The notes under the pieces are model-generated. The model saw only the letters and a list, made by a program, of their open reading frames with translations. It was not told the DNA's origin and did not search any database. A program made the translations under genes and the position numbers. Source: Branchipolynoe longqiensis (Eukaryota > Annelida > Polychaeta > Phyllodocida > Polynoidae). From it: a DNA stretch of 64,000 bases. The stretch spans positions 1 to 64,000 of the forward strand of contig JASIRB010003633.1 in assembly GCA_030323885.1 (NCBI GenBank), given 5' to 3'. This document shows positions 1-64,000 of the stretch, piece by piece (position 1 is the stretch's first letter; each line of letters begins with the position of its first letter).

Positions 1-187
1 GCCGACTAAGTGGCAGGTGGCGACCATCAAAGGGGCTGCCGACTCAGCAAGATGGCCGCCAAAATGGCCGCCGCCGACACCAGGGGACGCGGCGGCGCGC
101 GGGGAGACTGGGAGGCGGCGAGTTGAGGAGGCGGGGAGGCACCGGCCTAATAAAGGTGGCATTCCATTGGTGACAAGTGTGCCACGT
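1..187. other. GC-rich leader segment
   Basis: A short CpG-rich stretch with two near-identical ATGGCCGCC words at about 52-78, followed by a G-rich purine run. It ends where the 84-bp satellite begins. It could be the end of a CpG-rich promoter or first exon, or part of a repeat that extends to the left. No reading frame or splice site decides this. Confidence 0.3.
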
Positions 188-605
188 GATGTGTGACATG
201 CGGTTGTACGATTCCACACGTAAGCTGAGATTCCATTAGCGTATACTGCGACATACATGGTATAACAATGTGATATGTGACACAGTTGTATGATTCCGCA
301 CGTAAGCTGAGATTCCTTTAGCGCGTACTGTGACACACAATGTATAACAATGTGATATGCGACATACAGTTGTACGATACCACATGTAAGCTGAGATTCC
401 ATTAGCACGTTCTGCGACACACAATGTATAACAATGTGATATGCGACATGCAGTTGTACAATTCCACACGTAAGCTGACATTCCATTAGCGTGTACTGCA
501 ACATGCAATGTATAACCATGTGATATGCGACATGCAGTTGTACGATTCCACATGTAAGCTGACATTCCATTAGCGCATACTGCAACATGCACTGTATAAC
601 CATGT
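188..605. repeat. 84-bp satellite array, segment 1
   Basis: About five head-to-tail copies of an 84-bp unit. Recognisable words are GTGATATGCGACATGCAG, TTGTACGATTCCACACG, TAAGCTGAGATTCCATTAG and ACAATGTATAACAATG. Because 84 is divisible by three, every frame without a stop stays open through the array and gives spurious 28-residue-periodic ORFs on the minus strand. The array resumes at 1551 and 2751, so it was one array later split by insertions. Confidence 0.95.
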
Positions 606-1550
606 TGTAAAAATATACGGATTTTCGGTTAAGAGTTATATATTGGCAGAGAGCATTATTAGTCTTGGGCGACGGAGTGGGGACGATGTTATATAAACTA
701 AAAGTAATAATATCCCACTCCCATTATGACATGATATAAGCTGTGTGAAATATATGTTCATATATTATGCCTGAGATTAATGAAGAGATGTTCCTATATA
801 AGAGGCAGTACATGATTGTTGAAATGTTTCTCTATGCATCCATAAAGAGTGCAATTGGAGAAAAGACCATTTTAACAGAGATCTATTGTAACTGTATAAC
901 TACCTGCCCCCCCTGCCTTGACCACTGGGCCGGTCCACCAGCCTAATTTGCATATACACACAGGGCACCACCTGCAGCTGGGTTGAGTGACAGCTACCCC
1001 TACTGGGGGAGGGTGCCACCCACCCTGACTGTGGAGGTGCCTGATTGGCTGGCTGTGGACTGCCCAGTCACCTGCATCCCATTGGCCCTCTGACCACACT
1101 AGCCTCAAACCAAGATCTTAATTCTAGACTCTGCTTCAGACCCCCTGGAGAGAGATCACTCTACTCCTGGCTCTTGAGTGAGACACACCTACTCTTGAGC
1201 AGGAACCCCAGACACTCTGTCTGATGCTATCAAAATTCATCTATTCTAATTGAGTGTGTACACAGCCATAGGACTCCTGTCCCATGGGCTGTAGGCACTG
1301 CTTTTTATACAGGCTAAAGTAGTAATGAGATATTGTGTGGCTAGAAGGCAAGGGGTGTGGATGATAGGTCACTGGTAGGTGGACAGGAGTTGGTGTTAGT
1401 AAAGCACAACTTCTCCACTGTTTATCTGTGTCTTGTCTTCATTCTTCCTTAGCATTGGTTAATGAGTTGATAGACTAGTGATATGAAGGGGAGAGTTTCT
1501 GTGGTATTATCTGGTGTCCCAAACGTGGCCGGGCATCCAGTAATATTATA
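606..1550. mobile_element. Probable solo LTR inserted in satellite
   Basis: A 945-bp non-satellite block starts TGTAAAAATATACGG, ends near CAGTAATATTATA, and is flanked by ATGT on both sides (602-605 and 1551-1554). TG at the start, near-inverted ends, a 4-bp duplication and no coding capacity fit a solo LTR. A late-LTR-like stretch containing AGTAAAGCACAAC lies near 1398. A word resembling a retroviral primer-binding site (TGGTGTCCCAAACGTGG, 1512-1528) near the right end instead suggests LTR plus leader; the ATGT duplication favours a solo LTR. The superfamily is not identified. Confidence 0.5.
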
Positions 1551-1806
1551 ATGTGATATGCAACATGCAGTTGTACAATTCCAAACGTAAGCTGACATTC
1601 CATTAGCGCGTACTGCATCATGCAATTTATAACCATGTGAGATGTGAAATACAGTTGTACAATTCCAAACGTAAGCTGAGATTCCATTAGCGTGTACTGC
1701 GACACACAATGTATAACAATGTGATATGTGACATACAGTTGTACGATTCCACACATAAGCTGAGATTCCATTAGTGTGTACTGCGACACACAATGTATAA
1801 CCATGT
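1551..1806. repeat. 84-bp satellite array, segment 2
   Basis: Three copies of the same 84-bp unit in the same phase and orientation as segment 1, bounded by the probable solo LTR on the left and the truncated LINE on the right. Confidence 0.95.
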
Positions 1807-2748
1807 CTCAGTCTCATGTATAAAAGATCCAATGATGAACAATATGTTGACCATACAAACAGAGTAACCAGACAGAGCGGTGCTACACTTCTAAAAACAC
1901 CCATGCCACTAACAAACAAACTGACTAAAGCACCGATTTACAGAGGTGGCACATTGTGGAATAAACTTCCAGTGAGGACAAGACAGTCCACAAGTCTCCT
2001 TGAATTTAAAAACTTTATGAAAATACAACCGGCCTGTCAGACCCTGACACGGTTATAGGTATTCTAAAGGCCTTCCTTGCCCTGACCCTTGTACATACAT
2101 ATATATATAAATGTTCTCAAATGCACTACACAGCCCTGCACGCTGATCCCCTTCCCGCCCTTACCCCACCCCTATTACACCTTCTTTCAAAACCTATTAC
2201 CTAAAATTTTCCTTTAAATTGACATAAAACCTGTCTGATGTAAGTCCCCACTGCAATCTCAGACCGCGATCCCATCATTAGGCCACACAGAACGGAACAC
2301 TCGTGATGGGATAAAAAAAAAAAAAAATTTAAATGGCCAGGTTTCCGCATTTGGTATTGGTGATTGGATCCACTGATTTGCATATTTGCAATATAGTATA
2401 TATATATGTGTATTGTAGATATGTTATATCTTTTTGAAAAGAGAAGAGAGAAAACAAAGGAAGAAAGAAGTGTTTAAAGACAATTCTAGAGTCATCTTGT
2501 ACATTTATTGATGCATGCTCACCAAGTGCATAATACATATGTTGAACTGGAATTGCATGCAGTTACTATTACGACAAATAGTCAATTTATATTATGCTTC
2601 TATTATCGAACAGGTTTTTCATGTGGTTATTATTGCAACTAATATTGTCATTTATGTACCAACAAATTGTAATTAACGGCCGGAAGACCAGTGCTCTGGC
2701 GCTGACAAAAGACATTATTCGCTGAATAAAATACATTTAGTAAAAAAA
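1807..2748 (+). mobile_element. 5'-truncated CR1/L2-like LINE copy
   Basis: The insertion begins inside the C-terminal coding region of a LINE ORF2 and ends with an A-rich tail (TAAAAAAAAT). Satellite lies on both sides. Its C-terminal coding text and its last ~70 bp match the full-length LINE at 20673-29027, including GGAAGACCAGTGC, the ACAAAAGAC word and a 3' stem-loop (2689-2704, CAGTGC-TCTG-GCGCTG). ATGT flanks it, but ATGT occurs twice in the satellite unit, so the target duplication is ambiguous. Confidence 0.85.
1816..2058 (+). pseudogene. C-terminal fragment of LINE ORF2
   Basis: About 80 residues that align by eye with the last 80 residues of the ORF2 at 21359-24256: shared STLLK-like, NKL(I/T)KAPIY(K/R)G and W(N)(N/K)LP(T/V)RTR motifs, then LEFKN. 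It has no RT catalytic motif, so it is only the tail of the polypeptide carried by a 5'-truncated insertion. The open frame reflects youth or chance, not function. Confidence 0.85.
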
Positions 2749-2750
2749 AT

Positions 2751-3340
2751 ATGTGACATACAGTTGTACGATTCCACAACTAAGCTGAGATTCCATTAGC
2801 GTGTACTGCGACACACACTGTATAACAATGTGATATGCGACATGCAGTTGTACAATTCCACACGTAAGCTGAGATTCCATTAGTGCATACTGCGACACGC
2901 AATGTATAACAATGTGATATGTGACATACAGTTGTATGATTCCACACATAAGCTGACATTCCATTAGCGCATACTGCAACATGCAATGTATAACAATATG
3001 ATATGCGACATGCAGTTGTATGATTCCACACGTAAGCTGACATTCCATTAGTGTGTACCGCGACACACAATGTATAACCATGTGATATGCGACATACAGT
3101 TGTACGATTCCACACGTAAGCTGACATTCCATTAGTGCGTACTGCAACATGCAATGTATAACAATATGATATGTGACATACAGTTGTACAATTCCAAACG
3201 TAAGCTGAGATTCCATTAGTGTGTACTGCGACACACAATGTATAACCATGTGATATGTGACATACAGTTGTACGATTCCACACGTAAGCTGACATTCCAT
3301 TAGTGCGTACTGCGATACACAATGCATACCACATTACCAA
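2751..3340. repeat. 84-bp satellite array, segment 3
   Basis: About seven 84-bp units (for example successive GTGATAT words at 2830 and 2914). Units differ at scattered positions, giving several apparently long but meaningless ORFs in two minus frames. The right end is interrupted by a TIR element at 3341. Confidence 0.95.
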
Positions 3341-3650
3341 GGCCGTGTTCAAGTGCGCGCCTAGGGAACACCTCAGAGAAATTGTGAACATTGCACGTGT
3401 CTGAACGAGATTTACCTGTCGGGTGCCTCGAAAATGGCAGCCTCCATAGCGTGCACTTCCTGCAGCCATTTACAATTGAAAGACCAGCTCTGATTGGCTG
3501 ACATTGAGTGACTACATCTCCATTTTGGAGGTGTTTTTGCCTCCTACTCGAAAAGCTTGACGTCCTGGAGTCAACTACTAGGTACACCTTGAACACAATT
3601 TGGCAAGAAAGATTCCGCGGAGCCGTCTTAGAGTCAGAGTAAACACGGCC
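3341..3650. mobile_element. Short TIR element (GGCCGTGTT ends)
   Basis: A 310-bp block inside the satellite with terminal inverted repeats: left GGCCGTGTTCAAG, right end reading GGCCGTGTTTACT on the other strand. No ORF worth calling. An internal CCTTGAACACAA (about 3580) repeats the terminal word in inverse orientation. The ends resemble PIF/Harbinger or hAT MITEs, but no clean target duplication is visible because the flanking satellite is diverged. Confidence 0.55.
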
Positions 3651-3712
3651 CATGTGATATGCTTGTAAGTTGTAGTATTTGACCCGCAAGCTGAGATTCA
3701 ATTAGTGCATAC
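3651..3712. repeat. Diverged 84-bp satellite unit
   Basis: CATGTGATATGC, then GCAAGCTGAGATTCAATTAG and TGCATACTG follow the order of the 84-bp unit with more substitutions than the main array. It sits between two TIR elements and shows the array once continued rightwards. Confidence 0.75.
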
Positions 3713-4668
3713 TGGCTGTATTCGATTACCGCGACCCGATGTAAAGATTTCAAATTCCCCCCTGATTGAAGTTCCCCCACGGGAACTTGAAAACGTTTTC
3801 AAATTCATCCCACGGGAATTTGAAAACGTTTTCGTTTTCCCTCCCTCATTTTAACTTTCGCTCCCCCCATTTTTGTGAAATTTTCTTTATTTTTGTTATT
3901 TAAAATAAATTTCATGACAAATATAATATTACACAGAGAATAGCATAATGGAAATTATTACTAGTACAACAAAACATATTTCACCCCAAATGACACAAAA
4001 AGTCTCCAAGATGGCTAAGAAAAAAATATTATAGGTCTGAATTTTAAAACGTTTTTAAAAGTTTTTTAAACAATTTTAAATGCCTGGAGGGGGGAATTTG
4101 AAAATAGGGGGAGGAATCTGAAAACTGTTTTTAATTTCCCTCCCGGGAATCTGAAAACGTTTTCAATTTCACGGCAGGGAAATTCAAAACGTTTTCAGAT
4201 TCCCGGGGGGAACTTGGAAAGGGGGGAAATTGAAATCGTTAGACCGGGCGACTCGGATCACCCGAGTGGAGTTGACAAAAACACGTGCCGTGTGCAAAAA
4301 GGCCCGACCCCAGTAACCCATGTCTTTGCTGGGGGTGGCTAGGAATGATGATGTCACATTTGCGCTGGTACGGTCCTGCAGGATAACAGCTACCAGTACC
4401 AGTCCTGCATGGTGTTTTTTTTGGGTAATAATGCAGATTGATGAAATGGAAATATAACTAAACTATGCAATCATAACATACTTTAAATCCTATTTTGGTG
4501 TAGTTATATCGGTTATTAAAAAAGAGAACAAAGTTTTGGATTAAGCCACCATTTTTTTCAGCCCGAGCATGGAGAAGTGTATTCGTTTATTCAACCCGAG
4601 TATGTAGGATGTGCGTATGCGCCAAAAAGTGGCTCGGGTGACCCGAGTTGGTTAATCGAATAGGCTGA
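3713..4668. mobile_element. TIR element C with nested insertion
   Basis: Ends read TATTCGATTA...TAATCGAATA and are flanked by GGCTG on both sides, a plausible 5-bp target duplication. Characteristic interior words are GACTCGGATCACCCGAG, CCCGACCCCAGTAACCCA and AGGATAACAGCTACCA. A second, diverged copy lies at 32932-33345. The left terminal region is split after GCGACCCG by element D (3741-4242), beyond which the sequence resumes ACCGGGCGACTCGG. It is noncoding and of unassigned superfamily. Confidence 0.7.
3741..4242. mobile_element. TIR element D nested in element C
   Basis: About 500 bp with inverted ends GATTTCAAATTCCCCCC (3746-3762) and GGGGGGAAATTGAAATC (4221-4237), matching at 16 of 17 positions when inverted. 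The interior repeatedly contains GGGAATTTGAAAACG and GAAAACGTTTTC, variants of the terminal word in both orientations. The corresponding site in the copy at 32932 is continuous (GACCCGGGCGACTCGG), which supports insertion into element C. No coding capacity. Confidence 0.65.
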
Positions 4669-4680
4669 CTGTGACACGGA

Positions 4681-5700
4681 ATGATTGATTGATTGATTGG
4701 TGGTTGCTTTAAACCCCTGACACACTATGACGTAAGAGCCAACATAAGCCTAGCGTAGGTGATGTTTCGTCATTACGTTGAGGTACGTTGGGTTATGTTA
4801 TGATGACGTTAGAATGACGTTAGACTGACATCGAGCTACGGCACGTTACGTCATGTCACGTCGAGTTACCTCAAGGTTTTGGACATGTTGAAAACTTTCG
4901 ATGTAGCTCGACATGAAGCCGTTACGTCGGGATGACTTCACACTGATGTTAGGCCGATGTTAGGCTGACGTTAGGCGACTGTTGCAGCTGCGTCAGTGAT
5001 GTTAGATCTACGTTCCGTTATGTCAGAGCGACGCACAGTCGGGGAGGAACGTGCAGCAAGCGTTAAGTGAACGTTGCTCGAACGTCAGCTGAATGAGTCT
5101 GTGGCATGTGGCGAACGTCGCTCCAACGTTTCGCTAACGTGTCCTGACATAGTTGACGTCGTTGATGACCCTTTAGCATGTGCATAACGTCGGCGATGTC
5201 ATTCGAACGTGTTCTGAACGTGGTGTGAACGTATATACACAAGGCGTGTGTGGGTCGGATGCTTTGACTGACTTCGGCCCGCATTCCCATTACATCGAGC
5301 GCGTCAGCCATGCGCTGTGATCATGCTGACGATGTTGGCATGATGTCAGGACGACGTTAGGCTATAACAGTCGAGTCGGACATGCCGACGTTCGAGCGAA
5401 CGTGATCACCCTAGGCCGATGTTAGAGCACCATTGGAGTCACGCTAGCCCAGCATCGAGCGTGCTGGAGTGTCGCTACTCTGACATTAACGCAATACGCT
5501 AGCCCGACATCACGGTGACGTCACACCCATGTCAACTACGCTGCATCGACATCCAACTTGTGCCGAAATTTGCATACTATGCCGAGAAGTTGGACGTACT
5601 ATAATTATTTTCACGTTGTGCCTACGCTGACGTCGTTACGTCATAGTGTGACAGGGCCTTAACGGCGTGTCAGCAGCATAGGCCATATTCACAGGGAGGA
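4681..5700 (-). repeat. SINE-2 copy split by TIR element A
   Basis: The two halves 4681-4712 and 5659-5700 join into one SINE-2 sequence: GATTGATTGATTGG tail, GGTGGTTGCTTTAA, then CGGCGTGTCAGCAGCATAGG and CCATATTCAC. The same order, inverted, is present at 35155-35265 and 55610-55702 without interruption, so those copies act as empty sites for the insertion of element A. Confidence 0.8.
4713..5658. mobile_element. TIR element A (TTAA target duplication)
   Basis: A 946-bp noncoding element flanked by TTAA at 4709-4712 and 5659-5662. Inverted ends share CCCTGnCACACTATGACGTAA. TTAA duplication with CCC-type ends is the hallmark of piggyBac-like transposons (Kolobok elements also use TTAA). It has no transposase frame, so it is a non-autonomous derivative. 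Most of the interior is built from degenerate TGACGT/ACGTCA words, the same word found at the inner edge of the TIR. It inserted into a SINE-2 copy. Confidence 0.8.
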
Positions 5701-5704
5701 ATGT

Positions 5705-5775
5705 ACACCAAGTGATATGCGTTTGTACAACTCCACATGTTCGCTGAGATTCCAGCAGTGTGTACTGCTGGTAGG
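5705..5775. repeat. Isolated 84-bp satellite unit
   Basis: AAGTGATATGCG, TTGTACAACTCCACATG, GCTGAGATTCCAGCAG and GTGTACTG follow the satellite unit order. This single diverged unit lies 2 kb from the last clear array copy, beyond several insertions. Confidence 0.7.
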
Positions 5776-7830
5776 TGTGAGTGTCGGTGTGAGTGTCGGT
5801 GTGTAGGTGTGGATATAGGTGTGGGTTGTGGGTGTGGGGGTGAGTGTGGGTGTTGATGTGGGTTGTGGGTGTGGGTGTGGAGGTGAATGTGGGTGCGGAG
5901 GTGAGTGTGAATGTGAATGTATGTGGGCTGTGGGTGTGTAGGTGAGTGTGTCTGTGTGGATATATGTGTCTGTGGGTTCTGGGTTTGGGTGTGGGTGTGG
6001 GTGCGGAGGTGAGGGTGTCTGTGTGGATGTATGTGTGTGTGGGTTGTGGGTGTGCGTGTGGGTGTGGAGGTGAGTGTGGGTGTTGATGTTGGTGTGGGTT
6101 GAGGGTGCACATGTGGAGGTGAGAGTGGGTGTGAGTGTGGAGGTGAGTGTGGGTGTGTGTGTGGAGGTAAGTGTGGGTGTGGAGGTGAGTGTGGATGCTT
6201 GTGGGTTGTGGGTGTGGGTGTGGAGGTGAGTGTGGGTGTTGATGTTGGTGTGGGTTGTGGGTGCCCATGTGGAGGTGAGTGTGGGTGTTGATGTTGGTGT
6301 GGGTTGTGGGTGTGCATGTGGAGGTGAGAGTGGGTGTGAATGTGGAGGTGAGTGTGGGTGTGGAGGTGAGTGTAGGTGTGGGTGTTGATGTTGGTGTGGG
6401 TGTGCATCTGGGGATGAGTGTGGGTGTTGATGTTGATGTTGGTGTGGGTTTGCATGTGGAGGTTAGTGTGGGTGTGGCTGTTGATGTTGGTGTGTGTGTG
6501 TGCATTTGGAGGTGAGTGTGGGTGTGGAGGTGAGTGTGGGTGTATGTGGGTTGTGGGTGTGTAGGTGAGTGTGTGTGGATGTATGTGTGTGTGGGTTACG
6601 TGTTTGGGCGTGGAGGTGAGACTTGGTGTGGGTGTGGGTGTGGAGGTGAGAGTGGGTGTGGGTGTGGAGGTGAGAGTGGGTGTGGGTGTGGAGGTGAGAG
6701 TGGGTGTGGGTGTAGAGGTGAGAGTGGGTGTGGGTGTGGAGGTGAGTGTGTGTGTGGAGGTAAGTGTGGGTGTTGATGTTGGTGTGGGTGTGCGTGTGGA
6801 GGTGAGAGTGAGTTGTGGGTGTGCGTGTGAAGGTGAGTGTGTGTGTGGATGTATGTGTTTGTGGGTTATGTGTGTGGGCGTTGAGGTGAGTATGGGTACC
6901 GGTGTTGATGTTGGTGTGGGTGTGCATGTGGAGGTTAGAGTGGGTGTGGGTGTTGATGTTGGTGTGGGTGTGGATGTGGAGGTGAGAGTGGGTGTGGGTG
7001 TGGAGGTGAGTGTGCGTATGGAGGTGAGTGTGGGTGTGGGTGTTGATGTTGGTGTGGGTGTGCGTGTGGAGGTGAGAGTGGGTGTGGAGGTAAGTGTGGG
7101 TGTGCGTGTGGAGGTGAGAGTGGGTGTGGAGGTAAGTGTGGATGTGGAGGTGAGTGTGGATGTATGTGGGTGGTTGTGGGTGTGGGTGTGGAGGTGAGTG
7201 TGTGTGTGTTGATCTATGTTTGTGTGGGTTATGTGTGTGGGCGTGGAGGTGAGTGTGGGTGTTGATGTTGGTGCGTGGGGAGGTGAGAGTGGGTGTGGGT
7301 GTTGATGTTTGTGTGGGTGTGCATGTGGAGGTGAGAGTGAGTGTGGGTGTTGATGTTTGTGTGGGCGTGCGTGTGGAGGTGAGAGTGAGTGTGGGTGTGG
7401 AGGTGAGTGTGGGTTGTGGGTGTCCGTGTGAAGGTGAGTCTGGGTGTGGGTGTTGATGTTGGTCTGGGTGTGCGTGTGGAGGTGAGAGTGGGTGTGGAGG
7501 TTAGTGTGTGTGGAGGTGAGTATGGATGTATGTGGGTTGTGTGTGTGGGTGTGTAGGTGAGTGTGTGTATGTGGATGTCTGTGGGTGTGGGTTATGTGTG
7601 TGGGTGTGGAGGTGAGTGTGTGTGTGGATGTATGTGTGTGTGGGTTGTGTGTGTGGGTGTGCGTTTGGAGGTGAGAGTTGATGTATTTGGGTTGTGGGAG
7701 TTGGGGTGCCGGTGGAGATGAGTGTGGGTGTGTTGGAGGCGAGAGTGCGTGTGGATGTATGTGTGTGTGGGTTGTGGGTGTGCCTGTGGAGGTGAGTGTC
7801 TGTGTGTGGGGGGGGGGGGGAGTGCTGGTC
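5776..7830. repeat. GT/G-rich minisatellite
   Basis: A ~2-kb tract almost devoid of C on the plus strand, made of GTGTGGGTGTGGAGGTGA-like words. A clear 24-bp period (GTGGGTGTGGAGGTGAGA with variants) appears at about 6630-6740, with interspersed GTTGATGTTGGTGTG words. Both strands give long open frames (Thr/His/Pro-rich on minus, Val/Gly-rich on plus) that are products of composition. It ends in a 14-G run near 7810. Dense GGG runs make G-quadruplex formation plausible on the plus strand. Confidence 0.95.
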
Positions 7831-7879
7831 AGCGTCCCCAGGTCACACTTCAAAGACCCCACAAGTGGAACCGACACAG

Positions 7880-9233
7880 TGTTAACTAGCGGTATTTTAC
7901 ACACTAGAATCTTTATAGGAAATATAACCCTAACTTCTGTGTGTGGAGGCCGGAAAGCACTAATGTATGATATTACTCAAGCGATGATCCGCTTACTGTA
8001 TATGCTTACTATATCTGCTTACTATATCTGTTCCAAGAAATATCAACCCAACAGAAATTAAGTGTGGTAAAGTCTAGTAGGGAGGGGTGGCTGGCTCCTC
8101 CTGCTGTGCTGTCTCCAGGTCATCTGCCTGCCACACCCCCTGCCCAGCTCTTTTATTCAGATTCAACACATTCAAAATACAGGTACACAGTTGCTTGGAG
8201 TCTCCTCAGTCAGAGAGTGTCACATGGCATTTCATTGGCTGAACCCCTCCAGTCAGTGGTGGGGGGTGGGGTGGGGGGGCAACCCATCCACCCCAAGTCA
8301 GATACATATTTTTCCATCAAGTTCACCAATTACACTTATATGGGAATATCAACCCTGTTTATATTTACATAACACCCGTGGTCACCAGTCCCTTAGATTG
8401 GGACAACTCCAAAATAGTAGGAGTTTCTACATGCCTTACTTTGAGAATTACATATTTTATCATCTTTAGTTCAGCAAACTGCCACCAGGTGGGGCAGGGA
8501 GGGCTCACCACACACACACACCACACACACTCCTCCCACCTCCAGCCTGACACCTGGCTTTGGCAGGTCCTGCAAACACTCACACACACACACAGCCCCC
8601 ATGCATTGTCACCTGTGTGCTAACACTCCCTCAGATACTGGCATCTGTAAGTCATACCATAACAATAACAGGCACACAGAACTTAATTCTTGACTTAATT
8701 ATTATACCCATTCTGTGGCATTCTTCACAGACTATTTGTCTGGGTGAAGAAACCAGTCTGCATCAACTGTATATGCTGCCCTTAGTTTCAGCATTTACCT
8801 CCTTTCATACAATATATAATACCAACAGACTTCAATTCAGTAATACATGTAAATATACCAATACAGTAATAATTTTCCAGAGTTCTTATCTCCAGTGGTT
8901 ATATTTGATGTAGAACCTTAGAACAATCTGATATTAATTATCACTTCACTTAATATACATAATCTACCATGGTTTCACAACTTGGTTTGAATATTATGCA
9001 TATGTATTTACCAACATGATAGAATGAATTAGGTATTATTAGAGAGGTTTTATAGTGGTACTTATATAATTGGAATATTATTATAATGACTTTATAGAAA
9101 TAACTGGATGATTAAATATGATAAAAAGTTTTTAATGCTTCACATATGAGTTTGATGAAAAGGAGATATTTTAGAATTTATTTAAACTATTATTTATTTA
9201 TGAACCAGACCTAAAAAGTCAGAATATTTTACA
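7880..9233 (-). repeat. 3' LTR of the Gypsy-like element
   Basis: An uninterrupted 1354-bp LTR. On the minus strand it runs from TGTAAAATATTC (at 9233) to CTAGTTAACA (at 7880). A polyadenylation signal AATAAA lies on the minus strand at 8157-8152, followed by a G/T-rich stretch, and an AT-rich ATATAAAC word lies about 200 bp upstream as a TATA candidate. Its uninterrupted sequence allows the insertions in the other LTR to be read precisely. Confidence 0.9.
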
Positions 9234-12200
9234 TCGATTATCGCCCCTAGTTATTCCGTCTGTTCAGGATTCTTAAGCCTGGGCAGCGGAAAACTACCTG
9301 AAAAATATTCTAATTTGGCACCTCCTTTACTCCTTCTCCTAATTGTGGCTGGACCATATATATGTGACCATTCCATTGGTCTGGGTCTTATTACTTTGGA
9401 CCCCCTTATCCTTATATGGATGCGCAAGCGACCCCAGCGACCCACTCTTCGTGCAGTCAAGCTCTGCTTACCATGCCTGATGGACTCTTCACACCATAAC
9501 ACCTGGAGGGTATCTCTATCACTTGTGACTCACCGTGCAAGTAGTTCCCTCCCTTGGGGAATGTATATGTATTCGCACTTGGTTGTTGGTACTCACAACA
9601 ACTTAGTCTCCTAGGTTGTCTGACTACCGGTGCATCCCAACCTTTTTGCGCCCCTAGTACGGGTGCCGCAGTGCCTGATATCCAACTCAGTTTTGGAATA
9701 CCATCAGTTCCTTTTGCACCTTATGTGAATCTAAAGCTTCACCTCAGCTTTGACTCCTAAGAGCCCCTCCAGTATTCAGCTGCACTGTCCCTGCTCACGG
9801 TACACACAGCTCACTTGCCCCCTGAGTGACACCTCTGAGTATCGCCATATGCCCCATATTTCCCTTTCACTTATCGGCCCTGTTTACATCCCATTACTGA
9901 CTCTGCCTCGCAACTGCTTCCCGCTTACTTCCGGTTATATTTAAAGAGAAAGACGAAAAAAATGGATCGATGTTTGATCCTGACCACAACTGTACAAATT
10001 TTGGATTACACACATTAGCCCCCCAAGCCAAAGCCTGGATACTAAGCTTAGTTCTAATTCTACCTACAAGGTTGCAGGAGAGTAAACCTGGCTGATGACG
10101 AGCTTTTGCCCCTCACCAACTGGTAGGAATTATATGCCCCCACTAACACAACCGTAGAAAAGCTTTAAAACCATCTTTTCTGATCTCCCTGGACTCCACT
10201 GAGAACTGACCTGGTGGTGGACTGAACTCATAGTATTTGGCGGCATACTACCATGGACCCAGTCGGAATGACCGGAGTACGAGACTTTAGGCGCAATCTC
10301 CCACTCCTGCAGCGATTAGTGTTACAGTTAATGATTATATATTTACATACATACATCTATCTACAGTTATTTAGTTTATATGATAATTTATAAAGATAAG
10401 TGTAATAATTGAATAGAAGTAATGGTTTTTAGGTGAGAAGTTATTTACATGAATTTTTACGATAACTATAGACAAAATGAAAAGAATGGTGATGATCGAG
10501 GTTCTTAACCTGTACATATGTCAATTATAATCTCGCTCCCTTGTTAAACTCACTGCCCCGCAGTGTGTTTAATAACCCTTGATTAAGAATTGACCAGTAC
10601 AGCTTTAATGTATATCATTGTGGTATATCGTATTGTGCCCACAAATATCATCATGGTGGATCATATGATTTTTATCTGCCTTAAGGCGATCTGGGCTGAC
10701 AAACAATGACTGCGATTCCACTGACACTTGTGCCCACTAGGCCACTGCACTAAATATTTGGACAATAGTAAAACAGTCAAAACCAGCAAAAATTCAAGCT
10801 GATTCCTCGGCATCATGCTTCCATGTCAGGGTTTTAGTCCCAACTGGCCCTGATCCAAGTTTGCGCCCCAGCAATGTCCTAACTTTAACAAAATAGTGAC
10901 ATCTTTGATTACACTGAGTCTCCCAGAGACTAAAATACAAGACTGTGCAAGACTTAAATATAAGTCTATGAGACTCGTTTAGTAAAAAAAAACAGTATAT
11001 AAAATATGCAGTAAGTCTTTTGAGACTTAATAGGATACCTCAGTAAGTCTACTTGAAACTTAAACTACTCGAATCTCACACTGAGATTGTACAACTACGA
11101 GTCTCTCATTGGGACTGTAAACACTGAGTATCACCTTGAAGCTTAAAACAAAAGACGTTTAAACCGTGATCTGACCTTGAGATCAAAATAACACCTGAAC
11201 CTCACAATTGAGATTTAAACACTCTCAATCTCACCTTGAGATTTTAAACACATGTAATCTCCCTTGAGATTGTACTCTTATCTCACCTTGAGATTTTACC
11301 ACTTCAATCTCACCTTGAGATTTTAAACATCATATCTCATTTTGAGATTTCACACACTCTCTCAGTCTCCCAGACTGGATTTACAACCCTACCCCAGCGC
11401 TGATTTTGGTACCATACACGTGTTTCACATGACCCATGTTTGCTGGGGCAACCCTACCAGAGTTGCCATACCAACATGGTCATTCATTACTTATACATGA
11501 CGCATGTATGTCATGCCAACCCGACCAAGAGTTGGCATACCACCATGGCCATTCATCAATGTGCCCTGCACATAAAATACTCTAGGCCCTGCCTAGTGGA
11601 CGCCTTGTCCTATCACTCTCTTCAGAGATTTGTTGGCCCCACCGCACGGACGTGTCCATGAATGGGCACGCCCCCGGCAAGGCGTCCGAATCCCTAGCAA
11701 TAAAATACACAATACACACGTAAGCCTATGGGTACTCCACCATCCATTAATTAGGTGAATGGGAAGACCGAGTCAATACGTTTTGGACCTTCCAGGTCGA
11801 CACCAAACAGTGTTTTACCACATGATGCAATACTCCTCGCAAAATTCACAATATTCGACCACACAAAAATGACACCTTGTCATATGAAATCACCGTATGC
11901 GATATACTCCTCGCATTAATGCGTAATCACGCTTAAGAACCACCAGTACCACACCCCCGGGGTGATACATGAATCACTTACACCACCATTCTCCGGAATG
12001 GTACTCGTTCCAGACTGCTGAAACACAAAAAACTTATTAACATACACAACAATAAGGCAAGACGAGGCTTGGAGCAAACCCAAGTTTGATAGAACCACAG
12101 GGTACCATACACAAATGAATTATGCAATAATTTTAACCGCAGGGTACACCAACATACGTTCACTAAACCACTGCTTTGTCAGTTACCTCAAGTGCAGTAC

Positions 12201-13431
12201 ATTACATAAGGGAAAAGCGACCATCATCTTTTCATTACCAAGGAAGTACCCTCCCAATTCTCAATTTGCAATAGTACTCCTAATATTCTCTTTAAAAAAA
12301 ACCAACAGATGTTGCATATACACCACCTTTTAACCGTGCAAGGTCAACGCAGTGCATTCGCAAAACTCTAGGTTTCATGTCCCTTCTCCATTTTGGAGGG
12401 TTTGTACTTTCACCGGTAACACCAGTTTCACCTTACCCGGCGACACTATCTTTGTAACTACTCACAGCTTATAACTGCTAAGCTTCACAACAAGCTCTGC
12501 TCCATTATTGCCATATTCAGCATATGTCACCACTCAACCCCAACATATTTAGCCTATTCAATTACAGTGACAGCCGTTAGGCGACTGATGATGGACTGAT
12601 CTAGAGTGTCAGACAGCTGATATCATCTGGTTGCCCAGGCTGATTGATCGAAATGATCATCTGCCAGCCAGCGGTTTACTGCCTGTTACATCCTTTGGTA
12701 CCCAAGGTGCAATCTTCCCCAGAGCAGGTCTGACATTGGGTGCTTAATACCCTGACATACCTGTATACCGGAAGAATACTCTCAATCCTATTTTATGAAC
12801 AGTGTAACAAGTAGCTGGTCTTCGTCCCCTGTGCACTGAGGATGTCGAACCCCAACTTGCAACTCTGTCACAAAACACTATGCAACTGCATTTGGACAGC
12901 ATGTATCTATGCAGTCAAGGCAACAATTACTCAGTGAATATCCACTGATCATATGCATGAGGTCATCATCATCATCATCATGATATGCGACGATTAGTAC
13001 AAAATACACCCTACTTTATTGTGCTCCCACACTCAAGGAACTTACTGATATGGATTTCACAGTCCTGGTGACCCACATTAAATAAGTTATATGAATTAGG
13101 AACCCACTTCTGCTGCTACTCTCATGAAGCACAATTGCCGACACTACCTAACACAGTGGCAACTGCGTGTAGATCTTGTTATGTCCACGCCGTGATGAGC
13201 AGGGTATACATGTCGAGTTACCGTCCAGTGGAAGTGCAATTATTTAGTGTTACTGCGGGGCTTCGGTGTGTGACTACCAAAGTTAATAGATGCGCCCCCT
13301 AGCATGGGTACAGCATCCAGAGTGGATCACCACACTGAGTTCAATGTGCGACGAGATACTCTCCAAATCTGCCCGCGAAACAATGTTCACACCAAAACAA
13401 TGTTCACACCGAAACAATGTTCACAATACAG
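9234..13431 (-). other. Noncoding 3' internal region of the Gypsy element
   Basis: This 4.2-kb region lies between the integrase end and the 3' LTR. No frame shows RT, RNase H, envelope or other recognisable motifs on either strand; frames are short and mutually inconsistent. It contains the hairpin array at 10900-11370 and an (ATC)n microsatellite near 12965. If the element were of the Gmr1 type (integrase before RT), RT should lie here, and it does not. Confidence 0.7.
10900..11370. repeat. Array of short hairpins (AGTCT/AGACT, AATCTC/GAGATT)
   Basis: At least a dozen small inverted repeats follow each other at roughly 20-30-bp spacing. The left part uses GAGTCTCCCAGAGACT and AAGTCTTTTGAGACTT-type words. 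The right part uses AATCTCACCTTGAGATT-type words repeated with spacers such as TTAAACA. Stems are 5-7 bp with loops of a few bases. Stem sequences drift along the array but remain self-complementary. Confidence 0.75.
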
Positions 13432-14540
13432 CTAATTGCACCTCTCACCCGTCTGTTCAGCAGCGGCCTGTACAGCTTCGATGCAGATCCTCTTCTTTTC
13501 CAGCTCCATTGAAGCCGAGGGGAACAGCCGTCCCCTCGCATGCGACCGCAGCAGACGGTCTGAAGCAGGCAGCTCTGGCGTGACAGCACCTCGCTTCGAC
13601 CCTCCAGCCCTCGGTGTTGACTGGTTACTGTGCTGGTTGTGGCCATGTTGGCCACGACGCTCCCCGCCTCCACTGCCGCCATCTCCGTCAGTTGCAACCA
13701 ACTTGGGAAGTTGTTTTGTGAAGCGGTTGCCTGTATGTGTGTAAGGTGTAGAACCTATCGGGCCGGTTGGGTCTGCTGGGTGGAGTCTCAGAGGGGCTGA
13801 CTCAGAATGGGGCAAGCATGGCTGGTTGGGCTGCCCAGCTGACTTGGCCCCGTCGGGATAGGTGGTGGGTTTGGAGGGTCCCCTATGCTCCTTTCGCACA
13901 TTGCGGGTGGGTTGCTGAGGATTTGGTGATGTTGCATCTCTCCCCCTCTTGCTACCCCTCCCCCTGGTGTTGTAATGGTGCACGACCCCCCCTCCCACTA
14001 TTCCTTCTCCCCCCAAATGACATTCTCCTGGCAGCTTCATCAATGTCCATGGGAGTTTCCACATCCCCTACCAGGCGCATTTCCACATCCCTCGTACATG
14101 GGTGTGTGGAGGGCAGCAGTGCATCCTCCGGTCCTGCTAGCTTAAAGCTAACTCCCGCCTTTGACACTCCACCTGCACCCCCATGCCCTCTGCCCTCCTT
14201 TCCTTGGACAGGTGCACGCTTCACCTCACTCCTGGCTGTGACTCTACCAGAACCTGCCATTGGCTTGGTCATGCCATCCTTCTTCCTACCACTCCTCGCA
14301 CGTTTCCTCTGCGCCCTTGTGAGTCTCGGCCTCATATCCTCCCACCGAACCTCGGGATCGACCAACTTCACCTGATCCCTATTAACAGTCCTCCGCCTGT
14401 TCTCTGGTCCGACGCATGTGATGACTGATCCCCACACTCTAGTTACCATGTATCCGGGGTCCCATTGCGCATCAAGTGGGCCACCTTCATTTACATAAAC
14501 TAGCACCGAGTCTCCGACCACAATGATCGGTGCATTGGCT
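13432..14540 (-). pseudogene. Integrase C-terminal region (GPY/F-like) and basic tail
   Basis: Downstream continuation of the integrase. 13952-14521 encodes a VGDSVLVYVN start, a WDPGYMV motif corresponding to the GPY/F module, and VNRDQVKLVDP, then a long Arg/Lys/Gly/Ser-rich tail. Near 13990 the reading shifts to the frame of 13432-14064, where an HHYNTRGRG motif resembles the usual terminal basic motif of Gypsy integrases. At least one frameshift separates it from the upstream part. No RT follows. Confidence 0.7.
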
Positions 14541-14543
14541 TTA

Positions 14544-14820
14544 TCAACCGACTCTCGCTCGGTTGTATTGCCTGCTTATTTCTCGGTTTGTTACTGCCTC
14601 CCTCAGTGTCAACGACAACTGCTCAACCCTCTGTGCAACAGCTTCTTTGTTGTTGACCCTCCTCGTGCTATCTGTTAGGTTCCAAAGGGACCTATTTGGA
14701 TGCCTTCCGAAGGTGAGGAAGAAAGGGGAATGTCCAGTTGAATTGGAACTGGTCGTTCTATGAGCCAGCAGCGAGTCCCCAAGATAATCTTCCCATTCAG
14801 AAGCCCTTGCATTCACCAGC
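14544..14820 (-). pseudogene. Integrase core-to-C-terminal segment, frameshifted
   Basis: The frame carries NARASEWEDYLGDSLLAHRT and SPFFLTFGRHPN, typical of the Gypsy integrase stretch just after the catalytic glutamate. It is one nucleotide out of frame with the main 888-residue frame, which ends at 14813. A one-base indel or programmed shift near 14820 would connect them. No slippery heptamer stands out, so mutation is likelier. Confidence 0.75.
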
Positions 14821-17479
14821 TCTTCAGCATGTCTTTCAGGGTTCGATGGTACCTCTCCACCATCCCATTACTTTGAGGGTGGTACGGTGATGAGTGCCGC
14901 ACCTCCACCCCCAACTCCTTAAGATAACCCTCTACCAACTTGTTATGGAACTCACATCCCCTGTCAGTCAAAAAAACAGCAGGTGGTGAGTACCTGGGAA
15001 TGTACTCTTTAGACAGGTAATCATATATTAGAGCAGCTGATTTATTTGGTAGGGGCTTGGCTTCAACATAGCCCGTACAGTGATCAATTATGGAAAGCAA
15101 ATATCGGTTTCCCTGCCTACTCTCTGGGTAGGGTCCCGACAAATCTGCTCCCACCATCAATCCAGGTGCGGTCGGCAGAGGCATATCAGTGGGGGGTGGC
15201 TTGTCACGCTTAACTTTTGTGACAGCGCATGGTGCACATCTGGACACGTATCTCCACACATCCCGAGCCATTCCAGCCCACCCAAAGTGCTCCTGGACCC
15301 GCTCCAAGGTCTTTGCCGCAGCCATATGCCCTACATCCAAATGTGCTCTCTCAATCACCTGCTTTCTACACCCTTCCGGCAGTACCAACCGTGGGTACTC
15401 TGGTTTCCCCGCCAGAGCCCGAAGCGTGTAGAGAAGTCCTTCATGAAGGGTATAATCATTCTCCTCATTTCTACCCTCCTCATACTCCTTCATTTTCCTT
15501 TGCTCCCCTTCGAGTAGCTCCACATCCAACTGGTAGTATTTGAATGGAACTTCCTCCTCAGCTGCCATCCCAGACACCCATGCCATCTCCTGTGGCTCCT
15601 CCTTCCCTGGAAACAACCTCGGGAAGCACTCTTTCCAATAGTCCATTTCTGAGACCATCCCTTCCAACCGATGGTCAGTGTGACCTACATGGGCCCACGG
15701 GAGCTTCCGGCCGCCTAGCTGAACCTCCCGCGACTCATAATAAATCACCACATCGCAAGCCTCCATGGCATCGCTGCCTAGCAACACCTCATGCCCATGA
15801 AGGTCCTCAACTACATAGAAGTCGGTCTTCCTATCATAAATCGGCACCCTGGTGACTCCCAAAGTAGAAATCATGTGCCCTGTGAGAGACCTCAGTCTCA
15901 ACCCATCTCTTAATTGGGAAGCAACCACCTTTGCCCTGACCAAGTGCTCCCAGCACTTACGAGTAATAATCGATCTACTCGCTCCTGTATCGACCAGCGT
16001 CACAAAACTCACCCCGCCAAGGTTGAGCTTGATGCAAGGCCGGCGATCAGTCGCAACGATCAGTTTCCCTGGTTCTGATTGTTCCATGGCACTGATCGTC
16101 GGACCCCGCACCTTACGCAGGTGCCTAAGGGCTTTTGCTGCCTCATCACGCTGTGGACAATCCATCACCCGGTGGTCACCCTCACAGAAGTAGCAGCTGA
16201 ATGACCGGGGAGGTCCCCCTCCATTATGAAATCTACCCCCCCGACCCCAATCATTACGTCGTATCAGGCTCCCGCCACGCTGGTTATAAACCCCTCTATC
16301 TCGCTGGTTGTACCCCAAGCCCTGTTGCGCATTCCCAGAACCGTTCTGCTGGCTGTTATAGCCACTACTCTGTTGGTTAGACCCATTGTTGTCAATGGTA
16401 GACCCGTTGTTCTGATAGTTCCCCCCACTATCTTGACCTCTCATAGTGGCAACTATCGCATTCAAGAAAGTCTGCTGATTGAAGTCAGGCGGTACCCCGT
16501 CCCGAGGAGCCCATGCACCGTGGTGCCCTGCGCCTGTGGACACCTCATCATTTCTCTCATCCCTCCTATCAACATGCTTCCTCAGGCTCTTCAACTCGCC
16601 CTGTATAATCTTGTATGCCTGCCTCACCTCCCCTAATTCGGCCCGAAGTATCTCAGCAGCCTTCCCCATTTCAGAGCCCTTATCCCTCGCTGTACGGCTA
16701 TGCCTAACAGCGAAGACATCCATGGCCTCCTCCTCATCGCTATCTCCCCCCAATGCCCTCTCAGCATCTCTAGACATACCCTCTGTCTTTACCAGAACTA
16801 CAACCTCCTCTATAGTTGACGGCTTCTGCCGACAGATGGCACACCTAACATCTGCATGACTCAGAGAATTGATAACGGTCTTAACCAAGGTCTTAGTAGT
16901 GCTAGGGACCTGCAGATCATCTGGCTCCCATGCCCCAGCCACTGCATCACAGAATCGGTGGCAATATGACACTTCCGACTCATGCTTGGTTTGGGTCATC
17001 CGTTTCACAGTGTCCTGTAGAAACTCTTCTTCATCTGCAGTGAGTAAGGTTTCCATGACCTCCTTCTTCACCACCTCCCATGGGGTATCATGCTGCCTCC
17101 TTTGGAGTGACCTCAGAACATCCCTTAACGAACCCTGGGAGTGAGTCAAGGCAAATGCCAAGATCACTGAATCATCAAATTTATCCCCCTCATGCGCTCT
17201 GGCGGCTTCAATCCCATCCAACCATTTCCGTAAGGCCCCTTTCACAGACCCATCTGTTATCCCTACTAAGCCAGAAAATTCCCCAATTTTTAGACGGTAC
17301 GGTTTTTCTGGTACCAGTGGTAAAGATTGCTGCATCGCAATCTGGTACGATCCAAAGACATCTCTTAGGTACTGATCTGCATAGTCAGTCTCCTTGGCAT
17401 CCATAGGTATTTGACCTGCTGCCATGCGATCCCCCATCCACTTCTGAAAGTTTCCGTACTGACCCGGCGATATAGCCAT
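14813..17479 (-). CDS. Gag-protease-integrase polyprotein lacking RT
   Basis: An 888-residue open frame starting at an ATG with A at -3. Residues ~1-330 are an alpha-helical Gag-like region, followed by a Gly/Asn/Gln-rich stretch to ~425. A zinc knuckle lies at C429-C432-H436-C441 (CX2CX3HX4C, one residue shorter than the usual CX4H). An aspartic protease DTGA lies at 497-500, with LLGSD near 566. After only ~150 residues of linker comes an integrase zinc module (H713, H718, C748, C751) and a DDE core D779, D839, E875 with D-X35-E spacing. No YxDD, no RT fingers and no RNase H DAS motif occur between protease and integrase. In canonical Ty3/Gypsy, RT-RNase H sits there; in Gmr1-like elements integrase precedes RT. 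The frame is uninterrupted, so Gag, protease and integrase chemistry may be preserved while RT would have to come from elsewhere. Confidence 0.85.
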   Translation of the reverse strand: MAISPGQYGNFQKWMGDRMAAGQIPMDAKETDYADQYLRDVFGSYQIAMQQSLPLVPEKPYRLKIGEFSGLVGITDGSVKGALRKWLDGIEAARAHEGDKFDDSVILAFALTHSQGSLRDVLRSLQRRQHDTPWEVVKKEVMETLLTADEEEFLQDTVKRMTQTKHESEVSYCHRFCDAVAGAWEPDDLQVPSTTKTLVKTVINSLSHADVRCAICRQKPSTIEEVVVLVKTEGMSRDAERALGGDSDEEEAMDVFAVRHSRTARDKGSEMGKAAEILRAELGEVRQAYKIIQGELKSLRKHVDRRDERNDEVSTGAGHHGAWAPRDGVPPDFNQQTFLNAIVATMRGQDSGGNYQNNGSTIDNNGSNQQSSGYNSQQNGSGNAQQGLGYNQRDRGVYNQRGGSLIRRNDWGRGGRFHNGGGPPRSFSCYFCEGDHRVMDCPQRDEAAKALRHLRKVRGPTISAMEQSEPGKLIVATDRRPCIKLNLGGVSFVTLVDTGASRSIITRKCWEHLVRAKVVASQLRDGLRLRSLTGHMISTLGVTRVPIYDRKTDFYVVEDLHGHEVLLGSDAMEACDVVIYYESREVQLGGRKLPWAHVGHTDHRLEGMVSEMDYWKECFPRLFPGKEEPQEMAWVSGMAAEEEVPFKYYQLDVELLEGEQRKMKEYEEGRNEENDYTLHEGLLYTLRALAGKPEYPRLVLPEGCRKQVIERAHLDVGHMAAAKTLERVQEHFGWAGMARDVWRYVSRCAPCAVTKVKRDKPPPTDMPLPTAPGLMVGADLSGPYPESRQGNRYLLSIIDHCTGYVEAKPLPNKSAALIYDYLSKEYIPRYSPPAVFLTDRGCEFHNKLVEGYLKELGVEVRHSSPYHPQSNGMVERYHRTLKDMLKSW

Positions 17480-18196
17480 TTTGTTAGGATATTGACTCCC
17501 TTATCAATCAACAACAAACAAAAAATCCCCCTAAAAAATCCCGGTATCAACAATCAACACTGATTTATGCAACAAGCAATTGAGATAATCAACAACAACA
17601 ACAAAAACAGTTTTATCTGAACAGTGACAGGTGTGAACCCTAATTTTGAATCACAGCCGAAATTACTACACTTCCGGTTCCCAACCACAATTGGGATTTC
17701 AATCACAAAATGCCCACACCCAGCCAAGCACACTAAATTTTCAATTCAATGTAACAATCACGTGTTATGAGAAAAATTACAGAAGTTGGCTCAGTTACCA
17801 ACTCCACACAAATCAACACGTGTGGTCAGTTAGACAATTTTGTCAACACATGGGTCAACCAAGATGTACAAATCAACCCCATGGGTGATCAACTCCAGTC
17901 TACCAGTCGGCTTGCTTCACACTAGCAGGACCACTAGGCCAAAATACAATGCCAATGGAAAAAACAAACTATTATGGTTAACCCCCAACACCCTGCCAAA
18001 TGTAGCTACCCACAGCAGCCAGCTAACTGCAGCTGACTCACAACTCTCAAATGGTTGCAGCCAACCTACAACTACCCAACTTGTCCACAGCAGACTCACA
18101 ATTAAGCAACTGGTTGTGGCCAACCCACAATACAGATTTTCAGAAGCAAAATATGACCCCTAATCCACAATAATCAAATCCAAAATAAGGAATTTT

Positions 18197-18360
18197 ACCC
18201 CTGTGAGCCCACAAATAGGCAAATCCACAAATAGGCAAATCCACAAATAGGTGAATTCACAAATAGGTGAATCCACAAATAGGTGAATCCACAAATAGGT
18301 GAATCCACAAATAGGTGAATCCACAAATAGGTGAATCCACAAATAGGTGAATCCACACAA
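18197..18360. repeat. 16-bp minisatellite in the Gypsy leader
   Basis: About ten tandem copies of CACAAATAGGTGAATC, the first two with the variant AGGCAAATC. It lies within the element's leader on the plus strand; the units read GATTCACCTATTTGTG on the transcribed strand. Confidence 0.9.
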
Positions 18361-18847
18361 AAAATAATCTAGCTTGAAATAATTGAACCTGGCTCCCAAC
18401 AATACTAGCTGTAACCAGCAGACAATAACAGCAGCGAAATCCCAATCTATCCCAAAAATTCCTGTCACATGTTCACATTACTGTCAGAATCACTAGGTTA
18501 CCCCTTACAATCATTCTTCAGTCTTCTTCTGACTATAGTCTGTCACAGAAATATGCACCCATGGCAAACACACTCGCAGATTTACCCCTGGTGGCTGTCT
18601 GCCATCCACGTGCGTTAGGACCGCAGCTATACTGCTACATTTCCCATCATCCCCACAAAATTCCCTCAAATTGTACACAACAAAACATGTTAACAACCAA
18701 CAACAAATCCTAACAGCAAATAACACAATTAAAATATCACAATATTGGCACTGGATGCCTCCTCCTGAGTACCTGTTCGAATCAGAAAATAGGCAGTTCG
18801 TTGTCAACAATGCAAGCAACAACAAAAAACTCACCAGAATTGACAAA

Positions 18848-18865
18848 GCCATCATGGTCCACCAC
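18848..18865 (-). promoter_or_regulatory. Candidate primer-binding site
   Basis: Directly after the 5' LTR end (TTAACA on the minus strand) comes GTGGTGGACCATGATGGC. TGGTGGACC, one base from the LTR edge, begins with the TGG expected from the CCA end of a priming tRNA. The tRNA is not identified. Confidence 0.4.
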
Positions 18866-19487
18866 TGTTAACTAGCGGTATTTTACACGCTAGAATCTTT
18901 ATAGGAAATAGAACCCTAACTTCTGTGTGTGGAGGCCGGAAAGCACTAATGTATGATATTACTCAAGCGATGATCCGCTTACTGTATCTGCTTACTATAT
19001 CTGCTTACTATATCCGCTTACTATATCTGTTCCAAGAAATATCAACCCAACAGAAATTAAGTGTGGTAAAGTCTAGTAGGGAGGGGTGGCTGGCTCCTCC
19101 TGCTGTGCTGTCTCCAGGTCATCTGCCTGCCACACCCCCTGCCCAGCTCTTTTATTCAGATGGAGCACATTCAAAATACAGGTACACAGTTGCTGGGAGT
19201 CTCCTCAGTCAGAGACAGTCACATGGCATTTCATTGGCTGAACCCCTCCAGTCAGTGGTGGGGGGAGCCAGGGGGGTGGGGGGGGGCCAACCCACCCACC
19301 CCAAGTCAGATACATATTTTTCCATCAAGTTCACCAATTACACTTACATGGGAGTATCAACCCTGTTTATCTTTACATAACACCCGTGGTCACCAGTCCC
19401 TTAGATTGGGACAACTCCAAAATAGTAGGAGTTTCTACATGCCTTACTTTGAGAATTACATATTTTATCATCTTTAGTTCAGCAAAC

Positions 19488-20063
19488 ATAGAACAAGTAT
19501 CCGAATTCATATATCTCAGACAAAAGATTACAAATGATGGGAGATGTGAGGAAGAAATTAAAAGAAGGATAACAATAGCCCGAACAACATTCTGCAAAAT
19601 GTATAGAGTGTTAACATCAAGTAAGATATTAATACAAACAAGGAAGCGTATTCTTCAGTGTTATGTGTGGTCTACTCTAATGTATGGGGCAGAGACTTGG
19701 ACAATCTCTAAGAAAATGTACAAACGTTTAGCAGCATTTGAGATGTGGACTTATCGAAGGATGATGAAAATATCATGGACAAAGAAGATCACCAACAAAG
19801 AAGCTCTCAGAAAAATTAAAAATAAGAAAAGCTTGTTTGCCACTATACAGACAAAGAAACTTATTTATTTTGGCCACATCATTCGTCAGAGTTCAATATA
19901 CCGTACATTGTTGGAAGGGAAGGTGAATGGCAGCAGAGGGAGAGGGAGACCAAGAACATCATGGTTTACAAATATTTCACAGTGGACAGGCTTGAATTAT
20001 TCACAGTCTATCAGAACAGCACAACATCGGGACAAGTGGAGAACCATTGCATCCAACCCTTGA
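19488..20063 (+). pseudogene. RTE ORF2 C-terminal fragment
   Basis: The open frame enters from the truncation point and contains EFIYLRQKITNDGR, ILQCYVWSTLMYGAETWT, RRMMKISW and GHIIRQSSIYRTLLEGKVNG followed by RGRGRPRTSW, a string typical of the RTE post-RT region. It has no RT catalytic aspartates. The first ATG (19386 region) lies in LTR sequence and is not relevant. It is an undamaged but incomplete retrocopy. Confidence 0.85.
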
Positions 20064-20090
20064 CTAGAGGACGGAACTATTGATTGATTG
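19488..20090 (+). mobile_element. 5'-truncated RTE-type LINE
   Basis: Flanked by a perfect 12-bp duplication AGTTCAGCAAAC (19476-19487 and 20091-20102) of a site that is single in the other LTR (near 8470). It ends in (ATTG)3, the short-microsatellite tail typical of RTE elements rather than poly(A). It carries only the C-terminal part of the RTE polyprotein. Confidence 0.9.
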
Positions 20091-20720
20091 AGTTCAGCAA
20101 ACTGCCACCAGGTGGGGCAGGGAGGGGTCACCACACACACACACTCCTCCGCCCACCTCCAGTCTGACACCTGGCTTTGGCAGGTCCTGCAAACACACAC
20201 ACACACAGCCCCCATGCATTGTCACCTGTGTGCTAACACTCCCTCAGATAGTGGCATCTGTAAATCATACCATAACAGGCACACAGAACTTAATTCTTGA
20301 CTTAATTATTATACCCATTCTGTGGCATTCTTCACAGACTATTTGTCTGGGTGAAGAAACCAGTCTGCATCAACTGTACATGCTGCCCTTAGTTTCACCA
20401 TTTACCCCCTTTCATACAATATATAATAACAACAGACTTCAATTCAGTAATACATGTAAATATACCAATACAGTCATAATTTTCCAGAGTTCTTATCTCC
20501 AGTGGGTATATTTGATGTAGAACCTTAGAACAATCTGATATTAATTATCACTTCACTTAATATACATAATCTACCATGGTTTCACAACTTGGTTTGAATA
20601 TTATGCATATGTATTTACCAACATGATAGAATGAATTAGCTAATATTAGAGAGGGTTTATAGTGGTACTTATTTTTTTTTGGTGGTAAATATGTTTATTC
20701 TGCTGAATAAGTCTTTTGTT

Positions 20721-20734
20721 AGTGCCGAAGCACT
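20721..20734 (-). promoter_or_regulatory. 3' stem-loop of the LINE
   Basis: AGTGC-CGAA-GCACT on the plus strand, read AGUGC-UUCG-GCACU in the element RNA, about 50 nt before the A tail. The truncated copy at 2689-2704 has CAGTGC-TCTG-GCGCTG at the same place: the loop differs and one pair is changed, but pairing survives. This fits a 3' RNA structure recognised by the element's RT, as known for L2-type LINEs. Confidence 0.6.
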
Positions 20735-21358
20735 GGTCTTCCAGCCATTTTTCAGTTCAGTGTTATTTACACAAAAGGTATATAGAATAAGGTGTACAAT
20801 ACCTGTTGAATAGACAATTTGCACCATGTAACACAATGAAATTCTGAAACCCAAAAGTTCCATAACAATATGGTACAGTAGTGTCATATAACTAGATCAA
20901 TATTAGTCAGATCAATGTGAGTATTTACATAGTATTTAGAATGTAAGCAGAAGTTATCTTCTGTATTCAGTTGGTAAACTTGTAGTAAGTTTTAATCTTC
21001 AGTTGCAGTTAGGCAAGCTGTATATAAATGTTGGTTTGTTAGGAAAATTCTAGTGTAACTCTAATGTAGCTAGTTATGTGAGTTTATGAATTATGTTGTT
21101 GGGGTGGGGTTGTTAATAATACACTGGACCATCTGTGACCAGTGAAGCAGTGGGACCAATCCCAGTGCATTTAGGTCTTAAATTTTACATTTTTACCTGG
21201 ACTGTCTCTGTCATCGTATATGGTTGACTGGAGATAACAGAGGAACAGCAACAAATTAAAAAAGTGGGGGCTGGGGGTGGGGTGGGGGGGGGGGAGAAAC
21301 CGAGGCTGAGGGTTTGGTGGTCTGCCACTTACTGTATGGTGACGCCATGGAACATACT

Positions 21359-24256
21359 TTACTGCAACTGCATAAGGGCCTGCCCAATCCGATGTACTCT
21401 TAGTGAGTTTTTAAATTCTAGGTAAGAGGACGCTGCCCTGGTTCTGGTTGGTAGGTTGTTCCACATCATGCTGCCTTTGTAAATTGGTGCTTTAATTAGT
21501 TTGTTTGTGGAAGGCTTGGGGACTTTGAGTAGAGTGGAATCAGCCCGTCTAGTATTCCTTTTTGTGTTTTCTATATATTGGATATCTCTGGCTCTTCTGT
21601 ACATAAGTGATAGGAGATGTGAATCTCTTCTAACCATTAGGTAATCTAGGTTTGCTTTGTCATGCATTTCCTGTACACTTAGTGTTTTGCCCCAATAAAT
21701 TGTTCTTAACGCCTGGTTGTGGATCCTTTGTAGCTTAGTCAGTTGCTGCTTTGTGAGCAATCCATAAATTATATCATTATAGTCTATTATTGGTAGAACT
21801 GTTGATTTATACAGCAGTAGGGCAGTGTTTTCGCTTATGAAGCTCCACATCTTCCTGATTGTAGTCATTTTTAGTGCCAATGATTGAGTTAGTCTAGCCA
21901 GCTGTTGATTCCCACTTAAGGTAGAATCAATCACTGTTCCTAAGTACCTGTATGCACTTGCCTCCTTAATTTGATTTCCGCCAATATGCAGTGTTATGGG
22001 TTGTGCCCTTGCCTTCCTTGCTTTGGTGCCATAAATGACAAACTCAGTTTTATTGGTGTTAAGGGATAGTTTGTTTTCACTACACCACAGGTTAACCCTG
22101 GTCAGCACTGTCCGAACCTGATCGGTTGCTATTTGGAAATCTTTATTTTGTACTGTGAGTGCTGCATCGTCTGCAAATAATGTGAATGTTGCATCCTCTG
22201 ATACTTGGGGTAAATCATTTATAAAGATTAAAAACAGAAGGGGGCCCAGGGTTGAACCCTGCGGAACTCCAGTTTTAATAGTCCTGATGGTTGACACAGT
22301 GTCATTAAGTTTTGTGCATTGTTTCCTATTAGTTAAGTAGATGGCCATGAATGTACAGGTTTTCTTCCCCAATCCTGCTTTCTGGATTTTCTGCAATAGT
22401 ATTCTATGGTCAATTGTATCGAAAGCTTTTTTGAAGTCGAGGTATACTGCAATTGTTAGTTCACCTTTGTCCATGTTGGTCAATAACTCATCCATAAGAG
22501 AGGCCAATGCCCTAGTTGTTGATCTGTCTTTTCTAAATCCATTTTGTTGAGTGGTTAGGTAATTTGAAGACTCTAAAAATGTTTTTATCTCATCATGTAT
22601 TATTTGTTCTATGATTTTGCCAGGAAGAGGGAGAATAGATATTGGGCGCAGCTCACTACAGTATCTTGGGTTATTGGTCTTTGGGATGGGTGAAACTGTA
22701 GCTAGTTTCCAGCTTTCCGGAAAAATACCAGTGTTGACCACTAGGTTATACAGGTAAGTGAATTCATTTATAAGTGCAGTAATTGAAACCTTCATTAGGG
22801 CTGAGCTGATGTCTTTAATGCCAGATGACTTATATGTTGATGCAGCATTGACCTTTCTGAGGATTTGCTCCTGTGTTATCTCAGTCAAATCATACGTCTG
22901 ATCATTGGTGGTGACCGTGTAGGTGTCCTGACTATCTACAGCCTGGTCAAACTTTCTGGCAAGATTCTCACCTACATCAATAAAGTAGTTGTTAATCTCT
23001 TCTGCCAGGAGGCTATCTAGTATTCTCTCCCCGTTGTCCTCGTTACTAAGGTTGCTGATAATGGATTTTCCTTCTGGGTTAATTTGTTGCAGTTCATGCC
23101 AGAGTCTCTTAGGATTTTGCTTATACTTATTTATCTGGTCTAAACAGTGCCTAGACTTGGCTTTTCGCACCTCATTTCTGGCCTTCCTGACCATACATTC
23201 AGCTATAAATTGATCCACAGGGTCTCTTGTTATATCTGATTTCCGAATGAAATAATCTCTGTCCTGTTGTAATTCTAGGAGTTCATTGTTCAAATAACCA
23301 GCTGTTTTGTTTCTTATGTCAAGTCTAACCAGGGGACAGTGTTTGTTTGCAGCATTGACAATCATTTCTTGTATCATGTCCCAGCATTTGTTTGGATCTT
23401 CCTCTGATAGTAGTTCTGCTGTATTGTTTTCCCTCAAAGTGGCTGCTAGATCATTGAAGTTACAATTCCTGTAGGTGCGGCCCCAGTAGATGGTGGTTCT
23501 TTTGTCATTTCTGGGCTTTTTCTTTATTATATATATTGGTTTATGGTCGCTTATATTGTAGTTCAATACACCTGATTTTGTACAGTATTTGATATTAGTG
23601 AAAGCAAGGTCTATTGTTTTTTGTGTGGTCCTTGTTACTCTAGTCGGTTGTTTAATTACTTGCTGGAGTTCATGTTCTGCCGCAAATTGTTTCATATAGC
23701 CTGCAGGTGGGTGCCTCTTAGCGCTGTAGTCAATGTTAAAATCACCAATTAGGAGCACTTCATACTTATTAATGTCTGGGATCTGATTCATTGACATGCA
23801 TATTTGCTCTATTGCTTCATTTATGTTTCCATTTGGAGGTCTGTAGATGTTACCTATTAATATTCTTTTTGTGTAGGGTCTAGTTATGACAGCCCATTGG
23901 AGTTCAATGTTTGGATTAGAGCAATTTTGTTCCAAATACTTGTCTGCACTCACGTGCAGGTCAGTCCTGCAATAGATCCCTAAACCTCCACCATTCTTGA
24001 CCTGAACACTTTGTAGTTTTGTCTTCCTATCAGCTCTAAGAAACCGGTAATTAGGGATTGATGTTAACTTTGTCTCCATAGATTTATTGAGCCATGTCTC
24101 AGATATTGTGAATATATCAAACCCTGATCTTGGTAGGTCTAGTCTTAGTTGTTCTATCTTATGGGTTAAGCTGCGTACATTCAGGTGGCCAATCTTAAAT
24201 CCAGGGAGGCCCTTTAAATCGCTTAGAGGAAGCTTGCCTTCCTGACATCACCTGTT
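21359..24256 (-). CDS. LINE ORF2: AP endonuclease and reverse transcriptase
   Basis: A long open frame. From its first ATG (24079) it encodes 906 residues, but the frame stays open up to 24256 and adds the endonuclease start with HLNVRSL, FDIFTISETWL. Numbering from the ATG: GNIYRPPNGN near 76, GDFN 112-115 and SDH 177-179 (AP-endonuclease catalytic motifs), then RT with KAFDTIDH, GVPQGS and FADD at 635-638. It ends without RNase H. The layout (endonuclease, RT, no RNase H) and an A tail with 3' hairpin place it in the CR1/L2 group; the exact clade is not resolved. No upstream ATG exists in frame, so initiation may use a frameshift or reinitiation; a frame at 24223-24459 could supply the N-terminus. 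Confidence 0.9.
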
Positions 24257-24459
24257 TTGTTTATCCTCCAATTTCCCTCAGCATAGTTCTCAACCCCCAT
24301 GTCCCGGCGCCCCAATGCCCCAACAAATATAAGTTTACATGAATTAATTAGGTTTCCAGTCAACCAGTGTTTTAAAGTAGGTCCAGTTTCCCTAGACCAC
24401 AGCCAGCCAGTCCCACATTGGAGTGTGGAAAATACCAATGTAGTAACTCCATTGGCCAT

Positions 24460-25680
24460 CCTATTGTTGTATTAGTATTAATTAGTGCTTTAAGGTTAAC
24501 ACTAATCAGACAATTCCAAGCTGGAGAATCTGTGTGAGTTTTGCATGTCTCTCTTCAATTATAGTGTAAACTGTTAATATGTCATTGTTTGAGCATGTCT
24601 ATAAGTTTAGTGCTAGCATACAGAATGGTGGGGGCCTGATATCCTCTTTGACACTGATTCTAACAGGCATGCATTGGATTGGTTAGTGGATAGTGGGTCG
24701 GTAGGAAATGGATGGACCAGACTACATGTATCTCTGAAGTCTGGAGATAATAGCCAATCAATGAACAGTTTTCAGGAGTGGCACAATGTAGTCCAAGTAA
24801 TCTTTGTCTTAGGTGGTAAGCACATAGTCTGCCAGCCAACCAGCTGACACACTAGTGGTATGCAGCATGACCACCACATGTTCCAAGACAATACTTTGAA
24901 TAATGTGCACATAATCTGACATCAAATCAACTGATATACTATATTTTCTTGGATGCTGTTTGAGTAATAGGTCCATAGCATGACAGTAATAGGTACAAAG
25001 CATGGCAGCTCCATATTCTAAGATAGCGCATAACCACCAACCACTTGACTCACAACTGGCATGTAGCACGGCAGTTATAAATTCCAGGATTGTGTTTGAC
25101 TAACACATACACAGTATGACAGTCAACCAGCCGACCTGGCAGCATACTCATCATGGCAGCTAAATATTCTAAGAAGTAAGATACAGTTTGATTAACGAAC
25201 AGAAAAAACAAGGTTTTTTGGGTTATGTTCAGTGAGGTTCCTGCTGTACAACAAGTAGACAGCACCCAATATGTGGCACCCACTCTGCTCAGTGCAATAT
25301 TGGAAACACTGCAGGCTGACAATCAATCACAGCCAGATCACAGGTGTCAGTTCACCCTCACAGGCCCACTAAACTTTAAAAATCATTTGAATCATATCCA
25401 GTCTGGCATCCATATAATGTAACAGTTATATATTTTGGGATACTGTTTAAATAATGGGCACATAACATGACACCCACCCAAGTGATACACCCGTGGTATG
25501 TAGAATGAAAAATGCATGTTCCAGAATATGGCTTGAGCAACTGGCACATGGATATTCACCCACTGCAGCAGCATATAGCATGACAGTTATACATTCTAAG
25601 ACACTGTTCAAGTAACAGGCACACAACAGCCAATCAGCTGGCACAACAGTGCCATGACAGCCATATATTACCGGGAACTA
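24460..25680. repeat. Inter-ORF spacer with diverged ~80-bp repeats
   Basis: From about 24830 the sequence repeats words such as ACACTAGTGGTATGCAGCATGA, CATGTTCCA and ATGGCAGC with heavy divergence at irregular spacing near 80 bp. No coding frame is supported. Words shared with the 45-bp array to the right (CACCAGTGGNATGTAG) suggest that array grew from this older repeat. Confidence 0.6.
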
Positions 25681-25689
25681 TTTTGACTA

Positions 25690-26575
25690 GTGGCTACCCA
25701 ATACAACAATTAGTCAGAGCACCAGTGGTTACACAATACAACTATCAGTCAGCGCACTACTGGGATGTAGTACCCACACAATACAACAATCAGTCAGTGC
25801 ACCAGTGAGATGTAGTGGTCATACAATACAACAATCAGTCAGTGCACCATTGGGATGTAGTGGCCACACAATGCAACAATCAGTCAGTGCATCAGTGGGA
25901 TGTAGTGGTCACAAAATATAGCAATCAGTCAGTGCATCAGTGGGTTGTTGTGGTCACCCAATACAATATTCAGTTAGTGCACCAGTGGGGTGTAGTGCCC
26001 AGAAAATGCAACAATCAGCCAGTGCACCAGTGGTATGTAGTAGTCACACAATACAAAACTCAGTCAGTGCACCAGTGGGAGTGCACCAGTGGGATGTAGT
26101 AGCCACATCATACAACAATTAGTCAGTGCATCAGTGGGATGTAGTAGCCACACGATACAACAATTAGCCAGTGCACCAGTGGGAGTGCACCAGTGGGTGT
26201 AGTAGCCACACAATACAACAATCAGTCAGTGCACCAGTGGGATGTAGTAGCCACACGATACAACAATTAGTGAGTGCATCAGTGGGATGTAGTAGCCACA
26301 CGATACAACAATTAGTCAGTGCATCAGTGGGATGTAGTGGCGACACAATGCAACAATCAGTCAGTGCACCAGTGGGATTACATCAGTGGGATGTAGTAGC
26401 CACACGATACAACAATTAGTCTGTGCATCAGTAGGATGTAGTGGCGACACAATGCAAACAATCAGTCAGTGCACGAGTGGGATGTAGTGGCCACATAATG
26501 CAACAATCAGTCAGTGCATTAGTGGGATGTACCAGCCACACAATACAACAATCAGTCAGAGTATCAGTGGGATGT
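25690..26575. repeat. 45-bp minisatellite inside the LINE
   Basis: About 20 copies of a 45-bp unit: AGTAGCCACACGATACAAC, AATTAGTCAGTGCATCAG, TGGGATGT. The unit length is a multiple of three, producing spurious 15-residue-periodic frames on both strands. It sits between ORF1 and ORF2. Partial extra CACCAGTGGGAGTG inserts break the periodicity near 26085 and 26175. Confidence 0.95.
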
Positions 26576-26804
26576 AGCATGCCAGCTAGATAGTCCTAGG
26601 TAGAGTTTTAGTGGTGAATGCATGGTAGAACAGTTAACGACTCGATACACCAGTGGTATGTAGCATGATACAGATTCAGTCAAATGTTTTTGGGTTATAT
26701 TTGGCAAGGTCGCTGTTGTATTGCTAGTAAACATCTCACAATAGACATTATTTAAAAAAATTCCAAACCTGTTGTCCCTCACTTCATTTGCATTACAATA
26801 CTGG

Positions 26805-27540
26805 CTACACATCTCCATGTCTGGCAATCCTGATGCTTTCCCGCTTAGATACAAGTGCCAGTCCCAGCTTATTGAGGCCTTTGAATGATTTATCTCTCAG
26901 CTCCCGACTATGCAGGGTTGCTCCGATTCCATAAAAGGAATTAGTGGTAGCTTCGTGGAGAGTGAGGTTACCAGTATCCATGAGCATATCCATCAAGTCT
27001 GGGTTTTGATCAAACTTTAGATCCAAGACTCTTTTCAGTACGGTCTCCCTTTGTTGACGCCAGTCTGGTGAATCAGGAACCTGGTCAGCAATCCGCTTTG
27101 CTTCCAGTGGGGTGGGTGCCATAACAACCTGTCTAGAGTGATCCACTTCACCCACAGCCCTACACTTTTCTGCCTGAAACATGTGCTCTGCTGTTGGGTA
27201 GATTGTGTCATTGTCTTCAATGGGTGAGGCAAAAAAGTTTGACAGGAACGAATGTTCCGAGTGGAAGTATAGTCCCTCATCAAACCGGACTGTCTTAGCC
27301 TTGGCCAGAGAAAAGCGAGGTGGGAGAAGATTTTGCTCTGTCTGTTTATATTTTTTTCCATCGATAACAACTCCGTCCCCATGGACACGCACTTCGCTGC
27401 CGCTAGCTCTGGCCAGTGCTGCCACTGACCGATAATCTTCACGCATCTTGTGGGTTAGGGTGGTGACATCATCATTAATAAAAATACCTTTATATTTATC
27501 TGAGTCTTTGAGTTTGGTCCTGTACAGATCGGAACGAGAT
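26805..27540 (-). CDS. NADAR domain fused to LINE ORF1 C-terminus
   Basis: The frame 26805-27446 (213 residues from its ATG) is open upstream to about 27540 and continues the ORF1 text one nucleotide out of frame. After a short ORF1 C-terminal segment (GIFINDD...) comes a NADAR-like domain: FHSEHSFLSNFFASPI (residues 61-76), YPTAEHMFQAEKCR (83-96), an EAKRIADQVP-DW region (115-129), LDLKFDQNPDLMDMLMDTG (141-159) and HEATTNSFYGIGATL (164-178). NADAR/YbiA proteins act on ADP-ribose-like or riboflavin-pathway N-glycosidic bonds. The late motif usually has an acidic residue and WG; here NSFYGIG is seen, so activity is uncertain. Spacing and motifs otherwise look intact, suggesting selection until recently. 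Confidence 0.8.
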
Positions 27541-28158
27541 CATAATTGATCGAGGATGAATGGCAGTGTAGCCCTGGTGGTTTGATCTCGTATGTGGTAG
27601 CATTTGTCGCTTGCCCATCCGGTAGATTGACACCATGGCAGCTGGGTCAACTCCCACATTCAAGTAAGCAGTCAACTCCGCCACATATCGATGTAGGTCC
27701 TCTGCCTCCTCTTCAGGCTTTCCATCCAATTTCATATTGCAAATCCTAGTGCGGTTCTCCATGTTATTTAGTTGCATTGTCAGCCTCCTGTTGTTCTCCT
27801 CGGTGATGCTAAGCTTGTAAGCTGCTAGGCGTAAATTCCGGCTGTCAACACTATGTTGTCGGCGACTGTCTGCAAGGAGGGCCGTCAGGTTTGCCATGTC
27901 ATTGGTCACCTTGTCCACAAGACTTTCATTGCTTACTCTAATCTCAGTCAGACTGTTATTAAGCTTGTCTTCCATTCTATCCAGTCTTGCCATTATGAGG
28001 GCTAATGTTGGGATAGTGGAATCATGTTCAGATTGATTTCTGGAGTGGGGTGAGTGTGTTGTTGGCGATGATGGGCAGTCGACAGTCCCGGAGCCAGAAG
28101 CCACAACCGGCGTCTTCCCACGTGTGCGGGCCTTATCCCCAACTGTTTTCTGTGACAT
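27496..28158 (-). pseudogene. LINE ORF1 N-terminal part: coiled coil and RRM-like domain
   Basis: The likely start is the ATG at 28158 (MSQKTVGDKARTRGK); in-frame text upstream lacks an ATG. A Ser/Thr/Pro-rich head is followed by a heptad-rich stretch (IMARLDRMEDKLNNSL through ENNRRLTMQLNNMENR), a coiled coil that would trimerise, and then an RRM-like segment with RICNMKLDGKPEEEAED and IMISFRSV. This is the L1-type ORF1 RNA-chaperone layout. The frame stops at 27496 because of a one-base indel near 27530, after which the text continues into the NADAR frame. Confidence 0.8.
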
Positions 28159-28489
28159 TTTGCTAACACCAGTTTCAACCAAATTATCAATGTGTATTGA
28201 AATGTTCCAGGCCAGCCTTTTGGATAAGGCTAATTTATACGCGAGCTTTCTAACACTGGCACTGTCACACACCGGAGGCTGTAGTACCAACCATAAAATT
28301 TAGAATATGTATCAGTAAGATATTACGGGCTCACCGGCCTTGTAAATTTTAATTTCTCTGTGGATCCTCAGACATTGACACCACCATGCCAGCAAGTCAC
28401 AATTTGCATCACTCCTACTTGAGCGTAGCTTGAACAGATAAGTCTGATTCGAATCTGCCACATATGCCTATGAAATCGGTAGCTGTGTC

Positions 28490-28983
28490 ACTCATGCACA
28501 GAAAACCAGTTCAAACTCACCAGAGTGTGAGCTCCTGTCACTCAAATCCGGGCCAACCACCTTTTACTTGTATTATCACTCACTCACAACATTGGCTTTT
28601 TGTGTGATATTTAACTGATTATGTCCAAAATATGGTATCCTTGAATTCCCTAAGTTAAAATGATCCTCCTTGTATAGTCTGTATCTGTCTTTTTAGTAGG
28701 AGATGTTATATTTACCGTGTAATTACACTGTGTGGCACTCATGCACAGAAAACCAGTTCAAACTCACCAGAGTGTGAGCTCCTGTCACTCAAATCAGTGC
28801 CTACCACCTTTTACTTGTATTATCACTTAATCACAACATTGACTTTTTGTGTGATATTTAACTGATTATGTCCAAAATATGGTATCCTTGAGTTCTCTAA
28901 GTTAAAATGATCCTCCTTGAATAGTCTGTAGCTGTGTTTTAGTAGGAGACAATTTATTTTCCGTATAGTTACAGCTCCAGCTT
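28490..28983. repeat. 247-bp tandem duplication in the LINE leader
   Basis: Two successive copies starting ACTCATGCACAGAAAACCAG at 28490 and 28737, with the same downstream words (TTTTACTTGTATTATCAC, GATTATGTCCAAAATATGG). They differ at a few percent of positions. They lie upstream of ORF1, the position where monomer-type promoters occur in some LINEs, so a promoter role is plausible but untested. Confidence 0.85.
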
Positions 28984-28987
28984 GTTC

Positions 28988-29007
28988 GCACGAGTGTTTA
29001 CTCGTGC
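28988..29007. promoter_or_regulatory. Perfect hairpin at the LINE 5' end
   Basis: GCACGAGTGTTTACTCGTGC: an 8-bp perfect stem with a 4-nt loop, ~20 bp from the 5' terminus of the LINE. It could be a structural element of the RNA leader. Single copy in the window. Confidence 0.55.
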
Positions 29008-29027
29008 GTCATGTCCGTAATATATTA

Positions 29028-29204
29028 TTATATAATTGGAATATTATTATAATGACTTTATAGAAATAACTGGATGAATTAAATATGATTAAAACAGTTT
29101 TCTTAATGCTTCACATGTGAGTTTTATGAAAAGGAGCTATTTTAGAATTTATTTGAACTATTATTTATTTATGAACCAGACCTAAGAAGTCGGAATATTT
29201 TACA
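29028..29204 (-). repeat. 5' LTR of the Gypsy element, outer part
   Basis: It matches 9067-9233 nearly base for base (TATAATTGGAATATTATT to GAATATTTTACA). It is the piece of the 5' LTR displaced 8.4 kb by the LINE insertion. Confidence 0.9.
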
Positions 29205-29285
29205 ATTGTATGATAACATCTACCAGTGCAAAGCTTCAACACCTCATGCATAAGGTATGGCAGTGTTTTGTACATGGGTAACCTT

Positions 29286-29361
29286 GCACCCAAAATGGGA
29301 TTCAAACCCATACTTTTACCATTACAGGACTAGCGTGCTAACCATCAGACTATCTAAGCTT
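29286..29361 (-). repeat. tRNA-derived SINE head
   Basis: On the minus strand: AAGCTTAGATAGTCTGATGG, TTAGCACG, and a T-arm ATGGG-TTTGAAT-CCCAT with a box B-like GGGTTTGAATCCC. Acceptor pairing is weak, so it is a tRNA-derived repeat rather than a gene. Confidence 0.55.
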
Positions 29362-29435
29362 CCTGATGCAATCAACATACCCATAGCTACATCTGCATAT
29401 GTCAATGCACCGCACTGGGGCCGTATTTAGCTGGT

Positions 29436-29500
29436 GGGGGGGGGGGGGGGGGGGTACCGCCCCCCCGCACCCCGCACCCCCCCCCCCCCCCCACGCACAC
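29436..29500. repeat. Homopolymer G then C-rich runs
   Basis: A 19-base G run, TACCG, then C runs of similar length ending in a (CACA) stretch. This is a potential self-complementary G/C hairpin and a likely place of polymerase slippage or assembly error. Confidence 0.8.
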
Positions 29501-29551
29501 ACACAAATACAACCAGTATGTGACCTCCATATAATGCCATTTCCAGCCTCT

Positions 29552-29717
29552 AGTATCAGGATAATGTGACTGGGTCATGGTGCTGGCGGCCTGTCCCCCC
29601 AGTGGGGCAGCACTATAAAAGTCGCTATGAGTGCGCACTGTTACAAGCCGGTACCTGTCCTGATATGACCTTAGATGTTGCCAGGATGTGAAACTCCAAC
29701 AACAAACCAACCAACCT
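29552..29717 (+). repeat. SINE-1 copy, 5'-truncated
   Basis: Body words GGTCATGGTGCTGGCGGCC, AGTGGGGCAGCACTATAAA and GAGTGCGCACTG are followed by the tail CCTGATATGACCTTAGATG, TTGCCAGGATG and an (AACC)n run. The tRNA head is missing. Same family as 51307-51565 and 53905-54182. Confidence 0.85.
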
Positions 29718-29818
29718 AGTGGTGAAGCACTAAAAAGTCGCCATGAGTGTGCAAAGTCACAAGTCCTGATATGACCGCGGATGTTGCCAGGACGTAAAAC
29801 CCCAACAACCAACCAACC
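29718..29818 (+). repeat. Second SINE-1 tail in tandem
   Basis: Directly after the first copy, a partial second one (GTCGCCATGAGTGTGC, then CCTGATATGACCGCGGATG and TTGCCAGGACGTAAAACC) ends in its own (AACC)n tail. Either one SINE inserted into the tail of another, or an internal duplication occurred. Confidence 0.8.
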
Positions 29819-30080
29819 ATATATAATAAATACATATATATATATAAGTATATATAACTCCAACAAACAAAAACTCACCATGAATGGTGCTGCAATCGTC
29901 CTTAATGGGGGTCATGGGAAAGTGGACTGGGTGAAGTGTTTGTAAAACATACAGTCGGCGAGTGGTTAGTAGGGCGCGCCCGGAGTGACCCTCTGATCCG
30001 TCCAGGGGCCGGTCATAAAAGGCGCGTGAATCTGGCGTCTCATCTCGCCCAGCTGACACGCCGCGACCCCTCAGCCCTTA

Positions 30081-31026
30081 TGTGGCTTTCACACTACGAC
30101 GACAAGCCTCGACGACAGCCCAGCGACAGCGACTTCCGGTCTGTCGTCGAGTGTCGTCGGGTGTCGCCTGATTGTCGCCTGATTGTCGCCTGATTGTCGC
30201 CGCGACACACTATCACACTCACACTCACACTCACTATCACACTCACACTCACTATCACACTCACTATCACACTCACACTCACACTCACTATCACACTCAC
30301 TATCACACTCACACTCACTATCACACTCACTCTCACTATCACACTCACACTCACACTCACATTCACACTCACACTCACTATCACACTCACTCTCACTCAC
30401 ATCCACACCCACACTCAGACTTACACCCACATCCACACCCACACTCACTCTGTGTGTGTGTCTCTGTGTCTTTGTGTCTCTGTTGCAGACACACAGAGAC
30501 AGAGACACAGAGACAGAGACACAGAGACACACACACCGAGACACACACAGACACAGAGACAGAGACACAGACACACACATAGAGACACACAGAGACAGAG
30601 TCACACACACAGACACACACAGATACACACACAGAGACACACACACAGAAACACAGAGACACACACACACAGACACACACAGACACACACAGACACAGAG
30701 ACACAGACACACGCATAGAGACACACAGAGACACAGAGTCACACACACAGACACACACAGAGACACACACAGAGACACACACAGACACACAGACACAGAC
30801 ACACACATAGAGACACACACAGAGACACAGAGTCACACACACACACACACAGACACTGTCGTCCCGCTGTCGTCCCGTCTGTCGTCCCGATGTCGTCGGG
30901 CTGTCGTCCGGATGTCGTCCGATTGTCGTCCAACTTAGCCCGAATTTGCATATGTCGTCGTGATTTCGCAAAATCCCAGTCGCCGGGCTGTCGTCATCCC
31001 CTTGTCGTCGTAGTGTGACAGCAGCA
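30081..31026. mobile_element. TIR element B with microsatellite core
   Basis: The ends are inverted: left GGCTTTCACACTACGACGAC, right GTCGTCGTAGTGTGACAGC. The left 100 bp and right 180 bp are built from GACGAC/GTCGTC words. A CACTCA- and CACAGA-type microsatellite (30210-30860) occupies the middle. The subterminal stretch near 30945 shares ATGCAAATT...AAGTTGGA with element A, so A and B are related families. Flanks read TTA on the left and TAA on the right, leaving the target duplication unclear. No coding capacity. Confidence 0.7.
30210..30860. repeat. CACTCA / CACAGA compound microsatellite
   Basis: (TCACACTCAC)n with interspersed CTAT to ~30445, a short (GTGTCTCT) inversion to 30485, then (CACACAGAGA)n to 30860. 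The long open frames here (Ser/His/Thr-, Cys/Val- and Asp/Arg-rich) are compositional artefacts. Confidence 0.95.
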
Positions 31027-31053
31027 TAATTACCCGGCATGTCGCAATGCCTA

Positions 31054-31390
31054 ATGTGGCTGTCACACTACGACGACAAGCCTCGACGACAGCCCAACGA
31101 CAGCGACTTCCAGTCTGTCGTCAAGTGTCGTCGGGTGTCGCCTGATTGTCGCTTGACTGTCGCCTGATTGTCGCCGCGACACATCCGCGTCACCTCCATT
31201 TTCTCGCCTGTCGCCGGATTGTCGTCGGCGTTTTGGACATGTTGAAAAACTTCGATGACAGGCGACGACAGGCGATGTCGCTCGCCTGTCGATACGGTGT
31301 CGCTACGCTGTCGGTCCAGTGTCGATACGGTGTTGTCTTTGTCGTTAAGGTGTCGTCTTTGTCGTGAAGCTGTCGTCGCTTCTCTCTCCA
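31054..31390. mobile_element. Second copy of TIR element B, partial
   Basis: It starts ATGTGGCTGTCACACTACGA and matches the left 130 bp of 30081-31026 closely, then continues with GTCGTC-rich text. A matching right TIR is not seen; the element is either truncated or was overgrown by the ~80-bp repeats that follow. Confidence 0.65.
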
Positions 31391-31990
31391 TAGCATTCTT
31401 CATATTTCTCATGAAGACTGCTTCCTAACAGGTCCGCCGCATAAACCTACATGTTTGCACTGTCCCATACTTCATATTTCTCATGAAGACTGCTTCCTAA
31501 CAGGTCCGCCACATAAAACCTACATGTTTGCACCGTCCCATTCTTCATATTTCTCATTTCTGTGTTTCTGTGTGTGTGTCTCTGTGTGTGTCTCTGTCTG
31601 TGTGTCTCTCTGTGAGTGTCTGTGTGTCTGTGTCTCTGTGTCTGTGTGTGTGTCTCTCTGTGTGTGTCTGTGTGTGTGTCTCTATGTGTGTGTCTCTATG
31701 TGTGTGTCTCTGTGTTGTGTCTGTGTGTGTGTCTGGGTCTCTGTGTCTTTGTGTCTCTGTTGCTGTGTGTGTGTCTGTGTGTGTATCTCTGTGTCTGTGT
31801 GTGTGTCTCTGTGTTTCTGTGTGTGTGTCTGTGTGTGTGTCTCTCTGTGTGTGCGATAAAGCAAGCTAAACTGAGCCATGTTTGCACAGTCCCATTCTTC
31901 ATATTTCTCCTGAAGACTGCTTCCTAACAGGTCCGCCGAATAGTCTAACACACTTGTTTGTTCCGTCCCATTTCTTTATTATAACTAAAT
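31391..31990. repeat. ~80-bp tandem repeat with embedded GTGTCTCT microsatellite
   Basis: Four copies (two full, one split, one diverged) of a unit with TTCATATTTCTCATGAAGAC, TGCTTCCTAACAGGTCCGCC and TGTTTGCAC-GTCCCAT. One copy is interrupted at 31558-31855 by (GTGTCTCTGT)n. Confidence 0.85.
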
Positions 31991-32074
31991 TATAGATAAG
32001 TATTCATATTTCTGTGTGTCTGTGTGTGTGTGTCTCTGTTGTGTCTCTGTGTCTCTGTGTGTGCGATAAACCAC

Positions 32075-32370
32075 ACACACTCACACTCACACTCACACTC
32101 ACTATCACAATCACACTCACACTCACTATCACACTCACACTCACTATCACACTCACACTCACTATCACACTCACACTCACTATCACTATCACACTCACAC
32201 TCACACTCACACTCACTATCACACTCACTATCACACTCACTATCACACTCACACTCACTATCACACTCACACTCACTATCACTCACACTCACTATCACAC
32301 TCACACTCACTGTCACACTCACACTCACTATCACACTCACTATCACACTCACTATCACACTCACACTTAA
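32075..32370. repeat. CACTCA/CACTAT microsatellite
   Basis: (CACACTCACACTCACTAT)n, very like the left part of the microsatellite in element B. A T/G-rich run with ~13 Gs follows. Long Ser/His- and Val/Ser-rich frames here are artefacts. Confidence 0.95.
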
Positions 32371-32379
32371 CATTTCCTG

Positions 32380-32931
32380 TGGGTGTGTGGGGGGGGGGGG
32401 GGTTGCTACTATCGGACCCCCCTAGTATTTCTGGCCTTCATCACTCATCCATTCGAAGAATTAATCTGGGATCCAAACAAAGTTCCTAACTACGTCTTTG
32501 CTCACTACACCTATATGAACCTAATACACTAAGTCGCGTGAAATAGGGCGTAGATTCTAGTGTGATATCGTACTGCTTAAAGTTGATAAGTATATTAAAC
32601 TGATCAGTATAATCTACTGTACTTTAGTTTGAAATAACTTTTAATTGAAATGGCTACCTTTTGAGATATTTGAAATTCAAACAGGTGAAAATATTTTGCG
32701 CAAGTATGCCATAATTCTGGTACCATAGACTTCTGCAATAGGTTCTATTAAATCGACTCAGTGTTCCCTTCTACTTGGCAACAAATACTTAATAAGTGCA
32801 TCAGGATCTAAGTTAGATATGTAAAATCAAATCTAGATAATTGTTTTGATTTTGAAAATTTGATTCTTCATCAGACTATGCAGCTTTAAATGTGAGTGTC
32901 CGCCTTAAAGACTCGAACGCTACTACTGGTC
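32380..32931. other. Unassigned intergenic sequence
   Basis: AT-rich sequence without supported coding frames, splice signals or recognised repeats. Confidence 0.5.
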
Positions 32932-33345
32932 CGTAATCGATTAACACGACCCGGGCGACTCGGGTCACCGAGTCGTCAGAGTCGACAAATACACGTGGCG
33001 TGTGCAAAACGACCCGACCCCAGTAACCCACGTCTTGGCTAAGGTTGGCTAGGAGTGATGACATCACATTTCTGCCAGTACCTGTAGGATAACAGCTACC
33101 ACTACAAGTACTGCGTGATTTTTTAATGCTTTCATTTTTTACTAACTCAGATTGTCAGCTTATACATTCATACTATACTTTAAATCCTGTTTTGCTGTAA
33201 GCCTACTTCTATCGGTTATTAAAATAAAGAACTAAGTTTAGGATTAAGCCACCATTTTGTCCACCCCGAGCGGGGAGAAGCGTATTCGATTATTCAACCC
33301 GAGCCTGTAGGATGTGCGCATGTGCCAAAAATTGTCTCGATTACG
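32932..33345. mobile_element. Second copy of TIR element C
   Basis: Starts CGTAATCGATTAACACGACC and ends TCGATTACG. The interior words CCCGACCCCAGTAACCCA, GGATAACAGCTACCA and GGATTAAGCCACCATTTT match 4243-4668 in order. It lacks the nested element D, giving the pre-insertion state of that site. The right TIR is diverged. Confidence 0.75.
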
Positions 33346-33889
33346 CCCCTCGTGGCTGCAGCCAGCCGTGAAGGTTGCGCATGGCCCGACAGCCGGCTGG
33401 TGATGACGTCACCAACCACTTCCGGTCGCTGCTCAATATACATGAGGCTGCACTGAGTTTGCACTATAAGTACAAGTCTGCCCGCACAACGCACCTCATC
33501 TGGTTTGAGACGCCGCATCTGACAAACACTTCGGGTCCTGAGGTTTCTTCGCAAGTCCATCTGTAACTAGTAAGTCCAAACTTTGCCGTTTAAAGATGCT
33601 TTATCTGTTCAAAGCATTTAAAAAAAAATTGTAATGACTAAAATAGAGTTTGCATATCTAAGTTAGATACTTGTGCACTCATTCAGCGCTTACTGCACGT
33701 TGGTACTTCTGTTATACGCTGCTACACTTGAACATGAGAAAACATAGCCAATATCCACCAATTTGATGTATCTACCAACATTAATTTCATGTGTTTTCAT
33801 TTTGATTATCAATGTTAATACATCATGGTGAAAGTTACTTTACGCAACAGTACAAGAGATTTCAATGATGAAACTAAGGGTTGTTGGGG
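33346..33889. other. Unassigned sequence
   Basis: Mixed AT-rich sequence. No frame, repeat or RNA feature could be supported. Confidence 0.4.
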
Positions 33890-34975
33890 GGGGGGGTGGG
33901 AGGCGTGATTCGCTGAGTGGTGATTGGTTGGAGGTGGTGAGACAGTGCTTGAGGAGGGAGCTGTGGGGGGGAGGCATGGTTGGCTGGGTGGTGATTGGTT
34001 GGAAGAGGTGGTGAGATTGCTTGAAGGGCGAGCTGTGGGGGGAGGTGCGATTGGCTGAGTGGTGATTGGTTGGAGGAGGTGGTGAGACAGCAATTGAGGG
34101 GCGAGCTGTGGGAGTGGCATGATTGGTTGAGTGGTGATTGATAGGAGGAGGTGGTGAGACAGTGATTGGGTGGGTGAGCGGTGGGGGAGGCGTGATTGGC
34201 TGGGTGGTGATTGATTGGAGGACATGGTGAGACAGTGATTGAGGGGTGAGCTGTGACAGGAGGCATGATTGGATGAGTAGTGATTGGTTGGAGGAGGTGG
34301 TGAGAGTATTTCAGGGGCGAGCTGTGGGGGGAGGCGTGATTGGCTGAGTGATGATTGGTTGGAGGTGGTGAGACAGTACTTGAGGAGGGAGCTGTGGTGG
34401 GAAGTGTGATTGGTTGAGTGGTGATTCATTGGAGGAGATGGTGAGACAATGATTGAGGGGCGAGCTCTGACAGGAGGCGTGATTGACTGAGTAGTGATTG
34501 GTTGGAGGAGGTGGTGAAAGTACTTGAGGGGCGAGCTTTGGGGGAGGTGTGATTGGCTGAGTTGTGGTTGGTTGGAGTTGGTGAGACAGTCCTTGAGGGG
34601 TGAGCTGTGGGGGGAGGCGTGATTGGCTGAGTGGTGATTGGTTGGAGTTGGTGAGACAGTCCTTGAGGGGTGAGCTGTGGGGGGAGGCGTGATTGGCTGA
34701 GTGGTGATTGGTTGGAGTTGGTGAGACAGTCCTTGAGGGGTGAGCTGTGGGGGGAGGCGTGATTGGCTGAGTGGTGATTGGTTGGAGTTGGTGAGACAGT
34801 CCTTGTGGGGGGAGCTGTGGGGGGAGGCGTGATTGGCTGAGTGGTGATTGGTTGGAGGTGGTGAGACAGTGCTTGAGGGGTGAGCTGTGGGGGAGGCGTG
34901 ATTGGCTGAGTGGTGATTGGTTGAAGGTGGTGAGACAGTGCTTGAGGGGCGAGCTGTGGGGGAGGCGTGATTACA
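33890..34975. repeat. 70-bp minisatellite
   Basis: About 15 copies. The unit is GATTGGCTGAGTGGTGATTG, GTTGGAGTTGGTGAGACAG, TCCTTGAGGGG and TGAGCTGTGGGGGGAGGCGT. The period is exactly 70 bp in the right half (34621, 34691, 34761) and irregular on the left. Each unit carries two ATTGG (inverted CCAAT) words. Pro/Thr/His-rich minus frames here are artefacts. Confidence 0.95.
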
Positions 34976-35154
34976 GCTAGCAGTCTCCTAATTGACCTTG
35001 GCTGAGTGACCTCATTGCTGGACAAACTTACATACATACATGCAGCATAGCAACTACATATAGTAAACAGGGAATGATGGGTATAATAGTGAACGTCGAC
35101 CCTATGACCTGCCCCCTAGTTTCATTCCCTTATTTCCACTTCCGATCGACTCCT

Positions 35155-35265
35155 ATTTTGAACTTTAAAACCAATGGTTTAATAAAAAACAAACAATTCT
35201 CGCCGTGAATATGGCCAATGCTTCCGACACGGCGTAAAGAAACCACCGATCAATCAATCAATCCT
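35155..35265 (+). repeat. SINE-2 copy
   Basis: TTTAAAACCAATGGTTTAAT, AAACAAACAATTCTCG, then a stem CGCCGTG...CACGGCG enclosing AATATGGCCAATGCTTCCGA, then GTAAAGAAACCACCG and a (ATCA)n tail. The same order occurs at 55610-55702 and, inverted and split, at 4681-5700. The head is not clearly tRNA-like in these truncated copies. Confidence 0.75.
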
Positions 35266-35554
35266 AATATGTACCTTTATGCTTAATTTGTCTAATAGAC
35301 GGTTCCGACTGCGCATGCGCTGAAAACGGCGTTGGCAGCAAAGCAAATGCAATTGTCCATTGAGTTTGTCGATACGCATAGGGAAAAACTTCGATTTTAT
35401 TTTAAATGAATAGAAATACATAACAATTTGGCATAAACATGTATGCACACATGCAATATAATGATCTGATGAATATAGCTAAGACAAAACTAGCCATAGT
35501 TAAACAGTTTGAGCTAAGAAACATACAATTCCACGCAAAACAATCAGTGATATC
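35266..35554. other. Unassigned sequence
   Basis: Low-complexity AT-rich sequence downstream of the SINE-2. Nothing recognisable. Confidence 0.4.
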
Positions 35555-35699
35555 TGTAATGTATGTAACAGATGTGCACAACACGAGAGCTACTGAACGA
35601 CTGCTTTTATTGCGGTGTGGTGATCACGCGCTGCCCACTGGCACGTGACCCCTCTGCTATGCCTCACATCTTTGGCATTCATAGTACGGATACCTCACA
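35555..35699 (-). repeat. Short 3' LTR of the second Gypsy element
   Basis: On the minus strand it starts TGTGAGGTATCCG, directly after a polypurine tract, contains CAATAAAAGCAGTCG (polyadenylation signal) and ends near ATACATTACA. The length of ~145 bp is usual for this kind of invertebrate Gypsy. No partner LTR is visible, so the end is uncertain by ~10 bp. Confidence 0.65.
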
Positions 35700-35713
35700 T
35701 CTTCCCCTTTTAC
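35700..35713 (-). promoter_or_regulatory. Polypurine tract
   Basis: On the minus strand, GTAAAAGGGGAAGA immediately precedes the TGT of the 3' LTR. This is the position and composition expected of a plus-strand primer. Confidence 0.65.
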
Positions 35714-36451
35714 AAAGTCAATCAACATTATGCATCGTATTTAAGGTTCTGCCCGAGTCCATTTGTTTGAGTCTCCTATGATGACACGTTGACATGGCCG
35801 TGTTCATTACACATGTATAATGGTCCTTCGTTTCTCTGCAATGCAATGTTATTATACGAGTACAGCATGATCTTCTCAATGATGTTTCAATGGAATGTAC
35901 AAGCACCACATCTTATTTTACAATACAATAATCAATACCTTGATGGGTCGTTCATGTTGTGCATCTGTAAGCCCGATTAATTATATCACTGGATTTACAT
36001 ATGAATAATACTCACATGTCGTTTGCAATTAATACGAGAATCACTTCCCGCTTTCGTTATCTGTTCGTGACCTTGGGGTTTCCGTCACTTAAAATTACAA
36101 CTATTCTTATCTTCCCTTCAACAACACAACAATAACAAATTTTAATGGTACAAGATTACAATAACAATATCGCAATAATCACCGAGATCATACATTGTTT
36201 ATACCTGAGTGGTATATTTTAACTAACACTCGATCACTGTTGTGTAGGTGTTTATATCATTATCGAATGGTTGGGTGCTAGCATGATTGCTTGCTACTAC
36301 CCCTATCGTGCTACGGGGTGGCTAGTGCGACCCAAACTGGTTACGTAAGGTGTTGGATTTGATGAGTGTTTTTGTGTGTGTACGTGGTTTGGTGCGATAG
36401 TTTCTATTGGTGTTCTGGTTGTGTGGTTTGTTGCCAATTGTGGCTCTTCCT

Positions 36452-37079
36452 TTATCTTGAAATCTGTGTTCTGTTATGCCTGAATACCTTGCTATTCTCG
36501 TTTTTTAGTTTATAATCTCTGTTAGTTTGTACTTTCCTTTCTGTTACTCTGCCAATTGCCCATTTATGTTTGTGTGTTCGATATCGGACTTTGTCGCCTA
36601 CTTGTAGTAGTGGGTGTTGTTTTCCGGCTCGCTTGTCATGGTAGTGTTTTTGTTTCTGTTGCGCATTGGTGATTTGCACCTTTCTTGTTTTCACTACATG
36701 TGGTTGTAAGTGCACTCGTATTGTTGAGATTGTGGATCTTAACTTTCTGCTCATAAGAAATTGGGCTGGTGATGCAGCCAGGTCTGACAGTGATGTGTTT
36801 CTGTATATGAGTAATGCTAGGTTTACGTCATTGCCGTCTGTGCATGGGTTTTTTTATCAGCTGCTTCATGGTCTGTATTGTTCGCTCCGCCTGCCCATTA
36901 CTGCGTGGGTACATCGGACTAGAATATATGGGTTTGAAATGATACTTTCCTGCAAAGTTTTTGTATTCAAAATTCGAAAACTGGGGACCGTTATCGGAAA
37001 CAACCACCTCAGGTATACCGTGCCTACAGAATATTTCTTTCATTCGGGCAATTATCGCTGCACTAGATGTATTGCGCAT
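36452..37079 (-). pseudogene. Gypsy integrase fragments
   Basis: 36828-37079 carries IFCRHGIPEVVVSDNGPQFS (second catalytic Asp) and YPRSNGQAERTIQTMK (catalytic Glu). 36452-36754 carries the C-terminal part with QVGDKVRYRTHKHKWAIGRV. They are in different frames. The zinc module and first Asp are not readable. Nonfunctional. Confidence 0.8.
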
Positions 37080-37655
37080 TCTGGAAATCTCGGGATATTT
37101 TTAGTAATAGTCGACTACGACAAGGTACTGTTCCTTTTGGTACTCAAATAAATCCACTCCTACTTTCCGGAATGATGCGTCAATTACTTGATGGCTTATT
37201 AGTGGTTCGGAATTGGGAGTGTTGCGATATGCTTGACATGATATGATTTGTTTACACACACCTAGCCAGAATAGGAAATCGTGTATGAGTTGCTTACTTT
37301 TAACAATGCCAAGGTGTGTTTGTGTACTCTGTCTAACATTTCACTCCTCATTGATGTTGGGACTGTGATTCAATCACTTTCATTAGCAGATTCTGTTGAA
37401 CAGAGAAATCGTCTTTGAACGGTATAGTGTCTGCATGTATTGTGTGCTTTGATTGTGGCCAACCTTCTTTAGTATATTTGATAACATTTTGGAGAGTGGC
37501 GTGGTTCTCAGTTTCTTACACTAGCCACTCTAGATCAGCATCCATGTACTCTGTCGTTGCAATAGAGATTTGCTTGTTAAAGAGGTCATTCGGCCTTGTA
37601 TTATTTGAGTGTGCACGAGACAGGCATCGGCGAAAAGCATTTCAGAGCCTTTGAT

Positions 37656-38312
37656 TTAAATAACATTCAGGTTATAATTTTGAAGGCGCATTCGCATGCG
37701 CTGTATCCGAGCAGTGAGTTTATGCAGTGGTTTGGTCATGATGCTCTCGACCATAACCTCTCTCCCAAAAATATATTTGTGAAACTTGTTACAGCCGAAA
37801 CAGATCACCAACAGTTCGTTCTCGATCACTGCATAACTCTCCTGCGCGCTGTTCAATGCTTTCGGTGCCATGGCTACTGGTCGGTTATCTTGAAAGAGTG
37901 TGGCCCCCTAGACCCAATTTGGATGCATCTACCTGAATCGTCACTGCTTTACGTAATCAAAATATTGCAAGACTGGGGCTTCGACTAGCAGGCTCTTTAA
38001 CTTATCGAATGCGATTTTCTGTTCCTCCCCCGAGTGCCAAGCGACCTCTTTCGTTAATAAGATGCGCAGGGGTTTTGCGATTTCCGAAAGGTGCAGAATA
38101 AATTTTCCCACATACCCATTCATTCCCAAGAACCTCTGGACTGCTGGTTTGTCTTTTGGGGTCACTAGATCTACATTGGCTTGGACCCGTTCCGGGTTTG
38201 GTTTTAATCCGTTTTGTGTTAACAAATGTCCCACATACAGAACCTCACTCTTGCAAATGTGAGATTTCTTGGGGTTTAGTTTTAGGTTAACTTCTTTCGC
38301 TCTCTTTAACAC
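37656..38312 (-). pseudogene. Gypsy RT thumb/connection and RNase H fragments
   Basis: 37941-38312 reads LNPKKSHICKSEVLYVGHLL and VQRFLGMNGYVGKF, the standard Gypsy post-catalytic RT stretch. 37656-37871 reads LNSAQESYAVIENELLVICF and KFHKYIFGREV, the RNase H region. A frame change lies between them. Confidence 0.85.
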
Positions 38313-38339
38313 TGACTCGAGTCTGACATTGTGCTCTTT

Positions 38340-38969
38340 TCAATTCGAACCATATACAAGGATGTCGTCTGCAACGACGTCGACACCTGGTAGATTTTTC
38401 AGTATTCTTCTCATCTCTTCAATGAAGATATCCCCGGCCGTCTTTATTCCAAAGGGCAGCCGGGAATATCGAAAACGCCACCACAGCATGTTAAATGTAC
38501 AAAGCAACGAACTGGGCTCATCCAGCTCCACCTGCCAGTATCCGCTATTCGTGTCTAATACACTGAAATACCTAGCCCCACAGGTTTTCGCTACCACCTC
38601 TTCCACTGTCTTAATTGGATATGGCCACCTTAACACCACCCTATTCACTTTGGTCGGGTCCAAACAGATGCATATCTTCTGTGGTTTCATCCTGATATGA
38701 ACTTAGATTTTGCTAGGACGTAAAACACAACAAACAAACAAACAAATCTGTGGTTTCTTAACGATCGTCACCAAAATGACCCATGCAGTGGGCTTGTGTT
38801 GTTGAAGTATAACACCTAGTTTGATCATTCTATCTAGTTCATTACGCACGTCTGACACTATGGCATGAGGTATATGTCTGGGAGGGTCTACTACAGGGGT
38901 GATAGATGGGTCAATGTGAATGGTTTTTTGGTTGTTTTTTTTTATTGAGGCTGTATTTATACTGTCCAT
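38340..38969 (-). pseudogene. Gypsy RT core split by a SINE-1 tail
   Basis: 38703-38969 has DPSITPVVDPPRHIPHAI and LDRMIKLGVI (RT N-terminus). 38340-38690 has ICICLDPTKVN, YFSVLDTNSGYWQVELDE and VVADDILVYG with the catalytic DD. The two halves were contiguous before the 58-bp insertion at 38689-38746, which duplicated the TCTGTGGTTTC target. Confidence 0.9.
38689..38746 (+). repeat. Ultrashort SINE-1 insertion (58 bp)
   Basis: ATCCTGATATGAACTTAG, ATTTTGCTAGGACG, TAAAACACAAC and a (AAAC)n tail, flanked by an 11-bp duplication TCTGTGGTTTC (38678-38688, 38747-38757). Only the 3' hairpin and tail of SINE-1 are present. It interrupts the RT of the second Gypsy element, so it is younger. Confidence 0.9.
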
Positions 38970-39000
38970 AGCATATAAGCCCGAGTACCCAGGCTTGTTT

Positions 39001-39943
39001 TCAATGCTGGCCAGTTGTAGTGTTTGGTGTTATCTTACCACGCAGTGGCTGCTGATAAGGTATTTGATTGCCTGCATTTTAGTAGCAGATAGATAATTGG
39101 TTGGTATGGTTAATAGCCTATGTTATTTTTTTTTTGATTTTCTTGGCATATATGTATTTATTTTTTCTACTCTTATTACTAGACTAGCCTACTCCTATTT
39201 ACATATCATAGGCTTGTGCGTAGCTGTGTGGTGTGTTATCTGGCTACTTTTGGCATGGTTACCTTCCATTGGGCGTCCCGCTGGTGGGCCGTGACATATC
39301 ACATGCCCCTTTGCAGTGCAGCTTAGTCAGGTAGGGGCCATGACTTGGATTTCAAAACGTCTTGAGAAAGCAAGACGTTTTGAAAAACCAAGACAGTTTA
39401 CATATAGAAACAAATAGGGGTAAACTGTCACAGTCTGCCACTACTTTAATATTGAGGATGGAACCTAACAAAATACATCATTAAAATGGTTATAAGTAGC
39501 TCTTCAAAGTTTCTATGAAGAAAATGCTCCTGTCTATGGTATGTTCATAATATTTAATTAAAACTACATTAAAATAAAGAGATAATCTATTTTGCCTATA
39601 ACATTGTGCTGTTTTTATTCTGGAATTAGTAATTTTTACTGGTGAACGACCATGGTCTATTTAAACAAGTATTTTTTTTAGAATCAAAATCCGGGACATA
39701 GTTAATAGAAATAACCAACAATATGAACAAATCATGATGATTAGCATCATACATTCCATTAATCTAATGTACACAGGAAGATGGGTTGTTGTTTTAGCAG
39801 TCTACTACACAAGGATGGCCACTGGAGCTGGGTGTGGGTGTGGGTGTGGGTGTGGGTGTGGGTGCAAAGTGGGATATCCATCATACAGTACATGTGTATG
39901 TGCATATAGAGACAGACATGTACATGTATATATATATATATAT
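39001..39943. other. Unassigned sequence with short GTGGGT repeat
   Basis: No coding frame or known repeat. A (GTGTGG)n microsatellite lies at 39831-39864 and a (TA)n run just before the Ngaro element. Confidence 0.5.
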
Positions 39944-40345
39944 AACTTATCCTAGCTGAGGTGGAGAAGAAAGAGAAAGAGCTGAGATGGATTGAGAGAG
40001 TTTATTTTTCTCTTTGATAGGAAAATATAGCCCTATCGAATAATAAAAAACTTTTCACAGCAAGTGATCTATACAACTTCTGAGGAATGAGTACCAAGAA
40101 CTGCCGGTGGCGGCGCCACCATAGGCAAATGAGTGCCGCAGTGAATAGATCTGGGTCTGTTAGTGGACAATAACGGATCATAATAATAAGAAGAAATAGT
40201 AAGAAATACCTCATACCGATGATTTTATACACGTATATAAATATACTAACTATAAAACTTATCCGAGCTGAGGTGGAGAAGAAAGAGAAAGAGCTGAGAT
40301 GGATTGAGAGAGTTTATTTTTCTCTTTGACAGGAAAATATAGCCA
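39944..40345. repeat. Ngaro 3' repeat cluster B1-A2-B2
   Basis: In plus coordinates B2 (39944-40032), A2 (40049-40254) and B1 (40255-40345) abut each other. B1 and B2 differ at very few positions (for example GACAGG versus GATAGG). A2 differs from A1 by small indels around (AATAAG)n. The recombinase stop codon lies just 8 bp beyond B1. Confidence 0.9.
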
Positions 40346-40352
40346 AACCGCC

Positions 40353-41369
40353 CTATGGCGCGGCACCCAATCCAACAGAGCTCTCAAATGAATCTATTGC
40401 TGAAGATACCCTCATGTCGAGCACTATGCGGTTAGTAATGGGAGTTTGAAGGTAGGCAAAAATGGTATCGGAAGACCAATCCCCCCTAATCCTGAGTTCC
40501 TCCAGGGTCGCTCCACACATGGAAAGGTAAGTACAACCCCCCCTCCGGAGGGAATGGGAGGAAATATCATCCGGGTTAAAACCTGCCCTAGCAACGAAGG
40601 TCTTAAGGGTTTCCTCATATACTTTATTCGTTAAAGGAGCGGACCCCGAACCCTGGGGGATACGGAAAGCCATGGAGTCCGATGTAGCCTGTAACTCCCG
40701 AAAATGTCTATCTGTCCAATATACTGCGCAAATGCGCTTCTCCTGACCCCTAGCAATGGGAATCTGCAGCTTCCTTTGCCTAACCTGAATTGTTTTAGTT
40801 TTACGTATGGTAATAATCATGCCCCAGGCATAAAACACAAAGTCCTGGCGCCTTAAACTGGAGTCTGACAAGGTTACTTGGCATTTTCTTAGCAAGCCTC
40901 TAAAGCAACAAAGAAGGGCTGCCCTCCAAGCCACATGACCTGGATTAAGTGTTAACAGTGAAAAAACTGAGAGGATCATACCCGGTAGCATTGGCAATGC
41001 TTGTCTAACCTCATCTCCCCTCACCCGACGAATCCCTCTTAGGGTACTAGAAAGAATATAGCTCTTATAATCTAGAAGGGGGGAAGAGTTCTCACGTAAA
41101 TGATTATTCAGGCCACTAAGATAATTAATTATCAACCTATACTTCAGTGTCCTAGCAAGCCAGGTAGCATATAAAGCAGCCTGTGCCGAGTCGCAAGGAA
41201 TGGGGGCTAGAGAGGCAGCAAGTAATCGTATAAAATCAAAATATCTATTAATTTGGGCTTTCCTAGTAATCAAGGAATTATGAGCATATGACATAGCCTG
41301 GAACCCTCTCTGCTCCTCCTGCAGCTTCGCCTCTGAAAGAAGAAAAGGGGGATTTAAGCCTAAAGCCAC
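40353..41369 (-). CDS. Ngaro tyrosine recombinase
   Basis: An open frame of up to 338 residues; the first clear ATG is at 41294, and upstream text has no in-frame ATG. Recombinase residues are visible, numbered from the open-frame start: R157 in CCFRGLLRK, H272 and R275 in SSHSLRRGG, and Y306 in FAYLQTP, the R-H-R-Y set of lambda-integrase-like enzymes. It would join the circular DNA intermediate into the genome. It overlaps the RNase H frame by ~90 bp in another phase, as is usual in Ngaro. No stop or frameshift: the least damaged gene of this element. Confidence 0.88.
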   Translation of the reverse strand: MALGLNPPFLLSEAKLQEEQRGFQAMSYAHNSLITRKAQINRYFDFIRLLAASLAPIPCDSAQAALYATWLARTLKYRLIINYLSGLNNHLRENSSPLLDYKSYILSSTLRGIRRVRGDEVRQALPMLPGMILSVFSLLTLNPGHVAWRAALLCCFRGLLRKCQVTLSDSSLRRQDFVFYAWGMIITIRKTKTIQVRQRKLQIPIARGQEKRICAVYWTDRHFRELQATSDSMAFRIPQGSGSAPLTNKVYEETLKTFVARAGFNPDDISSHSLRRGGCTYLSMCGATLEELRIRGDWSSDTIFAYLQTPITNRIVLDMRVSSAIDSFESSVGLGAAP

Positions 41370-43974
41370 AACACATGCTGTGAAGAATCCCTGTCTCTTT
41401 TAGCCTCATCGAGCTAACATCATCATCTAGCCTACTCAAACAATCGCACACCGTGTTGTCTTTACTCGCAATATAAGCAGCGGAGATTGTGAAATTGAAC
41501 TCTACTGAAATCCAAAACAGCTTTCTCAAAAAATTCATCACTGGCAATGATCTCGATCTGCCAGTACATATGGCAGCCAGAACGGTAGTGCTGTCTGTCA
41601 TAACTAACACTTTGGAATTGCGCCAATATTCAGCCCAACGGGTCGTTGCCATAAGCACAGCCCACATCTCCAATGTGTTAATATGCGCATTACTTAAAGT
41701 GTCAGGGGCATCCACCTTGTGGTGATCCAGGTAACTATCTAGGTGTGCTCGATCAGCCCTTTTAAAGGTGCCAGCTAGTCAATCATTCTGATATATAGCT
41801 CCAAATCCCCATAGAGAGGCGCCTGTATAGACGGCATAAGTCGGAGCAAATTTCCCTAACATCTGGGCTTCACCGTTAAAAATCCCCGCGAACCTTAACC
41901 ACCAGTCAATGTCCCCCTGAAACCCTTTGTTAAGTCTAATCTTATAGTAACTTTTCTTTACCGTTCCCATTAGGTCATATATTCGTCTGGTGAAGGTTCT
42001 ACCCCCTCGAATTACTTTAGCGCAGTGGGCCAATAATCCTCCCAGACGTTCAAGCTCCTTCCTGGTGGCCTTTCGCCTATGGAGGAAGTATTTGAGAATT
42101 CTGCCTAATTTCTGTAGCTTGTCACTAGGAAGCGTCATTTGTAACGTAATAGAATTAATCATTATCCCAAGAAATCTGATAGATGTAGAGGGAGGAATCA
42201 ACTTCTTGTAACTGATGTAGAATCCTAATCTCCTGAGTATAAATACTATAACTCTCTGAGATCTAGTTGTCTCACTTAGGCTGCTGTCTACAATGCAGTA
42301 GTCATCTAGATAATTAACTACCCTTAGTACGCCCTCTCTGATGGCACATCTCACAATAAGATCAGAAATCCTCTGAAATATATACGGGCTAGATGACAGC
42401 CCCATGCATAATCTAGTGTCAGTTAAAAAAGTTTTGGTCCCAGAAAAAAACCAAAGAAGACCTTGTCTGGCTCTGTCTCGAGGATGAATAGGGATTGCCC
42501 TATAGGCGTCCTTGATATCAACGGTGGCCATCCAGTCACCTTGCTCGAGACACTCAGCTACAGAATCAACGGAATTATATTTAAATTTTTTACAGGTGGT
42601 GTTTACACACCGGTTGACAGAAGCGTCCTTAGGACGACTACAATCTACAATAGTTCTGCCCCCCCCGCCATCCTTGGGCACGCAAAAAACATTATGACTG
42701 CAAATTGGCTCAATGTCAACTATCTTCAGAATGCCTTGATCAATTTCTGATCGAAGCTTATCAGTTATTATATCGTAGTAATCAGGATTACGCATCTTCT
42801 TCATCTTTACAGAATAAGATAAATTACAATCGCGATCTATTACTTCAAACCCGTAGCATACACCTTTTAGGATATAGGCCCAATCAGGGTCAACTGCCCC
42901 CCTCAGGAACAATTCAACAAAAAACCTACATGGTTTAAGCTGACTTATCAAACCGTCAATGTAGTGCGTACATGCACAGATCCCAGCTACACAATCACAG
43001 GATATATCGAATAACACAGAACTCTGTCCTGGTTCATAGAATTCTACCCTAAAATAAATGTCATCAACAAAGATGTTCTCTACATTCAAATGAGGGGCAA
43101 AAGCCACTGCATCAATCCAGCGGGTCGGGACTGAGGGAGTTGTTTCACAGCATCCCCCCGTGGTAACCCTACGGGTATTTTTTCCGACAATATTGGTATC
43201 ACACAAAGTGGGAATTTGGCTCGCATCAAGCGTATACCTATGAAAGTCATGGTCTTCAGCTGAAACTGGAAGAGTAGTGCAATCACTATCAATATCTATA
43301 TTATTCATTAAATCATCAACCACACAAGGCACACTGTTCTCAGCACTATTGAAATCAGTCCAGTCCTTGCCCATTCCGCTAACACAGTGTTCAGACTCCT
43401 CCAATAGCGAATCATTATCAGCATTATCCATGTGGTGTATAGCACGTCTCAAGTGACCTGTTGTCGAGTTGAAACTTATATCGTGGCAATTCGAACGAAG
43501 GGGGGTTATGGTAATGGCATTGTCTTGACAATTAGCCATACTGTCCGGAAAAAGATTAATGTCATTGACCGCTCGTTGCGTGTCTAACCACCCCCCCCCG
43601 AACTGTTCAGTTCTTAACACAGTTATGTTTGCCATGTGCTTTAGCAAAACACTTAGAACACCAGTGCCCAAAGCCACACTTCTCCTCCGACAAATCACAA
43701 CCCCCGTCTCTATTATAACGGAAGCAAGGCCGCTTCCTTCCTGTTGACTTCTTCTGAGTATCTCGAGCCGGGTAAGATGTCTTTTTAACATGACTTGCAG
43801 TAGAGCCATAGTGAAGGATACTTTCACCCGTATGACCGCAACCAAATGCCGCAAATCCGGCAGTTTCAGCCAAGGTACGGATATCTGCATCATATTCTGT
43901 ATGGGCCGTATCCTTGAATTCGCCAGCTTTAGCTCTGTTACAGAGAAATCCGATATGCAGCAAAAATGTCTCAT
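41278..43974 (-). pseudogene. Ngaro reverse transcriptase-RNase H with in-frame TGA
   Basis: RT motifs: FCVPKDGGGGRTIVDCSRP, WMATVDIKDAYRAIPIHP, LCMGLSSSPYIFQR and YLDD at residues 555-558. The frame stops at a TGA (41779-41781) right at the start of RNase H and then reopens in the same frame with LAGTFKRADRAHLDSYLDHH, INTLEMWAVL and MTDSTT. RNase H also reads YTGASLWGFGA where an aspartate (DAS) is expected, so one catalytic residue is lost. A nonsense change plus this substitution suggest the copy is inactive. The N-terminal third overlaps gag in another frame. Confidence 0.85.
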
Positions 43975-44314
43975 AGTCCATCATTGATAAATTCGGAATA
44001 TCCGTCATCCATCGCACCGAAGCCTCGATCAATTCGTATGCGTTTAATTTCTTTAAAGTTTTCGAACCGACGATGAAGCGCTTCAACGACCACTTACGTC
44101 TTCGACGCCTGGCTGATGACGTACTCCTGCTCCCGCTACTGGAGGAACGTGAGCATCTATGCCTTCTTCTCCCAGGCGAGTGACGACATGTCGAATGAGA
44201 ACGGCTAGTGCCGTACGAAGAGTGCCCTTGAACTTCCGCCAGTCTCCTCATGTCCTGTGGCTTGTCGTCAATAGTCACCGACGAACTGACATACGTGTCA
44301 GACTCGACAGCCAT
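43607..44314 (-). CDS. Ngaro Gag-like protein
   Basis: About 236 residues from the ATG at 44314. An N-terminal Ser/Arg-rich region (RSHSTCRHSPGRRRHRCSRS and more) precedes a helical middle (WMTDIPNLSMMDYETFLLHIGFLCNR). The C-terminus has a Cys/His cluster, CFRYNRDGGCDLSEEKCGFGHWC then SKCFAKAHGKHNC, resembling the CCCH-plus-CCHC arrangement of Ngaro Gags. It would bind the element RNA. No internal stops. Confidence 0.75.
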   Translation of the reverse strand: MAVESDTYVSSSVTIDDKPQDMRRLAEVQGHSSYGTSRSHSTCRHSPGRRRHRCSRSSSSGSRSTSSARRRRRKWSLKRFIVGSKTLKKLNAYELIEASVRWMTDIPNLSMMDYETFLLHIGFLCNRAKAGEFKDTAHTEYDADIRTLAETAGFAAFGCGHTGESILHYGSTASHVKKTSYPARDTQKKSTGRKRPCFRYNRDGGCDLSEEKCGFGHWCSKCFAKAHGKHNCVKN

Positions 44315-44904
44315 CTTGGAATCCAACGTTACCGTCGATCTTGCAGGACCATTTCGACGTGCTAGCAGCTTCCGCTTCTCAGCGTAGAGACATTCTATCC
44401 GATCCTCTTGCTTTAACCTCTCAATGTCTGCCGTTATTGACCTTTCCTAGTCATCCATCTGCATATATCTGCAGTCGACAGCATAGTTAATGAACATATA
44501 TCGAGCAGTTCCCACTGCCCGTCGCCGTCGGCTGCATTCAAAATGGCGATAATGAAAATTGACCCGGAGACATTCGACTAGGTCGTCGAGGAATGATATT
44601 AGCTATGTAATGTTTTTAGCTCACGACACTCCTTTGCGTTCGTCCTTCAGTGATTTTGTCCTCCATTATCAAACACAGGTAGCAGGTTGACAGGTAGCAG
44701 GTTGGTGCAAACTTTTCACAGCAAGTGATCTATACAACTCTGAGGAATGAGTACCAAGAACTGCCGGTGGCGGCGCCACCGAAGGCAAATGAGTGCCGCA
44801 GTGAATAGATCTGGGTCTGTTAGTGGACAATAACAGATCATAATAATAATAAGAAATACCTCATACCGATGATTTTATACACGTATATAAATATACTAAC
44901 TATA

Positions 44905-45065
44905 CGCTGATAGTGCTGCGCCATTTAAAACATGTATCAGTAGTGTACGCTGATAGTGCTGCAGTGCTTGGAGCATTTATTAATATTCGTAGTGTACACT
45001 GATAGTGCTGCAGCCTTAGCACCACATATTAGTATATGCTGATGATGCTGAGGGATTGAATAATC
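44905..45065. repeat. Short tandem repeat (GCTGATAGTGCTGCAG)
   Basis: Four diverged copies of GTACGCTGATAGTGCTGCAG spaced ~41-50 bp, beginning directly at the outer border of the Ngaro A1 repeat. The Ngaro inserted at the edge of, or into, this array. Confidence 0.7.
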
Positions 45066-45370
45066 CCGGAAATCCGCGGAATCTCGGAGATCTTTCATCC
45101 CTGTGCATGGTAGTTATACAAGACCATTAGGGGCTTTAACTAGACTTACTCATCCCCCCTTTCCACTTTAGAATCAACGCTCTGACTGATTTGTACCTTT
45201 TATTCGATGCAACAAACGTTAGTGCACAACCAAATCACACACCCACACCCACACGGGTTCCTGCACCTATCAGCTAATCACATTTAATACCCTCATTAAA
45301 ACATTTGAATACCAATTTTCACACAATTTAAGACCTATGTTCATGCAAATGTAATGTACATATTTAATTA

Positions 45371-45425
45371 AATGTTTGCTTGTTGTTGTTTTACGTCCTA
45401 GCAACATCTAAGGTCATATCAGGAC
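45371..45425 (-). repeat. Ultrashort SINE-1 insertion
   Basis: Plus strand TGTTTGCTTGTTGTTG, TTTTACGTCCTAGCAAC, ATCTAAGGTCATATCAGGAC: the 3' hairpin and tail only, as at 49021 and 38689. The target duplication is not clear here. Confidence 0.8.
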
Positions 45426-45539
45426 GGGAAATATTAGGACTAATTATTTGAAAGAGAAAAAAGAATCCATATCAACTATACCAAATGAGCTGAATTGGTC
45501 GTAATGCTCGCATTGCGTTTGATGCGAGGCGAGGAAGGA

Positions 45540-46440
45540 CCCCCCCCCCCTCCTCTACCTCTCCTCCAGCCGTTGGCTCTTACCTAACTGCCCGCGCTTC
45601 TTCCCCTTATAGCCGCCCCCACACCGCCTCTGGCCACTCGCCCTCCTGCCTCCACACACTCCGCTCCTCCTACTCTTTTTTCTTTGGCTTCCTACACCAA
45701 GGCTATCTACACTATCGGCATGGGTGTAGACCTACACTATCTGCACTACCCCTGGCCGACCTACACTATCCTCTACACTGTGGTGGCCCACCCCGCTATC
45801 CCTGACCAAGCACCACACCTTCCTGCATGACAGCCTCTCGCCACTACCGTGCACTACACCACCCTGCATGACAGGCTCTCACCACTGCCGTGCACTACAC
45901 CATCCTGCACGACGGCCTTCCACCACTACCGTGCGCTACATCATCCCGCACGGCGGCCTCTCAGGTCACCCTGGTCCACCACTACCGTGCACTACACCAC
46001 CCTGCACGACGGCCTCTCACCACTGCCAAGCACTACACCATCCTGCACAACACCCTCTCACCACTACCGCGCTCTACACCATCCCGCTCGACGGCCTCGC
46101 ACCACTACCGTGCACTACGCCTCTGCATACGGTTGGTGCTTTCCCTGCCCATCTGCACTATCCGTGACCGTGCACTGCACCTTCCTGCAAAACGGCCTCT
46201 CGCCACCACCGTGCACCACACCACCCTGCTCGACGGGCTCTCAGCACTGCCCGTGCTCTACACCACCCTGCACGACAGCCTCTCACCACTACCCTGCCGT
46301 ATGCCACCCTGCACCACACTGTGTGACGGGCTCCCACCACGACCCGTGCTATACACGACCCTGCACGACGGCCTCTCACCACTACCGTGCACCACTCCAG
46401 CCTGCACGTCACCCCCTCAGCACTACCTCCACTACCTCGC
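45540..46440. repeat. C-rich region with ~41-bp minisatellite
   Basis: From about 45840, a unit CGTGCACTACACCACCCTGC, ACGACGGCCTCTCACCACTAC repeats about 14 times with a 41-bp base period and occasional expansions. Open frames on both strands are repeat artefacts. Confidence 0.85.
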
Positions 46441-46739
46441 CACGCCTCGACGCACGGTTGGTGCCTCCCCTCTCCTACCCTCGCCCACCACAAACTCCTT
46501 CCACCCCCCGTCCCTCACATCTCCCCGCCCTCTCACATCTCCCCGCCGTCCCGGCCCGCCCTGCCCTGCACCCGTCAACATCAATCCCCGCCCCCGCGCC
46601 ACAGACCCCCCTCACCCGAACCCGCCCCCCCTCTCCTCTCACGCGTCCACGCTCCTCACCGCCGACCACCCCGCCACCCGCACAAACACGGTCTCGCCAC
46701 AGGCTCCGCCTGTGAAGTCGCCGCCCTCGCCGCCCCGGC

Positions 46740-46776
<37 letters not shown>

Positions 46777-47050
46777 CCACTCGACCTTTCCCCCCCCGCA
46801 GCCACCACACACCCCCCTGCCCACACGCCACCCCACCGCCACCAGGCGGCCACCACCAACACCACAAACCCTCCCCCCCCCACCTCGCCGCAGACGCCGC
46901 GCCCGCCCCCCCCCCCCCCCCACACCCTCCCCCGGCCACACAGCCTACCTAACACATCTCCCCGGCCTCCCCCGGCCACCACACTTCACACTCTCACCAC
47001 AGGCCTCCCTCTGTCACACTACACTCTTCTCTGCCATGCTACACTGGTTC
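46441..47050. repeat. C/CA-rich low-complexity region
   Basis: CCCC-rich sequence with a 34-base C run at 46742-46775 and another near 46907-46920. Proline-rich and glycine-rich frames here follow composition alone. Confidence 0.85.
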
Positions 47051-47080
47051 TGTCACGCTACACTGGCTGCCTCCCCTCCT

Positions 47081-47510
47081 GCCACTGCGGGCTCCACCTG
47101 TGCTCCCCCGTGCCTGCTGCCACTGTGCTGCTGCCACTGGGCGTCCTACCACTGCGTGTGCTGCCGCAGCTGTATCAACGTGTTGCTGCTACCTCTGTGC
47201 TACCGCTCTGCCGTCACTCTCTCTGCTGCCTACCACCTCCACCTGCTCACACCTCTGCTGCCACTGCGGGCTCCACCTGTGCTCCCCCGTGCCTGCTGCC
47301 ACTGTGCTGCTGCCACTGGGCGTCCTACCACTGCGTGTGCTGCCCCAGCTGTATCAACGTGGTGCTGCTACCGCTCTGCCACTGCGGGCTCCACCTGTGC
47401 TCCCCCGTGCCTGCTGCCACTGTGCTGCTGCCACTGGGCGTCCTACCACTGCGTGTGCTGCCGCAGCTGTATCAACGCCTTGCTCCTACCTCTGTGCTAC
47501 CCTCTGCCGC
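47081..47510. repeat. ~120-bp tandem repeat
   Basis: Three near-identical blocks begin CTGCCACTGCGGGCTCCACC (around 47078, 47258 and 47378) and end with GCTGTATCAACG and CTGCTACC words. The first-to-second spacing is 180 bp because of a unique 60-bp spacer; the second-to-third is ~120 bp. Confidence 0.85.
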
Positions 47511-47827
47511 CCTGGACCTCTGAGGCGGGCACGCATACGTGCCCCGCCTCCCCCCCTCGGCGGCCCCTCGAGCCCTCTCCTCTGTCTTGGTTGAGGGCTC
47601 CTCGGGTCCACCTCCCGGGCCCATCTACTAAGACTATCCTTGACACTTATATATCATGACTCTCATATAATATACTTTATATCTCTCTTACTCCTGATCC
47701 ATTACTCTTATCCAACTGACATTGACATTTATATATCATGACGATCCCTCATATGTTATACTTTACTACCTCTTACTCATGATATTACTCATTACCTGAT
47801 GCTACATATCTTCCTTGACATATATAA

Positions 47828-49000
47828 TTATTCATGATTGATCACTGTAATATCCATGAATAATCCGGCACTTCTGAATAAAGTGCCCTTTATCCACTCA
47901 CGCCTCCTCGTCCTTCCTTGCCTGCTACACCGGGACACTTTGTTTCCTTCTATGCTGGCATGGCCAGGCACCCAGCACATGTGGATATCATACCCATCCG
48001 TTGTCAGTTGGTTCATTTTATAAATGACCGTTGCTAGAATAGGGTGATTCGTTTTCAGTCCAGCAACAGCCAGGATGCAAGAGAACGAATCACTGTATAT
48101 AACATAGTTAGTGTGGTTGGATACCTCGATACACTCCAACACGAGAAGGAGTGCTCGGGCTTCTGCAGTGAAAATCGAGCTCTGATCGGGCAAACGTACA
48201 CCAAATTTTTCCCGTCGGCAGACTGCCGCAGCAGCTACCCGGCTTTGGTCTTTCGAACCATCAGTGTATACGGAGAGGTGGTCTGCAAACTGGCCTTGAA
48301 TCTCTGAATGCAGTCCTTGGTACTCGAGTGGATGTGTCCCAGACTTCCTCAGTTCCGTGAGTCGGAGGATAACTGATGGCTTTCTCAACGACCACGGGGG
48401 ATGTTCTGGGACTTTGGCATCCTCCAACACGTCCAAATCCACGCCCAAGGCCTCCAAATGAGGTTTCATTCGGAGCCTCAGTGGCCGGATGTAATTTGGC
48501 CTGGCTTCATACCTGGATTCGTCATGTTGCTCGAATAGACAATTGTGTGCAGGATTCAATGCATTAGTTTTTATCTTGACTACATATTGCATGGCCAGTT
48601 TGATTCTCCTGTTGTTAAGTGATGGTTCATTGGCTTCGACATAAAGGCTCTGAACTGGTGAGGTGCGGAAGGCCCCAAGGGCCAGGCGCAGTCCCTGGTG
48701 GTGGATGATGTCTAGCAGCCCAATATATGATTTCTTTGCGGAACCGTATACTATGCTGCCGTAATCCACTCGTGAACGAACCAAGGTTCTGTACACGGAG
48801 AGCAGAACATCTCTGTCCGCTCCCCACTCTGAGCTGGACAGCACCCTCAGAATATCGAGCGCTTTCAGGCATCTTGTTTTCAGGTACTTTATATGTGGCA
48901 CAAAAGACAGTTTTGCGTCGAGAATGAGGCCCAGAAATTTGGTTTTCTCAACGACTTTAATGGGATCCCCGTCCAAGGTCAGCTCCGGTTCCGCATGCAT
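47828..49000 (-). pseudogene. LINE post-RT region and RNase H
   Basis: KTKFLGLILDAKLSFVPHI and RTLVRSRVDYGSIVYGSA mark the post-RT part. RNase H follows with VYTDGSKDQ, FTAEARALLLVLE, VIYSDSFSC and CWVPGHASIEGN, giving the D-E-D-H set. The text after GN departs from the usual pattern, suggesting a late frameshift. Confidence 0.85.
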
Positions 49001-49020
49001 TCTACACAGCAGGCAGAAGT

Positions 49021-49076
49021 TGTTTGTTTGTTGTTGTTTTACGTCCTAGCAACATCTAAGGTCATATCAGGACGGG
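49021..49076 (-). repeat. Ultrashort SINE-1 insertion (56 bp)
   Basis: Flanked by a 12-bp duplication GCAGGCAGAAGT (49009-49020 and 49077-49088). It contains only (TGTT)n, TTTTACGTCCTAGCAAC, ATCTAAGGTCATATCAGGAC and G. It splits the LINE reading frame and is therefore younger than the LINE. Confidence 0.92.
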
Positions 49077-49088
49077 GCAGGCAGAAGT

Positions 49089-50121
49089 GCATGCAGACTG
49101 ATTTGGTCTTGGAAAATTTGAAACCGTTCAGAACTGACCATCGATGGATCCCATTTATGCTTGGTTGTAGCTGTCTCTCTATGACATTCATGTTAGCACC
49201 GCTGTAATATAAAACAAAGTCATCCACGAAAAGACTACAGGAGACCCCCCGCTTTACAGCAGCAGCAATACCATTGACCTTGACCCCGAAAAGGGTCACA
49301 GCCAGTATGCTGCCTTGAGGTACTCCTAGTTCCTGTGAGTGTAGGCGGGAATAGGTAGTCTTGACACGGATGTGGAAATGCCTGAAGGCTAGAAAGTTCC
49401 TGATGAAAATTGGCAAGTGGGCACGAAGGCCAATCGCATGAAGATCCTCCATGATGCCATGCTGCCACGTTGTGTCATAGGCTTTTTCGAGGTCGAAAAA
49501 GACAGCCACAACATGCTCCTTCTTAAGGAAAGCATCTCTTATGAAGTTCTCCATGCGCACCAAATGGTCGAGGGTGCTGCGGCCCCGTCTGAAGCCACAT
49601 TGAAGGTTGGACAGGTGGTGTCCTGACTCTAGTAGCCAGACGAGGCGGTTGTTTACCATGCGCTCCATGGTTTTACAGATGCAGCTTGTAAGGGCTATGG
49701 GATGATAGTTGTGGGCTTCACTCTGGTCTTTACCAGGTTTGGGAATCGGTATTACTGTCGCCTCCCGCCAAGAGGCGGGGACGACACCCGACTCCCAGTT
49801 GTTGTTGAAGAGTTGAAGCAACAGCAACAGTCTCAGTGCATGTTCAGGGAGATGTTTCAAAAATTGATAATGAATTCCATCAGGTCCAACTGCTGTGTCA
49901 TGCGAGCTTTCCAAAGAACACCTCAACTCACCCATACTGAATGGGGAGTTGTAGTGCTCCTCGCCATCGGAAGAAAAGTCCAAGAGCTTTCGCTCTTGGC
50001 GTTCCTTGACGGCCCGAAAGCCCGGGAGGCAGTTTGCCAAAGACGAGTTTCCAGCAAAGGTGCGAGCCAATTCTTCACTTATTTCGTCGAGTGATGTGAG
50101 AATGGTGCCGTTGTGTTTCAA
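49089..50121 (-). pseudogene. LINE reverse transcriptase core
   Basis: DTAVGPDGIHYQFLKHLP, WREATVIPIPKPGKD, LQCGFRRGRSTLDHLV, AVFFDLEKAYDTTW, ELGVPQGSILAVTLF and SLFVDDFVLYY are RT motifs 1-5 with the DD pair intact. An in-frame TGA at 50152-50154 separates it from the endonuclease part. Confidence 0.9.
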
Positions 50122-50151
50122 GTGCTGGACTACAGAAGAATCACCTCCCCT

Positions 50152-50815
50152 TCATTTGATTCTCCTGATCATTGTCCATACTTTGCCCAACGGCGTGTGC
50201 ATGGTGATGCTAGAAACAAATTGTCTCCAACACTGCCTCCGCGCTTCTTTGATTGTTCTGCGAGTGCGAGCGCGCAGAATTCTAAAGAGCGCCAGATTTT
50301 CAGCAGTCGGTCTCCTGTGGAATATACGCTGAGCTTTCTTTCGTTCCTTAATAGCCCTCCTACAGCCGTCATCTAACCATGGAGGCGTCAAACGCTTGGT
50401 TGTTGCCGAGGTCTTCGGAACAGTTTTCTCTGCGATCCATCTCAGCATCTCAGTGAAGGCATCGATGTCACTGATGTCTGGAGTGAACTCTTCGCGACAT
50501 AGGGTCTGGAAGGTGGGCCAGTCGGTTTTACAAAGCCGCCAGCTCCTCTCTCGCTCTACGGGAGATGTCCCCCCCCCCCCCCCCCCGCAATTAAGAATAA
50601 TTGGGAAGTGGTCGCTCCCGCAGAGGTCATCCCAGACCCTCCACGAAAAGTCCAGTGCCAGTTCTGGTTCTACAATGCTGAGATCGATGGCGGAATATGT
50701 TCCGTAGCCGGGATGCAAATATGTGTATGAACCATCGTTCAATACACACAGAGCATGAGCGGCCACAAGGTCCTCAATTCTCTTGCCTTTAGCGTTCCTA
50801 TTGTCACTTATCAGT
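50152..50815 (-). pseudogene. LINE AP endonuclease C-terminal part
   Basis: SAIDLSIVEPELAL and CGSDHFPIIL (catalytic SDH) followed by an Arg/Lys-rich linker (RRAIKERKKAQRIFH). A C-run at ~50569-50586 adds glycines in frame after SDHFPIILN. The N-terminal half is absent (truncation at about 50815). Confidence 0.85.
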
Positions 50816-50820
50816 CCTGC

Positions 50821-51306
50821 AAGTGTGCCAGTTCATCTGTGTCCCAACAGTTTTACCTCAGGTACTAACGGATCATTCACAATTATCAATATTTTCGTAG
50901 GCTGACCAAACATACACTTTTTCATGACTCCTCCCCTTCCCGCACCACAACATGTACACTACAAATGTTGATATTGTAGTAGTCCCGGAATAGCAAGAAG
51001 TGTGGGTTCGAAACCTGCATCATTTGACGGACACCTTGATAAGTTTTAAAAAGGGAACAGTGGGTCATAATCCCCTCCCTCCGTGCATATGTTTGTGAAA
51101 ATGTTGATAATTGTGAAGGACCTCTAAATGAGGGTTGTCGCTATTTACTACCTATTGATTAACTGCCATTTCCTTTAATCTCCAGTTTCCTTTCTGGTGC
51201 TCATAATTGTTACACCACTCGTTGCCTCGACTTTTGATGAGCCCTTAGATTAAGTTAATTACCTTCTGGCTTGTCACAAATCTGTTGCTTTCCCATTACT
51301 TTTTAT
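50821..51306. other. Unassigned sequence
   Basis: No coding frame. A tRNA-like GTGGGTTCGAAACCTGC word near 51002 hints at another tRNA-derived repeat but has no recognisable head or tail. Confidence 0.4.
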
Positions 51307-51565
51307 CCAATGACTTAACAATTTATACTAGTCGCTTCCTAGCCAGCCGCTCGACATTAATAGGATAGGTCAAGGACTGGTTGGGTCAGTGTCAGGATAA
51401 TGCGACTGAGTGGGACATCAGGTCATGGTGCTGGTGGTCTGGTCTCCCAGTGGGGCAGCTCTATAAAGTCGCCATGAGTGCGCACTGTCACAAGTAGGTA
51501 CCCGCCCTGATATGACCTTAGATACTGCTAGGATGTAAAACTCCAACAACCAACCAACCAAGCCC
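51307..51565 (+). repeat. SINE-1 copy lacking the tRNA head
   Basis: Starts within the post-head region (CCAATGACTTAACAATTTAT), then GTCGCTTCCTAGCC, GGATAATGCGACTGAG, GTGGGACATCAGGTCATGG, AAAGTCGCCATGAGTGCGC, and the tail CCTGATATGACCTTAGATAC, TGCTAGGATGTAAAAC, (CAAC)n. It gives the fullest body-plus-tail text of the family. Confidence 0.88.
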
Positions 51566-51628
51566 TGTTCTTTTGTCACGGAGGATGACGTCACTGTCCA
51601 TAGGTTCTTGAATGTAACGGCTCTCTTA

Positions 51629-51893
51629 TGGCCGGTACACACCTACCGTTTACGATTCGCGCACTAAAACTCCCGATCCGCTTAAAACTGAAAACGCCCC
51701 GATTCGTTTTTCGAATCGCGAATCGTAATCGTAAGGCTAGCGCACACCTACCATTTTAGCCCTAAAAAGTCGCGAATCGCAATCGGTAGGTGTGCTAGGG
51801 GAGTGCACACCTCACGACTTTTGGGCAGCTTTAGATCGTATACGCTAGGTGGGTGCGGAAAAACGATCGTAAACGGTAGGTGTGTACCGGCCA
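51629..51893. mobile_element. Harbinger-like MITE (TTA duplication)
   Basis: A 265-bp element flanked by TTA (51626-51628, 51894-51896), with perfect inverted ends of at least 28 bp that begin TGGCCGGTACACACCTACCG. A 3-bp TTA duplication is the PIF/Harbinger signature. The interior repeats parts of the terminal motif (GCACACCTACC, GGTAGGTGTGC, TGCACACCTCACG, TAGGTGGGTGC). The perfect ends suggest recent activity. Confidence 0.88.
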
Positions 51894-51896
51894 TTA

Positions 51897-52599
51897 GATA
51901 GAAGGAAGGAAAGCTTGGGGATAGCAAGTATATATGGTGACTATCGCGAACTTACTTAGGGCTTTACTGAACTAACATTGTTAGATCTCTTTATATCCCC
52001 ATCCCCTGGGACTGGAACATAACCAAGGACAACGAGGTGGTAAATAAAGTCAGTCATGAACTAGAACTCAAGGTGTCGACTCGTATCTTACACCCACTAC
52101 TCATCTCTGGACAAGCTACACAAATGCGTTTAATTGTTTCCGTTTCAGATGTGTGTGCACTACCGTAACAAGATACTAATACAATACATGCCTTAAAACA
52201 CTAACACCCACATTATTACCCTGTTATTTTCCCCCCACAGATGACAGAGTGTTTGTGGGAAAATCATTGAGCAAATCTGACTAAAAATGGATAACTAACA
52301 CCAAATAACATAATATAGATGGTCGATCTTAAATATGAATACTTAGCAACATGAATTAATGTAAAGAACATTCTTACTTCCCCATTTCTTGGAATGAGGC
52401 AAATATATAGCAATGCACAACAATATGTATGAAAAATGTACATGCATTTCCTACTTGGTTCAGCGTCCGCAAGCACTGGCGGCACCAGCGACTAAGAGAG
52501 TAGTGAAACTGAAAGACAGCAGAGTGCAACACAACAACAAAGATATCCCACACTGGTAAATCCATTCAACTCTCAGAGTAACAACCAAACTACCAAACA
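51897..52599. other. Unassigned sequence upstream of a LINE fragment
   Basis: No supported frame. The last ~100 bp before 52600, A-rich and without stops in sense, may be the 5' UTR of the LINE fragment that follows. Confidence 0.4.
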
Positions 52600-53430
52600 A
52601 TGGTGGAGGAAATAGACTGTAGACTAGGCAGGGGCACTCATCTTTCCCACTTAAACTGCGAAAGTGCCTACAATAAAATTGACAGCATCAAATTACACCT
52701 AAATATCTGCAGATTTTACATACTGACACTATCGGAAACCTGGTTTCATGAATTGCACAGTGATCAGTCAGTCGAGGTTGAGGGGTATAGGCTTGTGAGA
52801 GGGGACATAAAGGTGCTGAACAACCTGCAAACAATTTTTAAAACAGGAGGAGGGGTTGCAATCTCTAAAAAAAAAAATCCGTTAACACTGATAACAATCT
52901 GCTACAAGAAGCAAACAGATCAAACAATAACATGGACAGTAATCAAAAATGAAAAACAAGCGGTCATCGTGGTAGGGAGCCTATACAGACCCCCAGATGG
53001 AAACGTGGAGAAATTCATAACGGAACTGGAGGCCATCATAGACAATATACCCAAACTCACCAAGGCGGAGATATTCCTACTTGGCGACTTCAATATAAAT
53101 TATAAAACAGATAATAAAACTAAAAATACCTTAGAAAATCTGATTAAAGGTAAAGGTCTGGTGCAAAAATTCTGTGAACTAACTAGACTAGGGGAAAACG
53201 GTTCTACTATAGACCTCATTATAACTAACTCAAACCATGTCCACAAATCGGGAACCAGGAACTGGGGTATTAGTGACAATATATGTCACCCGAAAAAAAA
53301 AACCATTACCAAAACCACATATCGTATAGGTAGATCTTACAAGAACTACACAAAAGGAGCATTAGAAGCTCACCTAAAGGGCAATATAGAACCACCTCCC
53401 CCAACTGACCAAAATATAAACAAAGAATAG
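52600..53430 (+). pseudogene. AP endonuclease with altered SDH motif
   Basis: 276 residues: HLNCESAYNKIDSIKLHL, ILTLSETWF, GGGVAISKK, GSLYRPPDGNVEKFI, IFLLGDFNINY, STIDLIITNS, then WGISDNICHPKKK. The catalytic SDH histidine is replaced by Asn (SDN), so the endonuclease should be inactive. GDFN and SETW are intact. The frame ends in a stop at 53428-53430, and the RT that should follow is decayed. Confidence 0.8.
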
Positions 53431-53880
53431 GACACCATCCTGGGGGAAATACAAAATCATCTGGACAACATCTGTCCAATAAAAGAAATAAAAATAAAAG
53501 CAAACCAAGAACCATGGGTAACACTGGAACTGATAAACATAATCATGATGAAATACAATAACGGCAAATTAGCCAAAGAAAGCTATCGATAATTACCACA
53601 AATCGAGAAACCAAAGCCAGAAGGCAGTGAGTAAAGCCAAAAGACGGTTCATCATCAAACAGGACCAGCACTGGGGGAAAAACTCACAAATTCTGGGTAA
53701 ACGTAAAAATACTACTACCGAATGAAAAAACCTTAGAAAACATCACCCCATGTGCTGAGGATGGCAAGGAACTCAAAAACACAGAAATAGCTGAAACCAT
53801 GAATAAACATTTTTCGACCCTAGGGGGGCAAACTGTTAGAAAGATTCAATACAAAATGGGACACTAAAGCACCAGAACTA
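52600..53880 (+). mobile_element. LINE 5' fragment (endonuclease only), CR1/L2-like
   Basis: Contains a nearly full AP-endonuclease frame and then decayed downstream coding text with several stops (to ~53880), ending where a SINE-1 copy begins. RT motifs are not reached. The endonuclease resembles that of the LINE at 20673-29027 in motif layout but is clearly another family. Confidence 0.75.
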
Positions 53881-53904
53881 CACACAGCAACAGGGGTGCC
53901 AACT

Positions 53905-54182
53905 TGTGACAGTGCGCACTCATGGCGACTTGATAGTGCTGCCCCACTGGGAGACCAGGCTGCCAGCACCATGACCTGATATCCCACTCAGTCACATTAT
54001 CCTGACACTAAGCCAACCAGTCCTTGCCCTATCCTAATAATGACGAGCGCCAGGCTAGGAAGCGACAAGTATCAATTTTTAAGTCATTGGTTTGACTCCA
54101 CTGGGGTTCGAACCGACGATCCCACGGTCTACCATCCCGGGAGACGTACGCTCTAACTCATTCGGCCATCCCATCTGGTCCG
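53905..54182 (-). repeat. SINE-1 copy with tRNA head
   Basis: On the minus strand: GGACCAGATGGGATGGCCGA, ATGAGTTAGAGCG (box A-like), TCGGTTCGAACCCC (box B), then CCAATGACTTAAAAATTG, GTCGCTTCCTAGCCTGGC, GGTCATGGTGCTGGCAGCC and AGTCGCCATGAGTGCGC, breaking off before the 3' hairpin. It supplies the head that the other copies lack. The head resembles a Leu/Ser-type tRNA; the source is not certain. Confidence 0.85.
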
Positions 54183-54850
54183 GAAGAAATGAGGCCATAG
54201 TCCACCTTGGTATGTGTTCTGGCACAAATCACGTAAGGTACGGACCAACCATGCTCACCGAACCCAACCTATAATACACCATGGCATGAGAAAATACCAC
54301 AAGCCGCCACCAAGTCACAGTCCCAAAGGATACGGGTGTGTTCCGGTGCACCCGGGTACCAACTATGGACAGGGCATAGGTGAAAGGAAGATGGTAAACC
54401 AAAAAGTCAGGGACAATTCCTTTAGAAACTATGGTTAACAAATTAACACCGCAGCCGACCCACCTGTTCGCAGTCCCGAAGAGTACTGATGTGTTCTGGC
54501 ACTAACTAGGGACAGGGCACAAGTGAAAGGAAAGTGGCAAACAAAACAAAATAACAAATTCTGGGACACATCCTCATCCACAAGCCTATTACTATCTCAG
54601 TACATGTACATACTAGGCTAAGATATTAGTTATATGATAGAAAGTTATACCCAAAAAACTTTTTAAAAACTAACATAGATACTAACTATTTAAAGAAATG
54701 CTGATCACGTCCCGGATACCAACCCGGAACCGGAACCCAGGCATACACCATAACATTCCTCACAGCTGTCCAGCTTTGAAAACAAGCACCATCACGGGAG
54801 CTTACACATTATGGGCAGAATAAATACTGTATCAAAAAAAAGAAAAGAAG
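54183..54850. repeat. Diverged duplicated sequence, unassigned
   Basis: Two loosely similar blocks (54335-54400 and 54485-54550) share TGTGTTC-GG-AC, GGACAGGGCA and GTGAAAGGAA words. No coding frame; possibly remnants of the neighbouring LINE or a SINE. Confidence 0.4.
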
Positions 54851-54879
54851 GAATCATCCACGGATGTGAATTAGGTTCG

Positions 54880-55540
54880 CGTATTCCAAACCTCAGGCAG
54901 TCATAAATTCATCATTTTTACTGACTCTTTTTCCTGCCTTCAGGCTTTAAACAATAGAAAACTGGACCACCCGATACTACTTAAAGACTCACTAAACTTA
55001 ACGCTCTTTCAATGGCAAAATTTGACATTCACCTATGTTGGGTGGCAAGTCATGTGGGTATCCCATTAAATGAGAGAGCAGATCAAGCGGCCACTCGAGC
55101 CCTGACTGCTCCTTTGGAACATTGTCATATTCCTTACTCTGATCTGAAACCTACCATTCAAAAATACTTCTGGAACCTATGGCAAATTGAATGGAATGAA
55201 CACCCGAACAACAAACTCCATAGAATTACCCCCTCCGTGAACGGACTGCTGCAGAGTCGCCTGGAAGGGCAACACAACCAGATGGTTTTAACAAGATGCC
55301 ATATTGGCCAGTAGTGGCTAACACACATGTTTCTGCTCAAGGGGGACCCTCCCCCTGAATGTATTGGATGTCAGTCCCCACTGACATTAAATCACACTTT
55401 ATTAAACTGTGTTGATTTCATGGCCCTGCGCCAACAATTTTACACTGAAACAGCATGCATGACCTTTTTACTAAAATAAAGCAAGAAAACATTTTAGCAT
55501 TTTTGAAGGCAGCTGATTTGTACCACCTCATATAGCTTAT
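54880..55540 (+). pseudogene. LINE RNase H fragment
   Basis: A first frame near 54910 reads IIFTDSFSCLQALNNRKLDH and the frame 55012-55314 continues with CWVASHVGIPLNERADQAAT (RNase H end), then QSRLEGQHNQMVLTRCHIGQ. An in-frame stop precedes text with GCQSPLTLNHTLLNC, a Cys/His motif seen after RNase H in I/Jockey-group LINEs. It is 5'-truncated, with one frameshift and one stop. Confidence 0.75.
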
Positions 55541-55609
55541 TAAACAAATTCCATCAATGAATAATACTTTCATCTAGAAATTTATTTAGCTTGCTTGGTA
55601 TGATTTTAC

Positions 55610-55702
55610 ATGTAAAAGCGATGGTTTGAATCAAAAACAAACAGTTCTCACCGTGAATATGGCCTATGCTGCCGACACCGCGTAAAGCAGCCGTCAATCA
55701 AT
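55610..55702 (+). repeat. SINE-2 copy
   Basis: GCGATGGTTTGAATCAAAAAC, AAACAGTTCTCACCGTG, AATATGGCCTATGCTGCCGA, CACCGCGTAAAGCAGCCG and a (TCAA)n tail. It is uninterrupted, so it serves as an empty-site reference for the split copy at 4681-5700. Confidence 0.75.
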
Positions 55703-55744
55703 CTTAGAATTGAACACATTGTTCCAGCTTTTGGTTGTTGTTAA

Positions 55745-55935
55745 CTCACCGTGATGGGCTCGGCTGGTATTGCCTTGCCGGGATCGCAAATTCTTTCCAT
55801 ACGGCGCTGAAGCCGGAAAGGTAGCAGAAAGCTACTGATTACGTCCCCTAGCCTAATTAATGCCTTAGCATTGACATTAGCATTGGCTGGATCGATTGTT
55901 AGATCGAAACTCGAAAACTCCATTAAAGTTCTTAG
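55745..55935 (-). other. Possible exon with strong splice donors
   Basis: On the minus strand an open stretch reading MEFSSFDLTIDPANANVNAK, ALIRLGDVISSFLLPFRLQR and RMERICDPGKAIPAEPIT ends exactly at GTGAGT. A second strong donor, CAAGGTAAGT, lies 5' of it near 55962, but the gap between them is too short for an intron. The sequence could be a host exon, or a Gag-like piece of a DIRS/Ngaro element (the LGD...RLQRRME pattern is faintly similar). Not assigned. Confidence 0.3.
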
Positions 55936-56044
55936 TGACATGAAAGTAAGCAAAAACTTACCTTGATCCACACAGTATGCGTTCACTGTGCATGACTTGA
56001 TGCCGGAAATACTTTATCTCCTTGGGCTGTGATAGCCTGGTGGC

Positions 56045-56400
56045 TACAGCCTGAGGTAAAATAGTCTAGTTATACGAATCTTACCTGGGTATAGATGATG
56101 GATAACTGTTGTTTTCCCGAGGTATAAGCCTCGGGTAGACGTGGGCTAGGGAGAAGGAAGCACGTGAGGTACCAGCAATTTTAACCTACTTATTCAGGAT
56201 AAAAATGATCTTTCAATACAATGGATACTATGATTTTCCCGTAATGGTACACCAACGGAATAGACGTGGTAGGGCGTGGTGGGTGGGCCCTAGCCCACGT
56301 CTACCCGAGGCTTATACCTCGGGGAAAACAACAGTTATCCATCATCTATACCCAGGTAAGATTCGTATAACTATACTATTTTACCTCGGTATACAGCCTC
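56045..56400. repeat. Large foldback: ~110-bp inverted arms
   Basis: Left arm 56045-56152 and right arm 56288-56400 are near-perfect inverted repeats (TTATACGAATCTTACCTGGG, TATAGATGATGGATAACTG, AGGTATAAGCCTCGGGTAGA) around a ~135-bp loop. The loop's first 30 bp (GAAGGAAGCACGTGAGGTAC) is again found inverted near 61525. Probably the terminal/internal complementary structure of the DIRS-like element. Confidence 0.85.
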
Positions 56401-56493
56401 AGGCTAGGGAGACTTTTACATAATTCATTTTTTATCCTTAATATCATCCATTCTTATTATAATATTCAACGTTTTTGTTTCCCCCTATTTTTG

Positions 56494-57822
56494 TTAGTTG
56501 GCGAGCAGACGCTTTGCAATGCCGGTAGGCTTTTCTAGTCGTTTGTTGTAATCTTTTGCAAACGACTTAGCCGTCTTCCAGCCTGCATGCGCTAGTATTC
56601 TTTTCACAGAAATACCTAGCAACCATGCCTTGGAGACCATGGCACCTCTAGTTGAGTGGGAAGAGTATTTGCCCGTATCCACTCCAGCCAATTTCAACAC
56701 CGTAATTGTCCATCTGCCAAGGGTGTCTCGTGAAATTGCCTTATGTGGCTTTATAAAGCTCACTAATAGTTGTTGTGATGCACGTAAATCCTTTGTCTTA
56801 GATATATAACCCCGTATGGCTGACACAACACATAATTTCCGATCATTCGGAAAGCAGTCTAAGTGAACCGTAGATAAAGGGTCACCTAACGTGTTCAATT
56901 TGAGCAATTGTGCTAAATCAAACGTAGCTTGTTTCTTGTCTATTTTTAATCCAGTTAAGGATAAAGCAACAATCGTCTGTCCTCTGTGTCCCATTACTAA
57001 TAATAACAGGACCACGCCCTTAAAACCTAATTGTTTTATATCTAACCACGAGTTGTGAGGCCAAGCCTGAAACAACTTAAATACTATAGAAACATCCCAA
57101 AACCGACTATACTTTGGTTTTGGAGGATTCCTTTGATAAATTGACCGAAGTAGATAACAAAGGACATAATGTTTTCCAACTGTTTCGCCATCAATTCTAG
57201 GTAACATGATTGATAACGCACATCTTGCCGCATTGATCGACCCAAAGGATAGTCCTTCATCCTCTAGAGAACGAAGAAAACGAGCTACTTGTGAAATTGT
57301 TGGATTTGTTGGCTTGACTTTCATTAACAAACAATGTACACCCCATTTCTTTAAATAGGTTGTGTACATTTTGACCGTTCCTGGCCTCCAGGCATCAGAT
57401 ACTATCCTGTTCTCAGTAAATTTGTCCAATCCAAACTGCTGCAGCTGTTTCCTTTGAAAAGGAATGCCAATAGGGGCGTCGTTGACACGTCGCCGTGAAC
57501 CACTAGCGGTCCGTGGTGCGTCAGATTCCCGAGTTTTCTTGGGAATCGCATATGTTCTTTTGCCAGTTGTGAAACTGCTGGCAGCCAAGGTTGCAGTTGT
57601 CCAATCGGGCACCACCAGTATAGCATGTGTCCCTTCCAAGCCGATTTTCCTCACTACTCGGCTGATAATGCTAAACGGTGGGAAAATATAAAGATAATTA
57701 TTTTCCCAGGTAATAGCAAATGCATCTACTTTCCAAGCATCCGGTTCAGGATGCCAAGAAACATAACAAGGTAATTTGTTATTATTTCGTGATGCAAACA
57801 AGTCAACTTTAGGTGTACCCAT
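56494..57822 (-). CDS. DIRS-like RNase H end and tyrosine recombinase
   Basis: 442 residues. The first ~60 are the RNase H C-terminal extension (PKVDLFASRNNNKLPCYVSW, DAFAITW, YIFPPFSIISRV), typical of DIRS. After a basic linker comes the recombinase: WRPGTVKMYTTYLKKWGVHC (core-binding), VMGHRGQTIVALSL with the first Arg, YSSHSTRGAMVSKAWLLG with His-x-x-Arg, and an AGWKTAKSFAKDYNKR end with the nucleophile Tyr. All catalytic positions appear present. A frameshift near 57825 separates it from the RT-RNase H part. Confidence 0.82.
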   Translation of the reverse strand: MGTPKVDLFASRNNNKLPCYVSWHPEPDAWKVDAFAITWENNYLYIFPPFSIISRVVRKIGLEGTHAILVVPDWTTATLAASSFTTGKRTYAIPKKTRESDAPRTASGSRRRVNDAPIGIPFQRKQLQQFGLDKFTENRIVSDAWRPGTVKMYTTYLKKWGVHCLLMKVKPTNPTISQVARFLRSLEDEGLSFGSINAARCALSIMLPRIDGETVGKHYVLCYLLRSIYQRNPPKPKYSRFWDVSIVFKLFQAWPHNSWLDIKQLGFKGVVLLLLVMGHRGQTIVALSLTGLKIDKKQATFDLAQLLKLNTLGDPLSTVHLDCFPNDRKLCVVSAIRGYISKTKDLRASQQLLVSFIKPHKAISRDTLGRWTITVLKLAGVDTGKYSSHSTRGAMVSKAWLLGISVKRILAHAGWKTAKSFAKDYNKRLEKPTGIAKRLLAN

Positions 57823-58762
57823 TTTTCACAAATGAAATTAAACAAAGGTGTAGAGAGAGACCATTCTAAATGGTCATGGGAATTTTCTACTTTTATGGTC
57901 TTGCAAGTGTATTTTGTGACCCTGGAATATGCGCTACAGTCAGGCAGACTTTGTTGAGCTGTGCCCAGTTCCACCTCATCATTTCTAGCGGACAACTGAT
58001 TGCAAGGCTTTGATTTGGTTTCAGTTCCACCCATTTTACGAATATATGCCATGGCTGTAGTATTATCGGTAGTATTCTAACTTGTGATTTATTTATCTTT
58101 TCTTAAACTACATAGCCCAGATAAATAGCACGCAGTTCTAGTGCATTAATATGGTCTGATTTTTCATCATCAAGCCATCTACCTCCTGTTGTGACCCCAT
58201 CTCGATGAGCTCCCCAACCTTTTAACGAAGCATCAGTAGTAATTACCGTATTAGGTTCCGCCATGCGGATTGGATTTGGTGAACTTGCTATGTGTTGCAT
58301 CCACCATCCAATATCCTGTAGCCCTTCTTGCGAAATAAACATCTTTCGCTCAAAATCCCCTTTAGTTCGTGTTAACGCTAAATTTTTATCTCTTTCTAGA
58401 GATTTAATATGGGCCTTCCCGTATAGAATAGCGGGTGCATATGATATCATTATCCCAATAAGGACTGCGACCTGTCTAATTTTAGGTTTTGGTAACTTAA
58501 TAAGCTGGGTCGCTGTATTCATAAACTTAATTAGTTTTTGTTCTGTTATTGACACTGTTAGAGACTGTGTATCCAGAATAAACCCTAAACATTTGAGTTG
58601 TTTTGTTGGTTTAAGCACTGACTTTTGTGGATGTACATAAAACCCCAGTTTAGTGAGTAATGCACACAAATCCAAAACTGCATTCACACAATCAATTTGT
58701 GTTGATGCTATAATAAAGGAATCATCTATGTATGGAAAAATTATATGACCCTTCCGCGCCAT
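57726..58762 (-). pseudogene. DIRS-like RT palm/thumb and RNase H
   Basis: 58103-58762 starts just before the catalytic motif: IIFPYIDDSFIIAS (YIDD), then GFYVHPQKSVLKPTKQLKCL, WWMQHIASSPNPI, and RNase H with TTDASLKGWGAHRDG (Asp retained) and INALELRAIYLG (Glu). A stop and frame changes follow to 57726. RT motifs upstream of YIDD are not readable in 58763-59458, where a T-run interrupts. Confidence 0.8.
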
Positions 58763-59458
58763 TACTGAAAAAACAGGTTTAAGCAGTTTAGTGAATAAAC
58801 GAGGGGCACAAGCTTAACCATTTTTTTTTTTTTTTCCGGGGGGCATGCAGGTAAATCAATTGACGTTGGTTATCCAAAGAATCCGAAGATAATTTCAGGT
58901 CTTTTTCCCTTATGGGAAGCGTCATAATATGCATATGGAATCAACACTAGCCATTCCACGCATCTGGCGCTCTCAGATCTCGTGCCGTATCTAGCGAGAC
59001 ATTTTAAAATGTCGAATTTCAACCATTTTATTGTTTATTAAGGTTTGTTTAAAAATCCAGGATCATTCGAACCTCGCCATTAGGCTTTGGTCTCGAGAAG
59101 ATGTTTGAAATCAAAACTCGACACTGAAAAGTATGTCACTTATGTATAATTCCTTTCTCAAAGAACTTTTGTACCGACTTTAGGCTTACGCCTGCTCTTA
59201 GTTAGTGCTCTACATCAACCGCCAGTTCCATTGGTATAAGGAAAAGTTTTATTTATACTGCCTTTGTACCGGAATTGTGTGAAGGGAATGTGAACACCCT
59301 AACTATTTGTAAACCCCTAACTATTTGTAAAATTTCTTGGTCACTAGTAATTTTGTGCCACTCAGAAATATGATTATTAATATTGCCAGCCACAAAGTTG
59401 CTTACAGTTTGTGTGGTTTTAGAGGCTGCAAGGACTTGTAACGTCTGTGTTTTGACCT

Positions 59459-60826
59459 CTACTTGGACCCGCCGCTGGGGAAGGGTCTCGGCGAGTTGAC
59501 GCCTCGGCCTACTGGCCGTGCGGTGTTGTCGGTCCAGCCTGAGCGAGCGCCCCGGCCCCGAAAAGCTTGACCGAAGTTTGAGCCCGGTCTGGTTCCCATG
59601 GTGAACCGTTGTGGACGAAAATCCCCTCGTGACCTTTTGAAACGAGGGGTTTCCTGTTTCTTCTTGCCATCCATGTTTTTGCCACTCTTGGCTGCAGTTT
59701 CTACCTCTTTATAGAGGTATTGTAGTTGACCGCCAAATATTTTCGTGTTATCTAAAGGTTTCCCTTTAATCGGCTCTGGAGCGAGAAAGAGCGTAAACTC
59801 TTTCCCATCATTATCCGTAATCTTCTTTGAGCGAGCCACTTCTTTGCCAGCATCTGTGCAAACCGACTTGAAGACATTCTCATATCTTCGGTACGACAGG
59901 TAATTACTATGCTGCCGCTAACAATGCAATTCCTTTGTCCATCATTTTAGCCAAAGACGAGAACTTATTTTCTCTTTGCATTCTATTTGCCACAGGAGCA
60001 ATAGCTGTTAGGGTACCAAGCACCGCCTTATGCACTGTGTGCAACACACCCTCAAATCTCTTACGGTCATCCGTCATATTGACATCTCGATGCATCTCCT
60101 TAATGATGGAGTTGGGAACACCTTTAATGCCTGTTAATTCATCTCCTAACTTGGAGATAATTTCCGCCGGTTTAAACGTGCGGAAATGGCCATTAATGGT
60201 CTCGTGCATAAGCGTAGTGGTTTTAACACGCTTAGCCTTTGGCTTCTCCACTTTCTTAGCCACTTTGCCACCAATGGCAGGATAGACACCTTCATATTGT
60301 GTGTCTGAGTCTGATTCCGTGGAAGTGGAATCTGTGGAAGAATCGGAAGAAGAAGAATCTTTCCTCTTCTTCTTCTTCTTGGACTTGGTCTTCCACTTTT
60401 TGCGAAGTCCAGTCTTCCCCCGTTCTTTGGTGAAATCATCACCAGAAGAAATGATATGTTTCTTCTTCTTCCTCCGTTTAGGAGAAGGAGGAGGAGGAGC
60501 CTTAAGCTCCATCGCTGAGTCTGTCTCCGAGAAATCCTCAAACGATGATTCATCTTGGACACTCGGCATTCATCGTTTAAGAGACACCGGTAGTTTGAGA
60601 GACATAATATGACTCTCCATCGCCGCAAACCGAGTCTCCCAATTTGGAGCCGCGGCGCCGTCAGGCACTATGTCCTCGTCCACCTCGGAGAGAATATGCG
60701 CCCCGGGCTGTGTCGAAGGCACTGCCGACAACACGGGTGAGGAGTCATACTCCTCGTCCAATCCACTCGGAACACGCCCCTCGGCTGCTGCTGCACCGCG
60801 CTTACACCGCTTCGTGGCCATCGGGA
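59459..60826 (-). pseudogene. DIRS-like Gag, broken by stops
   Basis: It starts with MATKRCKRGAAAAEGRVPSG (60826). An in-frame TGA at 60570-60572 is followed at once by ATG and the 220-residue piece 59907-60569: acidic/Ser start, a PSPKRRKKKKH basic run, a long Lys/Ser-rich low-complexity stretch, and a helical end (MHRDVNMTDDRKRFEGVLHT). 59459-59839 holds the C-terminal Arg/Gly-rich part (FRGRGARSGW), probably nucleic-acid binding. Frames change between the last two pieces. Confidence 0.7.
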
Positions 60827-61646
60827 ACTGAAACAAAGATTTTTGGTCAGTCCCGGTATATATATATGTCACAATATGGTTGTTTCAAACTCATTTGGAC
60901 ATCTATTGGTGTTAGAGAACGTGTTTATACCGTTATAACACAGGCGTAATAAGCTAAATTTGTGCGTGGGTTGTGGGTCAAGCCCAAACCTTACGCGCGG
61001 TCGGGACCAGTGTATCGGCCCGCCCATCCCTCTGTTCCGCACACTTCTCCCACCTGTGACTAATACGTCAACAAGTTGGAGAAAATGCTACGAAACTCGG
61101 AGAAACGCCTGAAAAAGTTTTGTCTAGGGGAGTCTATAAAAGAAACCCAGGAGCATCTCCAACATTACTCTCTATTAGAGTACGAGAGAATTTCCACAGG
61201 AAGATGTGACAGAGCCCAAACATCTCTACCCATAAATCACACGGTGACACGGGGGTTGACAGAAGAACCGCTAATGATCCGGTTTTCGTTCCTTCGAGAA
61301 ACCCACTCGAGTATTCTATTCCTTGGTTTTTTATAACCAAATAACTCGTCCAAAATGGACCAAAGAAAGTCTAAACTTTCCATAATGATGCTCTAATGCA
61401 TCATAATTAAGCTAACCACAGTTTTATTATACTTACTGCGTATTTGCTTGTATGTAGACTAATTTTGCCGGAGCAACCCAACGACACGTAATCCAGTCGT
61501 GAGTTGTATATGCTAATTGCTGGTACCTCACGTGCTTCCTTCTCCCTAGCCTGAGGCTAGCCTGAGGCTGTATACCGAGGTAAAATATATAAATATACGT
61601 ATAAACACATATATATATATAGACATGATAAATAATCAATTGTTAC

Positions 61647-61892
61647 CTTTCCTTGCTTTTCTGACCTTTAACATGTTTAGGGTCAGCTGGGCTACCAGGT
61701 TGAGGCAATTTGCCACTAGAGGTCGGCGACGGCTTGGTTTTCCCTGCCCGAGAGCTGTCCGGCGACTGCTTAGCCGGCGGCGGCGGCGGGGGACCGCCCG
61801 GCGGCGGCGGCGGGTGACCGCCCGGCGGTGGAGGCGGGGCACCGCCCGGCGGGTGCTTTTTAGCTCCTTCCTTGCCTGACACTGCTTGAGAA
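61647..61892 (-). CDS. Host exon: proline-rich low-complexity protein
   Basis: 246 nt on the minus strand, preceded by a pyrimidine-rich TTTTTCTGTTCAG acceptor and ended by GAAAG|GTAACA donor. It reads SQAVSGKEGAKKHPPGG, then repeated PPPPPGG(H/A/P) blocks, AKQSPDSSRAGKTKPSPTSS and PKHVKGQKSKE. The exon is 82 codons long with intron phase 2 on both sides, the same as the exon at 62306-62437. The protein is a Pro/Gly/Lys-rich disordered segment; the gene is not recognised. Upstream exons lie beyond 62437 or outside the window. Confidence 0.6.
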
Positions 61893-62305
61893 CTGAACAG
61901 AAAAATAACGATTGAGTAATATAAATTAAACACAGATGCGTCCGTTTTATGCTACCTACATGACACTTAATCTACTTAATGAGGCAGACAGTACCCAGGG
62001 AGTTACACATATACTTAATGCTGCACTTTCATTTTTTTCTTTTTCTTCTTTTTTGTTGATGAGTGTTTTATATACACATGGCAAGTTGGACAGAAGCAAT
62101 GTCTTCATAGATGGAAATCTGGAATGCAGCGTTTTTCTATATCTGATCATTTGGTAGGAAAGGCTATGCAAACTGAACCAGCAAAATATATAAAGATGTA
62201 CCCTACTTGTTATCACCCCATCATTATTACTACCATAGCAACAAATGATCATTCTTATTACTACTGTCATAGATGAATACAAGTATATAATAAACTGTAA
62301 TAAAC

Positions 62306-62437
62306 CTCTTCTTCTTGGGTGCGTCTAACTGAATTGACGCATACTCAGGCGCTTCGTAAGGTGGGGGCACTGGGGTTGTGTCTGAAGGCTTTGGTTTGGG
62401 CGACTTCTGACCAGTGCTCTCAACATCAGGCTTATTA
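62306..62437 (-). CDS. Host exon: Pro/Lys-rich segment
   Basis: 132 nt (44 codons), preceded by CTTGTTTCTGTTCAG and followed by GAAGAG|GTTTATTA, a weaker donor. It reads NKPDVESTGQKSPKPKPSD, TTPVPPPYEAPEYASIQLD, APKKK. It joins in phase 2 to the exon at 61647-61892. PPPY and EYASIQ resemble WW-domain and SH2-ligand type motifs, hinting at a cytoplasmic tail or scaffold; this is inference only. Confidence 0.6.
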
Positions 62438-62664
62438 CTGAACAGAAACAAGAGTGATCAATATTAATATGACAAGTACATATGCTTTGTTTCTCACATA
62501 CTGCGATTAGTCATAAACATGAGAAAATGACCCTTCACAAGTTATACACATATGCGCATCTTGTAATCCTAAGCGTAAAGAAATATTGAATCGATACAAT
62601 CTATCGCATCACAATGAAGCAATGTGGTCAGTGGCAGCATGTGTTCAGCTATATATGTTAAAAG

Positions 62665-62820
62665 GGCCAGATGGGATGGCCAAATGAGTTGAGCGTCCCA
62701 CTCTGGTAGATCATAGGTTCGGACCCTGGTCGAGTCAAACCAATGACTTAAAAATCGATACTTGTCGCTTCCTAGCCTGGCACTCTGCATTATTAGGATA
62801 GGGCAAGGAGCAGTTGAATG
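62665..62820 (+). repeat. SINE-1 copy with tRNA head, 3'-truncated
   Basis: GGGCCAGATGGGATGGCCAA, ATGAGTTGAGCG (box A-like), CATAGGTTCGGACCCTGG (box B), CCAATGACTTAAAAATCG and GTCGCTTCCTAGCCTGGC. It ends after GGGCAAGGAGCAGTTG, without body or hairpin. It lies in the same intron region as the host exons. Confidence 0.82.
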
Positions 62821-63299
62821 AGGTAGACCAATCGTCCACGATTGAAATTTCCCCTGCTTAATCAACTAATCTACAAAAAAAAAGGCTGACTATAGAATCT
62901 GTTAGCATCTGCAACACGATTGCACTTATAGCCTTTGCCAACCTACTAATCAGGGATAATAGTGGTTTCAGACACACAAAGAAAAGCGGGAATCAAGCCG
63001 AGATTATTATCTATATTAAAAAAATACCCCAGGCTGTGAACCCCCCGCCCCCGGGAAATCCGCTTAAAAACGGAAAAATATCCTCCCTGCTAATTATTAT
63101 GAATCTTCCGAGTAACCACAAAATGGTGTCCATCCATCCCCAGTTATATAATCATTACATTATAATGTTGCCTCAGGGGATCGTTGTTTATGCAAAATTG
63201 TTCGAATATTATTTAATATATAGTTATCCATAAATAAGCCTTTTGACCTAAAAAAAACCCATCCAATTCCAAACAAAATTGTCAGTCACTTTACTTATG

Positions 63300-63619
63300 T
63301 AGTGGTCTGCACTGACCTCTCAGGCAAGTAACCACATAGACAGGTAGGCGTGGGGAGTGTGTTGATATCAGGGAGCCTAGGTGGTGTAATGGTTAGCACA
63401 CTGGCCTGGAATGCAATGAGATGTGGGTTCGAGTCCCACTCTAGGCGCAATATTTCCCATTTTCATCACCCCCACGACACTGGTTGCCGTGACCATGATG
63501 CTATACAAGCTACGCGCTGTATAGTTGTTGAACCTACCCTGTGTATGTAAGTGTGTTGCATTGCCTGTATGTATGTAATTGTAAGCATTATAAGACTTAC
63601 AATTCCAGGGGGACAAGTG
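63300..63619 (+). repeat. SINE-3 unit with tRNA-like head (copy 1)
   Basis: A 320-bp unit beginning TAGTGGTCTGCACTGACCTC. At 63375-63446 it has a cloverleaf-like stretch: acceptor GCCTAGG/TCTAGGC, D-arm GTGTAATGGTTAGCAC, T-arm GTGGG-TTCGAGT-CCCAC. The anticodon stem pairs at only three of five positions, so it is a tRNA-derived head, not a working tRNA. The unit continues with GTTGCCGTGACCATGATGC and GTATGTAATTGTAAGC. Confidence 0.8.
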
Positions 63620-63810
63620 TAGTGGTCTGCACTGACCTCTCAGGCAAGGAGCCGCATAGACAGGTAGGCGTGGGTAGTGTATTGATATCAGGGAGCCTAG
63701 GTGGTGTAATGGTTAGCACACTGGCCCGGAATGCAAAGAGATGTGGGTTCGAGTCATGCTCTAGGTGCAATATTTCCCATTTTCATCACCCCCACGACAC
63801 TTACTTAGGC
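63620..63810 (+). repeat. SINE-3 unit (copy 2), partial
   Basis: Begins exactly 320 bp after copy 1 with the same words, including the tRNA-like head (63695-63766), whose T-arm is damaged (GAGTCATGC). It ends after ACCCCCACGACACTTAC, about 190 bp into the unit. The arrangement is a head-to-tail dimer, the second member truncated. Confidence 0.8.
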
Positions 63811-64000
63811 TGCTGTTCAGATCAGCATTACAGAGTTTGTTGAGGGCACATGCTCTCTTGTAAAGATGTAATCTATATTTTAATCTAGAGAAATGCAATA
63901 ATAGTTCAAATTCCATCATTTCAAGTCATGAACAATCATAGATATAATTTTAATTCCATGACTTTCAAACACTGTGGGAAACTGACTGTGGCTATAGACA
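63811..64000. other. Unassigned right edge
   Basis: No frame, splice signal or repeat recognised in the last 190 bp. Confidence 0.4.

Follow-up and report, generated by a model that had tools for sequence, protein, structure and literature searches.

The 64,000-nucleotide stretch analysed here (the window) carries a two-ORF LINE whose ORF1 joins an RNA-coating protein of the L1 type (coiled coil, RRM, CTD) to a C-terminal NADAR glycohydrolase, which on balance we favour as an enzyme clearing ADP-ribosyl-guanine. The fusion recurs in the same order across many copies and relatives, and its NADAR domain combines the key active-site residues with the predicted fold of guanine-ADP-ribose-releasing enzymes. 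That the fusion is real and functional is close to certain; because it recurs so broadly, it is probably a part of element copying or host evasion.

Anatomy of the insertion and its fused ORF1

The whole LINE insertion spans ~8.36 kb on the minus strand (20673..29027) and lies within a repeat, a probable LTR, with TTAT at each flank. This repeat is intact at 7877-9233, and its second copy (18863-29204) is cut at 19487/20088 and again at 20672/29028, the second cut being the one that the LINE occupies. The 4-bp TTAT constitutes a target-site duplication (20669-20672 and 29028-29031), and an A-run marks the 3′ end of the element; A-runs are also present in L081, L082, and L086. The borders, which the sequence-only reading had fixed from the split LTR, are confirmed by L082 and L086, since these are independent, collinear insertions. 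L082, on a different contig, matches element positions 10-8355 in two overlapping blocks (94 and 98%) and possesses its own A-tail; L086 is also collinear with the window element, but has a deletion within ORF2. The window and L082 were the copies inspected for target-site duplications, and none was clear by eye in the L082 flanks as printed. The element thus bears the features of a LINE: a reverse transcriptase and an APE-type endonuclease within one ORF, a 3′ A-tail, a target-site duplication in the window, and 5′-truncated copies with variable breaks upstream. Its 5′ UTR contains a tandem pair of 247-bp units, ~92-94% alike (28484..28973, minus), possibly promoter monomers, and its 3′ UTR (20673..21358, minus) ends in the A-run. 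Elsewhere in the window, an 888-aa minus-strand frame between the two repeats (14813-17479) belongs to the surrounding probable LTR element; it encodes an aspartic protease and an integrase (H2C2, rve), and no reverse transcriptase match was found within it. A related LINE has left its 3′ end at positions 1807-2055 and 2675-2733, where the C-terminus of ORF2 is 54% identical and the 3′ tail is similar.

ORF1 is split between two minus-strand frames in the window copy. The N-terminal part (27541..28158) comprises a disordered start, a coiled coil, and most of an L1-type RRM, and the C-terminal part (26805..27539) comprises the end of the RRM, the CTD, and NADAR in a single open frame up to the stop. 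The NADAR domain proposed from the letters was borne out by a match to PF08719 (positions 8-163 of the family; 26829..27260, minus) with an E-value of 3.7e-27 and 96 bits against a cut-off of 35.1, covering residues 63-206 of the minus-strand frame 26805-27446. As a single sequence, the N-terminal part matched no significant Pfam family, but human LINE-1 ORF1p (2ykp/2yko, E 4e-6) was matched once 105 relatives were combined into a profile; the same ORF1-NADAR profile matches YbiA (1e-21) and oomycete NADAR (1.3e-19). The predicted fold of P0005 (87% identical) has the order coiled coil, RRM, CTD, NADAR, in agreement with the coiled coil and RRM-like region that had been read ahead of NADAR. 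The protein therefore combines a type II LINE ORF1, in which the coiled coil, RRM, and CTD share homology with L1 ORF1p, and a member of the NADAR superfamily, as judged by the PF08719 match and the predicted NADAR fold.

The frame change previously noticed between the RRM part and NADAR, near 27540, lies within 27496..27545 (minus), where the window lacks 26 bases present in L082. The RRM-to-NADAR spacing is exactly 127 bases in 13 of 27 linked window-family copies, compared with 101 in the window; the missing bases and this common spacing identify the frame shift as a lesion of the window copy. Unbroken fusions exist in P0005 and P0001, the latter without a coiled coil. Moreover, among 20 genomic copies picked for long open frames, a choice that speaks to the existence of unbroken copies and not to their frequency, 19 feature one stop-to-stop frame of 463-604 aa with NADAR, and the twentieth, L086, is listed with a 472-aa frame. 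The idea that the frame-shifted NADAR is spurious, arising by chance, was rejected given the strength of the PF08719 match and the unbroken P0005 and P0001.

An alignment search, in which the 8000 candidates with the most words in common were scored, recovered 109 public proteins at E-values up to 1e-3, and 109 of 109 carry PF08719. These are clusters at 90% identity, the count not being one of species, and as a set found with a NADAR-containing query they cannot show that every relative has the domain. The alignment omitted P0112 and three short pieces, and the 105 relatives retained are 38-53% identical to P0005. In the host genome (1.85 Gb), the NADAR family gave 1798 first-look candidates, and all 150 of those scored were above the cut-off. 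The window NADAR as query gave 1764 candidates, 150 of which were scored: 32 (window included) are 75-100% identical and the rest at most 64%. The ORF1-NADAR order recurs both in public proteins and in other genomic copies. Viral contigs gave pattern matches, none of them confirmed as relatives, and prokaryotic contigs gave 59 NADAR loci with 26-37% identity, nearly always confined to the NADAR part. The excluded P0112 (602 aa) comprises a weak PHD match, an SGNH/GDSL esterase, NADAR, and CCHC knuckles. Since PHD, esterase, and CCHC are all described as LINE ORF1 modules in PMC4120745, P0112 seems to represent another kind of NADAR-bearing ORF1, seen here as an ORF1-like protein.

Linkage to ORF2 and exchange of element halves

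In the fetched copies, the fused ORF1 is usually accompanied by a window-related ORF2. In 19 of 20 fetched 10-kb stretches, ORF2 (~42-98% in the main pieces) was found downstream on the same strand, whole or partial; L074 showed no ORF2 within its fetched 10-kb stretch. Together with the collinearity of L082 across the element, this supports the earlier claim that the domain belongs to the LINE insertion and not to a neighboring gene. Conversely, 47 ORF2 places were scored out of 47,976 first-look candidates: at ten of them, one of the 150 scored NADARs lies upstream in the expected order, and no place shows any of these NADARs in another arrangement within 8 kb. Upstream DNA was fetched for ten of the remaining 37, one of which comprised 647 bases to the contig end. 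The other nine contained no ORF1 or NADAR match, and eight of these match the spacer over anything between 61 bases and almost its full extent, up to a variable break, as 5′-truncated LINE copies do. Among public proteins, ORF1-NADAR and ORF2 were paired on same-source contigs of equal size in two cases, P0077 with P0122 (9926, ena) and P0091 with P0127 (5567, lgn). The chance of two such pairs is ~5e-4 (jitter test on contigs of at least 4300 bases; 12 ORF1, 27 ORF2); a third equal size (3814) had different sources and was excluded from the pair count.

Copies lacking NADAR, with an insertion border between RRM and NADAR, were also sought, and none was found among the candidates scored (8000 proteins; 150 of 1798, 150 of 1764, 150 of 419, and 47 of 47,976 in the genome). 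For this check 150 of 419 candidate matches to the coiled coil and RRM were scored. The window family contributed 32 places of at least 75% identity, two further pieces of the same copies having been merged, and 27 of the 32 have a listed NADAR at most 6 kb downstream. Four of the other five were fetched (C4:41714258 was left out): L105 has NADAR in two frames; L104 has the first 136 residues of NADAR, then a deletion; L106 showed no NADAR in the fetched stretch; and L107, an old copy at 75% identity, has lost NADAR through a deletion running from within ORF1 into the spacer. The NADAR-less copies encountered were thus fragments only, L107 being the one with such a deletion. An explanation of NADAR as a neighboring host gene, or as a secondary insertion in one LINE copy, is already refuted and retains a negligible probability. 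In favor of it, the host genome does hold separate NADAR genes on C3 and C18, but these host NADARs lie beyond a 100/100 branch from the LINE NADARs, and the one-frame fusion recurs in other genomic copies and ~105 public proteins.

ORF2 (21359..24247, minus) is a 962-aa open frame comprising an endonuclease (PF14529, E 4.4e-9; 23531..23863, minus) followed by a reverse transcriptase (PF00078, E 1.2e-33; 21935..22687, minus). A C-terminal zinc knuckle was not found in the window ORF2, and a C-rich motif after residue 700 was found in 0 of the 26 relatives of at least 880 aa among the 32 best ORF2 matches. Human L1 ORF2p scored 46-50 bits against the window ORF2, barely above 8gh6, a 'reverse transcriptase-like protein' of R2 type, at 45 bits. 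The reverse transcriptase and the region after it aligned to a CR1 fragment with a score of 185 against a shuffled maximum of 55, the comparison being to a single, approximate fragment. In the Jockey superfamily, which includes the CR1/L2 lineages, ORF2 is ~900-1000 aa without a C-terminal CCHC; in the Tx1/L1 group, Tx1 being an L1-group clade, it is ~1250-1300 aa with a C-terminal zinc knuckle. The size and missing knuckle of the window ORF2 accord with the former and not with the latter. From its length, the lack of a C-rich motif in relatives, the weak L1 ORF2p score, and its likeness to the approximate CR1 fragment, we provisionally call this ORF2 CR1/L2-like, not Tx1/L1-like, a label assigned by features and scores.

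In the window (24200-24330), ORF2 opens right after a stop codon shared with L082, L086, L087, L088-L093, and L095-L097. No in-frame ATG precedes the conserved HLNVRS start of the endonuclease in the window or in any of these copies, whereas a methionine lies upstream in the predicted ORF2 proteins of public relatives P0113, P0115, and P0120. Candidates for the ORF2 start in the window family are a non-AUG codon, a frameshift, or splicing.

Between the two ORFs lies a 2.56-kb spacer (24248..26804, minus), unusually long for a LINE, which features a minisatellite with a ~45-bp unit (25689..26577, minus). The gap had raised the suspicion of a separate ORF2 element nested beside an ORF1 fragment; this was rejected, as other copies carry the spacer too, which therefore belongs to the element. 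From NADAR to ORF2, the gap is 2582 bases in the window, 1122-2634 in ten linked places, and ~1.3 to 5.4 kb in those copies fetched from other families whose ORF2 start fell within range. Within the spacer there is also a junction between unlike element halves: L087 possesses an ORF2 ~97% identical to that of the window, whereas identity between the two NADARs is just 62%. The stretch of L087 that resembles the window element starts at position 4159, and the same junction occurs elsewhere in L088 and L090, L087 being the only one of the three seen with ORF1. It thus seems that a recombinant subfamily has multiplied in which this ORF2 half is paired with a different ORF1-NADAR half. The L087 type provides an example of two LINE families that share one ORF2 and differ in their ORF1-bearing halves, which fits the reticulate ORF1 evolution described in PMC4120745.

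Active site, selection and origin of the NADAR domain

The catalytic glutamates and lysine are nearly invariant across the 105 relatives. Both the glutamate of [TS]xE[HQ] and that of E[AVTS]T are present in 105 of 105, as is the tryptophan equivalent to W89, and the lysine is present in 103. Mapped by alignment, the equivalents in P. nicotianae are E43, E125, W89, and K50 (PMC11543638), and the catalytic E43, K50, and E125 all have their counterparts in the window copy. The W133 position is F or Y in all 105, and the D130 position is not conserved; these differences suggest that substrate specificity may differ from that of the oomycete enzyme. Mean pairwise identity among the 105 relatives is 0.53 for NADAR, 0.57 for the CTD, 0.38 for the RRM, and 0.24 for the coiled coil.

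The fusion is under purifying selection in the sample tested. Across ten young, non-overlapping pairs (20 of 25 sequences used), dN/dS was 0.28 for NADAR, 0.36 for the RRM, 0.47 for the coiled coil, and 0.61 for the CTD. The NADAR value rests on 57 synonymous and 57 non-synonymous differences in 1550 codons and comes from open-frame copies ranked by NADAR score or identity, a choice that favors conserved NADARs and biases dN/dS downward. Two older pairs gave 0.14 for NADAR, 0.21 for the CTD, 0.34 for the coiled coil, and 0.48 for the RRM. The dN/dS comparison of the NADAR segment, suggested beforehand as a check, thus shows constraint among selected open-frame copies at both depths.

The LINE NADARs group together with support of 94/90 in a 57-row tree, and a quick tree of 65 rows recovers the group with 97 SH-aLRT. 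Both trees were subsampled (every sixth LINE row, every second of 173 bacterial rows), and the long-branched L054 was dropped from the former and kept in the latter. The LINE side also holds P0112, on a long branch of unsure position, two public proteins, and one bacterial row. Host NADAR genes group with bacterial NADARs across a 100/100 branch from the LINE NADARs, and derivation of the LINE domain from the C3 and C18 genes is thus not supported; its candidate sources are bacteria, a virus, or an unsampled animal gene. The probable host genes themselves comprise two NADARs in one 364-aa frame at C3:44965561-44966586 (L060/L061) and one NADAR in a 200-aa frame at C18:16441513 (L062), both with WGIG motifs unlike the LINE NADAR.

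Proposed function and relation to known systems

The LINE NADAR is probably catalytically active. Its substrate is, by a modest preference, ADP-ribosyl-guanine in nucleic acid, and protection from host ADP-ribosylation is a plausible role to which we give somewhat less than even confidence. By analogy with L1 ORF1p, the coiled coil would trimerize, and the trimer would coat the element RNA to form an RNP lined with NADAR active sites. NADAR could then strip ADP-ribose from guanines of the LINE RNA, its cDNA, or target DNA, where such lesions would otherwise hinder translation or reverse transcription. Their likely source would be a host ADP-ribosyltransferase, for example of the guanine-N2 type known in clams; a DNA guanine-N2 ADP-ribosylating activity is reported for six edible clams. 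The sequence-only reading had proposed removal of host ADP-ribosylation or alteration of the RNA, a reasonable hypothesis of which nucleic-acid de-ADP-ribosylation is the likeliest version, because published NADARs act on guanine-ADP-ribose in DNA and RNA: they reverse guanine ADP-ribosylation in DNA, and all representatives tested do so in RNA, according to the available accounts. In the same body of work, YbiA and phage NADARs are active on guanine-ADPr in vitro and do not rescue cells from DarT1, such that in vitro competence is no proof of a cellular role.

Several other activities must be weighed against this one. The domain might be an active N-glycosidase whose target is not a modified guanine of the element but a small molecule, either derived from ADP-ribose or an intermediate in riboflavin metabolism, or else an RNA end or cap; this we judge rather unlikely. 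The established role of YbiA is the cleavage of riboflavin-pathway intermediates, viral NADARs might prefer soluble ADPr derivatives (PMC9503650), and in nematodes SNA-3, a protein containing three NADARs, acts together with the SL1 snRNP and the cap-binding complex CBC-ARS2 (PMC9303266). The tether to an RNA-coating protein, however, better suits a nucleic-acid substrate, and NADARs are described as inactive on phosphate-end ADP-ribosylation. Removal or binding of ADP-ribose on proteins, such as PARP-marked integration sites or targets of host antiviral PARPs, is improbable, and the literature covered yielded no measured NADAR activity on protein-linked ADP-ribose. Marginally less probable again is a NADAR that binds ADP-ribose or RNA without catalysis: in favor of this, the oomycete enzyme does differ at the W133 and D130 positions, but a structural role would not demand the near-invariance of the catalytic glutamates and lysine in 105 relatives.

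A broader and tentative proposal can be made, which we hold to be possible though doubtful: that a large, old LINE clade armed its RNA-coating protein with an ADP-ribosyl-guanine hydrolase. Marine invertebrate hosts, perhaps along with their microbes, would use guanine ADP-ribosylation to tag the RNA or cDNA of parasites, a tag that the LINE would erase inside its own RNP. If this counter-defence were true, NADAR would be a recurrent retroelement accessory, found in at least two ORF1 architectures (CC-RRM-CTD-NADAR and PHD-esterase-NADAR-CCHC) and in algal Gypsy. The fusion shows ORF1 carrying an enzyme domain. To our knowledge, nucleic-acid ADP-ribosylation in animals has no clear physiological targets, and the role of animal NADARs has been described as unclear (PMC11125620). 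A retrotransposon whose RNA-binding protein has retained an active-looking NADAR across deep divergence is a concrete, testable case: the protein and its candidate substrate are both defined, and transposition supplies the read-out.

The sequence-only reading knew of no standard LINE clade defined by such a fusion, a view not supported in that form: NADAR-like ORF1s are reported in several Tx1 LINE families of the mollusc Crassostrea gigas (PMC12477816). Among the matches listed in openly licensed literature, this is the only report of a LINE ORF1-NADAR; as far as its text was covered, it does not describe the element's anatomy, the selection on it, the exchange of halves, the kind of ORF2, or the additional architecture. 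The oyster elements likewise carry a YbiA-family NADAR in ORF1, but the account is brief, giving in its available part no domain order, ORF2, or selection, and suggests processing of an RNA intermediate as the role. Compared by description only, they are assigned to Tx1, whereas the window ORF2 is ~960 aa without a zinc knuckle. NADAR is also built into Ectocarpus Gypsy retroelements, which differ in being LTR elements with NADAR N-terminal in Pol; horizontal acquisition is called possible there, the matches being almost all bacterial (PMC12477816). The ORF1 core, matching L1 ORF1p, resembles the type II ORF1 (coiled coil-RRM-CTD) of L2/CR1-lineage LINEs in PMC4120745, where ORF1 shuffling between LINE lineages is proposed; Table 1 of that work (448 elements) gives PHD, RRM, CCHC, esterase, Tnp22, coiled coil, zinc finger, and leucine zipper, without NADAR. 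The fold, catalytic glutamates, and lysine are shared with DarT1-associated and stand-alone NADAR ADP-ribosylhydrolases (PMC11543638, PMC11125620, PMC11833690); those are stand-alone or toxin-linked, whereas the window NADAR is a domain of a retrotransposon ORF1 with F/Y in place of W133. Finally, the NADARs of animal RNA virus polyproteins (PMC9503650), likened by description only, also sit beside replication proteins in a selfish RNA-based element, in a polyprotein there and in a LINE ORF1 here.
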